A DNA stretch of 44,567 bases from Campylobacterota bacterium. Lineage in GTDB: Bacteria > Campylobacterota > Campylobacteria > Campylobacterales > Sulfurovaceae. Position numbers and translations under genes: made by a program. The stretch is taken from contig QKDN01000061.1 in the NCBI GenBank assembly GCA_003252535.1, forward strand, positions 1 to 44,567. The letters are read 5' to 3'. The notes beneath the pieces are model-generated. The model had not been told where the DNA came from and ran no database searches. It saw nothing but the letters and a program-made list of their open reading frames with translations. This document shows positions 1-44,567 of the stretch, piece after piece; the first letter of the stretch is position 1; the number at the start of each line of letters is the position of its first letter.

Positions 1-2
1 GT

Positions 3-2183
3 CGAGTAAATAAGAAAATAATTTTAATTGATGAAAAAAATAAAGACAATGGAATTATTGATAAGCAGAGGATTAAAAAACTTTTTGAAAGAGAATATTC
101 TAATGTAGAGATTTACTATATAGAAGAATTCAGTGCACTAAAACTTTATCACGATTTAGTAGATGAGAGAATCTTTCACAAAGAGTATTTTTACATACAA
201 GATTTCATTCAACCTATGACTGATAAATCAAATGAGAAAACAGCAAACTTTCTCTTACAGGAGTGGTACCGAGATGTTGATAAACCACTGGCAGTTTTGA
301 AAGGACTTGGTGGTATTGGTAAGACTACGGTTGTAAAGTATTTTATTGACAATTTGCATAAGACACAAAATAATAAATCAATAATCAATACATTATTTAT
401 AAATTCTCATGATTTAATTCACGATATTATGAAAAATCCAAAAATTGAAGACTTATTTGATTTTTATCGTCTATTGGCAGAGAAGTACAATATAGAAAAA
501 AAATTTGATAAAAAAAATTTGGAGTTATCGATAGATGATGGAAATATTTTAATGGTTTTGGATGGTATAGATGAAGTAATTACTAAAATTGGTAGTACTT
601 TTAATGTTACTAAATTTATTGAGTCTATTTTCAATGATTATTCAAGCAATATGGGAAGAGCAAAAATAATTATTACCTGTAGAGATTACTTTTGGGATAA
701 AGCGATTGATTATAATGATGATATTTTGACACTTTCTTTGAAACCTTTTACAAAAGAAATGGCAAAACAATATTTTGGCAAACACTTTAAAATAGAAAAG
801 CATGTTGAAACATATAAGATTTCAAAGAAAGAGAATGATATTGATGCGAAAAAAGTCGAAAGAGCCATTAGTTTGGCTGAAGATTTCTCAATCGTTGAAG
901 ATACTACTTATACATATATTCCGTACATCTTAGACATGATAAAAGAAAATATTCTTACAAATAGTTCTATGAATTTCTTAGAAAGTGATATTCTTTTAAA
1001 GCAAGGGAGTGTAAATGACTTCCTCGTTGGTAAAGTGTGTGAAAGAGAAATCAAGAAACTTGACAACTCACCAATTGATAAGCAACTTAAGCTGTTTATG
1101 GATATTGCTTTTGAGTATGAAGGTGTGTTAAATAATGTACATTTGGAAAAATTAGGAAATAAGCACAATATTAATTTGGAAAAATTTCGAGCGCACCCAT
1201 TGTTAAAATATTCAGAGGATAGTGGTGGGGTAGAGTTTAGATATGATTTTTTTAATCAATACTTTAAGAATATAAGACTTGCTATATTTTTGAAAAATGA
1301 AAGCTTTAATGATCTAACTGAAAATATGACTGATATTTTAGTTCAGCACATTAGCTATGATGGTAGCTTGATGAAAGATTTGGAAAAACGTTTAAGTAAT
1401 ATTGATTTTGAAGAGATGAAATTAAAAATCTTTACATTTATTAAAGAAGAGTTGTATGAAATAACGAAAATAGAAAAATCATTGCAAAACAGAGTCAACT
1501 CATCTTTATTTACGCTGTTATTGGTGTTAGGAAAATATAATGATAGAGAGTTAAGAACTGAACTTCTGAAAGAAATCTACGAGGAAGAGAACAAAATCAA
1601 AAACTTATGTTTAATAAATTTACACACACTGACTACCAACAAAATATTATTCGATTTTAAAGACTTATGTTTTGAGGATTGTTACTTTGAGAGTTTTGAG
1701 AACTTTACAGAGTGTTCTTTTAATGAGAAGACTTTTTTTAGTAAATGTAGTTTTATAGCACCCCTACATAGAAAAGGGATCAAAACACAATTAGAATACA
1801 AGAACTTTGATCAAACCGAAAAAGGGCAATGCAACTTAGAAGGAATCATTGATGCCCTAGAAGAACGAAAAAATGATCAAGATGATATTGAAACTGATAT
1901 TAGAAATGTACTAAAAATCGTTTTACGTTTATTCTGGGAGAATAGTACATTTCGTCAAAAGCAAAAAGATGAAATAAGAAAAAAAATGAAAAAGTACAAC
2001 GATATCATTGATAAGTTAGTAAAAAATAATATTCTTAATGAACTAGCAGTAACCACAAAACAAAAAAGAAATGATAGAGCCTATCGGTTAAATGAAAAGT
2101 ATAGTAATTTACGCAAAATCATGGAAGAAAATGATACTTGTAGTGAGTTTGAAGATATTATCAATATAGTCAAAGAAAACTAA
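3..2183 (+). CDS. NACHT/STAND-type NTPase, 5' end outside window
   Basis: The reading frame is open from the first bases, so the N-terminus lies upstream. The first ATG (216) has no Shine-Dalgarno and sits only about 30 residues before the P-loop, so it is unlikely to be the start. A Walker A motif GLGGIGKTT (about 303-329) and a Walker B-like LMVLDGIDEV (about 550-580) are followed by a helical region with a TCRDYFW sensor-like motif, as in NACHT ATPases. Near 1660-1760 there are F-x-x-C-x-F repeats resembling degenerate pentapeptide repeats. The lysine-rich C-terminus (about 1900-2180) may be a winged helix. STAND/NACHT proteins often act in anti-phage defence by oligomerising on a trigger; that role is inferred here. 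The gene is much more AT-rich than its right-hand neighbours, which suggests horizontal acquisition. The upstream effector domain, if any, cannot be seen. Confidence 0.8.
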   Translation, partial: RVNKKIILIDEKNKDNGIIDKQRIKKLFEREYSNVEIYYIEEFSALKLYHDLVDERIFHKEYFYIQDFIQPMTDKSNEKTANFLLQEWYRDVDKPLAVLKGLGGIGKTTVVKYFIDNLHKTQNNKSIINTLFINSHDLIHDIMKNPKIEDLFDFYRLLAEKYNIEKKFDKKNLELSIDDGNILMVLDGIDEVITKIGSTFNVTKFIESIFNDYSSNMGRAKIIITCRDYFWDKAIDYNDDILTLSLKPFTKEMAKQYFGKHFKIEKHVETYKISKKENDIDAKKVERAISLAEDFSIVEDTTYTYIPYILDMIKENILTNSSMNFLESDILLKQGSVNDFLVGKVCEREIKKLDNSPIDKQLKLFMDIAFEYEGVLNNVHLEKLGNKHNINLEKFRAHPLLKYSEDSGGVEFRYDFFNQYFKNIRLAIFLKNESFNDLTENMTDILVQHISYDGSLMKDLEKRLSNIDFEEMKLKIFTFIKEELYEITKIEKSLQNRVNSSLFTLLLVLGKYNDRELRTELLKEIYEEENKIKNLCLINLHTLTTNKILFDFKDLCFEDCYFESFENFTECSFNEKTFFSKCSFIAPLHRKGIKTQLEYKNFDQTEKGQCNLEGIIDALEERKNDQDDIETDIRNVLKIVLRLFWENSTFRQKQKDEIRKKMKKYNDIIDKLVKNNILNELAVTTKQKRNDRAYRLNEKYSNLRKIMEENDTCSEFEDIINIVKEN

Positions 2184-2221
2184 AAAAACAAATTATTGTA
2201 CCGAACAGGTAAACTTTGTCT

Positions 2222-2353
2222 GGTTCCCATCGTCTCTCGATGGGAACCCATATTCGATCTCCAAAGGCAGGGAAATTCCCCATTTCGGCGATAGCCGATA
2301 GAAACATTACTCAGGGGTATATCCCGTATGCATACCCATCGAGACGATGGGTA
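2222..2353. repeat. Inverted hairpin doublet (REPIN-like), first pair
   Basis: A perfect 11-bp stem with 5-nt loop (2222-2232 with 2238-2248) and a perfect 9-bp stem with 3-nt loop (2333-2341 with 2345-2353) share the core CCCATCG...CGATGGG. The second is nearly the reverse complement of the first core, differing by two bases of loop. The intervening ~85 bases hold nothing recognisable. Confidence 0.7.
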
Positions 2354-2367
2354 CGAGGGAAAATATA

Positions 2368-2454
2368 TGTAGGTTCGATTTCATCGAACATCATCTCGCA
2401 TACAGTGTATTTTCTGATTGTTTGGAACAATCGTTCGATGAAATCGAACCTACA
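2368..2454. repeat. REPIN-like doublet with GTAG-flanked hairpins
   Basis: The 22 bases at 2368-2389 are the perfect reverse complement of 2433-2454, with 43 bases between. Each arm is itself a hairpin, stem GTTCGAT/ATCGAAC with a 3-nt loop, preceded on its own strand by GTAG (2369-2372, and 2450-2453 on the other strand). A GTAG tetranucleotide next to a small hairpin, in inverted pairs, is the recognised form of REP elements mobilised by RAYT (Y1-type) transposases. No RAYT gene is present in the window. Confidence 0.75.
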
Positions 2455-2476
2455 GCTGAAGAACGATTCGGCTGTA
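2451..2476 (-). terminator. Hairpin after the MBL hydrolase gene
   Basis: TACAGC (2451-2456) pairs with GCTGTA (2471-2476), with further GAA/TTC pairing inside. It lies just past the minus-strand stop codon at 2480 and overlaps the last bases of the REPIN-like arm. No T-run follows, so termination efficiency is uncertain. Confidence 0.4.
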
Positions 2477-2479
2477 GCG

Positions 2480-3085
2480 TTATACTGTCATCTCCACCTG
2501 TCTGATCCAGTAGGGGATATATTTCTGTTCTTCTTTGAGGGTGGTGCTCATGCCGTGGCCGGGGTAGATGGTGAAGTTCCCGGTGACCTTCTGGACGCGG
2601 CGGAGGCTCTCGATCATCTCTTCGGCGCTTGAATTGGGGAAATCCCATCGGCCGATCGACTGCTGGAAGAGGAAATCGCCGCTGAACCACACATCGCCTA
2701 TCTCGATCACCGAGCAGCCGGGAGTGTGTCCGGGGAAATGACGGTATATCACCTTGATTCCCGCTATCTCGAGCTCAGCATCACCGTCGATGAGATAGTC
2801 AGCGTAGCTCGGTGGCGTCCCCTGGCCGAACGGGTCTTCGGCGAGCATGAAGACATCCATCCTGGGGCAGTAGATCGGTATCCGCAGTGCCTCCTTGAGC
2901 TCGGCGTTGCTCCATACATGGTCGAAGTGACCGTGGGTGTTGAGGATGGCTACGGGATGAGTCGTGTTCTTGAGCACCCATTCGGTGGCTCCCACACCCG
3001 GATCGATGATGAGGTCCTTGCCTCCGATGCTGACGATATAGCAGTTGGTCTGGTAGGGACCCATTGGCTGAATTTTAATCTCCAT
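2480..3085 (-). CDS. MBL-fold metallo-hydrolase (glyoxalase II-like)
   Basis: This 201-residue protein has the metallo-beta-lactamase signature THGHFDH (HxHxDH), which binds two metals. Further ligand motifs are FPGHTPG, the GD of FSGDFLF and the late YPGHG. Length and motif order match the small hydroxyacylglutathione hydrolase-like thioesterase branch found across Campylobacterota; the substrate cannot be told from sequence. I chose the ATG at 3085 because family members begin just before the GPYQTNCY segment and a GGAG lies upstream. An in-frame ATG at 3103 would add six residues and overlap the divergent DUF455 start. The two genes therefore share a tiny control region. A hairpin follows the stop codon. 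Confidence 0.85.
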   Translation of the reverse strand: MEIKIQPMGPYQTNCYIVSIGGKDLIIDPGVGATEWVLKNTTHPVAILNTHGHFDHVWSNAELKEALRIPIYCPRMDVFMLAEDPFGQGTPPSYADYLIDGDAELEIAGIKVIYRHFPGHTPGCSVIEIGDVWFSGDFLFQQSIGRWDFPNSSAEEMIESLRRVQKVTGNFTIYPGHGMSTTLKEEQKYIPYWIRQVEMTV

Positions 3086-3101
3086 AGTACTATAATTCTC
3101 C

Positions 3102-3923
3102 ATGAAATTTGATGAACTTCTTTACCGATCGCTCACAGTAAATGATGTCGCGCTCAAAGAGCAGGGCGTAGCGGCATGTTTGACGCATTGTACCAAAAAT
3201 AGCATTGAATACAGCACCGGATTTGCCCCGAAACTCTTTGATACCCCCTCCTATGCACCCATATGCAGGATCGTAGACCCAAAAGAGCTTCCCAAACGCA
3301 AGGATTTAGAGAGCAACGAAGGGCTGGCAGCCATGGTGCATGCGATAGCCCATATCGAGTACTCAGCCATCGATCTCGCCCTCGATGCCGTCTATCGGTT
3401 CCCGGAAATGCCGCTCGGGTTCAAGACCGACTGGCTCGTCGTCGCCGAGGATGAGATACGTCACTTCAAGATGCTGAACGAACTGTTGGAGGAGCTGGGA
3501 TACAGCTACGGCGACTTCCCGGTACACAGTGGCCTCTTCGAAGTGAGCATGAACTGTGCCGACAGCGTGCTGGAGAGGATGGCCGTAGTACCGCGATACT
3601 ACGAAGCCGGCGGGCTCGATGTCAACCCCAAGATCATCCAGAAGCTCTCCCCCAGGGCCTCCGACACCCGTATCGCCAGGCTGATAGAACACCTCAATGT
3701 GATCCTCGACGAAGAGATCAACCATGTGCAGAAGGGGGACCGGTGGTTCCGGTACGCCTGCACTCTTGAGGGGAGAGAGGACACCGAGGCTGTCTACATG
3801 GAGGTGCTCGACCGCTACGGCCTCCATATGCGAAACCGTCCTCACATCAATGTCAGCGCGAGAAAGGAAGCAGGATTTTCATGCAAAGAACTGCTCGATC
3901 TCGGAGCAAAATCGTGTGATTAG
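3102..3923 (+). CDS. DUF455 ferritin-like domain protein
   Basis: This 273-residue protein belongs to the DUF455 family of ferritin-like helical-bundle proteins. Putative metal-binding residues occur as E/H pairs in the expected helices: HAIAHIEYSAIDLA near residue 80, AEDEIRHF near 118 and DEEINHVQKG near 205. Such spacing fits a di-iron carboxylate site, but the family reaction is not established. The start ATG abuts the divergent MBL hydrolase gene, so no separate promoter region exists if the upstream ATG of that gene is used. No strong Shine-Dalgarno precedes the start. The gene ends 76 bases before the DegT-family gene, in an AT-rich promoter-like gap. Confidence 0.85.
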   Translation: MKFDELLYRSLTVNDVALKEQGVAACLTHCTKNSIEYSTGFAPKLFDTPSYAPICRIVDPKELPKRKDLESNEGLAAMVHAIAHIEYSAIDLALDAVYRFPEMPLGFKTDWLVVAEDEIRHFKMLNELLEELGYSYGDFPVHSGLFEVSMNCADSVLERMAVVPRYYEAGGLDVNPKIIQKLSPRASDTRIARLIEHLNVILDEEINHVQKGDRWFRYACTLEGREDTEAVYMEVLDRYGLHMRNRPHINVSARKEAGFSCKELLDLGAKSCD

Positions 3924-3958
3924 GAGCGGTTTTTAGTTTTTTGTCAGTTTGATATAGT

Positions 3959-3985
3959 TATAATATTTAAGTTTTATATTATAAT
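3959..3985 (+). promoter_or_regulatory. Candidate promoter(s) for the DegT-lpxK genes
   Basis: Two perfect TATAAT boxes occur at 3959-3964 and 3980-3985 in an AT-rich gap just upstream of the ATG at 4000. Campylobacterota sigma-70 promoters typically show an extended -10 and no clear -35, which fits. Confidence 0.5.
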
Positions 3986-3999
3986 TTAAGTGAACAAAC

Positions 4000-5136
4000 A
4001 TGAAGAATAATATCCCTTTTTACCGACCGATCGTAACGGACAATACAAAGAAATATATCAACGAAGTGCTAAGTTTCGAGGGCGACTCCAAGGTGGCGAA
4101 GCTCGAAGCGGAGTTCGCCAAATATACCGGTGCGGAGTATGCTCTGGCAGTGAGCAGCTCTACTGGGGCGCTCCACCTGGCGATGTGTGCGCTCGATCTC
4201 AAGCGCGGGGACAAAGTGATCTGTTCGATCAACTGTTTCCCTGACGTACCGGCGGTCGTGCGCCATTTCGATGCGGAACCTATCTTCGTCGACTGCGAGG
4301 CAGGCGGGTACCAGATCGACCTCAACAAGCTTGAGAAGATACTCGAAGCGAACAAGAGCAAGAAGCTCCGTGCGGTGGTTGTGAGCCATATCGCGGGCGA
4401 TACTGCTGATCTCGAACGTCTCTACGAGATGGCAAGGAATAACAATGTCAAAGTGATCGAAGATGCAAGCGACGCGATGGGTGCCACCTACGAAGATGCG
4501 ATGGTGGGGAGCAGCGGCGCGGATATCACTGCGTTCAGCTTCACGCCCCATCTCTACGATCACCTCAACTACGGCGGTATGTTCGTCTGCAACGACGAAG
4601 AGCTCTACAAAAGAGCGATGCTTTTCCGTACCCATGCGATCAAGAACGAAGACACGGGCTCCTATGATCAGGTCGATTATCTCTACGATGTGGTGGATAT
4701 CGGCTGGATGTACGATATGAGTGAGCTCAGCGCCGCGCAGTGCCTCGCACAGCTCGAGATGAACTCCAGACGGATCAAACGCCACAGGGAGATCGCCGAA
4801 ATCTACCTCGAAAAACTTCAGGGGACGCCTCATATCAGGCTGCCGAAGGCAAGTGAGGATGCTATCTACAGCAACTTCATCATCGAGATCGATACCAACC
4901 GCGACCATTTCGCCAGAGAGCTCAAGAAAAGAGGGATCCATGTCGGTCTCCATTATATTCCGCTCAATATCATGGACTACTACAAGAAAAAGTACGAGCT
5001 CAAGCTCCTCGACTTTCCATCGGCGCTTGGAGTATACCAGAGAGTGATGTCGCTGCCGATCTATTATGATCTCAGCGATGCGGATGTCGCCTATATCTGC
5101 GATGCCGTCAAAGAGGTCGCCAAAAAGCACATCTAG
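4000..5136 (+). CDS. DegT/DnrJ/EryC1/StrS-fold protein lacking the PLP lysine
   Basis: At 378 residues this has the full fold and length of sugar-nucleotide aminotransferases: N-terminal FYRPIVTDNT, a cofactor pocket SSSTGALHLA, and the aspartate-containing VIEDASDAMGA. In active aminotransferases the next motif is SFxxxKxxxxGEGG, where K forms the internal aldimine. Here it reads SFTPHLYDHLNYGG: the lysine position is leucine, with histidine one residue before, and no lysine occurs nearby. It is therefore unlikely to be an ordinary transaminase. It may be a PLP-dependent dehydratase-like enzyme (ColD uses His in place of Lys) or a non-catalytic member. It lies 14 bases before lpxK, suggesting an envelope role. 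The fold is certain; the activity is not. Confidence 0.85.
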   Translation: MKNNIPFYRPIVTDNTKKYINEVLSFEGDSKVAKLEAEFAKYTGAEYALAVSSSTGALHLAMCALDLKRGDKVICSINCFPDVPAVVRHFDAEPIFVDCEAGGYQIDLNKLEKILEANKSKKLRAVVVSHIAGDTADLERLYEMARNNNVKVIEDASDAMGATYEDAMVGSSGADITAFSFTPHLYDHLNYGGMFVCNDEELYKRAMLFRTHAIKNEDTGSYDQVDYLYDVVDIGWMYDMSELSAAQCLAQLEMNSRRIKRHREIAEIYLEKLQGTPHIRLPKASEDAIYSNFIIEIDTNRDHFARELKKRGIHVGLHYIPLNIMDYYKKKYELKLLDFPSALGVYQRVMSLPIYYDLSDADVAYICDAVKEVAKKHI

Positions 5137-5150
5137 GTCGGATCACAGGG

Positions 5151-6062
5151 GTGAAGCGTTTTTTTGAAGAGCAGTTCGTAGCTCCCAGATGGTACCATTA
5201 TCCTTTTATTCTCATTTTCCTGCCGCTCTCCATACTGTATGGAGGGGTGATGTGGCTCCGAAGAGCGCTCGCCAGGCGGGAGTCCTTCTCCATCCCTGTT
5301 ATCAGCGTGGGCAATCTCGTCGTCGGCGGGAGCGGCAAGACCCCCTTTGTCATCGAGATCGCTTCACATTATGAGGATGTTTTCATCGTCTCACGGGGAT
5401 ATGGGCGAAGGAGCAGGGGACTGCTCGAGGTGAGCAGGAGAGGCGAGATAGCCGTATCGGTAGAGGAGAGCGGCGACGAGGCGATGCTGATGGCCAAGCG
5501 GCTCCCCGGGGCAAGTGTCATCGTCAGCGAAGACCGCAAAGAGGGGATCAGGCTGGCCAGGGAACTCGAGGCGAAGCTCATCATCCTCGATGACGGGTTC
5601 AACAGGGTGAATATCGAGAAGTTCGAGATACTGCTGGAGCCGGAGACCATCCGCAACTACCTCCCGTTTCCGGCGGGGGGATTCCGTGAATTCGCATTCA
5701 CGAAGAGCAAAGCCGATGTTGTCGTCAAAGAGGGGAAAGATTTCAAACGGATCGTCACCTGCTCCAACCTCAAGGAGCGGATGGTGCTCGCTACAGCCAT
5801 AGCCAACCCCTCGCGTCTCTACCGCTACCTCCCCGAGGGGATCGTAGCGAAGTATATCCTGGGTGACCATGAGTATTTCGAAGAGGAGAAGCTCTATGCA
5901 GTGCTCAAGGAAGCACGGGCTGAATCGCTGCTGGTGACCCAGAAAGATGCGGTGAAGATGCTCGATTTCAGGCTTCCGCTGACGATCATGAACCTCAGGC
6001 TCGATATCGATGAAGAGGTCTATGAGAAGATAGACGCCTATATCGCCAGAGGGGTCTATTAG
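5151..6062 (+). CDS. lpxK: Tetraacyldisaccharide 4'-kinase LpxK
   Basis: LpxK phosphorylates the 4' position of the lipid A disaccharide precursor at the inner face of the inner membrane. The 303-residue protein has the hydrophobic N-terminal segment (about residues 15-35), the characteristic P-loop VGNLVVGGSGKTP (about 51-63), SRGYGRRSRG, and the ILDDGFNR motif, where family members normally read DDGfQh. Length is near the family norm of about 310-330. The start is GTG, 14 bases after the DegT-fold gene, so the two are probably cotranscribed. Presence of lpxK confirms a Gram-negative outer membrane with lipid A. Confidence 0.95.
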   Translation: MKRFFEEQFVAPRWYHYPFILIFLPLSILYGGVMWLRRALARRESFSIPVISVGNLVVGGSGKTPFVIEIASHYEDVFIVSRGYGRRSRGLLEVSRRGEIAVSVEESGDEAMLMAKRLPGASVIVSEDRKEGIRLARELEAKLIILDDGFNRVNIEKFEILLEPETIRNYLPFPAGGFREFAFTKSKADVVVKEGKDFKRIVTCSNLKERMVLATAIANPSRLYRYLPEGIVAKYILGDHEYFEEEKLYAVLKEARAESLLVTQKDAVKMLDFRLPLTIMNLRLDIDEEVYEKIDAYIARGVY

Positions 6063-6084
6063 CCTCCGATAAGGATGATGTCTA

Positions 6085-6113
6085 TATAATTGTCTATTGA
6101 CCAGAAGTATAAT
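6085..6113 (+). promoter_or_regulatory. Candidate argB promoter
   Basis: TATAAT boxes at 6085-6090 and 6108-6113 lie in the 62-base gap before argB. An AAGGA ribosome-binding site precedes its ATG at 6125. The first box is the better spaced. Confidence 0.45.
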
Positions 6114-6124
6114 AAAGGAACTAA

Positions 6125-6976
6125 ATGAAAAAACAGATCGAGGTTGTCAAGACCCTTTTGGACGCGCTCCCATACATCAAGAGATTCAGGGACGAGAAGG
6201 TAGTGATCAAGTACGGCGGCTCGGCCCAGACCAGCAGCGATCTCAAAGAGAAGTTCGCGCAGGATATCGTCCTCCTCCACACGGTGGGGATGAAGCCGAT
6301 CATCGTCCACGGCGGCGGCAAGAGCATCACCGATCTCCTCAGTGACCTTGGTGTGCCGACCGAGTTCGTCGACGGGCAGAGGGTCACGACGAGGGAAGTG
6401 ATGCGGATCGCCGAGATGGTCCTCAGCGGCGAGATCAACAAAGAGATCGTTTCCCTCCTCAACAACCACGGCGGCCAGGCGATGGGGATATCGGGCAAGG
6501 ATGCCAACTTCCTCCAGGGGGCTCCCAAAGATGCTGCAAACTTTGGTTATACCGGGGTGATCGAGCATGTCAATGCCAGGGTGGTCGACAACATCATCGA
6601 AGACGGTTTCATCCCGGTCATCGCCCCTATCGCTGCGAGCAATACGATCGGGCACCCGGGGTTCAATATCAACGCCGACCTTGCCGCAAGCAAGATCGCG
6701 GTAGCCCTCCAGGCGCGCAAGGTGCTCTTCCTCACCGACACTGCCGGTGTCCTTGACAAGGAGAAGAACCTCCTCACCAATCTCAGTATCGAGCAGACAC
6801 AGGCGCTCAAGGCCGACGGTACGATCATCGGGGGTATGGTACCCAAGGTTGACGCCTGTATCGAAGCCCTCCGCGGCGGCGTCAAAAAGGCCCATATCAT
6901 CGACGGCCGCGTCGAGCACTCACTGCTCCTCGAGATCCTTACCAGCAGCGGTGTGGGGACCTGTATCGAGCTGTAA
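6125..6976 (+). CDS. argB: Acetylglutamate kinase ArgB
   Basis: ArgB phosphorylates N-acetylglutamate, the second step of arginine (ornithine) synthesis in the cytoplasm. The 283-residue protein shows the amino-acid-kinase signatures: VIKYGGSA near residue 30, VHGGGKSI near 62 (substrate and phosphate binding), and a C-terminal GGMVPKVDACIEAL with the lysine and metal-binding region. The length is typical of bacterial ArgB. An AAGGA Shine-Dalgarno six bases upstream fixes the ATG. No other arginine gene is adjacent, as is common in Campylobacterota. Confidence 0.96.
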   Translation: MKKQIEVVKTLLDALPYIKRFRDEKVVIKYGGSAQTSSDLKEKFAQDIVLLHTVGMKPIIVHGGGKSITDLLSDLGVPTEFVDGQRVTTREVMRIAEMVLSGEINKEIVSLLNNHGGQAMGISGKDANFLQGAPKDAANFGYTGVIEHVNARVVDNIIEDGFIPVIAPIAASNTIGHPGFNINADLAASKIAVALQARKVLFLTDTAGVLDKEKNLLTNLSIEQTQALKADGTIIGGMVPKVDACIEALRGGVKKAHIIDGRVEHSLLLEILTSSGVGTCIEL

Positions 6977-6995
6977 CCCCTCCTTCCCGGAGTCG

Positions 6996-7032
6996 GCGGC
7001 TTCAGCCCCGCAAGGGGGGAAGCTGCATCTAC
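6996..7032. repeat. Long hairpin with CTAC, REP-like; possible argB terminator
   Basis: GCGGCTT...CCCC (6996-7009), loop GCAA, and GGGG...AAGCTGC (7014-7026) form a strong hairpin starting 20 bases after the argB stop. CTAC follows at 7029-7032, so on the minus strand it is GTAG followed by a hairpin, the REP layout. It may also end argB transcription, though no T-run follows. Confidence 0.5.
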
Positions 7033-7120
7033 AGAAAATATTCTTGACTTGCTTGGATGGTCCCAATATCCTTTGACTTCATGGCAAGTGTATCCGGAGA
7101 TGTGGCACGAGGATGTACTT

Positions 7121-7255
7121 CGTAGGTTTGGCACCGCCAAACGCCTCAGACGAACACTACAAATCCTGAATGCATTTCGTCTGGAAAATATTGCAGGTCG
7201 TTACACCGGATCACGATGCGCATCCCCTGTCCCGTTTGGCAGTGCCAAACCTACG
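7121..7255. repeat. REPIN-like doublet with GTAG-flanked hairpins, second locus
   Basis: GTAG at 7122-7125 precedes stem GTTTGGC (7126-7132), loop ACC and GCCAAAC (7136-7142). A mirror copy, stem 7234-7240 with 7244-7250 followed by CTAC 7251-7254, lies about 90 bases on. The arms are reverse complements except for one loop base. The design (GTAG, 7-bp stem, 3-nt loop) is identical to the doublet at 2368-2454 although the stem sequence differs. Confidence 0.7.
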
Positions 7256-7287
7256 GATTGTGATACCCCTGTGGTAGTTACCGGTGT
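7203..7287. repeat. Nested inverted repeat overlapping the second REPIN
   Basis: ACACCGG (7203-7209) and ATCAC (7210-7214) recur inverted as GTGAT (7260-7264) and CCGGTGT (7281-7287), flanking the second REP arm. The role is unknown. The rest of the gap to 7430 (including a GTATC/GATAC hairpin around 7340) holds nothing else I recognise. Confidence 0.35.
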
Positions 7288-7435
7288 CGTATAGATCGTA
7301 AAATATTTTGGGACAAACTCACAATGGCAGCGTATCTCCCGATACGGCACGGAGATATAGAGCGAAGAAACGCAACGGTTCATCGCACCGACATTCCAAA
7401 TCCTTTCCCCATCATCCATACAAAACAAGACAATA

Positions 7436-7441
7436 TATAAT
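7436..7441 (+). promoter_or_regulatory. Candidate -10 box for the propeller gene
   Basis: TATAAT in a very AT-rich stretch about 50 bases upstream of the ATG at 7493, the only good promoter-like site in the right half of this gap. Confidence 0.45.
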
Positions 7442-7492
7442 ATATGTTACTATCGTAGAATAATATTTTACTATAGATCAAGAGGAGCGGTG

Positions 7493-8698
7493 ATGAAGAG
7501 CATACTAAAAGGGTGTGCGGTCGGCCTGCTGTCGCTGGGTACGGTGGCATATGGTGCGGATGGCGTCAAGAAGGTCGGCTTTGAGAAGGTATGGGAGGAG
7601 CACTACGGTGGCGAGGATACCGACAGGGCGATGGGTGTCATAGCGCTCGAGGACGGCGATGTCGCCGTGGTGGGCAACTGCCAGTCGTTCGATGCGAAAC
7701 AGGGTGATATCTGCCTCATCAGGGTAGATAAGGACGGCAAGACTGTATGGAGAGTGATGCTCGGCGGCGACAATGCTGAGGAGGCTGCCTCTCTCTCGAG
7801 GTCGGCGGATGGTTCGATCATGGTGGTCGGTACCAGCAGGTCGTTCAGCAAAAAAAGGGACAGGGACATCTATGTCGCCAAGGTGACACCCGATGGCAAA
7901 GGTCTCTGGCAGACAACGCTCGGCAACGAAAGCCATGAGTACGGCAGGGCGATCGCCGGCACCGATGACGGCGGGGCGATCGTAGCGGGTGAGAGAGAGT
8001 CGCTCACGACAGCGTACAAGGATATCGTACTTTACAAGATAGACAAGGACGGCTACACACTCTGGGAAAAAAGCATCGGTGGCGACCTGGAGGATAACGT
8101 CAGGGGGATGACCCGTACACTCGAAGGGAACCTTGTCCTCGTCGGGGCGCGTGAGATCGACCGGGCCGGTGACAGCGATTTCTTCGCATTCAAGATAGAC
8201 CAGAACGGCAAGGTGCTCTGGGCCAAGAATCATGGAGGGGAGTACGAAGACCAGCTCAACGGTGTGACCCCCACGCTCGACGGCGGCATCGTGGCGACCG
8301 GGTATACCCGGTCGTACGGCAGTGCACAGACCGACCTGAGCGTCATGAAGTTCAGTGCCGATGGCGAGCTGCTCTGGCACAAGATATACGGCTACAAGAG
8401 ATACGATTACGCCAACGGTGTGACCCTGACCCGTGACGGCGATGTCGTGATCGCCGGGGGGACAGACTCGATGGGAGAAGGGGTACATGATGCCTATCTG
8501 CTCGCTCTCGACAAGAACGGCGAGCTCTTCTGGTCGGGGCTCTACGGCGGGCGCAATACCGATATCGCCCATGCCATCACCCGGACGAGCGACGGGAGCA
8601 TCGTCGCGGTAGGGGAGAGCGACAGTGAGAGCAGTTCCAAGGATTTCTATATGCTCAAGCTCACCAAGACCCTTGGAGCAGCCAAGGCAGGGAAATAG
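7493..8698 (+). CDS. Secreted seven-bladed beta-propeller protein
   Basis: This 401-residue protein starts with a Sec signal peptide ending near AYGA (about residue 22), so it is periplasmic or secreted. The rest is about seven repeats of roughly 53 residues. Each has a YGG/GG-x-x-x-D-x-A segment, then a G-D/G-x-x-V-x-G turn and a D-x-x-G-x-x-L-W strand: GGEDTDRAMGV, GGDNAEEAAS, GNESHEYGRA, GGDLEDNVRG, GGEYEDQLNG, GYKRYDYANG and GGRNTDIAHA. Seven such units suggest one closed beta-propeller, similar to delta-60/PQQ-like repeat families. No catalytic residues are evident; binding or scaffold roles are possible. AGGAG lies five bases before ATG 7493; a GTG at 7490 is less likely. The ComF-like gene follows after 14 bases. 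Confidence 0.75.
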   Translation: MKSILKGCAVGLLSLGTVAYGADGVKKVGFEKVWEEHYGGEDTDRAMGVIALEDGDVAVVGNCQSFDAKQGDICLIRVDKDGKTVWRVMLGGDNAEEAASLSRSADGSIMVVGTSRSFSKKRDRDIYVAKVTPDGKGLWQTTLGNESHEYGRAIAGTDDGGAIVAGERESLTTAYKDIVLYKIDKDGYTLWEKSIGGDLEDNVRGMTRTLEGNLVLVGAREIDRAGDSDFFAFKIDQNGKVLWAKNHGGEYEDQLNGVTPTLDGGIVATGYTRSYGSAQTDLSVMKFSADGELLWHKIYGYKRYDYANGVTLTRDGDVVIAGGTDSMGEGVHDAYLLALDKNGELFWSGLYGGRNTDIAHAITRTSDGSIVAVGESDSESSSKDFYMLKLTKTLGAAKAGK

Positions 8699-8712
8699 GT
8701 CGGTAAAAGGCA

Positions 8713-9291
8713 GTGCGCTGCTACTCTTGCCACCGCTGGAGCTTCGCGCTCTTTTGTGCCGAGTGCCGCGGCAGACTGCTACAGCCGACGATCAAAAAGC
8801 GTCGTGCCGGGTCGCTCGACATCTACAGTTTTTTCAGTTACAGTACGATCGAACCGCTGCTCCTTCGCAAGCATACGAGCGAGGGGTACAGGATATACAA
8901 AGAGCTTGCGCGGATCGTGATGCGCCCCTTTGTGGAACATTACACGGAGAATCTCGGCAGGGAGATCCATCTCGTCGGGATAGACGAGAGGGTGAAGAAC
9001 GGCTATTCGCATATCGCGGTGATGATGCGCCAGATGCGGATGCGGAATGTCAAAATGGAACATGCAGCTCTCCTGAGTACCAGCAGTGTTTCGTATGCGG
9101 GCAGGAGCCTGCAATATCGACTCAACAACCCCAGGAACTTCGTTTATAACGGGAGAGAAGGAATAGAAGTTGTACTGATCGACGATATCGTTACGACCGG
9201 ACTTACACTCCAGGAAGCAAGGAGAGTATTGCAGGAGCATGGTGTGAAGGTCGATTTTGCGCTTGTTCTTGCAGATGCAGCAGAGAGTTAG
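8713..9291 (+). CDS. ComF-family phosphoribosyltransferase-like protein
   Basis: The 192-residue protein has the ComF layout: an N-terminal four-cysteine zinc-finger-like motif (CYSC and CAEC in the first 20 residues) and a C-terminal type I phosphoribosyltransferase signature, VVLIDDIVTTG, that binds the PRPP ribose-phosphate. ComF proteins are linked to DNA uptake or processing of internalised DNA in several naturally competent bacteria; that function is assumed, not shown here. The start is GTG with AAAGG just upstream. It lies 14 bases behind the secreted propeller gene, so the two may be cotranscribed although no functional link is obvious. Confidence 0.8.
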   Translation: MRCYSCHRWSFALFCAECRGRLLQPTIKKRRAGSLDIYSFFSYSTIEPLLLRKHTSEGYRIYKELARIVMRPFVEHYTENLGREIHLVGIDERVKNGYSHIAVMMRQMRMRNVKMEHAALLSTSSVSYAGRSLQYRLNNPRNFVYNGREGIEVVLIDDIVTTGLTLQEARRVLQEHGVKVDFALVLADAAES

Positions 9292-9331
9292 TATAGATAA
9301 TATAATATCTTTTTTTTAATTTTGATACAGT

Positions 9332-9337
9332 TATAAT
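9332..9337 (+). promoter_or_regulatory. Candidate -10 box for the GAF-receiver gene
   Basis: TATAAT 18 bases before the likely ATG at 9356, in an AT-rich intergenic stretch that also contains a T-run (about 9310-9317), which could help end the preceding transcript. Confidence 0.4.
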
Positions 9338-9355
9338 TCCAAAAAAGGCTTGGTA

Positions 9356-10471
9356 ATGCATATTAATTATAGCGGAGAGATCGCAAGTACCAAAGAACAG
9401 CTGATGAAAGTGATGGGGAACTTTTCGAAAATAGTCGATATCCTCAAAAAAGTTTCAGACAGCGACGAGGTCGATCTCCTCTTTTATGATGCATCAAAGG
9501 GTATGCTGTACGACAAGATCAAAGGGAATATCATCCAGACAAGCTTCCTCGAGGATCAGACCCAAAGCATACTTGCCAAAGCCTACCGCAACGGTACACC
9601 CTACTACTGTTCCTACACGCTCTACGACAAACATTACAATATCTCGATCGACAACCCCTATAAGGTCAATATCTCGACACAGATCGTCATCCCGGTGCTG
9701 GTGGGTGAGAAGGTGGTCGGGATCATCAGGTTTTCCAAGTTCAAAGGGATGTTCGAACGTTTCATACTCAAGAAACTGATGGAGCTTGAGAATGAGTTCG
9801 TCCATGTTTTCAACCTTGAGATAGAGACGAGGATCAGGAAGCTCAACGAAGACTACTTCTCGCTCGGGAGTGATGAGCTGTACAATATCATCGACAGGGT
9901 CAAGACAGGTCTTGAAAGACTTTCGAGCCATACGCACAATCCCGAGATACAAAAGCTGCTCTTCCGCGCAGAAGAGAATCTCGAGTCGGTCTGTGAATAT
10001 CTCAATCCTACCGAATATGTCGAACAGATCGCCAAGGAGAGCGAGGAGCTCGTCGAACAGACCAGCCACGAGGAATACAAGCATTACCATATCCTGCTCG
10101 CCGATGATGTCGAGATGAACGTACGCATCCTCAATGCTATGATCAAGAGCGACAAGCACTACGAGATATCGTTCGCTTATGACGGTCTCGATGCGCTCAG
10201 GAAGATCGAAGAGGCGAAGGAGAAGAACAACAGTATCAATATCCTTTTCCTCGATCACTATATGCCGGGCAAGGTCGGTCTCGAGGTTGCACAGACGATA
10301 CGTGAGAACGAAAAGCTCCACGGGGACAAGAAGATAACGATCGTTTCTATTACCAACGATCCAAAGGCGATAGAATCCCAGAAGCATCTCTATGATTACC
10401 ATATTTCCAAACCTTTTGTGAAGTCCGATATCATGGAAGTCCTTGACAAGATCCAGCACGATTCTCATTAA
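9356..10471 (+). CDS. GAF-like domain plus response-regulator receiver protein
   Basis: This 371-residue cytoplasmic protein has an N-terminal GAF-like sensory domain (about residues 20-155, ending in the VIPVLVGEKVVGIIRF strands). A helical linker (about 160-235) leads to a C-terminal receiver domain (about 240-367). The receiver has the acidic pair in LLADDVEMN, the phospho-acceptor aspartate in LFLDHYMPG, the switch threonine/serine region IVSITND and the lysine in SKPF. There is no DNA-binding or enzymatic output, so it likely signals by protein contact or works in a phosphorelay. No histidine kinase is adjacent. AAGG about eight bases upstream supports ATG 9356 over TTG 9350. Confidence 0.8.
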   Translation: MHINYSGEIASTKEQLMKVMGNFSKIVDILKKVSDSDEVDLLFYDASKGMLYDKIKGNIIQTSFLEDQTQSILAKAYRNGTPYYCSYTLYDKHYNISIDNPYKVNISTQIVIPVLVGEKVVGIIRFSKFKGMFERFILKKLMELENEFVHVFNLEIETRIRKLNEDYFSLGSDELYNIIDRVKTGLERLSSHTHNPEIQKLLFRAEENLESVCEYLNPTEYVEQIAKESEELVEQTSHEEYKHYHILLADDVEMNVRILNAMIKSDKHYEISFAYDGLDALRKIEEAKEKNNSINILFLDHYMPGKVGLEVAQTIRENEKLHGDKKITIVSITNDPKAIESQKHLYDYHISKPFVKSDIMEVLDKIQHDSH

Positions 10472-10517
10472 CCTTTGATTAATATTTCGTTAATCTAATT
10501 TATTGTACTATTGCAGT

Positions 10518-11201
10518 ATGAGAAAAATAATAGTTAGATTCACAGCAATTGTATTTATAGGTTTGTTTGGTGCTTCTGTGCTTAATGCAGGATATGTCGA
10601 AGCGGATAAGATCGAGATGGATCTCTATGTCGTAAAAGAACAGTGCAAAATGGTTGAAAAAAGACTTGAAGAGGAGAAGAAGAAGTATTTCAACCACGCG
10701 ACTATCAACGCATACGAGAAACTTTCGCAAAAGTATCAGAATAAAAAAGTCAAGATCCAAAAAGAGAGAGACGAGATCGTAGGGTCGCTTGACAGTTTCA
10801 ACGCGAAGCTCAAAAAGCTCGAGGGTCAGATATCGACCATCAGCGGTCCGCTCCATGTAGAGGTCGACCTGGAGAGACAGGAGATGTTCGTCTACAAGGG
10901 CGATACGCTGGTGTACTTCTGGCGTGTCTCTACGGCGATGAACGGCTACTATACCCCGACGGGTACATTCAGACCGTACCATACCGCTGCGATGCACTAC
11001 TCCAAGCAGTATGACGATGCACCGATGCCATACTCGGTATTCTTCAAAGACGGGTTTGCTATACACGGTACCAACTATGTCAAGAGTCTCGGGCGCAGGG
11101 CATCGCACGGCTGTGTGAGACTCCACCCGTCAAACGCCAACAAGCTCTATAATCTTGTCCGCGCGAACGGTTATGGCAATACGACGATCAAGATAAAGTA
11201 A
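10518..11201 (+). CDS. Periplasmic L,D-transpeptidase (YkuD) with coiled coil
   Basis: This 227-residue protein has a signal peptide ending near LNA (residue 24). A charged, predicted coiled-coil region (about 30-105) follows, then a YkuD catalytic domain (about 110-227). The active-site motif is present: HGT, then about a dozen residues on, ASHGCVRL with the catalytic cysteine. Such enzymes cross-link peptidoglycan by 3-3 bonds or attach proteins to it; some Campylobacterota homologues trim peptidoglycan and set cell shape. I chose ATG 10518 because the signal peptide begins there; the upstream TTG adds five non-signal residues. It heads a probable operon: the TRAP gene follows after seven bases. 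Confidence 0.85.
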   Translation: MRKIIVRFTAIVFIGLFGASVLNAGYVEADKIEMDLYVVKEQCKMVEKRLEEEKKKYFNHATINAYEKLSQKYQNKKVKIQKERDEIVGSLDSFNAKLKKLEGQISTISGPLHVEVDLERQEMFVYKGDTLVYFWRVSTAMNGYYTPTGTFRPYHTAAMHYSKQYDDAPMPYSVFFKDGFAIHGTNYVKSLGRRASHGCVRLHPSNANKLYNLVRANGYGNTTIKIK

Positions 11202-11208
11202 CCCTCCA

Positions 11209-13089
11209 TTGGCCGCCAAAAAGCTCACAGCCATACTCGAGTCGCTCTCCAGAGGGGGCGGCTTTCTCTCATCCCTCCTTGTCATCGCACTTATCTTTCT
11301 GGTCGCTTATGATGCGCTGATGCGCTATCTTTTCGCCTCGGGTTCTATCGCGCTCCAGGAGGTCGAGTGGCATATTTTCGCCGTCCTCTTCCTGGTCGGT
11401 ATCTCCTATACCCTGCTGCATGACAAGCATGTGCGTGTCGATATTTTCTTCGAATCCTACAGCGACGATACAAAACGGATCATGCAGATCGTCTCTATGG
11501 CATTGCTGGTGATCCCGTTCTCGGCTCTGATAGCTGTAGGTGGATGGGATATGGCGCTCCAGAGCTATCAGCAGCACGAGATATCGAGCGACCCGGGCGG
11601 TCTTACCCATCGCTACCTGATCAAAGGGGTCGTTGCCGTGGCGTTCGTGCTGCTGATCCTCCAGGCGCTCAGCGAGATCATCAAGTCCTACAGCGCCCTG
11701 AGCCGCAGGGACACCCTTTTCAAAGTGATCGCAGCACTTCTTCTCTTTGCTCTCCTCTCCTATCTTGGGGTAGCATATGAGTGGGACTATATCGTGGAGC
11801 CGCTGCTCCTGATGCTTTTTGGATCGCTGGCGATGCTGATGGCAGGGTTCCATGTGGCATTCGTCTTTGCGGGGGTGGCGCTCTATTTTGCCCTCGTGAC
11901 GAAGGGGATGGGATTCCTCGCTTTCGAGATGCTCCCCTACCGCATCTACGGTATCATGGACAATGTCACACTGATGGCTGTACCGCTCTTCATCTTTATG
12001 GGGCTTATCCTCGAGAAGTCAAAGATGGCGGAGACCCTCCTGATCTCGATGGGGAGACTTTTCGGTCCCGTTAGGGGAGGACTGGCGATCTCGGTGGTAC
12101 TGGTGGGTGCGATCCTCGCTGCGAGTACCGGTATCGTCGGCGCTTCGGTGGTGATGATGAGCCTCATCGCCCTCCCGCTGATGCTCAGGCACGGCTACTC
12201 CGCGCCGCTTGCGAGCGGTACGATCGCGGCGAGCGGTACGCTGGGGCAGATCATCCCGCCGTCGATCGTACTGATCATCCTCGGCGACCAGATGCATCTC
12301 AGCGTCGGCGACCTTTTCAAGGCTGCCGTCATCCCGGGGCTCCTTCTGGTGGCGCTCTATATCCTTTTCATCCTTGTCGCTTCGTTCATCAAGCGTGATC
12401 TTGCACCCGCTATCGTCAGTGACGAACCCTATGGCAAGACCCTCAAAGAGGCGCTCAAGGCGATCTTCGCCCCGCTCCTCCTCATCGCTGTCGTGCTCGG
12501 TTCGATATTCAGCGGGATCGCTTCGCCCACCGAGTCGGCGTCCATCGGCGCGCTCGGTGCGATGGTGCTGGCATGGAGCTACGGCGAGCTCAATCCCGGG
12601 TTGATCCGATACGCCTCGACCCAGACGGTCAAGCTCACAGCAATGATCTTCATGATCCTTATCGGTGCGACCGCCTTCTCGCTCATCTTCCACGAATTCG
12701 GCGGCGGCGATCTCGCGCTGGAGTTCTTCAGCGGCGATGTCAAGAGCGTATGGCTCTTTGTTCTGATCTCGATGACGGTGATCTTCCTCCTGGGCTTTTT
12801 CATCGATTTTATCGAGATCGCATTCGTCGTCGTGCCGATCCTCGTCCCCATCGTCCATTCACTGGGGATCGACCCGGTGTGGTTCGCGGTCCTTATCGCG
12901 CTCAACCTCCAGGCATCCTTCCTCACGCCCCCTTTCGGATTCGCCCTTTTCTATCTCAAGGGGGCTGCCGGGGAGAGCGTCAGGACGGGCGACATCTATC
13001 GCGGTGTCGTACCGTTCATCGTCTTGCAGCTTGTCGCACTGCTGATCGTCGCATTCTATCCGGATATCATCTATCTCCTGGGGAAATAG
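11209..13089 (+). CDS. TRAP transporter permease, fused small and large subunits (DctQ-DctM)
   Basis: TRAP transporters use ion gradients to import carboxylates or similar solutes captured by a periplasmic binding protein. This 626-residue protein has an N-terminal four-helix DctQ-like part (about 1-170) and then a DctM-like large permease with about 12 helices (about 190-626). Recognisable DctM segments include PLFIFMGLIL, ASTGIVGASVVMM and GTLGQIIPPS. The natural Q-M fusion is well known. No periplasmic DctP-type binding protein is encoded in this window, so the substrate is unknown. The start is TTG, seven bases after the transpeptidase stop. The TlpA-like gene follows after one base. Confidence 0.92.
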   Translation: MAAKKLTAILESLSRGGGFLSSLLVIALIFLVAYDALMRYLFASGSIALQEVEWHIFAVLFLVGISYTLLHDKHVRVDIFFESYSDDTKRIMQIVSMALLVIPFSALIAVGGWDMALQSYQQHEISSDPGGLTHRYLIKGVVAVAFVLLILQALSEIIKSYSALSRRDTLFKVIAALLLFALLSYLGVAYEWDYIVEPLLLMLFGSLAMLMAGFHVAFVFAGVALYFALVTKGMGFLAFEMLPYRIYGIMDNVTLMAVPLFIFMGLILEKSKMAETLLISMGRLFGPVRGGLAISVVLVGAILAASTGIVGASVVMMSLIALPLMLRHGYSAPLASGTIAASGTLGQIIPPSIVLIILGDQMHLSVGDLFKAAVIPGLLLVALYILFILVASFIKRDLAPAIVSDEPYGKTLKEALKAIFAPLLLIAVVLGSIFSGIASPTESASIGALGAMVLAWSYGELNPGLIRYASTQTVKLTAMIFMILIGATAFSLIFHEFGGGDLALEFFSGDVKSVWLFVLISMTVIFLLGFFIDFIEIAFVVVPILVPIVHSLGIDPVWFAVLIALNLQASFLTPPFGFALFYLKGAAGESVRTGDIYRGVVPFIVLQLVALLIVAFYPDIIYLLGK

Positions 13090-13090
13090 T

Positions 13091-13621
13091 ATGTTCAGGA
13101 TCACGAGGGAGTCGGTCATACGTCATCTGAAGGAGATCGTCCTGTGGATCGTCGTAGGTGCTATCATTCTCAATCTCGTCAGTTACCTCCGCCAGCCTGA
13201 GGTCACCGAAAAAACGCTTCCCGGGCTGACGCTTGAGACCGTAGGGGGAAAAAATATCGATCTGGCGATCTACCGGGGCAAACCGCTCGTGATCCACTTC
13301 TGGGCGACATGGTGCCCCACCTGCAAGCTCGAAACCCCCAATATCGACAACCTCTCGAAATCCTACAATGTCCTCACCGTCGCTGTCAACTCGGGCAGTG
13401 ATGAGGATATCAGGAATTTTCTCAGCGAAAAGGGGGTCGGCTTCAATGTGGTCAACGACAGACAGGGGAAGTTTGCCTCGATGATGCATGTCGAGGTATT
13501 CCCGAGTACATTCTTCTATGATGCATCGGGGAATCTCGCTTTCATAGAAGTAGGGTATACGACGATAGCGGGGCTCCATGCGAGGATGAAGTGGCTCGAG
13601 GAGAAGGGGGCTGAGCGGTGA
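13091..13621 (+). CDS. Membrane-anchored TlpA-like thioredoxin-fold protein
   Basis: This 176-residue protein has one N-terminal membrane helix (about residues 16-32) and a periplasmic thioredoxin-fold domain. The domain carries the redox motif WCPTC after FWAT, and a conserved cis-proline in VFPST. It belongs to the TlpA/ResA/ScsD-like group that reduces or oxidises disulfides in exported proteins. The partner cannot be named. It starts one base after the TRAP gene and its last four bases overlap the start of the AlkD-like gene, so the four genes from 10518 to 14325 look like one transcript. Confidence 0.88.
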   Translation: MFRITRESVIRHLKEIVLWIVVGAIILNLVSYLRQPEVTEKTLPGLTLETVGGKNIDLAIYRGKPLVIHFWATWCPTCKLETPNIDNLSKSYNVLTVAVNSGSDEDIRNFLSEKGVGFNVVNDRQGKFASMMHVEVFPSTFFYDASGNLAFIEVGYTTIAGLHARMKWLEEKGAER

Positions 13622-14325
13622 ACCAGATCGTAGCCGATGAACTTCACGCCTACGCCAATCCTGCCAAGATACCCGACTATATGCGGTTCTTCAAGACGGG
13701 GAAGGGGGATTACGGCGAGGGCGATCTCTTCCTTGGGATCAAGGTGCCCGATACGAGGAAGGTGGTCAGAAAACACTTCACCGCCCTCTCGATGGAGGAG
13801 ATCGGAGAGTTCCTCTCCTCACCGTACCATGAGCACCGTCTCTTCGCCTTGCTGGTACTCGCCGAGAGGTACAAGGCGAAGCAGTTCGCCGCCCTGAGAG
13901 AGGATATCTACAGCTTCTACATCGAGAACACTGCTCGGATCAACAACTGGGATCTCGTCGATGTCACCGCCCCGCATATCGTCGGCGCCCATCTCCTCGG
14001 GAGGGACAGAGGGCTCCTCTACGATTTCGCCCGCAGTGATGACTTGTGGCAAAAACGGATCGCGATCATCTCTTCCTTTGCGTTCATCGATAAAGGGGAG
14101 TTCGGCGACACTTTCGCCATCAGTGACATCCTCCTCCGTGACACCCACGATCTGATCCACAAGGCAGTGGGCTGGGCGATACGCAATGTCGGCAACAAGG
14201 ACACCGAAGCGATGCTTGCCTACCTCGCCCCCCGCTACAAGAGCATGCCCCGTACGATGCTCCGCTACGCCATCGAGAAGCTCGATGAGGATATGCGGCA
14301 GAGGTATCTGAAGGGGTTGGTGTAG
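13618..14325 (+). CDS. AlkD-like DNA alkylation repair protein
   Basis: AlkD proteins are HEAT-like-repeat DNA glycosylases that remove positively charged 3-methyl- and 7-methyl-purines. The 235-residue length is typical. The family motif INNWDLVD (with the catalytic-type aspartate) is near residue 115, and WQKRIAIIS, matching the conserved W-x-R-R-x-A-I, is near 145. The GTG start overlaps the preceding stop codon in GTGA, a translational-coupling arrangement. The link to the TRAP and thioredoxin genes is positional only. Confidence 0.88.
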   Translation: MNQIVADELHAYANPAKIPDYMRFFKTGKGDYGEGDLFLGIKVPDTRKVVRKHFTALSMEEIGEFLSSPYHEHRLFALLVLAERYKAKQFAALREDIYSFYIENTARINNWDLVDVTAPHIVGAHLLGRDRGLLYDFARSDDLWQKRIAIISSFAFIDKGEFGDTFAISDILLRDTHDLIHKAVGWAIRNVGNKDTEAMLAYLAPRYKSMPRTMLRYAIEKLDEDMRQRYLKGLV

Positions 14326-14389
14326 ATTTTACCCATAATCTTTGTGAATGTTACAGAAGTCGGAGATTTATATTGTAAAGAGTAATATC

Positions 14390-14408
14390 CCAAAGCCGTA
14401 AGCTTTGG
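14390..14408. terminator. Hairpin between convergent genes
   Basis: A perfect stem CCAAAGC/GCTTTGG with loop CGTAA lies between the plus-strand AlkD-like gene (stop 14325) and the minus-strand small gene (stop 14432). No clear T-run follows on either strand, so bidirectional termination is tentative. Confidence 0.4.
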
Positions 14409-14431
14409 AACGGGGAGCGATGCAGAGGCGT

Positions 14432-14596
14432 TTATTTCCCCTTTTTCATCTTTTTCCCTTTTGCAATCTTTTCTTCATCTTTATAGTGCTTGATATTCTT
14501 TTTGATTTCCTGTTTTAGCTCTTGCTTGAGCATACTGTCCATTTTCTTGCGGATCATCTTCTTGATATACTTTTTGGCTGCTTTCTTGTCGATCAT
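14432..14596 (-). CDS. Small lysine-rich protein
   Basis: This 54-residue, strongly basic protein starts at an ATG with an excellent AAGGAG Shine-Dalgarno six bases upstream, the main evidence that it is real. Longer in-frame starts lack such a site. It begins MIDKKAAKKYIKKMIRKKM and is predicted helical with many lysines and no membrane segment. It ends KGKKMKKGK. A nucleic-acid-binding or ribosome-associated role is possible but I do not recognise the family. Confidence 0.55.
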   Translation of the reverse strand: MIDKKAAKKYIKKMIRKKMDSMLKQELKQEIKKNIKHYKDEEKIAKGKKMKKGK

Positions 14597-14725
14597 TCGA
14601 AACTCCTTGAAATGAATTTGTATTACAAAAACTATCATAGGATAAAATACCTTTAGAGGGTATAAAACAGACTCTATACGAGAAAAGCAGTAAAAAATGC
14701 TTATCGGCTATATTATGTAAGACAA

Positions 14726-15391
14726 CTATTTATAGAATATTTTTTGCACTATTTCCAAAGTCTTTTTATCGATCTCATACTCTCCGCCGCCACCAAAAAT
14801 AATTGCCTGAAACTTTTGGTAAATATATTTGCGATTATAGTCGATTCCAACGACCAAAATATCCTCTTTTTCATCGATGAAAAAGTTGTAATATTTGATC
14901 TTTCTGCGACTTTCCTTTTCTCTTTTTTTATAGTCACTAAAAGCTATATTGATGAACTTGAACTTATCACCCTCTACACATAGTGTTGATTGGCAACTAT
15001 ATTGTTCATAGAATGTTCTATTGATTATTTCCAGACTCTTTTTATCGATCTTATATTTGGTACCACCACCCAGAAACTTGGCAGTGAACTCTTGATCGAT
15101 ATCATTCCGATCCAGGTCTATCCCTACTGTCAGTGTATTCTGCTCTTCATCGACGAAAAAGTTATAATTCTTGATACTGCTGATGTTTTCATGTTCGCTC
15201 ATTATATAATCCTTGAACACCTGATCAATGATCTCAATGACCCGACCCTCGATACACAATGAGGATTCGCAAGTGTTATTCTTGAAAAGATAGTCTGTAT
15301 CATTGAGCCACTCCTTTCTCAGATCATCAGTAACTGCAAAAGTGCCGGAAACCAGAAGAGACATGAGCAAGACTATACTGCTAAATTTCAT
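14726..15391 (-). CDS. Secreted protein with two tandem copies of an unknown domain
   Basis: This 221-residue protein has a signal peptide (about 1-19, ending TFA). The mature part is an internal duplication. Residues 41-129 and 133-221 align along their whole length, sharing C-x-S-x-L-C-x-E-G, Y-N-F-F-x-D-E, V-G-I-D and F-G-G-G motifs, and an end K-I/E-I-D-K-K-S/T-L-E-I. The paired cysteines at the start of each copy could form a disulfide. I do not recognise the domain. The region is AT-rich compared with most of the window. AGAGGA precedes the ATG and an ATTATA (TATAAT on this strand) lies at 15439-15444. Confidence 0.75.
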   Translation of the reverse strand: MKFSSIVLLMSLLVSGTFAVTDDLRKEWLNDTDYLFKNNTCESSLCIEGRVIEIIDQVFKDYIMSEHENISSIKNYNFFVDEEQNTLTVGIDLDRNDIDQEFTAKFLGGGTKYKIDKKSLEIINRTFYEQYSCQSTLCVEGDKFKFINIAFSDYKKREKESRRKIKYYNFFIDEKEDILVVGIDYNRKYIYQKFQAIIFGGGGEYEIDKKTLEIVQKIFYK

Positions 15392-15438
15392 AACAATCCT
15401 CTCTTTTAATCTTACACAGATTTTATGTTGATGCAGAT

Positions 15439-15444
15439 ATTATA
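15439..15444 (-). promoter_or_regulatory. Candidate -10 box for the duplicated-domain gene
   Basis: TATAAT on the minus strand, 48 bases upstream of the ATG at 15391, in an AT-rich gap between it and the end of the large DUF3131 gene. Confidence 0.4.
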
Positions 15445-15491
15445 ACACAGAAAAAACAGAAGATATTAAGTGGACGACGAAACGGCAGGCT

Positions 15492-18400
15492 TTAAAAACT
15501 ATACGAGAATGATATCTTCCCTTCGCTAAGGGGGAAGCCTTTTTCGCTGCTCCACGGCCAGCGGGTCTCTTCGTATTCGTTGGAGTAGGTGATCGAGAAA
15601 GGGCCTTTCTTGTAGCCGATGACGAGGCTGTAGTCACCTTCGTAGTCTTCCCTCTCGGCCTCATTGCTGAAAAAGAACACTTTGCCCTCGACGAAAAAGT
15701 CATCGCTGAAGTTCTTTTTGAGCGAGAGGGTGAGCTTGTCCTGTCGGTGGTCGAAGAAATGATCGAGCGAGGCCGATCCGCTGAGGGTATCGGTGAGCTT
15801 CCTCGAACCTGAGAAACCGAGTATCTTGTACCCTTCTGAAGGGCGGTACCTGAACTTCGTCGTGAAATAGACCTTTTCGATCATAGTCTTGTAGTTGAGC
15901 TCCCATGTACCGTCGCGGAAATCCGCGGCATTGGGGTCAGAGCTGAATTTGTTGTTCTCGTAGTTGGAGTAGAAGAAGCTCCATGCACCGGGGGTATAAT
16001 CGACATAACCGAACACATAGTAGAAGTCCGGCTGGTAGTCGACGTTCTTGTAGCGGTTGGTATCAGCTATAAGGGTGGTCGAGGCGAGAAAGTGATCGAT
16101 CGGGGTGAGGTTGAGGGTGAGGCGCACATCCTGCCGGGTCGCATCGGGTTTTGAGATGTTCTTGAGCGATGAGTTATAGGTGATGGTACCGTGCAGCCAC
16201 TCTTTGGGTTCTTTGAAGTATTTCGAAATCTCTTTGAGATAGTCGTCGGTCGGAGTGATATCGCCGAGCTTCTGGACGATCTGCTCGACGGGATTGATGG
16301 TCAGGTGTCCGGAAGACGCCGGGAGTTTTTTCTTCGCAGTGCCTGTGTTCCGTATCGGGGCAGTGGCGGTGTGGCCTGTATGTTTTTGGCTGTTTACTGT
16401 GGCAGGGACGGTGTCGGGATTTTTTGGGTTACTCCCTTGTGTCGGGAGTTTTTTCTTTTTTTTTATCTTTTTTTCGGTCTTTTCAGGTGTTCTGGAGCTT
16501 GCTTCACTGGAGACTTTTTTATCCCCTTTCGGTGTCTCTTTATGAGTTTTTTTTTCCGTCAGTGTGGCCTGGCTGTCCTTGTTTCGCTCCGGCTTTTCCG
16601 TACCGCTTTTGGGCTCTTCTCTGGTGCCGTCACTTTTCTGGGCTACAACGGCTGTGAAGAGAGGGGTTGAGACGTTGGCGTCGTCATTTGGGCTTTGGGA
16701 TTTTTTTTTTATATCGATCTTGCACGAGAGCTCGAACGAGAGGTTGTTGTCGTAAATGATCTCGTTTTCGTACGGGAGACGGTAGTCGTAACGGTAGTAG
16801 CGGTTCGCCCATAGGAAATCGTCCGAATCGATATCGCCTCTGACGACCCTGAACGTCCTGTCATCCTCGTCATTGAGATAGCGCTTGTCGAATTTCTGCT
16901 CTGGGAGCGTAATGTTGAGATCGGCCAGGTAGGCCCTCGCTTCGTCGCCGCTCGCGAACGAGCCGATCTTCACAACATAATCGCCGTTGATCCTTTCGAT
17001 GCGGACGAGCTCCTTGTCCCTGAATCTTTTGAGTATATCTTTGGCATAGCCGAAGAGTTTGATCGTCGGGGAGGTGATAGAGTATCTCTCCTTCTCGGCG
17101 AGGTGCTTGTGCATTGCGATCCTCTCCCTCAGTTTGCTGTCAAGGGCATAGTAGAAGTTTCCGGTCTTCTTGTAGAGGATCGATTCGAGGACGGCGGCAT
17201 TGGTGAAGATATTGACCGACTTGTTGACCCTCTTAAAGTCCATATAGTAACCGCCGTACCACCCTTCGCTTGAATAGTAGAAATCCTCGACACTATCCCT
17301 GAGGAGTCTGCCGTATTCGTCTGTATAGCCGTAGAGGGCATCGTAGATGAACGCCGCCTTGGTGCTGTAGGTGGCGAAGTCGTTGAGCGGTTCGTTCTTG
17401 CGGTTGAAGTCGCTCCAGTGCCTGCCATCGTTGTAGATATCGTTGGCGACGAAGAACGGGGCCTGGTCGAGGTGTTCGTAGCTCGATGTAGTGATCTTGC
17501 CGGTGATCATATACCGCTGCTTCTGTGCGAGGTAGATGTTGGAGGAGTAGTGTTTGTATTTGAGATAGTAGGGGTGCTCCATCATCGCCCAGAGGTAGGT
17601 CTCAGCATTGGTCACCTGCTGCCAGTAGCCCATCGGCACTTCGTAGTCGTAGACCCTTTTGTAGTCGAGATGACGGTCGTCGACGAAGTGGTTGTAGCTG
17701 TTGATATCAAAGAGCTTGAGTGCGGTATGGATATAGTAGTCCTGCGCCAGGTCGGAGACGATCTTGAGCTTCTCCCGGGGTACTTGTATCATCGTACTCC
17801 CGCTGCCGTTCGCATCGCTGACATTGACATCGACCATCACGATCCTGGCATTGTTGAGACCCCCCTTGTCGGCCCTGTCGAAATTGAACCGTGAGGCGAT
17901 CTCACAGACGTCGCCTGCGAATTCCGGGTACTTCGCCTGGAGGTGGTAGAGCCCCGTCATGAGGTGGGCGATATTGTAGAGATCCCACCCGCTGCCGTTG
18001 CTGTCCTCTTCGCCGAACTCTTTCGTCATGATCCCTTTGGAGGCATCGTAGTAGATATTTGGCAGTTCGTTGTTGTAGAGCGGCAGTCTCTTGAGGGTCT
18101 CCATGAGTTTGGATGTCCTCTCATGGAAGCCCTGGTCATCGATGATCCCAAGCTGATGGGCTGCGATCGTCCCCATGATCGTCTTGCCGATCGCATCGGG
18201 GCCTATGATCTCGTAATGATGGTAGGCATTGACGATACCCGTCTGAGGGTTATAGTTGTTCTCGAAGAACTTCCATGCGATCCTGGCATCCCCGATATCC
18301 CGTTCGGTGACGTCTGCGGGGGCGATATCGGTGGAGTAGGGCTCGAGGACGGTGAAATTGGTATCCCGTGGGAGACACCTGAAGTTGTTGACAGTATTCC

Positions 18401-19853
18401 TGTAGTGGTCGAACAGACCTCTTGACTCGATCTTGTTCAACTCCTGGAGCGGTCCCAGGTTGGCGAAGAGGAGCGATTCGAGGATAACGGCATTGGTGTT
18501 GAGGGTGACGGCGCTGTTGATCCCGGGTTTGGTCTCGAAGATACCTGCGTAGTACCCTTTTCCCTTGTCGTAGCTGTCATCGATATAGTCGAAGAGCTTT
18601 CGCGTGTAGTTGGTATCGAAGAGGTAGCGCATCCCGATGGCAGCCTTGGTACTCACCGCCCTGAAATCGGCGTAATCCTGCGCGTTGTGGTTGGTGGTCT
18701 TCCAGGGCTCGGCATCTTCGTAGATGGTGTTGTAGAGGAAGTAGGGTTTCTGGTTGATGTGGTCCTCTGTGATGGCGGTGAACTGGGATGTGGCTTTGTA
18801 CCGTGCCTCCTGCACCTTGTAGATGCTCTCGATATATTTGCCCGATTCGTTATCGTCCAGACCGTAGTCGAAGCCTGTATACCAGTACGATTCGCTCCCC
18901 ACGAACGCGCTGTAGAAATCCCTGGTCTCGACAGGTATTTTGACCCCGTAGAGCTCGACCAGTTTCATGAACTTGTAGCTTCGCGCTTCCGAGAGATCGA
19001 AGCCCCACAGCTCATAGCTGCGCGCGAGGTACTCTTCGTAGCCCGTGAGGGTCTCGTGGTGTGTCGATACCTGCCCATCCTCGTAGCTCGCGCCGTACAT
19101 ATTGCCGTCCACACCCGCACTGCGGCAGTATCTGTATCGGAGCAGCAGCTTCTCGATGGCAGGATTGAGGGTCTCTTCACACTGTTCGAGGAGGTTGAGC
19201 GCCGACATGAGTCTCGCAAGGTCGGCGACCGACCAGCCGATCCCTTCATCCTTGACATTGTTGCCGTAGTCGGTCATCAGCATCGATTCGGTGTTGTAGG
19301 TCTTGTTGGGGAGTTCGTTGTTGAAGAGTCGTACCGACTGCATCGTCTCGAGGAACTTGTTGATCATCGTCTCGAAGCGGTGCTGGTCGATCAGGCCGAA
19401 CTTCTTGGCGGCATAGACCGCGTAGATGGCGTTGGCCCAGTCCCATACCGAGGCAGAGGGGTATTTATCGGCTGCGTTGATAAGGCCGGTCTTTTCGTTG
19501 TAGTTGTTCTCGATATATTTCCAGGCGATCTTCGCCATCTCGAGCTGCTCTTTGGTCGGATGGGTGCGGAGTTTGCACGGATCATCGGGGCGTTCGACGA
19601 TGGTGATGTTCTCCTCGCTCGTATTTTTGTCGCAGCAGAATCGACTCATATCGATGCAGCAGCCGCGTTCCTGCGCGCCGTAGAACGGAACGGCAGATGA
19701 GGAGACATTCGTATCGGTGAGTACTGTTCCTTTTTTCGCTGTCAGGATATCGTTGTAGATGTAGATATAGAGCGGTGCTATGAGGATGATCAAAAAGAGC
19801 GCGACAACTATCGCCAGCGCTATGAGTCTGTTGCTTCTTTTCGGATCGTTCAT
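15492..19853 (-). CDS. 1453-aa envelope protein: DUF3131 x2, SPOR-like, OM barrel
   Basis: Visible in order: an inner-membrane anchor or uncleaved signal (about residues 10-33), a short CC...CC segment (65-74), and a first DUF3131 domain (about 98-468; NNYNEKTG, YPSASVWDWAN, TEDHINQKPYF). A second, diverged DUF3131 copy (about 514-900) has NNYNPQTG but lost the W-D motif. A SPOR-like stretch follows, GDYVVKIGSFASGDEA (about 955-1000). Then comes a Lys/Thr/Ser-rich low-complexity linker (about 1085-1190). The last ~235 residues are alternating amphipathic strands ending in phenylalanine, typical of an outer-membrane beta-barrel. DUF3131 occurs near polysaccharide synthases; a glycan-handling role is inferred. 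It may bridge inner membrane, peptidoglycan and outer membrane, like BcsC or PgaA in other systems. It starts two bases after the preceding gene. Confidence 0.85.
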   Translation of the reverse strand: MNDPKRSNRLIALAIVVALFLIILIAPLYIYIYNDILTAKKGTVLTDTNVSSSAVPFYGAQERGCCIDMSRFCCDKNTSEENITIVERPDDPCKLRTHPTKEQLEMAKIAWKYIENNYNEKTGLINAADKYPSASVWDWANAIYAVYAAKKFGLIDQHRFETMINKFLETMQSVRLFNNELPNKTYNTESMLMTDYGNNVKDEGIGWSVADLARLMSALNLLEQCEETLNPAIEKLLLRYRYCRSAGVDGNMYGASYEDGQVSTHHETLTGYEEYLARSYELWGFDLSEARSYKFMKLVELYGVKIPVETRDFYSAFVGSESYWYTGFDYGLDDNESGKYIESIYKVQEARYKATSQFTAITEDHINQKPYFLYNTIYEDAEPWKTTNHNAQDYADFRAVSTKAAIGMRYLFDTNYTRKLFDYIDDSYDKGKGYYAGIFETKPGINSAVTLNTNAVILESLLFANLGPLQELNKIESRGLFDHYRNTVNNFRCLPRDTNFTVLEPYSTDIAPADVTERDIGDARIAWKFFENNYNPQTGIVNAYHHYEIIGPDAIGKTIMGTIAAHQLGIIDDQGFHERTSKLMETLKRLPLYNNELPNIYYDASKGIMTKEFGEEDSNGSGWDLYNIAHLMTGLYHLQAKYPEFAGDVCEIASRFNFDRADKGGLNNARIVMVDVNVSDANGSGSTMIQVPREKLKIVSDLAQDYYIHTALKLFDINSYNHFVDDRHLDYKRVYDYEVPMGYWQQVTNAETYLWAMMEHPYYLKYKHYSSNIYLAQKQRYMITGKITTSSYEHLDQAPFFVANDIYNDGRHWSDFNRKNEPLNDFATYSTKAAFIYDALYGYTDEYGRLLRDSVEDFYYSSEGWYGGYYMDFKRVNKSVNIFTNAAVLESILYKKTGNFYYALDSKLRERIAMHKHLAEKERYSITSPTIKLFGYAKDILKRFRDKELVRIERINGDYVVKIGSFASGDEARAYLADLNITLPEQKFDKRYLNDEDDRTFRVVRGDIDSDDFLWANRYYRYDYRLPYENEIIYDNNLSFELSCKIDIKKKSQSPNDDANVSTPLFTAVVAQKSDGTREEPKSGTEKPERNKDSQATLTEKKTHKETPKGDKKVSSEASSRTPEKTEKKIKKKKKLPTQGSNPKNPDTVPATVNSQKHTGHTATAPIRNTGTAKKKLPASSGHLTINPVEQIVQKLGDITPTDDYLKEISKYFKEPKEWLHGTITYNSSLKNISKPDATRQDVRLTLNLTPIDHFLASTTLIADTNRYKNVDYQPDFYYVFGYVDYTPGAWSFFYSNYENNKFSSDPNAADFRDGTWELNYKTMIEKVYFTTKFRYRPSEGYKILGFSGSRKLTDTLSGSASLDHFFDHRQDKLTLSLKKNFSDDFFVEGKVFFFSNEAEREDYEGDYSLVIGYKKGPFSITYSNEYEETRWPWSSEKGFPLSEGKISFSYSF

Positions 19854-19855
19854 AC

Positions 19856-21166
19856 TTACTTATGTCCTAGTAACGGGCCGTTCTTGATGTAGAAGAGCGA
19901 TTCGAGGATCACGGCATTTGTGTTGCAGGTGACGGCTTTGTTGGGCTTGCCGCTCTTTTCGTAGATACCGGCATACCAGCCCCTTTCCCCCTGGAGCTCT
20001 CCGACCTTGTCGACGAGCATACGGGTGTACTTCGTCCGGTAGAGCGCATACATCGCGAACGATGCCTTGGTGCTGAGGAGGTTCAGGTCGGGGTAGGCCT
20101 TGCCCGTCTCGTCCACTGCCGCCCATGACTGGTTGTTGACGAAGATCGAGTTGTAGAGGAAGTAGGGCTTCTGATCGATATGGTCTTCGGTGACGGCGGT
20201 AGGGATACCTGTCCTTTTGTACCGCTCCTCCTGCACCTCGTAGAGACGATAGGAGAACTCCCTGGAGATATAGTCCCAGCCGAATTCGAGCCCGTCGAGC
20301 ATATACGGCTCCATCAGCACGTAGTTGTTGGCGCGGAATGTATCGCTGTCACGGATATCGAAGGGGACATCGACCCCGTAGATATCGACGAAGTCGAGGA
20401 ACCTGTCGTAGCGCATCGAGCTGAACGACTCGACGGCGAAGAGGGCGAAGACCTTGGATGAGAACTGCTCGTACCCGAGCCTACCCTCCTGGAGCATATA
20501 GGTACGGTCTTTCTTGCGTACGGCACCGTAGAGCTCACCGTTCTTCTGAAGGGAGGTGAAATCCCAGGCGGCAAGTATCTTTTTGATCTGTTCGTTATGC
20601 GCAGGGAAATTGATCGTGATATAGGAGAGGGGCGAGAGGATACGCCCGATGTCGATCACCGACCATCCGATCCCTTCATTGGTCGCCTTGTTGGCATAGT
20701 CGGTCATCTGGAGGGTCTGGGTATTGTACGCTTTGTTGGGGAGTTTCCCTTTGTAGAGGGGCAGCGTTGCGAGGGTGGAGAGTATCGCATCAAGTCTCCT
20801 GTCGAACTCCTCTTTGGTGATGATCCCCAGATCATGGGCGGCGATAAGGGCCGAGAGGTAGTTGCCGCTGTCCCAGAGGGTGGTCGAGGGGTACTTGTCC
20901 ACGGAGTTTACCATCCCGGTATTCTCGTTGTAGTTGTTCTCGAAGTATCTCCATGCGACTTTGGCCCACTCCTTCTCCTTCGCATTGAGCTCTCTTGTTT
21001 TGAGCTTGCCGGCAGAGGCAGGGGCGGTCTCTTTGAGGTTGATCATTCCGTACCCTTGTTTTCTGAGATCGATATCGTTGAGAAAGTATATCAGAACCGA
21101 GCCGACTATCAAAGCCGCCAAAAAGACGAGATGGTGCCTGGCTCTTATGAGATTTTCACTGTTCAT
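19856..21166 (-). CDS. Membrane-anchored DUF3131 domain protein
   Basis: This 436-residue protein has one N-terminal membrane helix (about 10-32) and a periplasmic DUF3131 domain covering the rest. It shares with the next gene product the motifs AWRYFENNYNENTG, DKYPSTTLWD, DEGIGWSV-like NEGIGWSV, TEDHIDQKPYFLYNS, and a late CNTNAVILESLFY. The pattern of repeated helices resembles alpha/alpha-toroid glucoamylase-like folds, so binding or trimming of a nascent polysaccharide is plausible but unproven. AAGGA nine bases upstream supports the start. It follows the glycosyltransferase gene by six bases and precedes the large gene by two. Confidence 0.85.
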   Translation of the reverse strand: MNSENLIRARHHLVFLAALIVGSVLIYFLNDIDLRKQGYGMINLKETAPASAGKLKTRELNAKEKEWAKVAWRYFENNYNENTGMVNSVDKYPSTTLWDSGNYLSALIAAHDLGIITKEEFDRRLDAILSTLATLPLYKGKLPNKAYNTQTLQMTDYANKATNEGIGWSVIDIGRILSPLSYITINFPAHNEQIKKILAAWDFTSLQKNGELYGAVRKKDRTYMLQEGRLGYEQFSSKVFALFAVESFSSMRYDRFLDFVDIYGVDVPFDIRDSDTFRANNYVLMEPYMLDGLEFGWDYISREFSYRLYEVQEERYKRTGIPTAVTEDHIDQKPYFLYNSIFVNNQSWAAVDETGKAYPDLNLLSTKASFAMYALYRTKYTRMLVDKVGELQGERGWYAGIYEKSGKPNKAVTCNTNAVILESLFYIKNGPLLGHK

Positions 21167-21172
21167 GCCATA

Positions 21173-22927
21173 TTATCCTTCAAATTTATAGAGTGCCGCT
21201 TTGACGATGGCCCAGAGTGCGAGCATATTGTACGCCGACCACATGAGGTTGACCGAGTATCCGGTCAGAAACTCACGCTCGTCGAGGAGCAGCAGAGCGG
21301 TGGCGTAGAGAATCGCGGCGATATAGAGCCCGATGATGATGAGCTGGTACTTCACCAGCGGGAGGAAGTTCCCCTGTCCGACCACCTTGGAGGTGACGAC
21401 GAAATTGATCGGTCTGTTGCGCAGTACATCCCAGAAGGCCCGCAGTACGATCGGGGAGATAGCGACGAAGAACTTCGCCCCCCGGTTGCTCTCTATCCCC
21501 CAGGTGGCGATCATCAGCGCTATCTGGTTGAAGAAGAGGAACGGGACGAGGTGGACGAAGAACTCCATCGAATAGCTCTCGACCGGCGCGATGTCGGTGA
21601 ACATATAGATAATAGGCGAGAAGAGGAGTATGGTGAGCCATATCGCCCCCGTATAGGACCAGAAAGTACTGAAGTACATCAGCTTCTGCCCCAGGCTCAG
21701 CCCTGAGCGGAAGAATCTCCCGAACTCCCTCTTGACCAGGTCGATCGTCCCCCCGGCGTAGCGGAACCGCTGTGTCGACCATGTGAGGAGGTCGAGGGGA
21801 GAGAGCATTTTGGACTCGACATCGGGGTGGAGGATCGACTTGTATTTCTTCCCCTTGTAGGCGTGGACGAGGAGGGATGTATAGATATCCTCTGACGCAT
21901 GGTAGGCAATATATTCGACATCAAGATCGTCGACAGCGCTCTTCCGGTCTTCTGCATCGTTGATACGCTCGATCCATCTTTGGGTGGCGACCATCCGCAG
22001 CGCATCGGCCCTGTGGATCGAGGTGGCGCCGCAGCAGAACGAGGCGTTGTAGTTGTTCCTGCGTCGCTGGATCACATCGAAGAACATCTTTGGATCGTTG
22101 GCGAAGATATCCTTGTCAGTCTCGATCCGTCCGAAGAGCTTCTGGACGATGTTGGCGCCGATCTCGCCGACTCTCCCCGCTTTCGCCTTCCATTTCACAT
22201 CGAGGGGGACACCTTCGGTGATATCGCAGAACCATTGCGGCGTCTGTACCCATGCGACGCTATCGTCCCTGAAGTAGCCCATGGTATTGAGGAGGATACC
22301 CTCAAAGAGTCTCGTGTCCGAATCGATAATGACGATGAAATCGCCCCCGGTGATATCCATCGCGTTGGTGATGGCGCCGGCTTTGCGCCCTTTTTTCCCC
22401 TCCCTGGTGATCTGTCTGATCCCCTCGGCTTCGGCCATCTTCGTCATCTCGTCGTTGCGGCTGTCATCGAGGAGGCACACTTCGACATCCCATGAGTCGA
22501 GCTTGTTGACCTGTTTGGCAGCCCTGATACTCTCGCGTACGAGTTCGGGGGCTTCGTTGAAGACCGGGATATAGATATCGATCTTGATCCTGCGGTCTGT
22601 ATAGAACTCTCTGTACAGCTCTTCGTTGACATCTGCCATCGTATGCGGGGGTTCCTGCTTCTGTGTGTCGTTGATACGCCAGAAGTTGATCACGACGAGG
22701 ATCGTCCCGACGAACATCATCGTCTCGGCGAAGGCCAGCGGTATGGCGAACCAAAGCGCTTCTGTATTGAGAGAGTAGTACCATCGGTAGTGGATATACC
22801 ATACTCCCATCATGAGGGTGATCACGGCAAAGAACCTGAAAGCAGACTGCGTCCATTCTGACTGGAGTTGCGGCGCTTCGGGGATTCTTTGTTCGTATTT
22901 CTCCTCGAGGAAGTAGAGTTCGTTCAC
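21173..22927 (-). CDS. BcsA-like family 2 membrane glycosyltransferase
   Basis: This 584-residue inner-membrane synthase has two N-terminal helices (about 30-80) and a cytosolic GT2 domain with DDS (154-156), the metal-binding DSD (202-204), an SED that matches the catalytic TED (about 345), and QRFRYAGG (about 389) matching the Q-x-x-R-W signature of processive synthases. Several C-terminal helices follow. It should polymerise a beta-linked glycan and feed it through the membrane. Unlike BcsA it has no C-terminal PilZ domain, so c-di-GMP does not act through that route. The GTG start overlaps the upstream stop in GTGA and has AGGA upstream. The sugar is unknown. Confidence 0.92.
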   Translation of the reverse strand: MNELYFLEEKYEQRIPEAPQLQSEWTQSAFRFFAVITLMMGVWYIHYRWYYSLNTEALWFAIPLAFAETMMFVGTILVVINFWRINDTQKQEPPHTMADVNEELYREFYTDRRIKIDIYIPVFNEAPELVRESIRAAKQVNKLDSWDVEVCLLDDSRNDEMTKMAEAEGIRQITREGKKGRKAGAITNAMDITGGDFIVIIDSDTRLFEGILLNTMGYFRDDSVAWVQTPQWFCDITEGVPLDVKWKAKAGRVGEIGANIVQKLFGRIETDKDIFANDPKMFFDVIQRRRNNYNASFCCGATSIHRADALRMVATQRWIERINDAEDRKSAVDDLDVEYIAYHASEDIYTSLLVHAYKGKKYKSILHPDVESKMLSPLDLLTWSTQRFRYAGGTIDLVKREFGRFFRSGLSLGQKLMYFSTFWSYTGAIWLTILLFSPIIYMFTDIAPVESYSMEFFVHLVPFLFFNQIALMIATWGIESNRGAKFFVAISPIVLRAFWDVLRNRPINFVVTSKVVGQGNFLPLVKYQLIIIGLYIAAILYATALLLLDEREFLTGYSVNLMWSAYNMLALWAIVKAALYKFEG

Positions 22928-24105
22928 TGAGGCTTTCCTGGCTCGCTGTAGAGTAGGGGGAGGGATTCTATCAGTTCTACCTGGTCTCCTACGAGGTGGT
23001 GGTTCTTTTTCCTGCTGTCGTCGATGAGAAAGTTGAGTCCGAGTTTTTCAAGCTCCAGGTAACACCCCTCGGGCGTTATCAGGTACTTCGAGGTGATGAT
23101 CCTCTCTTTGATCTGGAGGTTCCGGCTCACTTTGGTATAGTTGAAGACCACCGACTTTTCGATATGTGCCTTCTCCTGGATAACGCTGCCCGATTCTATC
23201 ACCGCTGGGCCCACGATCCTGACCCCTTTCTCGATGCGAACGCTGTTGCCGATATAGACAGGCGGTACGATCTCCACGTTGTCCCAGTCGATATGGCTGT
23301 TGATACCGACCCATACATCCGGTTTGACCTCCACACCGTAGGGCTTGACATCCTTGATCTTGCAAGAGAGGAGCATCATGTTGGCCCTGTAGAAATCGCT
23401 GATCGTACCGACATCGACCCAGTGGAAATCCGGTGTGTAGGCATAGAACGGGAGACCCCTTTCGGCAAGCAGCGGCAGCAGGTCGCCACCTATGTCAAAT
23501 TCCCTGTGTTCAGGGACAAGGTCGAGCACTTTGGGGTCGAAGATGTAGATACCGGTATTGATGATATCGCTTTTTGCCTCGCTGACCTTCGGCTTCTCCT
23601 GGAAGCTTCTGATCATCATGTTCTCGTCGATCACGACGACACCGTAGCGGTAGACCTCCTCTTTGGGGACCTTCTGACAGACGACCGTCGCAAGGCCGCC
23701 GTGAGATTTGTGATACTCCATCGCTGCCGTGAGATCGAGGTCTATGAGCGCGTCGCCGCAGAGGACGAGGAAAGGTTCGTCGAAGTATTGGGCGAAGTTC
23801 TGCACCTTCTTCAGACCGCCCGCCGAACCGAGCTGTTCGGGGATGATCTGTCCGTGTTCCATCTTCCCCTCGAGGGAGTAGGCGATGTGCATACCGAACT
23901 CGGCCCCGTTCTGGTAGTGGGCCTTGACCACGTCGGCCTTGTAGCTCACCGCCATGACCACTTCGTTGCAGTTATGCCTTTTGAGCAGGGAGAAGAGATA
24001 ACTGATAATAGGTTTTTCGACGATCGGGATCATCGGCTTGGGATAGGTGTAGCTCAGCGGTCGTACCCTTGTCCCCATACCGCCTCCGAGTATTACCGCT
24101 TTCAT
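22924..24105 (-). CDS. NDP-sugar pyrophosphorylase with left-handed beta-helix tail
   Basis: This makes a nucleotide-activated sugar, probably the donor for the glycosyltransferase encoded next. The 393-residue protein begins with the nucleotide-binding signature GGGMGTRVRPL and YPKPMIPI. It also has LCGDALIDLD (metal-binding aspartates) and WVDVGTISDFYRAN, as in mannose-1-phosphate guanylyl- and glucose-1-phosphate transferases. The C-terminal half has hexapeptide-type repeats (PPVYIGNSVRIEKGVRIVG). Which sugar and nucleotide it uses cannot be told. The ATG at 24105 overlaps the STAS gene stop as ATGA; the longer in-frame start at 24132 would lie inside that gene. Confidence 0.9.
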   Translation of the reverse strand: MKAVILGGGMGTRVRPLSYTYPKPMIPIVEKPIISYLFSLLKRHNCNEVVMAVSYKADVVKAHYQNGAEFGMHIAYSLEGKMEHGQIIPEQLGSAGGLKKVQNFAQYFDEPFLVLCGDALIDLDLTAAMEYHKSHGGLATVVCQKVPKEEVYRYGVVVIDENMMIRSFQEKPKVSEAKSDIINTGIYIFDPKVLDLVPEHREFDIGGDLLPLLAERGLPFYAYTPDFHWVDVGTISDFYRANMMLLSCKIKDVKPYGVEVKPDVWVGINSHIDWDNVEIVPPVYIGNSVRIEKGVRIVGPAVIESGSVIQEKAHIEKSVVFNYTKVSRNLQIKERIITSKYLITPEGCYLELEKLGLNFLIDDSRKKNHHLVGDQVELIESLPLLYSEPGKPQ

Positions 24106-24449
24106 TTGCACTCTCCGTATTCGATCAGACAATCCTGGCAGCTGAGGAGTGTGAGGAGCTGGTCAAGTCCCAGCATACTGATCAGCTCATTGGGTTGTTT
24201 CGCCAGTGAGCAGAGCCGCATCTCTCCCCCTACCTTGTGGACGTAGCGATAGATCGAAACGATCAACCCCAGCCCGATGCTATCCATAAATACTATCGAA
24301 CTCAGATCGAGATTGATCTTCTTCGAGTCGTTCTCTATGGTTTCGATCACTGTCTGCTTCGCATCCTGCGCTTGTTCAAATGTGAGCTGCTTGGTATCGA
24401 TCTTGATATATACGAATTCATCTTTGAGCTGTTTGATTATTATTTTCAT
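24102..24449 (-). CDS. STAS-domain protein, anti-sigma-antagonist type
   Basis: This 115-residue single STAS domain has the conserved phosphorylatable serine in FMDSIGLG (Ser57), placed after the LDLSSIVF strand as in SpoIIAA-like proteins. Such proteins switch partners when a serine kinase or PP2C phosphatase acts on the serine. In the Vibrio fischeri syp exopolysaccharide locus the STAS protein SypA controls biofilm, a useful precedent. Here it is the first gene of the polysaccharide operon and its stop overlaps the next start in ATGA, so its stoichiometry is tied to the synthase genes. No cognate kinase or phosphatase is in the window. Confidence 0.9.
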   Translation of the reverse strand: MKIIIKQLKDEFVYIKIDTKQLTFEQAQDAKQTVIETIENDSKKINLDLSSIVFMDSIGLGLIVSIYRYVHKVGGEMRLCSLAKQPNELISMLGLDQLLTLLSCQDCLIEYGECK

Positions 24450-24613
24450 GACTTGCCTGTTTTAGTATTGTTCCGGATAGAATGGGTATCGAAATCAACC
24501 GTGGTTTTCATTGGGTGCAATGGTATCCATCCCGGCTTAAGGAGTGGATATATGGTTGCGGGATGATTGTCACAACCCAGAATGTTTAAAATCCGACAAC
24601 AATCATGGCGGAG

Positions 24614-24643
24614 AGGGCTTCCTGTGCTGGGGAGGAAAGCCCT
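24614..24643 (-). terminator. Hairpin after the lipoprotein gene
   Basis: AGGGCTT (24614-24620) pairs with AAGCCCT (24637-24643), with CC/GG inside, starting five bases beyond the minus-strand stop. No T-run follows on that strand. It would separate the lipoprotein transcript from the STAS operon. The remainder of this ~200-base gap shows one more weak ATCCCG/CGGGAT pairing (24529-24564) and no obvious -10. Confidence 0.4.
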
Positions 24644-24648
24644 GCCGT

Positions 24649-26016
24649 TTAATTGCCGAAGACTGTATCGACGATATCCTGTTTGAATACGATATCCCCG
24701 TTCGCATGCTCATCGGTCTCATCGACAGCCGAACTTTTGATGATTCCCAGGTGGTATTCGTTGTTGAGGAAGTACTGGTACCCGTCGATATCGTGCTGCG
24801 GATCATCGAAGAGCGCCATCACGGCAAAGCCGAACATACCGTTGGCGAGGAGCTGGGTCTTGAGTGCCATGATCCCTGCATAGACGCTCTGCGCTTCGCT
24901 CTCCCAGCCACTTTTGTCTATTTCACCCGCTTCGATGGCGCCGTTGGCGTTGGCGTCGTTCCATGTGGCGGTGGCGACTGCTATGTATGGCATGAAGACC
25001 GGTTTGTTGTATTTCTCACGCAGGTATTTCGCCATATTGGCTATCCTCTGCGGGAGCTGTTCGATTCCGAGCTCATCGTTGGTATATGCACCGGGGATCG
25101 GGTCGGAATAGGTGCCGGGGTTGCTGTGGTCCCTGCCGAACTGACCGATCATCTGCTCGAACGAGATGAAGTCGAGCTTGTCGATCAGGTCGTTGTAGAC
25201 CGTCTGCGGTTTCGCCCACTCCTCTTTGTCTCCGAGGGCACAGTTGTCGTAGCCGCACCCCTCGAGCACCTCGTTGACATCCCTCGCACCCCTGTCCATC
25301 ATACAGAGCGAGAAGAGGACGCCGCTGGTGTTGTTCCTGATATTGTCGATCGCGGTCGAGATGATCGCAGAGAATGTATGCTGGTTGGTATCGGCATCGG
25401 TGACGACATTCTTGTTGAACTCCGGTTCCATGATGACGAACTTCGTACCATTGAGCTGCTTGAGAAAGTTCGCCACTTTGATATTGTGCTCGTGATAGGC
25501 TGTGATCTCGTCTTCGGTCGGGAGACCGCCGCCGAGTTCGTCGGCGAAGTACCAGTAGTTGAAGACCGGGATATACCCCTGGTCCATCGCTGCCTGTATC
25601 TCTGTGACATTGTTCCAGTTCTCCTGCCAGTACTTGGTGATCCAGTAGACGACATACTTCGAGTTCGTCAGTTTTTGTTGCAGGAGATCGAACTGTGAAG
25701 CATCGAAGTTTTTGATCTCCTGGTAGTAGCCGTTGTCCTCGATAGCGTCGTCCATCATCAGGTCGATGGAGCTGAGCCAGACAGGGTCACTCCCCGTTGT
25801 CGCATTCTGGAATCCGAACGAACCGCTTCCGCCAAAGCCGACATTGAACTCTTTGTAGAGGGGATCGGTAAAGGCGCTGTCATCGATGACAGTGTTGTTG
25901 GTATCGGTGGTGTCGTTCGTGTCATCGACAGTCGGTGTGGAGGTACCGCCACCCCCGCCGCATCCGTTCAACGTGAGAAGTAGAGCTATTGAAGAAATCC
26001 AGGAACGCAGAACCAT
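24649..26016 (-). CDS. Lipoprotein, possible glycoside-hydrolase-like TIM barrel
   Basis: This 455-residue lipoprotein has a signal peptide with lipobox TLNGC (Cys19), followed by a poly-Gly and Thr/Asp-rich tether. The body has YWITKYWQENW, PVFNYWYFADE, a FVIMEPEFNKN strand end and a later FMPYIAVATATW. Strand ends with acidic residues (MEPE) and aromatic patches resemble glycosidase TIM barrels, but no family can be named with certainty. It lies between polyamine genes and the polysaccharide operon, so processing of the exported glycan is a reasonable guess. AAGGA precedes the ATG and a TAGAATATATAT-like promoter region occupies the upstream gap. Confidence 0.6.
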   Translation of the reverse strand: MVLRSWISSIALLLTLNGCGGGGGTSTPTVDDTNDTTDTNNTVIDDSAFTDPLYKEFNVGFGGSGSFGFQNATTGSDPVWLSSIDLMMDDAIEDNGYYQEIKNFDASQFDLLQQKLTNSKYVVYWITKYWQENWNNVTEIQAAMDQGYIPVFNYWYFADELGGGLPTEDEITAYHEHNIKVANFLKQLNGTKFVIMEPEFNKNVVTDADTNQHTFSAIISTAIDNIRNNTSGVLFSLCMMDRGARDVNEVLEGCGYDNCALGDKEEWAKPQTVYNDLIDKLDFISFEQMIGQFGRDHSNPGTYSDPIPGAYTNDELGIEQLPQRIANMAKYLREKYNKPVFMPYIAVATATWNDANANGAIEAGEIDKSGWESEAQSVYAGIMALKTQLLANGMFGFAVMALFDDPQHDIDGYQYFLNNEYHLGIIKSSAVDETDEHANGDIVFKQDIVDTVFGN

Positions 26017-26088
26017 GTATCGCCATCCTTAGTGTGAAGTGAATATATATTCTATCGAAAAATCCAACAAACTCCCCTTTCGAAGCGT

Positions 26089-27159
26089 TTAGATGAGAGT
26101 AAATTTCGCATTGTCGATCCCGTTGAAAGTGGTCTGTTTGACAATGGTATAACCGATCATATCTTCGATGATGAGCTGCTCCCCTATACTGAGCTCATGG
26201 TCGAAACTGTATTCGCCTATGATATCCCCCGCCAGGCAGCTCATTCCGGCGATACGGTAACGGCAGGGGGTTTGGGTAGGGGAGGCGCTCCTGATCTTCG
26301 GGCTGATTCGGGTGATCGCTACATCGAGCAGGTGGGTCTCGATGGAGGTATCGACGACGGCGATCGTGATATCTTCGTAGGGGCTTTCGATGATATCGAC
26401 GACCGATGTGAGGAGGTAGCCGCACCCCCTGACTACGCTGCTCCCCGGTTCGAAGAGTACGGTGAGGCCGGGATAGCGCCGGATGAAGGGATCGAGCAGG
26501 GCTTCGAACGCCTCTCTCTCATAGCGGTCGAAGGCATGGCCGCCGCCGAGGTTGAGCCATCTGAGACGGGGGAGGAGATCGGAATAATACTTTTCTATAT
26601 GAGAGAGGAGATATTTCAGCCCCCCGATCCCCTGATCGCAGAAGACATGGAAGTGCAGCCCCTCCAGCAGTGCGGCTTCCCCCGGGTCGGAGAGGATGGC
26701 CCCGAGCAGGTCGTCACGGCTGATGCCGAGCCGAGCGGAGTAGTTGGGGTTGCAATATCGGGGCTGTCTGAGGGTGAGGCGTGGATTGATGCGGATACCG
26801 ACCGAGGTGTGCAGGGAGGCTTCCCGGGCGAATTGCCGCCACTGCGAGAGGGAGTTGAAGCTCATCGAGTCGGAGCGCTTTGCAAGAGTCTCTGCCTGCG
26901 AAGCTCTGAAGACAGGGGCATAGGTGTGGATATATCGCGCATCGCTGCCGTGCAGGGTCTCAAGCTCGTTCGTATTGCCAATACTGGCACCGTCTAGGAC
27001 TCCGAGTATCTCCCGGAGACCTTCATGGGAGTGGAAGCTCTTGATCGCGTGGAGTATCCTGATACGCGGGGTGAAGCGGAGCGAGGCGATCCGGCCAAGG
27101 TTTTGCCCGAGCAGCTCTCGCTGCATCACGAATACGGGGGTCTCAGGGGTCTCAGTCAT
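26089..27159 (-). CDS. nspC: Carboxynorspermidine/carboxyspermidine decarboxylase-like protein
   Basis: The 356-residue protein has the alanine-racemase-like fold III layout: the PLP lysine in LHAIKSF near residue 39, a phosphate-binding NLGGGHA near 200, FEPGSS near 233, and the C-terminal SCLAGDIIGEYSF that carries the catalytic cysteine and acidic residue of NspC. NspC decarboxylates carboxynorspermidine or carboxyspermidine, the last step of the alternative polyamine pathway used by Campylobacter and Vibrio. The usual partner dehydrogenase is not in this window. Its ATG overlaps the stop of the aminopropyltransferase-like gene by eight bases, so both are translated from one message. Confidence 0.8.
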   Translation of the reverse strand: MTETPETPVFVMQRELLGQNLGRIASLRFTPRIRILHAIKSFHSHEGLREILGVLDGASIGNTNELETLHGSDARYIHTYAPVFRASQAETLAKRSDSMSFNSLSQWRQFAREASLHTSVGIRINPRLTLRQPRYCNPNYSARLGISRDDLLGAILSDPGEAALLEGLHFHVFCDQGIGGLKYLLSHIEKYYSDLLPRLRWLNLGGGHAFDRYEREAFEALLDPFIRRYPGLTVLFEPGSSVVRGCGYLLTSVVDIIESPYEDITIAVVDTSIETHLLDVAITRISPKIRSASPTQTPCRYRIAGMSCLAGDIIGEYSFDHELSIGEQLIIEDMIGYTIVKQTTFNGIDNAKFTLI

Positions 27160-28666
27160 ACCACTTGTTCCAGTCCGCCTCGTAGTAGTAGATGAGCCTG
27201 TGGTCGCTCAGACGGTTGATCTCTACATCGAGCTTCTCCATGTCAGCGGGGAAGAGGAGCATTGTGTCGAGCATGTCCCGGCTCAGATATCTGAGCCCTT
27301 TGATCTCTCCGGGGGCCCTGAGGGGAATATCGTACCCAGAAGCGAGTACGAAGCCCCATTCGCCGAAGCTCGGTACATAGGTGTGGTAGGGGATGGTTTT
27401 CAGGCCTGTGCTCTCTATTGTTTTCTCGATACACCAGAAGGCACGCCTGGAGTAGAGCGGGGAGGTCGACTGGGTCACCATCGCGCCCATTCTGGAGAGG
27501 TGCGCTGCGACGAGCGTGTAGAATGTCTGCGAATAGAGTCTCCCCAGCGAGAGGTTGTCCGGGTCGGGTAGATCGATGATGATGACGTCGTACAGTTCGC
27601 TGGCGTTCTCGAGGAACTTCCATGCATCTTCGTTGACCACCTTGACCCTTTTGTCATGGAACGATTGCCCGTTGATCGCACTGAATGCAGGGTTGTCCCG
27701 AAAGAGCTTCGTCATCGCCGGGTCGAGATCGACGAGGGTGATGCGGGACACATCCGGATATTTGAGCACTTCCCTGAGGCTCATCCCGTCACCCCCGCCG
27801 ATAATGAGGATATTCTCATGTGCCCTGACGCTGCCCATAACAGGGTGGACGAGGGATTCGTGGTAGCGATACTCGTCGAGGGTATCGAACTGGATCGCAC
27901 CGTTGATATAGAACTGGATGCGCCCTTTCGACGAGGTGGCGACGAGTTTCTGATAGGGGGTCTGCTCCGAGTAGATGATGGGGCTGCGGTAGAGTTTGCT
28001 CTCGATGAAGGAGGTAAGGTCCTGCGAGTGGAACAGTCCGGTGAGCAGCGCCGTACCGATCAGCGGGATGATGACGATATATATTTTGCCGAGGAGTTCA
28101 CGAAAGAGGTACCATGCCATGAAACCGACAAGAAGATTGAGTATCCCGAGCAGGAAACCAGTCTGCATCAGTCCGAGTTGGGGCAGGAGCACCATCGGGA
28201 AGAGCAGCGCTGCAAAGAGCGCACCGATATAATCGAGGGTAAAGACATTGGAGATATTGCTCTTGAGCGAGAAGCTTGAACGGAGGATCCGGATGATGAG
28301 GGGTATCTCCATCCCCAGCATACTTCCCAGCGCTACGGTAGTAAGGTAGAGGAAACCCTGGTAGTTCTGGATATAGGCGAAGGCATAGAAGAGGAGGAGT
28401 GCCGAAAAGCCGCCAATGACGGAGATCGAGAGCTGCAGGATGACAAAAGCCTTTTCCAGAGATTCCTCGACAAAGCGCGAGAGCCATGCCCCTATCCCCA
28501 TCGAGCTCATAAAAAGGCCGATCACCAGGGAAAAGTGATAGACCGAGTCGCCGAGGAGGTAGGATGAAATCGTGCTCTCGAGCAGTTCATACACCAGACC
28601 GCATACGGCGATGACAAAAGTGCCGAACAGTAGCGCTGTCTCTCTGGGACGTTCGGTATAGTGCAT
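27152..28666 (-). CDS. Membrane-fused spermidine synthase-like protein
   Basis: This 504-residue protein has about seven N-terminal membrane helices (about 10-215) and a cytosolic Rossmann domain of the spermidine-synthase type (about 225-500). That domain has ILIIGGGDGMSLREVL for the nucleoside part of the donor, VDLDPAM, and IDLPDPD at the position of the conserved D-x-x-D-P loop. Such fusions are widespread, but their substrates are mostly unproven. It may make an unusual polyamine at the membrane. It starts 13 bases after the LRR gene and overlaps the NspC-like gene, giving a three-gene unit. Confidence 0.85.
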   Translation of the reverse strand: MHYTERPRETALLFGTFVIAVCGLVYELLESTISSYLLGDSVYHFSLVIGLFMSSMGIGAWLSRFVEESLEKAFVILQLSISVIGGFSALLLFYAFAYIQNYQGFLYLTTVALGSMLGMEIPLIIRILRSSFSLKSNISNVFTLDYIGALFAALLFPMVLLPQLGLMQTGFLLGILNLLVGFMAWYLFRELLGKIYIVIIPLIGTALLTGLFHSQDLTSFIESKLYRSPIIYSEQTPYQKLVATSSKGRIQFYINGAIQFDTLDEYRYHESLVHPVMGSVRAHENILIIGGGDGMSLREVLKYPDVSRITLVDLDPAMTKLFRDNPAFSAINGQSFHDKRVKVVNEDAWKFLENASELYDVIIIDLPDPDNLSLGRLYSQTFYTLVAAHLSRMGAMVTQSTSPLYSRRAFWCIEKTIESTGLKTIPYHTYVPSFGEWGFVLASGYDIPLRAPGEIKGLRYLSRDMLDTMLLFPADMEKLDVEINRLSDHRLIYYYEADWNKWYD

Positions 28667-28679
28667 CTGTTCCTGCTGC

Positions 28680-30713
28680 TCAGTAGAGGATATGATAACT
28701 CTTCTCCTTGAGCTTCAGAAGCCACTCTTTGATGAGGTTGTTCGATGCAAAAAGGACCTGGAGGTTGTTCTCGCGGAGATTGAGCTCGGTGAGGTTGAGC
28801 AGCTGGGTGATGGTCAGCGGGAGCTTTTTGAGCATATTGCTTTCGAGGTTGAGTATCCTGAGATTCTCAAGCTCGCCGATCTCTTTGGGGAGCTTCTCGA
28901 TCTTGTTGTTCCAGAGGTCGAGATGTTCGAGCCTGGCGAGCTTCCCTATCTCCGGGGGTACTGTCTTGAGCCTGTTGCTCTGGAGAGTGAGATCGACGAG
29001 GTTCTCCAGGTTGCCGATGGTATCGGGGATCTCTATGAGATGGTTCATCGAGAGGCTCAGGTGGGTCAGCTGCGTCAGGTTCCCTATCTCAGTGGGGAGG
29101 AGGATGATCCTGTTCCTCCAGAGGTTGAGTACCTTGAGCTTGCTCAGTTTCCCTATCTCGGAAGGGAGTCTCGTGATCATGTTGCCCCATTTGCGCTGGT
29201 TGCTTCGGAGGTCGCCCCTGAGGTTGAGCTCGACGAGATTGTAGAGGTCCCCTATCTGGTTCGGGAGGGTGGCGAGCTTGTTGGCTCCGGCGTTCAGATA
29301 GGTGAGGCTGGTAATATTGCATATCGTGGAGGGGAGCTGCGTGAGCTCGTTCCCCTCGACATTGAGCCTTTTGAGATGATTGAGGTTGCCGATCTCTTCG
29401 GGGAGGTCGGTGAGCTGGTTATTGGCAAGGTTGAGCTCTGCAAGGTTGGTGAGATTGCCTATCTCGGAAGGGAGATCGACCAGGTTATGGTTGCTCAGGT
29501 CAAGCTTCGTGAGCCTGAAGAGGAATCCGATCTCGCGGGGCAGTGTATAGAGCTGGTTCCCTTCGAGCCTGAGCCTGGTAAGGTTCATCAGGTTGCCGAT
29601 CTCTGCAGGGAGTTCGGTAAGCTGGTTATGGCTGAGGTTGAGCTCGCTCAGCTGTACCAGCGAACCCACTTCTGCCGTGAGATTGTTGAGCTGGTTGTGA
29701 CTCATATCGAGCACGGTCAGGTTGACCATATGGGATATCCCCAGAGGCAGCCTCCTGAGGTCATTGTGGCGGAGGTTGAGATGTCGCAGCTTCGTCAGTT
29801 TGTTGATCCCCAGGCTCAGACGCTCGAGATGGTTGGCGCTCAGGTCGAGGGTGACGAGACTGGTGAGGTACTCCAGTTCCATCGGCAGTTTTTTGAACCT
29901 GTTGGAGTGGAGGGTCAGTTTGGCAAGTTTGCCGAGCTCGGTTATCTCGGAGGGGAGATCGCTGAGGAGGTTACCGTGGAGGTAGAGGGTGCGAAGGTTG
30001 GTCAGCTCCCCGATCTCCGGAGGGAGGGTGTGGAGCTTATTGTTCGCGAGGCTGAGCTTGCTCAGTGTTTTGATCTTGCCAAGGTCCTCCGGGAGCGAAG
30101 TGAGGTTGAAATCGCCGAGGTTGAGCTCGGTGATGTTGAACATGATCGTCCGATCCCTGGGGAGTCCCTTCCAGTAGCCCCCCTCCTTGGTATTGCGGTC
30201 TACGATCCACTCAAGATCGTGCACGCCGTGCTCATCGGCCCATTTCCAGAGTCTTTTGATCCAGTTGTCGTCGATCGCTGCCGGTTTGTTGTCGGTAAGG
30301 AGCTTTTTGGTCAGCGAGAGGAAGTTCCTGCTGCGTCCGAGCGCTTTGTCGTGGTAGTCACCTGCACGCTCCTGCGGCTTCTGTGATCCTACCGATCCCC
30401 CGGCATCGGTAGCGGCTGAGGAATCTGCCACGACAGTGTCCGCGCCGCTCTGTACTGCGCTGCCGGCATTGGGCTGGAGCTTCTGGATGATCTTGGAGCG
30501 GAAAGCGTTTCGGGACTGGGATTGCGGGGTCTGGGGTGCTTCCGGAGCGATTTCAGTCTGCGTTGGTTCAGAGGGCACCGGGGCAGGTTCAGACTTCTTC
30601 CCCTGTGCTTCCCTGATCTTTTGGGCGAGTTTTTTCAAACCGTGATAAGCTTCATGCTCTTCACTATCGTGTACCGAATATGACTGCTCATCACCGTTGA
30701 ATTTTTTGGTCAC
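28680..30713 (-). CDS. Cytoplasmic leucine-rich-repeat protein, about 19 repeats
   Basis: The 677-residue protein lacks a signal peptide. Residues 1-150 are charged and rich in Pro, Gln and Ser, probably disordered. A short folded segment (about 155-205) precedes about 19 leucine-rich repeats of 23 residues with consensus L-x-x-L-P-x-E-I-G-x-L-x-x-L-x-x-L-x-L-x-x-N-x, one (repeat 13) with a roughly 10-residue insertion around GDLRSNQRKWG. A short basic tail closes it. The repeats form a curved solenoid for binding another protein. No enzyme domain is visible. It starts GTG with GGAG eight bases upstream, and heads the unit with the polyamine genes, 13 bases before the next. Confidence 0.9.
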   Translation of the reverse strand: MTKKFNGDEQSYSVHDSEEHEAYHGLKKLAQKIREAQGKKSEPAPVPSEPTQTEIAPEAPQTPQSQSRNAFRSKIIQKLQPNAGSAVQSGADTVVADSSAATDAGGSVGSQKPQERAGDYHDKALGRSRNFLSLTKKLLTDNKPAAIDDNWIKRLWKWADEHGVHDLEWIVDRNTKEGGYWKGLPRDRTIMFNITELNLGDFNLTSLPEDLGKIKTLSKLSLANNKLHTLPPEIGELTNLRTLYLHGNLLSDLPSEITELGKLAKLTLHSNRFKKLPMELEYLTSLVTLDLSANHLERLSLGINKLTKLRHLNLRHNDLRRLPLGISHMVNLTVLDMSHNQLNNLTAEVGSLVQLSELNLSHNQLTELPAEIGNLMNLTRLRLEGNQLYTLPREIGFLFRLTKLDLSNHNLVDLPSEIGNLTNLAELNLANNQLTDLPEEIGNLNHLKRLNVEGNELTQLPSTICNITSLTYLNAGANKLATLPNQIGDLYNLVELNLRGDLRSNQRKWGNMITRLPSEIGKLSKLKVLNLWRNRIILLPTEIGNLTQLTHLSLSMNHLIEIPDTIGNLENLVDLTLQSNRLKTVPPEIGKLARLEHLDLWNNKIEKLPKEIGELENLRILNLESNMLKKLPLTITQLLNLTELNLRENNLQVLFASNNLIKEWLLKLKEKSYHILY

Positions 30714-30729
30714 CCTTTTGCTCCGTTAC

Positions 30730-30746
30730 ATTATAATTTTATTATA
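30730..30746 (-). promoter_or_regulatory. Candidate promoter of the LRR-polyamine unit
   Basis: Two minus-strand TATAAT boxes (30730-30735 and 30741-30746) lie just upstream of the GTG start at 30713, in the only AT-rich gap here. Confidence 0.5.
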
Positions 30747-30781
30747 ACATTTTGAAAATTTATTCAACTTGATGCAAAGGG

Positions 30782-30821
30782 GAAAATCGAGAAAAGAGCA
30801 TATGCTCTTTCCCGGTTTTCA
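30782..30821 (-). terminator. Hairpin terminator after sppA
   Basis: An 18-base perfect palindrome AAAGAGCATATGCTCTTT (30793-30810) is extended by outer CG/CG and GAAAA/TTTTC pairing and reaches the sppA stop codon (30819-30821). On the minus strand it is followed by TTTTCCCCTTT. Confidence 0.6.
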
Positions 30822-31670
30822 GAGTATGGCTTTGAAGCTGTAGAGGGTGCTCTGGATGCGGAGTATCGATTCTTCTTTGATATTTTCCATGAAACTTTCG
30901 AACTTGTCCTTTTCTTTCCATTTCGGATTTGTGACGTGGGCGAGTTTCTCAAGCTCTTTTTTGGCCTCCATCTTGATCCCGACCTGGTCGATGAGGCCAA
31001 CCTTCTTGGCTCTGTTCGCAGAGAAGATATGGGCATCTGCATAGAGCTTGGAGTCCCTGTTCTCGAGCTTTCTGGCCCTAGCGACATCGGAGACGAAGAG
31101 GTCATAGGTATCTTTGGTGAGCTGTTCGAGCTCGGCGCGCTCTTCGGGCGTCCACTCGCGCATCGGGGTTCCCGCCTGCTTGTAGGTACCTTGCTGTACG
31201 GTCTGGGGTTTGATACCGATCGAGTCCAACAGCTCCTTGACATTCGCACTCTCCATGATGACACCGATGGAGCCGACGATAGCGCCGGGGTTTGCGATGA
31301 TCTTGTTGGCATAGATCGCGCTGTAGTAGCTGCCGCTGGCCATGATACCGCTGGCGTAGGCGACGACGGGCTTTTGTTTGGCAAGTTCCCTGATTGCGTA
31401 GGATATCTCGATGGACGGAGGGACCGATCCTCCCGGGGAGTTGATATCGAGAAGCACCCCTTTGATGTTCTTGTTCCTGATCGCCTCTTCGATCTCCTTG
31501 ACGACACTGTCGGCATCGAGGATCGTCCCTACGACCTTGATCTCCTGGAGATTGGGCGGATTGGCGGGGTCTTCATTCGGGGCAAGCGCCGCGATGACGA
31601 TAAGAAGGAAGAGCATCCCCCAGAAATGGTCGCCGATCCATTTGATCAGGTTTCCTATAGCACTAAACAT
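30819..31670 (-). CDS. sppA: Signal peptide peptidase SppA
   Basis: SppA is a membrane-anchored serine protease that degrades signal peptides left in the membrane after export. The 283-residue protein has one N-terminal helix (about 15-30), DINSPGGSV, the catalytic serine in SGIMASGSYY and the general-base lysine in GTYKQAG, as in the short, single-domain SppA found in Campylobacterota (C. jejuni Cj0068 type). AAGGAG six bases before the ATG fixes the start. It overlaps the end of the upstream amidohydrolase gene by eight bases, so the two are cotranscribed. Confidence 0.94.
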   Translation of the reverse strand: MFSAIGNLIKWIGDHFWGMLFLLIVIAALAPNEDPANPPNLQEIKVVGTILDADSVVKEIEEAIRNKNIKGVLLDINSPGGSVPPSIEISYAIRELAKQKPVVAYASGIMASGSYYSAIYANKIIANPGAIVGSIGVIMESANVKELLDSIGIKPQTVQQGTYKQAGTPMREWTPEERAELEQLTKDTYDLFVSDVARARKLENRDSKLYADAHIFSANRAKKVGLIDQVGIKMEAKKELEKLAHVTNPKWKEKDKFESFMENIKEESILRIQSTLYSFKAIL

Positions 31671-32883
31671 GTCTTTCTCCTTTGATATAGAGTTGGGTCA
31701 CCTCTCTGGTATGGAGGATCGTCCAGAGCGGCAGGTCGTCGTAATCGTCGATCTTCTCATCCATAGCGATGAGCACCATATCGGCGTGATACCCCGCTTC
31801 GAGCCTGCCGCAGTCGAGTCTCAGGACATCGGCTGCATTGACGGTCACGGCGTCGATGAGCTTCCTTGCGAGGGTATTGAGATCGATCCCCTCATGGAGC
31901 ATCAGTGCGGCGCGAAGTTCGTCGAAGATGCTGAGGGTATTGTTCGAGCTCAGACCGTCGGTGGCGACGGTGTAGGGGATATCCAGCTCATGGATGGTTT
32001 CCAGGTCGAGCCTGCCGCAGCCGAGGTAACGGTTGGAGCGGGGGCAATGGGCGATGGAGTGTCCGCGCCCGGCGATCGCTTCGAGCTCGCTTCTCCCTGC
32101 CTGTACACAGTGGGTGAAGTGGGTGCTATGACCGTCAAAGGCATCCAGGAATCCGCCGATGGAGTTATTGGGGCGTTCCTGGTTGAAGAGCTTTTTGAAG
32201 AACTCTCTGAACTCCCCGCTTCCGTGTTCGAGCCATTCCCGCTCCTGTGGGCTCTCGAGGAAGTGGGCGCTGACTATGAGGCCCCTCTCCCTGGCCAGTG
32301 CCATTGCCTTTTTGATGACGATCGGATGGACCGAGTAGGGGGAGTGGATAGCGATAGCGGGGGTGATATGGGCATCGCTGCGGAGCGAAGAGGCTTCGAG
32401 GCGCGAGAGGAAATCTGCATAGAGGACATCGACGCTGGCAGGATTGCTTCCGAGGAGTTCATTGAAAAAGACGACCCTCTGGGGAGCCCTGGCGACAGCT
32501 TCGAGCTCCAGTCCCAGCGAACTGATCGCACCGAATGCCGTTACGCCGCTGCGAAGCATCTGGGCGCATGCCTCATCGAGTATTTTTTGGTCACATTCGC
32601 CCAGGAGTTCATCCCTGCGGCCAATGACGCTGTAGAGCCACTCCACGAAGGAGCCGTACTTGAGGGTCGTGCGGTTGGCGGAGAACTCGAGGTGGACATG
32701 GGTATTGATGAATCCCGGGTAGAGGACGCTGTTGGGGACATAGGGGAGAAGTTCGGCCTCGGGGTGGCTGCTGCACAGCTCTTCGTACGGGGCCACGGCG
32801 ATGATCTTTTCATCGAAGAGGACAGCGTGTTCCTCGAGATAGCCACCTTTATAGTATATATAATCAGCTTTTATGATCTTCAT
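31663..32883 (-). CDS. mqnF: Aminofutalosine deaminase-like amidohydrolase (menaquinone path)
   Basis: This 406-residue amidohydrolase-superfamily protein has the metal-binding NTHVHLEF, a later SAHFLESP histidine, THCVQAG, and the aspartate in VATDGLSSNN, typical of ATZ/TRZ-type deaminases. Helicobacter, Campylobacter and Nitratiruptor homologues deaminate 6-amino-6-deoxyfutalosine in the futalosine route to menaquinone, so that role is likely. The exact substrate is inferred from family and context. I chose ATG 32883; the longer frame starts with TTG at 32910. AGGAG lies about 13 bases upstream. It is divergent from aroQ and coupled to sppA. Confidence 0.85.
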   Translation of the reverse strand: MKIIKADYIYYKGGYLEEHAVLFDEKIIAVAPYEELCSSHPEAELLPYVPNSVLYPGFINTHVHLEFSANRTTLKYGSFVEWLYSVIGRRDELLGECDQKILDEACAQMLRSGVTAFGAISSLGLELEAVARAPQRVVFFNELLGSNPASVDVLYADFLSRLEASSLRSDAHITPAIAIHSPYSVHPIVIKKAMALARERGLIVSAHFLESPQEREWLEHGSGEFREFFKKLFNQERPNNSIGGFLDAFDGHSTHFTHCVQAGRSELEAIAGRGHSIAHCPRSNRYLGCGRLDLETIHELDIPYTVATDGLSSNNTLSIFDELRAALMLHEGIDLNTLARKLIDAVTVNAADVLRLDCGRLEAGYHADMVLIAMDEKIDDYDDLPLWTILHTREVTQLYIKGERHV

Positions 32884-32921
32884 CTTTTTCTTCTTCGCTC
32901 CTCTTGCCAAATCTCTCCGCT

Positions 32922-32927
32922 ATTGTA
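32922..32927 (-). promoter_or_regulatory. Candidate -10 box for the deaminase-sppA unit
   Basis: TACAAT on the minus strand, about 39 bases upstream of the ATG at 32883, in the divergent control region shared with aroQ. Confidence 0.4.
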
Positions 32928-33025
32928 TCACAATGAATTTCAACTTCCTTTTTACTTTTGAAACGCTCCGTTATCCTCTTGCCACTCACCCGGGGCATTT
33001 TGCTATCAGTTTAAAAATTTTTGGA

Positions 33026-33031
33026 TAGAAT
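33026..33031 (+). promoter_or_regulatory. Candidate -10 box for aroQ
   Basis: TAGAAT 27 bases before the aroQ ATG, with AAGGG six bases before the start codon. Confidence 0.45.
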
Positions 33032-33058
33032 GATAAAAATTTATTCGAAGGGCAAAAA

Positions 33059-33547
33059 ATGAAAATTGTAGTAATCCAGGGACCGAACCTCAATATGTTG
33101 GGGGTAAGAGAAAGAAATATCTACGGTCCTATGAAACTCGAGGACATCCATAAGCAGATGAAAGGCTTTGCCGACCAGAACAAAGTAGAGATCGAGTTTT
33201 TCCAGAGCAACCTCGAAGGTGAGATCGTCGACCGTATCCAGGAGTGCGTAGGGGATGCTGACGGTATCATCATCAACCCGGCTGCCTATACCCACACATC
33301 GATCGCTATCCGCGACGCTATCAGCGCAGTGCAGATCCCTACGCTCGAGGTACACCTCTCGAACATCCACCAGAGAGAGGAGTTCAGACACAAGTCTCTC
33401 ACAGCTGCGGTATGTGCAGGACAGATCATCGGTATGGGGCCTTTCGGATACCATCTTGCAATGGTCGGTATGCTTCAGATCCTCAACGAGATCCAGGCAA
33501 TGAGACAGGCGCAGGCAGCCAGAGAGCAGACACAGGCAAACGCATAA
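33059..33547 (+). CDS. aroQ: Type II 3-dehydroquinate dehydratase AroQ
   Basis: AroQ dehydrates 3-dehydroquinate to 3-dehydroshikimate in the shikimate pathway. The 162-residue protein shows [13 protein letters not shown], the flexible-loop arginine and tyrosine (RERNIYG), [28 protein letters not shown] and [15 protein letters not shown], all family signatures. The C-terminus has a short Gln/Ala-rich extension. It is the first gene of the aroQ-M24-folK-flhF block, an order conserved with Helicobacter and Campylobacter. Confidence 0.96.
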
Positions 33548-33578
33548 TTATCCGATAAAGAGCTTCAAAGGAGCACTG

Positions 33579-34598
33579 TTGAACTATATCCTGAGAGATG
33601 AGAACGCTATCTATTATGAGTGCGGGTACAGTAGTGACAATGCTCTTTTCCTGAAGCTCGGGAGCGAAGCCTACTTCCTCACCGACAGCCGCTACACCGT
33701 GGAGGCCGAAGAAGGGGTGAGGGGCGCACAGGTCGTCACTACGAGGGAGCTTGAGAAGAGCGCCTCCGAACTGCTGGAAAAACACAGGGTCAAAAAGCTC
33801 CGCTACGATCCCAAAGAGTGGAGCATCTACAGCTTCGAGCTCCTCAAGGGGAAGAGTACCGTCACCTTCATCCCCCTCATCGACCTCTCCCACAAAAAGC
33901 GCATCATCAAGGACTCCCATGAACTGGCACTGCTCAAAAAAGCCGCAAAGCTCGGTAGAAAGGCGTTTTCAACCCTCTCAAAAGAGCTCGGTAGGGAAGG
34001 TTTCGGAGAGGATGAACAGAGGCTGACCTACCTGGCGAGATCGATCCTCGGTAGTTTCGGGGAATACGACCTGAGCTTCGATCCCATCGTTGCGATCAAT
34101 GCCAATGCCGCCAAACCCCACGCGCTCCCTACCAAAGAACGTCTCAGAAAAGGTGACCTCCTCCTGGTCGATGCAGGCCTGAAGTACAAGCGGTACTGCT
34201 CCGACCGTACCCGCACCGTTTTTGCCCAGAAAGGTTTCGCCTTCGATACTGCGCAGAGCTTCAGCTCCAGGAAGATACAGAAAGCCTACGATACCGTCCT
34301 CAAGGCGCATGACAATGCCATCGCCAAGGCCAGATCGGGGATGAAGGCCAAAAAGGTCGATGCCCTCGCGCGCGGTGTCATAGAGAAGGCGGGATTCGGG
34401 GAGTATTTCGTCCACTCCACCGGGCACGGCGTAGGGCTGGATATCCATGAGATGCCCTATATCTCGGGCCGATCCGACACCGTGATCGAGGACGGGATGG
34501 TCTTTACCGTCGAGCCGGGTATCTATATCCCCGGTGAGTTCGGTATCCGTATCGAGGATATGGTAGCGATGAGTGAAAGCAGAGCGGAGGTACTCTAA
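33579..34598 (+). CDS. M24-family metallopeptidase (Xaa-Pro aminopeptidase-like)
   Basis: The 339-residue protein has an N-terminal creatinase-like domain (about 1-120) and a C-terminal pita-bread peptidase domain. The five metal ligands are visible: Asp in LLVDAGLKY, Asp in CSDRTRT, His in STGHGVGLDIHE, Glu in VEPGIY and Glu in RIEDM. It should release N-terminal residues ahead of proline. The start is TTG with AAGGAG six bases upstream; no better start is in frame. It follows aroQ by 31 bases and folK starts two bases after it. Confidence 0.92.
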   Translation: MNYILRDENAIYYECGYSSDNALFLKLGSEAYFLTDSRYTVEAEEGVRGAQVVTTRELEKSASELLEKHRVKKLRYDPKEWSIYSFELLKGKSTVTFIPLIDLSHKKRIIKDSHELALLKKAAKLGRKAFSTLSKELGREGFGEDEQRLTYLARSILGSFGEYDLSFDPIVAINANAAKPHALPTKERLRKGDLLLVDAGLKYKRYCSDRTRTVFAQKGFAFDTAQSFSSRKIQKAYDTVLKAHDNAIAKARSGMKAKKVDALARGVIEKAGFGEYFVHSTGHGVGLDIHEMPYISGRSDTVIEDGMVFTVEPGIYIPGEFGIRIEDMVAMSESRAEVL

Positions 34599-34600
34599 AG

Positions 34601-35095
34601 ATGAAAAAACTTCTCGATTTCGAACATGAGCTTGTCACTGGGGCGCACTATCCCTGGCGCATCTCACGCAGGTATGAAAAGATCACGGGTCATAAGGCCG
34701 TCCTGGGGATAGGCGGTAATATGGGCAATGTCCCCAGAAGGTTCGAACATCTTTTCTGGTACCTCAAGCACTCGCCGTATCTCAGGGTCCTCGAGACGAC
34801 GCCGATGCTCTACAATCCCCCCTTCGGCTACCTCGAGCAGCCTTTCTTCTATAATAGCGTGATGGTGGTCTCGACGACCCTTACCCCGGGAGAGCTTCTG
34901 CGCTATCTTATGCGCGTCGAGAAACGCTTCGGGCGCAGGAGGACGATCAAGGATGGTCCGAGAACTCTCGATATCGATATCATATTCTATGAGGATGTGG
35001 CGATCGATACGAAGAAACTGACGATCCCCCATCCGGGCTGGATGCACCGGAACTCCGTCATCATCCCGCTTCAGTGGCTCAAAGGGCGATCTTGA
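34601..35095 (+). CDS. folK: Hydroxymethyldihydropterin pyrophosphokinase FolK
   Basis: FolK transfers pyrophosphate from ATP to 6-hydroxymethyl-7,8-dihydropterin in folate synthesis. The 164-residue protein has GIGGNMGN, ETTPMLYNPPFG, the catalytic RRRTIKDGPRTLDIDI with its two aspartates, and HPGWMHRNSVIIPL. It carries about 30 extra N-terminal residues before the usual start, as seen in Campylobacterota homologues. Its stop overlaps the likely TTG start of flhF (TTGA). Confidence 0.94.
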   Translation: MKKLLDFEHELVTGAHYPWRISRRYEKITGHKAVLGIGGNMGNVPRRFEHLFWYLKHSPYLRVLETTPMLYNPPFGYLEQPFFYNSVMVVSTTLTPGELLRYLMRVEKRFGRRRTIKDGPRTLDIDIIFYEDVAIDTKKLTIPHPGWMHRNSVIIPLQWLKGRS

Positions 35096-36171
35096 TACAG
35101 GTGACCCTGGTCGCGCCGACGCCGCAGGAGGCGTATGAGCTTGCCCGCAGCAAATACGGGAACAACTTCGCCCTTATCTCCGCCAGGCAGATAGCCCAGA
35201 GCGGTGGCGATGACATATCGTGCGAGATCACCATCTCGGTGGCCAGGGAGAAGTTCCTCCATATCGACGGCGGAGAGGACGAGGAGGAGCTCCTGGGAGA
35301 GCTGAGCCTCCTGCGCGACCAGATCATGCAGATGAAGAGCGCGTTGACCAGACCCCGTGCGGCCCATGAAGAGTTCAGGAACGATACTACTCTTGCCAAG
35401 GTCCACCGCTTCTTTGCCGGCAGGGGGATCAGCGAAGGGTGGCTCGAGGAGGTCCTCTCTGCCTTTGCCGGGACACCGGTAGCAGAGGACGAGGAGCTGC
35501 TCCTTTCATACCTTATGGAGGAGATAGACGAGCGTATCATCATCAAAGAGGAGCGTTTCAGCGGAGCGCAGATCAAGATGTTCGTCGGCCCTACAGGGGT
35601 TGGCAAGAGTACGACCATCGCCAAGCTCGCTGCGAGATACAGCTACATGCTCGATGACGAGCTCAGGGTCGCCCTTGTCAATCTCGACAGTTTCAAGGTC
35701 GGGGCGTTTGAGCAGCTCTCTCACTACGCGGCGATCATGAAGCTCGAACACTACGGTGTGAGCACGATCGAGGATTTTGCCGAACTGATGCCGACCCTCG
35801 AAGGGTACGATGTCATCCTTGTCGATACGGCCGGGATGTCTCCGTACGATACCAAAAAGCTGGTCAGGACGGTCGAGTATCTCAATGTCGATATCCCGCA
35901 TGAGATCGAGATGTCTCTCGTGATCCCGGTGGGGGCGAAGCGAGAGGACCTTGATACGATCTTTGAGACCTTTTCCTTCCTCAATCTCGACAATCTCATC
36001 CTCAGCAAATTCGACGAGACACGGCACATCGGCGCAGTGGTGAGCTATCTTCTCACCCATCCCATCGCACTGAGCTACTTCACTATCGGGCAGGATGTCC
36101 CCGATGACCTGATCAGGGCGGACAAAGAGTATCTGCTCGAGTATCTGCTGGGGAAGAGCGATGAGCTATAA
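35092..36171 (+). CDS. flhF: FlhF SRP-family GTPase
   Basis: FlhF is a signal-recognition-particle-type GTPase that places polar flagella. The 359-residue protein has a short N-terminal B domain with APTPQEAYELARSKYG, a helical N part, and a G domain: FVGPTGVGKSTT (P-loop, about 165), the SRP-type NLDSFKVGAFEQL, VDTAGMSPYD, and SKFDE for guanine recognition. I chose TTG 35092, with AAGGG upstream and overlapping the folK stop; a GTG at 35074 is alternative. In flagellated relatives flhG follows, but here it is missing and a small unusual gene overlaps the end. The organism may lack flagella, or FlhF may serve another polar task. Confidence 0.92.
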   Translation: MIQVTLVAPTPQEAYELARSKYGNNFALISARQIAQSGGDDISCEITISVAREKFLHIDGGEDEEELLGELSLLRDQIMQMKSALTRPRAAHEEFRNDTTLAKVHRFFAGRGISEGWLEEVLSAFAGTPVAEDEELLLSYLMEEIDERIIIKEERFSGAQIKMFVGPTGVGKSTTIAKLAARYSYMLDDELRVALVNLDSFKVGAFEQLSHYAAIMKLEHYGVSTIEDFAELMPTLEGYDVILVDTAGMSPYDTKKLVRTVEYLNVDIPHEIEMSLVIPVGAKREDLDTIFETFSFLNLDNLILSKFDETRHIGAVVSYLLTHPIALSYFTIGQDVPDDLIRADKEYLLEYLLGKSDEL

Positions 36172-36610
36172 CCAGGCGTCGCGCCTCTACCGCCTCGTCG
36201 AGGAGAAAAGAGGCAGTACGGATCAAATGTGCCGTCTCTTCCTGACTCCGGTCATCCTCAGGAAAGCTGAGCTCAAAGCGCTTACGGTCGGCGATATCAT
36301 CCCTCTTGACGCTCCGGCGCTCAGGATCGACGTATACAGCGGAGAGAGGCTCGTCTCACAGGGGTATCCCCGGGACTCCCTGCGGAAGTACCGTCTTTCG
36401 GGGGAGGGGATGCAGAACGTGCAAAGCCCTCACAAAAATGCCGTCATGATCGAGGCTGGCGAGATGGAAGCGCGGGAGATATATCCGGGCAAACTTCTGA
36501 AGATATCCAAGGGGACGCGTCTCAGGCTCCTCAGGGACGGCAAAACGGTCGCCTACGCCTCTCTCCTCGTCAAGGGAAGTTCCTGCGCCCTGCTGATCGA
36601 CTCTTTTTGA
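36161..36610 (+). CDS. Small protein with two SpoA-like (FliM/FliN C-terminal-like) halves
   Basis: I do not recognise this 149-residue protein with certainty. Its first half (about 28-82) contains ELKALTVGDIIPLD, LRIDVYSGERLVSQG, and its second half (about 93-149) contains MIEAGEMEAREIYPGKLLKI, RLRLLRDGKTVAYASLL. Both match the SpoA pattern of FliM, FliN and type III switch proteins: a hydrophobic strand, G-D-x-I, then x-V-x-x-G-x-x-V/L-x-x-G. The ATG overlaps the flhF stop by 11 bases. In C. jejuni flhG, fliA, fliM and fliY lie downstream of flhF, so this could be a remnant or compact analogue of that cluster. No signal peptide or membrane helix is seen. Confidence 0.5.
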   Translation: MSYNQASRLYRLVEEKRGSTDQMCRLFLTPVILRKAELKALTVGDIIPLDAPALRIDVYSGERLVSQGYPRDSLRKYRLSGEGMQNVQSPHKNAVMIEAGEMEAREIYPGKLLKISKGTRLRLLRDGKTVAYASLLVKGSSCALLIDSF

Positions 36611-36672
36611 AATTGATACCCTCAATTCTCCCCTATACTTATCCGACTGCCAAAAGATACAGCCTCAGATGT

Positions 36673-36678
36673 TATAAT
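36673..36678 (+). promoter_or_regulatory. Candidate -10 box for the 5'-nucleotidase gene
   Basis: TATAAT 32 bases before the ATG at 36711, with a GAGGGAGG ribosome-binding region just upstream of that start. Confidence 0.55.
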
Positions 36679-36710
36679 GGCTCAATTATATCTGTCGAGG
36701 GAGGAATATC

Positions 36711-38279
36711 ATGATAAGAAGAGGTGTTTTCGGATTGTTGCTTGCTTCGTGTCTGAGCGTCGCGGCATCACAGAAGGTGATCTCGATCGTCGGGACGGCC
36801 GACCTGCAGGGGCTCATCGAGCCGACCAAACAGAAGATCGATCTGAACGGTACCGGGACGAAAGAGGAGGTGATGATGGGTGGTATAGCCAACCTTGCCA
36901 ACGTCTATGCCGGTCTCAAGCAGCGCAATCCCAATACTATCGTCGTCTCGGTCGGGGACGACCTGATGAACAGGTTCTTCCATGTCTACAAAGGCAAAGC
37001 GATCCTCTCGCTGATCTCCGATGCAGGGTATGATCTCTACGCACTTGGCAACCACGAGTTCGACAAGGGGAGCAAGGTCCTCGCCGGGGCGCTGGAGGGG
37101 CAGGCATTTACGACCGTCTGTACCGACCTGGACGTATCGGCATCCGCGCTCAAGGGGAAATGTGTCCCCTACGAGATCAGGGAGCTTGACGGGGTCAAGG
37201 TGGGGTTCTTCTCGGTGATGACCGCCGACCTGCCGCTGGTGACGAGCGAGAGAGACGTCAAACTCTCGGGTGACAGTGTGACGGTAGCCAAAAACATGGT
37301 AGCGGAGCTGAAAGCGAAAGGGGCTGATGTGATCGTCCTCCTCTCCCATATCGGCTACAAAGAGGATGTCGCCCTTGCCAAGCAGGTGCGGGGGATCGAT
37401 TTGATCTTCGGCGGCCATTCCCACGAATACGTGAAGGTGCCGGGGCATATCCACGAGACCTCCATCGTCAACGGCGGCGAGAAAGGGACCATCGTGGTGA
37501 AGGTCGATATACCGCTTGATGAGAACAACACTGTCCTCAGCGATGCCATAACGATGGAAGAGATCCCCGTCATCGACAGCGGCAAGGGGGATACGAAGAT
37601 CACGGCAAAGATCACCGAGTACAAGAAGAGCTTCCCTGCGGCGGTCGTACTTGGCTCGACGGAAGGGGCATGGGACCTGCGCTCAGGTGTGATACGCAAA
37701 GGGGAATCGACCGTGGCCGATCTCGTCAATGACCTGATGCGCAAGAAGTTCGGTGTCGAGATCGTCCTCAATAACTCCGGCGCTTTCAGGGGTAGCAAGA
37801 TATACCCCGAGGGGAACATCACCGACGAGATGCTCAAAGAGATCGATGAGTTCGGCAACTACGCCTATACCCTCAAGCTCAAGGGGAAATACTTCAAGGA
37901 GATACTCGAAAGGAGCGCGGCGTGCTACGGCGAGGGAGGGCTGATGCAGCCTTCTGGACTCAGGTACCGTATCAAGCTTCCGGGCAATGTCCAGAAGATC
38001 GACGGAGAGAAGGTTGTCGCAGCAGGCTCGCGGGTAAGCGATATCGAAGTGCTTGAGAACGGCAAATGGGTCGCTGTCGATCCCGAGAGGGAGTATACGG
38101 TGCTGAGCAACTCGTTCATCGTCAACCACAATGGCGACGGGTACTACTGGTTCAGCAAGTACGGTACCGATCCGAAGAACACCTATACGACGTTCTATAC
38201 GATCATGGCAGAGTTCATCGAGACCCACAAGGTCCTTACCCCTCCGGCTGCTGACGGTCGGCTGGTGATCGAACAGTAA
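36711..38279 (+). CDS. Secreted 5'-nucleotidase / UshA-like metallophosphatase
   Basis: This 522-residue protein has a signal peptide (about 1-19) and the two-domain layout of 5'-nucleotidases. The N-terminal calcineurin-type metallophosphatase has GTADLQG at the first metal site, VSVGDD, GNHEFD, LLSHIGY and FGGHSHE. The C-terminal substrate domain (about 300-522) includes NNSGAFRG. It would dephosphorylate nucleotides or related phosphomonoesters in the periplasm. The first motif reads D-L-Q-G where many members have D-x-H-G. The gene has its own promoter-like box and stands alone. Confidence 0.88.
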   Translation: MIRRGVFGLLLASCLSVAASQKVISIVGTADLQGLIEPTKQKIDLNGTGTKEEVMMGGIANLANVYAGLKQRNPNTIVVSVGDDLMNRFFHVYKGKAILSLISDAGYDLYALGNHEFDKGSKVLAGALEGQAFTTVCTDLDVSASALKGKCVPYEIRELDGVKVGFFSVMTADLPLVTSERDVKLSGDSVTVAKNMVAELKAKGADVIVLLSHIGYKEDVALAKQVRGIDLIFGGHSHEYVKVPGHIHETSIVNGGEKGTIVVKVDIPLDENNTVLSDAITMEEIPVIDSGKGDTKITAKITEYKKSFPAAVVLGSTEGAWDLRSGVIRKGESTVADLVNDLMRKKFGVEIVLNNSGAFRGSKIYPEGNITDEMLKEIDEFGNYAYTLKLKGKYFKEILERSAACYGEGGLMQPSGLRYRIKLPGNVQKIDGEKVVAAGSRVSDIEVLENGKWVAVDPEREYTVLSNSFIVNHNGDGYYWFSKYGTDPKNTYTTFYTIMAEFIETHKVLTPPAADGRLVIEQ

Positions 38280-38336
38280 CGAAGCATCTCATAGAAAAGG
38301 GTTGGTTGTCTGGCAATGGGAATCATAGGAGTCGGT

Positions 38337-41300
38337 ATGCGTATTATATATAGGCTTTTCCTACTCTGTTCACTCTTCGCTTCGGCTGTATTCGCTGAAG
38401 AGGGGGACAAAGTACAGAAGGTGAAGCTTCAGCTCCAGTGGAAATACCAGTTCGAGTTCGCCGGTTTCATCATGGCGAAGGAGCTGGGGTATTACCGCGA
38501 GGAGGGGCTCGATGTCGATATCCTCGAGTACGACAATGTCGATCCGCTCACCAGGCTTCTCAAAGGAGAAGTCGACTATGCCGTCAGCAATTCTGTCGTG
38601 TCGGTACATGAAGGGAAGCTTGATCCCTTTACGCTGATCGCAAGTTACTTCCAGCGTTCCGCACTTGTACTCGTGACCCAGAAAGATATCAAGTCCGTCC
38701 TCGATCTCTCGGGGAAGAAGGTGATGATGAGCCGGGACGAACGTACCAACAGCATACTCTCCGTCCTGCTCAACTACTACGGTATTAACGATTCCAATGC
38801 CGAATTTGTCGATCATATCTTCAGTATCGATGATTTCATAGCCCACAGGGTGGATGCTATGAGCGCTTTTCGCTCCAACGAACTCTACCTGCTCGATCAG
38901 AAAGGGGCCGAATACAATGTGATCGACCCTGCCGAATACGGTATCTTCACCAATTCGGTCAACCTTTTTACTACGCAGAAGAGGCTCGAGAACGACAGGG
39001 AAGAGATCGACAGATTCCTGAAAGCGACGAGAAAGGGGTGGGAATACGCCATCTCCCACATTCCACAGACGGCGAAGCTGATCCATGAGAAATACCAGCC
39101 CCGGAAGAGCATAGGGCATCTTGTCTACGAGGGGGAAGTGGTCAGGAAACTGATGCTGCTCGACCTCTACGGGATAGGGGAGATCAACGGGGAGTTCGTC
39201 CAGTATACATACAAGCAGTTCGTCAAGTCGAAGATACTCAAGGATCGCGCCGACAGCTCCAGGCTCATCTATGAAACCGGATCGAATGATACGAAAAATT
39301 CCGCTTCTCTGAAACTGAGTTCGGAAGAGAGAGCATGGATAGCGAAAAATCCCGTTGTCAGTTTCGCCGGTGATCCCAACTGGCTCCCCTACGAAGCATT
39401 TGACGAGGCAGGGAACTATACAGGGATCGTAGCCGACCATCTGAAACTGATCGAGAACATGACCGGGCTGAAGTTCAAAGCCGTTCAGGTCGCTTCGTGG
39501 CACGAGACCCTTTCTCTCGCCGCACAGAAGAAGGTCAAAGTGGTCTCGGGTGACGGTGCCGATACCAATCTCAAAAAAAACTTCGATCATACCGTTTACT
39601 ACGACCGCAATCCCATCGTCATCATCATGAACAAGGATCACAACTATGTCGACAGGCTCGAGGATATCGCCGATCACAGGATCGCTATCGTCAAAGACTA
39701 CGGGTATACTGCGGATATCCGCAGTCTCTATCCCCAGATAGATTTCATCGAGGTCAACAATATCCAGGAGGGGCTCGAAGGGGTAGCACAGGGGAAATAT
39801 GATGCGATGCTCGAGACGATGGCGCTGGCGACCTACAACCTGGTAGACAGGAACCTGAACAATCTCAAGATCGTAGGCAAAACCCCTGTCGTGATGAACC
39901 TGACCCTTTTCGTCTCCAAAGACGAGCCGATTTTGCATTCGATCCTGAACAAGGCGTTCAAGCAGATCGACCAGGTGCAAAAACTTTCGATAGCCAAAAA
40001 GTGGTATGATAAAAAGTTCGTAAAGATGATCGATTATGACCTGGTGTGGCAGGTATCGGCGCTTTTCCTCCTTATCCTTATCATTACCCTCTACTGGAAC
40101 AGGAGACTGAGCACCATCAGGAAGAGGCTCGATGAGAGCGTCAGGGAGCTGGAACTCTCATCCATCCGTTACCAGTCTGTGGTCGAGAGCACGCAGGACG
40201 GCTTCCTGATGCTTGACCGCCAGGGGATGATCATGGAGGTCAATCCCGCCTATTGTGCCATGAGCGGTTATACGAAAGAGGATCTTGTCGGCTCGCATGT
40301 CTCTGTACTGGAGAACAGCGAGAGCATCGAGGAGACCCGGTCGCATACGGAGGATATCATTCGAAACGGCGGAGATATCTTCGATACTATCCATGTCAAG
40401 AAGAACGGGGATGCACTTCCGGTCGAGGCATCCGTCTCGTATGCCGATGTGGACGGAGGGAGGATATTCACCCTCATCCGTGACCGTACCGACCAGCTCT
40501 TTTCCGAAAACCTGGCACACCTGCGCCATGAGCTCTCCAGGATGCTCTTTCACGGTGACAAAGAGAGTCTCCTGACAAAGGCGCTTGACAATGCAGAAGC
40601 AGTGACAGGATCGCAGATCGGTTTCTACCATTTCGTCGAGGAGGGGGAAGAGGAGGTTTCGTTGCAGGTATGGTCGACCAATACGCTGGAGAAGATGTGC
40701 TTTGCCGAAGGGAACAGTATGCACTATCCCATCAGCCAGGCCGGAATATGGGTCGAATGCATCTACAAACGCAAACCCATGATCTATAATGATTATGAAT
40801 CCCACCCGCACAAGAAAGGTCTTCCTGAGGGGCACGCGAAACTTACCCGTTTCATCACTGTACCTATCATACGGAACGAACGGATCGTCGCTATCATCGG
40901 TGTGGGCAACAAAAAGAGCGACTACAACGAGAAGGATGTCGAGATGGTCAAGTCCATCGGCCACCTCTCCTACGGTATGTATGAAAAGAAGCTCGCTGAG
41001 CAGAGGATAGAGTTCCTGGCCTACCATGACCCGCTCACCAGGCTTCCCAACCGTACGCTGCTTACCGACAGGATCGGCCAGATACTTGCCTATGCCCGGC
41101 AGAACAACGATCTGTTCGCGGTCTGCTATCTCGATCTTGACAGTTTCAAGCCGATCAACGATCTCTATGGCCACCAGATGGGGGATCTGCTGCTGCAACA
41201 TCTGTCAGACCGTCTGGGGGGATACCTGAGAGAAGGAGACACGATCGCGAGACTTGGTGGAGACGAGTTCGTCTTCATCCTGACGAATATCCGCTCGAAA

Positions 41301-42671
41301 AATGAGTGTGAGCAGATCGTCCAGGATATACTCGACCTGATCAGTGTCCCTTTCGAGATCGAAGAGGTGAGACTCCATGTATCGGGCAGCATCGGCATCA
41401 CCCTCTATCCCGAGGATGATACCGACAGCGACGGACTGCTGCGCCATGCTGACCAGGCGATGTACGATGCCAAGAGTATGGGCAAATCGACCTACAGCTT
41501 CTACCGTCCGCAGGTCAGCGGGGATGTCCACGACGATAAATTGCTCCTGGAGGAGTTCATCCATGCGCTCAGGCACAATGAGCTGCTCTTTCACTTCCAG
41601 CCCAAGATATCATTGAATGACGGGAAGATATCCGGGTTCGAGTCGCTCATACGCTGGGAACATCCCCGGAGGGGACTGCTCTACCCCAACCAGTTCCTCT
41701 ATGTCATCGAGGGGACTCCCTACGAGATGGCACTGGGTGAATACGTGATCGTCAATGGGCTTGCCCAGCTCCAGACGTGGGTGAAGAAGGGGCTTGATGT
41801 CCATATCAGCGTCAATATCAGTCCCAAACAGGTACACGACCGTACGTTCGTCGAGTTCCTCTGTAACGAGCTGAAAAAGTATCCGGAAGGTACCGCTTCG
41901 AAGCTCGAGATAGAGATACTGGAGATGTCGAGTATCAAGGATATCGCCCGTGTGAGCAAAGTGATGGAAGAGTGTTCGAAGCTTGGCGTGAAGTTCTCTC
42001 TTGACGATTTCGGTACGGGATACGCCTCGCTCTCCCATTTCCATCAGCTCCCTATCGATATCGTCAAGATCGACCAGAACTTTATCAGGGACATCCTCGA
42101 CAATCCACATGGCGCACAGATCGTCAAAGGGATAGTCGAAATGGCCAAAAGACTCGACAGACCGGTCGTCGCGGAGGGGGTGGAGTCTATCGAGATCGGG
42201 ATGCTCCTCTACTCGTACGGATGCGAATATGCCCAGGGGTATTCGATCGCCAAACCTATGCCCGGCGGTGCCATAGATGCCTGGATGAAGAGCTGGGAGG
42301 AGCAGGAGCTCTGGCACAATCTCCAGACCTACCTCCATTATCATACGGAGATCGAGCTCAATATCGCCATCTTCAGCCACAAACTCTGGATGGAGAAGTT
42401 CATGGAGAGCATCCGCAAAAAAACTTCTGTGACAGTGCCCGAACATACCCAGTGTCAGTTCTACCGCTGGTACAAGGGGATAGGAAAGGAGAAGTATATC
42501 GACAACCAGTCGTATGCGTTCATCCAGAAGGTCCACTATGATGTCCACAGGATCGGCAAAGAGGTCGAAGTGCTGATGCATAACGGTGACGACGATATGA
42601 TGGAGAAATATATCGATGAGCTCAACGGCAAAAGCAGGGAGCTGACAGGGATACTCGAACACCTCCGCTAG
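38337..42671 (+). CDS. Two-binding-domain PAS-GAF-GGDEF-EAL sensor with CZB-like tail
   Basis: This 1444-residue inner-membrane protein has a signal peptide, a periplasmic NMT1/THI5-like binding domain (about 20-300), a second SBP family-3-like domain (about 325-560), a membrane helix (about 568-588), PAS (about 610-720) and GAF (about 730-885). The GGDEF (about 895-1055) has intact GGDEF and an REGD I-site. The EAL domain (about 1070-1320) reads ESL, with the NISPKQ, DDFGTG and AEGVES residues kept. The last ~110 residues fit a chemoreceptor zinc-binding (CZB) domain: HKLW, CQFYRWY, H-x-x-x-H. Both c-di-GMP synthesis and breakdown are possible. I chose ATG 38337 (AGGAG five bases upstream). 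Its stop overlaps that of the facing gene. Confidence 0.88.
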   Translation: MRIIYRLFLLCSLFASAVFAEEGDKVQKVKLQLQWKYQFEFAGFIMAKELGYYREEGLDVDILEYDNVDPLTRLLKGEVDYAVSNSVVSVHEGKLDPFTLIASYFQRSALVLVTQKDIKSVLDLSGKKVMMSRDERTNSILSVLLNYYGINDSNAEFVDHIFSIDDFIAHRVDAMSAFRSNELYLLDQKGAEYNVIDPAEYGIFTNSVNLFTTQKRLENDREEIDRFLKATRKGWEYAISHIPQTAKLIHEKYQPRKSIGHLVYEGEVVRKLMLLDLYGIGEINGEFVQYTYKQFVKSKILKDRADSSRLIYETGSNDTKNSASLKLSSEERAWIAKNPVVSFAGDPNWLPYEAFDEAGNYTGIVADHLKLIENMTGLKFKAVQVASWHETLSLAAQKKVKVVSGDGADTNLKKNFDHTVYYDRNPIVIIMNKDHNYVDRLEDIADHRIAIVKDYGYTADIRSLYPQIDFIEVNNIQEGLEGVAQGKYDAMLETMALATYNLVDRNLNNLKIVGKTPVVMNLTLFVSKDEPILHSILNKAFKQIDQVQKLSIAKKWYDKKFVKMIDYDLVWQVSALFLLILIITLYWNRRLSTIRKRLDESVRELELSSIRYQSVVESTQDGFLMLDRQGMIMEVNPAYCAMSGYTKEDLVGSHVSVLENSESIEETRSHTEDIIRNGGDIFDTIHVKKNGDALPVEASVSYADVDGGRIFTLIRDRTDQLFSENLAHLRHELSRMLFHGDKESLLTKALDNAEAVTGSQIGFYHFVEEGEEEVSLQVWSTNTLEKMCFAEGNSMHYPISQAGIWVECIYKRKPMIYNDYESHPHKKGLPEGHAKLTRFITVPIIRNERIVAIIGVGNKKSDYNEKDVEMVKSIGHLSYGMYEKKLAEQRIEFLAYHDPLTRLPNRTLLTDRIGQILAYARQNNDLFAVCYLDLDSFKPINDLYGHQMGDLLLQHLSDRLGGYLREGDTIARLGGDEFVFILTNIRSKNECEQIVQDILDLISVPFEIEEVRLHVSGSIGITLYPEDDTDSDGLLRHADQAMYDAKSMGKSTYSFYRPQVSGDVHDDKLLLEEFIHALRHNELLFHFQPKISLNDGKISGFESLIRWEHPRRGLLYPNQFLYVIEGTPYEMALGEYVIVNGLAQLQTWVKKGLDVHISVNISPKQVHDRTFVEFLCNELKKYPEGTASKLEIEILEMSSIKDIARVSKVMEECSKLGVKFSLDDFGTGYASLSHFHQLPIDIVKIDQNFIRDILDNPHGAQIVKGIVEMAKRLDRPVVAEGVESIEIGMLLYSYGCEYAQGYSIAKPMPGGAIDAWMKSWEEQELWHNLQTYLHYHTEIELNIAIFSHKLWMEKFMESIRKKTSVTVPEHTQCQFYRWYKGIGKEKYIDNQSYAFIQKVHYDVHRIGKEVEVLMHNGDDDMMEKYIDELNGKSRELTGILEHLR

Positions 42672-44567
42672 GTGAGGGGGGTCTGCATCCTTCTGGCGGA
42701 CAAAAGCTCTATGAGCGCTTCGAAATCCATCGGCCTGGAGTAGTAATACCCCTGGAAAATATCGCACGACATCTCTTTGAGCAGGTTGGCATGTTCGAGG
42801 GTTTCGACCCCTTCTGCCTGCACTTTGAGATTGAATATCCTGGCGATATTGATGATGGAGCTCACGATCAGCCGGTCACTGGTATCTTCGGTGAAGTTCC
42901 GGATGAACGATTTGTCTATCTTGAGTTTGTCGATAGGGAACATTTTGAGATAGCTCAGCGACGAGTAGCCTGTCCCGAAATCATCGATAGCCAGTGAGAT
43001 ATTGTGCGCTTTGAGCTTCGTCAGCTTGATGATCGCCTCTTCGTGATTCTGCATCGCGTAGGTTTCGGTGATCTCCAGCTCGATGTTCTCGGCCCTCACG
43101 GAGTATGCATCCATCATCTTCAGCAAGTCGCCGGGGAAATCCTCGTCGAAGAACTCCCTTGCCGAGATATTGATAGCGAGTTTGAAGTCGGTATCGGTAT
43201 GTGCAAGTATCCCCGGCAGTTTTTCGAAGGCATCTCTGACGATCTTCCTCCCCAGCTGCATGATCATGCCGTGCTGTTCGGCTATCGGGATGAACTCTTC
43301 GGGGGAGATGAAGCCCTTTTGGGGATGGAACCAGCGTACGAGTACCTCTGCACCGCAGATCGTTTCGCTGCTTGCATCGTAAAAGGGCTGGAAATGGATC
43401 GTCAGGCCGTCGTTCTCCAGGGTGTTTTTGAGATCATAGAGGAGGGAGACCTTTTTCATGAGCTCCTGGGTAAACTCCTGGTGATAGACGATGAAGCTGT
43501 CCCTGTTGTTCTTCTTGACCTCGTACATTGCCGAATCGGCATTCTTGATGAGTTCGATGGCGTTGTCGCCGTGGATGGGATAGAAGGCGATACCGATCGA
43601 GAGGGTGATGAAACAGGTATTGCCATCTATGACAATAGGCTGTTTGACACTCTCAAGCAGGCGCTGCGAGATCACGATCGCATCGGCTTCATCATCGATC
43701 CCATCGAGGATGATATTGAACTCATCGCCCCCGATCCGGGCGATGATATCATCCTCCCTGAGCAATGCATGGAACTTCGATGCGACGATCTTGAGCAGTT
43801 TGTCGCCGATATGGTGGCCGTAGGTGTCGTTGACCTCCTTGAAATGGTCGATATCGAGGGAGATCAGGGCGAACTTCGTATTGCGCCTCGCCGCACTGCT
43901 GATGGTGAAACCCAGGATCTCTTCGAACTGTGTCCTGTTGTAGAGACCGGTGAGCGGATCGTGGTTGGCATAGAACTGGAGCTTCTTGTCGGTCTCCTTG
44001 ATGGCAGAGATATCGCTGAAGAGTCCGAGGAAGTTGATCTCGCCGCTGTCGGGGTCACAGCTCCTGGTGATCGAGAGCCTCTGAGGATAGACTTCGCCAT
44101 TCTTCCGCTTGTTCCATATCTCCCCCTGCCAGAATCCGAAGTGGCTGAGGCTCTCCCACATATTCCGGTAGAAATCTTCGGAGTGAACGCCCGAGGAGAG
44201 GAACCGGCAGTTCTCTCCTATGCTTTCGTTCATCGTATAGCCCGTGATCTCACAGAACGAGGCATTGACAGACTGGATATTGCCGTTCTCGTCGGTGATG
44301 ACGACACCCTCTTTTGTCTCCTGGAAGAAGAGCGCCTCTTTGGAGAGTCTCTCATATGTGGTCCGTCTCTCCGTGATATCGCTGCATATATGGACGATAT
44401 ACTCTCTGTTGCGGATAGCATAAAAGAGCGAGCGGTACCATACTGTGCCGTACTTTGTTTCGAAAGTATATTTGGGGCTGCGTGAAAGCTCACGGGTGAC
44501 ATCGCTGAATTCAAACGTGCAGTTTTTGATATCCCTGTAGGTGAGTGGCATTCCGGTATCGACCACA
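42668..44567 (-). CDS. PAS-PAS-GGDEF-EAL c-di-GMP protein, 5' end outside window
   Basis: The visible 632 or more residues run off the right edge, so the N-terminus is missing. In order: the end of one PAS-like domain, a second PAS (about 75-195), a GGDEF domain with intact GGDEF and an REDD I-site (about 200-365), and an EAL domain reading EVL, with NISAREF, DDFGTGYSSL, KIDKSFI, AEGVET and QGYY kept (about 375-625). Both catalytic sets look intact, so dual activity or one regulated activity are possible. It converges on the CZB-tailed sensor; the two stop codons overlap. Confidence 0.9.
   Translation of the reverse strand, partial: VVDTGMPLTYRDIKNCTFEFSDVTRELSRSPKYTFETKYGTVWYRSLFYAIRNREYIVHICSDITERRTTYERLSKEALFFQETKEGVVITDENGNIQSVNASFCEITGYTMNESIGENCRFLSSGVHSEDFYRNMWESLSHFGFWQGEIWNKRKNGEVYPQRLSITRSCDPDSGEINFLGLFSDISAIKETDKKLQFYANHDPLTGLYNRTQFEEILGFTISSAARRNTKFALISLDIDHFKEVNDTYGHHIGDKLLKIVASKFHALLREDDIIARIGGDEFNIILDGIDDEADAIVISQRLLESVKQPIVIDGNTCFITLSIGIAFYPIHGDNAIELIKNADSAMYEVKKNNRDSFIVYHQEFTQELMKKVSLLYDLKNTLENDGLTIHFQPFYDASSETICGAEVLVRWFHPQKGFISPEEFIPIAEQHGMIMQLGRKIVRDAFEKLPGILAHTDTDFKLAINISAREFFDEDFPGDLLKMMDAYSVRAENIELEITETYAMQNHEEAIIKLTKLKAHNISLAIDDFGTGYSSLSYLKMFPIDKLKIDKSFIRNFTEDTSDRLIVSSIINIARIFNLKVQAEGVETLEHANLLKEMSCDIFQGYYYSRPMDFEALIELLSARRMQTPLT

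Follow-up and report, generated by a model that had tools for sequence, protein, structure and literature searches.

Does the run of coupled minus-strand genes in this Campylobacterota contig encode an undescribed exopolysaccharide system, as the first-pass annotation proposed, and how does its largest protein come to end in a barrel? The question is addressed here by combining sequence profiles, comparison of related loci and structure models for the window, which is the whole stretch of 44,567 nucleotides.

Gene content of the operon

The five minus-strand open reading frames described earlier, and the translationally coupled junctions between them, were all recovered. The STAS stop (24102) and the nucleotidyltransferase ATG (24105) overlap as ATGA, the nucleotidyltransferase stop (22924) and the GT2 GTG (22927) overlap as GTGA, and 6 bases separate GT2 from the DUF3131 gene and 2 bases the DUF3131 gene from that of a giant protein. 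Pfam supports the domains first assigned, namely STAS, NTP_transferase, Glycos_transf_2, DUF3131 and two DUF3131 stretches in the giant protein, with no PilZ match, and within the proteins scanned there was likewise no match to BcsB, BcsC, Pel, Pga, or Alg domains. The five-gene unit was nevertheless incomplete, as a lipoprotein gene forms a sixth member. The features are as follows.

24649..26016, minus strand: lipoprotein, 455 aa, lipobox NGC; its gene directly precedes STAS in four Sulfurovum clusters
24102..24449, minus strand: STAS-domain protein, 115 aa, FMDSIGLG phosphoserine-type motif; PF01740, 7.6e-14
22924..24105, minus strand: NDP-sugar (sugar-1-phosphate) nucleotidyltransferase, either GDP-Man or UDP-Glc type; PF00483, 9.7e-56
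21173..22927, minus strand: processive GT2 synthase, 584 aa, without PilZ; PF00535, 2.2e-13
19856..21166, minus strand: membrane-anchored periplasmic DUF3131 protein, 436 aa; PF11329, 2.5e-137
15492..19853, minus strand: giant protein, 1453 aa; PF11329 in two stretches, 1.1e-187
18459..19541, minus strand: giant protein, DUF3131 domain 1; equivalents of the candidate acids E227/E327 retained
17160..18290, minus strand: giant protein, DUF3131 domain 2; candidate acids replaced by V and Y
16914..17045, minus strand: giant protein, SPOR-like segment, aa 937-980; PF05036, E 0.025, 15.3 bits, below cut-off
16701..16710, minus strand: giant protein, A10 slippery tract, ATA AAA AAA AAA TCC, in frame; site of the frame change in 12/12 split relatives
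15495..16196, minus strand: giant protein, predicted 14-strand outer-membrane beta-barrel, aa 1220-1452, C-terminus SFSYSF; AF2 model

The giant protein thus runs from an N-terminal hydrophobic anchor through two DUF3131 domains, the SPOR-like segment and a Lys-rich linker to the C-terminal barrel; a weak SPOR match is also present in loci L011 and L130. The lipoprotein gene lies directly upstream of STAS in L011, L013, L022, and L023 (Sulfurovum; 55-61% identity) and adjoins the cluster in L019 (Hydrogenimonas) and three Ferrimonas loci, and because it recurs in this way beside related clusters, it is counted here as part of the unit. The lipoprotein, which contains an invariant EPEFNK motif, gave no match in Pfam or the PDB. 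Its Ferrimonas homologues reach about 750 aa, exceeding it in length, and match TPR weakly (L042, L080, and L081, about 16000-18300, minus strand).

Directly upstream of the lipoprotein gene lie an nspC-like decarboxylase gene and a polyamine aminopropyltransferase gene of the speE type (26089-28666, minus strand), followed by a gene for a 677-aa LRR protein (28680-30713, minus strand) with matches below cut-off to LRR effector and internalin models. The polyamine genes are not conserved with the cluster, and both they and the LRR gene were rejected as members of the unit, as they do not recur in related loci. A promoter scan across the region gave results at chance level. Elsewhere, the window encodes a NACHT/STAND-type NTPase, possibly a defense gene (216-2183, plus strand), and a 516-aa open reading frame with no Pfam match (31411-32961, plus strand).

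Distribution and subtypes

When genomes were scanned with the GT2 alignment, 356 relatives were detected and the best 80 of them retrieved; the seeds were DUF3131-associated, and the counts given here therefore describe a GT2 subfamily and are no unbiased census. The co-occurrence outside this genome on which the first-pass annotation had made its proposal depend was found, with STAS, GT2, DUF3131, and barrel genes recurring across phyla. Relatives are present in Proteobacteria, Desulfobacterota, Ignavibacteria/Kapaibacteria, cyanobacteria, and other Campylobacterota. Of the non-Campylobacterota loci, 44 span at least 18 kb; in these, the genes within about 10 kb include DUF3131 (44 loci), SpoIIE (44), STAS (43), RsbW (43), the barrel (30), the nucleotidyltransferase (19), and OpgC (12). 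The system is patchy within Campylobacterota, DUF3131 being found in 14/175 genomes of the family, 10/399 sampled from the order, and 7/397 sampled from the phylum. Plasmids carry copies of the system in Vibrio, Pantoea, Salmonella, Paracoccus, and Nostoc, and the annotated Salmonella and Pantoea plasmid copies have the same gene set together with OpgC. Plasmids yielded no close copy of the cluster in the window, and complete E. coli genomes none of the Salmonella-type cluster.

Two versions can be distinguished in Campylobacterota. The full version, for example L017, encodes SpoIIE-REC, STAS, RsbW, nucleotidyltransferase, GH2, GT2, a protein with an OmpA-like C-terminus, DUF3131, OpgC, a double DUF3131 protein, and the barrel, while the reduced subtype (the window, L011, L013, L022, and L023) consists of lipoprotein, STAS, nucleotidyltransferase, GT2, DUF3131, double DUF3131, and barrel. 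In some of the full clusters, GT2 is separated from DUF3131 by the gene with the OmpA-like C-terminus, which is Lys/Pro rich (L017, 11759-13495, plus strand).

From this conservation, the operon appears to be a widespread, apparently unstudied, synthase-dependent polysaccharide system, in agreement with the initial view of it as undescribed. The sole mention of it found in open-access papers is a gene list for Klebsiella pneumoniae accessory "block 3b" (PMC12974863), which holds a cellulose-synthase-like enzyme, three DUF3131 proteins, OpgC, a hybrid kinase, and an anti-sigma factor with its antagonist, and is evidently the same system. The list belongs to a population paper without functional tests and mentions neither a fused barrel nor a slippery junction.

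The DUF3131 fold

The AF2 model of the 436-aa DUF3131 protein (pLDDT 93, pTM 0.89, helix at 10-31) has the (alpha/alpha)6-barrel fold of the SGL clan (GH144/162/189). The best PDB matches returned by Foldseek were the GH189 cyclization domain together with beta-1,2-glucanases from several families (E to 8.6e-12, TM about 0.6); BcsZ is a weaker match (1.5e-5). Profile searches independently point the same way, with residues 56-153 matching GH189 at 2.3e-7 and residues 57-192 at 2.5e-9. We therefore predict with confidence that DUF3131 adopts the fold of the beta-1,2-glucanases and cyclic-glucan synthases of GH144/162/189. DUF3131 resembles the SGL clan enzymes (GH189; PMC12102758, PMC10834661) in fold and in a detectable N-half sequence relationship, but here the synthase and the GH-like domain are separate proteins and the catalytic residues of DUF3131 are only candidates. 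By eye, E227 (QEGRL) resembles the GH189 acid E1356 (SEARL) and E327 its nucleophile region, while the profile alignment fails in the C-half, beyond residue 192; these two residues are offered as candidate catalytic acids and as a lead only. A residue table shows both retained in domain 1 of the giant protein and lost in domain 2. No mention of DUF3131 was found in PMC12102758, where the SGL clan is defined, or in PMC10834661. A search of the open-access literature returned three papers naming DUF3131, none of them on its function, no occurrence of PF11329, and no paper combining these genes.

Synthase, barrel, and a possible export route

The nearest PDB chains to the GT2 protein are those of BcsA, and the processive GT2 motifs LLDDS, DSDT, SED, and QRFRY (D, DxD, TED-like, and QxxRW-like) are conserved in the alignment. 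Against the CelA equivalog model, it reaches 124 bits, far under the cut-off of 699, and no PilZ c-di-GMP domain was matched at E<=0.1. Two convergent genes for GGDEF-EAL proteins lie near the operon of this PilZ-less synthase (38316-42671, plus strand, and 42668-44566, minus strand), and one of the two proteins carries NMT1 and SBP_bac_3 as its sensor domains. The operon resembles BcsABCZ in its processive GT2, its periplasmic alpha/alpha-barrel hydrolase-like protein, and its outer-membrane barrel; it differs in having no PilZ, BcsB, or TPR-containing BcsC, in its low CelA score, and in being controlled, as we propose, through STAS and not c-di-GMP.

The probable outer-membrane exit placed in the giant protein by the first-pass annotation is now backed by a structure model, the C-terminal 304 residues forming a 14-strand barrel in AF2 (pLDDT 85, pTM 0.76). 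A PDB search with this model returned general porin, KdgM, AlgE, and FapF-type matches, none of them specific, and Pfam detected no TPR scaffold in the window proteins. The barrel is homologous to stand-alone barrels of the clusters in Vibrio, Salmonella, and Pantoea; many of these bear a signal peptide of their own, and in Salmonella and Pantoea they stand beside OpgC.

It can be hypothesized that the nucleotidyltransferase makes the donor and that the cellulose-synthase-like GT2 polymerizes the chain and translocates it across the inner membrane, where the membrane-anchored DUF3131 proteins would trim, transglycosylate, or guide it in the periplasm and the 14-strand barrel would release it outward. 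Taken as a whole, the reading of the operon as a synthase-dependent system of glucan type, with STAS control and a barrel reached by slippage, is in our judgment probable, on the evidence of sequence and structure models.

The nature of the polymer and its destination can both be read differently. The beta-1,2-glucanase-type fold of DUF3131 points to a glucan, and kinship of DUF3131 and GT2 together suggests a glucan-like product, with a GDP-sugar polymer possible. The nucleotidyltransferase fits awkwardly, being most like a GDP-mannose enzyme: its best NCBIfam model is mannose-1-phosphate guanylyltransferase, and GH2, a family that includes beta-mannosidases, is encoded in many clusters. A mannan or other GDP-sugar polymer to the exclusion of glucan is still distinctly unlikely, as the guanylyltransferase score (174.5 bits) lies far below the family cut-off of 440, the enzyme is missing from many relatives (present in 19/44 non-Campylobacterota loci), and the relatives of GT2 and DUF3131 act on glucans. 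A glucan could also stay in the periplasm, like the osmoregulated periplasmic glucans, with DUF3131 proteins as hydrolases and the barrel an unrelated porin; the match of DUF3131 to beta-1,2-glucan enzymes and the presence in many clusters of OpgC, of the OPG succinyltransferase family, would suit such a product. Against this stands the barrel itself, which is encoded with the synthase in the window and, as a homologue, in 30/44 well-covered non-Campylobacterota loci, and which this lineage has joined to DUF3131 as a fusion. In Vibrio and relatives, moreover, lipoboxes are present on the second and third DUF3131 copies, which are probably located at the outer membrane. We consider a periplasmic product unlikely and favor export through the barrel.

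Proposed STAS control

The STAS protein scores 55.6 bits against TIGR00377, above the cut-off of 53.45, and the phosphoserine motif is kept in the window (FMDSIGLG) and is DSSGLG-like in most relatives. No genes for an RsbW kinase or SpoIIE phosphatase stand beside the window copy, and in the window's genome, no stand-alone RsbW was found and the two SpoIIE open reading frames are unlinked; the STAS protein may therefore answer to distant partners or work alone. The suggestion of a SypA-like STAS switch in place of PilZ thus holds for the switch and for the absence of PilZ, but most relatives have a complete SpoIIE-STAS-RsbW set, which the window's subtype lacks, and the lone SypA-like STAS would therefore be a derived state. 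Control through a STAS partner switch would involve a kinase and a phosphatase that are encoded in most relatives and not beside this copy.

A STAS protein with a phosphorylatable serine likewise controls polysaccharide in the syp system of Vibrio fischeri (SypA/SypE; PMC4517449). The 18-gene syp set is, however, absent from the window and its relatives, and the relatives encode kinase and phosphatase in a gene each. Burkholderia bspP, which links SpoIIE with cellulose, was rejected as a match because it is a different protein.

A slippery junction ahead of the barrel

The structure model supports the first-pass annotation in placing a barrel in the giant protein, but that annotation missed the A10 tract at the junction and the separate coding of the barrel in most relatives. 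Of 13 distinct Campylobacterota loci with double DUF3131 and barrel, 11 are split and 2 continuous (L126, broken in several places, was omitted). The barrel lies in the -1 frame in all 11 split loci in which it was detected, and when L166 is counted, the downstream frame is -1 and signal-less in 12/12 usable split loci. An in-phase A_AAA_AAN tract (A9-A11, or A6G) lies inside the overlap of the two frames in all 12. In the 11 loci with a detected barrel, this overlap measures 13-109 nt and the 0-frame stop follows 0-97 nt past the tract, often as the very next codon. Runs of at least nine A number 10 in 584 nt of overlap versus 5 in the remaining 46.5 kb of the same genes. None of the barrel frames in Campylobacterota has a signal peptide, and their first start codon comes 23-88 codons into a linker that is already coding-like.

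L166 was found in a held-out genome, that of L016, and shows the predicted site, GCA AAA AAG AAT TAG, with the -1 frame open to a contig end that comes before the barrel. The short A6G sites of L130 and L166 are identical, in DNA that is 79.6% identical in the second DUF3131 domain. Downstream stem-loops are clear in L130 (-19.0 kcal/mol, z -3.0), moderate in L166 (-11.6 kcal/mol, z -1.6), weak in L144 and L011, and absent at most A9-A11 sites; no SD-like stimulators were evident. Given stimulators, few heptamers in E. coli shift as readily as A_AAA_AAG (PMC4066793), and runs of nine A are transcriptional slippage sites, for example in Thermus dnaX (PMC1088944). The dnaX genes (E. coli A_AAA_AAG, Thermus A9; PMC4066793, PMC1088944) share these slippery sequences and the making of two products from one gene, and the stem-loop frameshifts of dnaX resemble the short sites of L130 and L166; here, the difference would be that the longer product gains an outer-membrane barrel.

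This pattern looks like programmed slippage that sets whether a periplasmic protein carries an outer-membrane barrel. Ribosomes shifting into the -1 frame at A_AAA_AAN, or slippage during transcription of A9-A11, could yield in vivo both a periplasmic double DUF3131 protein and a double DUF3131-barrel fusion tied to the outer membrane, with slippage setting the ratio. The window's own copy keeps its tract in frame, and there the fusion would be the default, with slippage giving the short form; as this open reading frame is continuous, recoding there is proposed by analogy with the split relatives. An uncleaved N-terminal hydrophobic segment would make the long form an envelope-spanning protein. 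It is possible, if somewhat short of an even chance, that slippage balances a free periplasmic glucan-processing protein against such an envelope-spanning barrel form, with an uncleaved anchor, SPOR-like contact to peptidoglycan, and a Lys-rich linker.

The main rival, which may coexist with recoding, is that the tract is a phase-variable contingency locus in which replication slippage toggles the barrel between cells without programmed recoding. Phase variation at homopolymers is a common phenomenon among Campylobacterota. The continuous loci are the window (A10) and L013 (A11), which read through where their kin do not; L022 and L023, close relatives with A10, are split, so that the frame flips between A10 and A11 in near-identical relatives, and in a tree of the double DUF3131 part, L013 falls within a group of split relatives and the window branches at the base of the reduced subtype. 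Toggling would, however, be expected to leave both out-of-frame phases, whereas all 12 split loci use the one -1 frame (about 0.001 for 11 by coin toss), and in two of them the site is a stable A6G heptamer followed by a stem-loop, which is no hypermutable tract. Phase variation alone is accordingly rather unlikely, though it deserves more weight than an assembly artifact, in which homopolymer base errors would break a continuous gene. The loci are mostly metagenome assembled, A9-A11 runs are error prone, and two loci are intact, but all 12 breaks fall in the same direction and place, the 0-frame stop comes immediately, often as the next codon, and assemblers do not miscall short sites such as the identical ones of L130 and L166. 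Sequencing error was rejected as the main cause of the split on the basis of this constant direction and place and the two short sites, and an artifact is very unlikely. Replication slippage and assembly error do also change the length of long A-runs, and the degraded L126 does not fit the pattern.

Implications

If the reading of the operon as a slippage-controlled export system is correct, it describes a polysaccharide system widespread across several phyla, including human-associated Enterobacterales. It would also provide the first role for the DUF3131 family, and the first for partner-switch control of a synthase, neither of which has been assigned so far, and a link of DUF3131 to beta-1,2-glucan chemistry follows from it as a testable prediction. 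Programmed slippage at the junction would in addition be an unusual use of recoding, one that decides between a periplasmic protein joined to an outer-membrane pore and one free of it.
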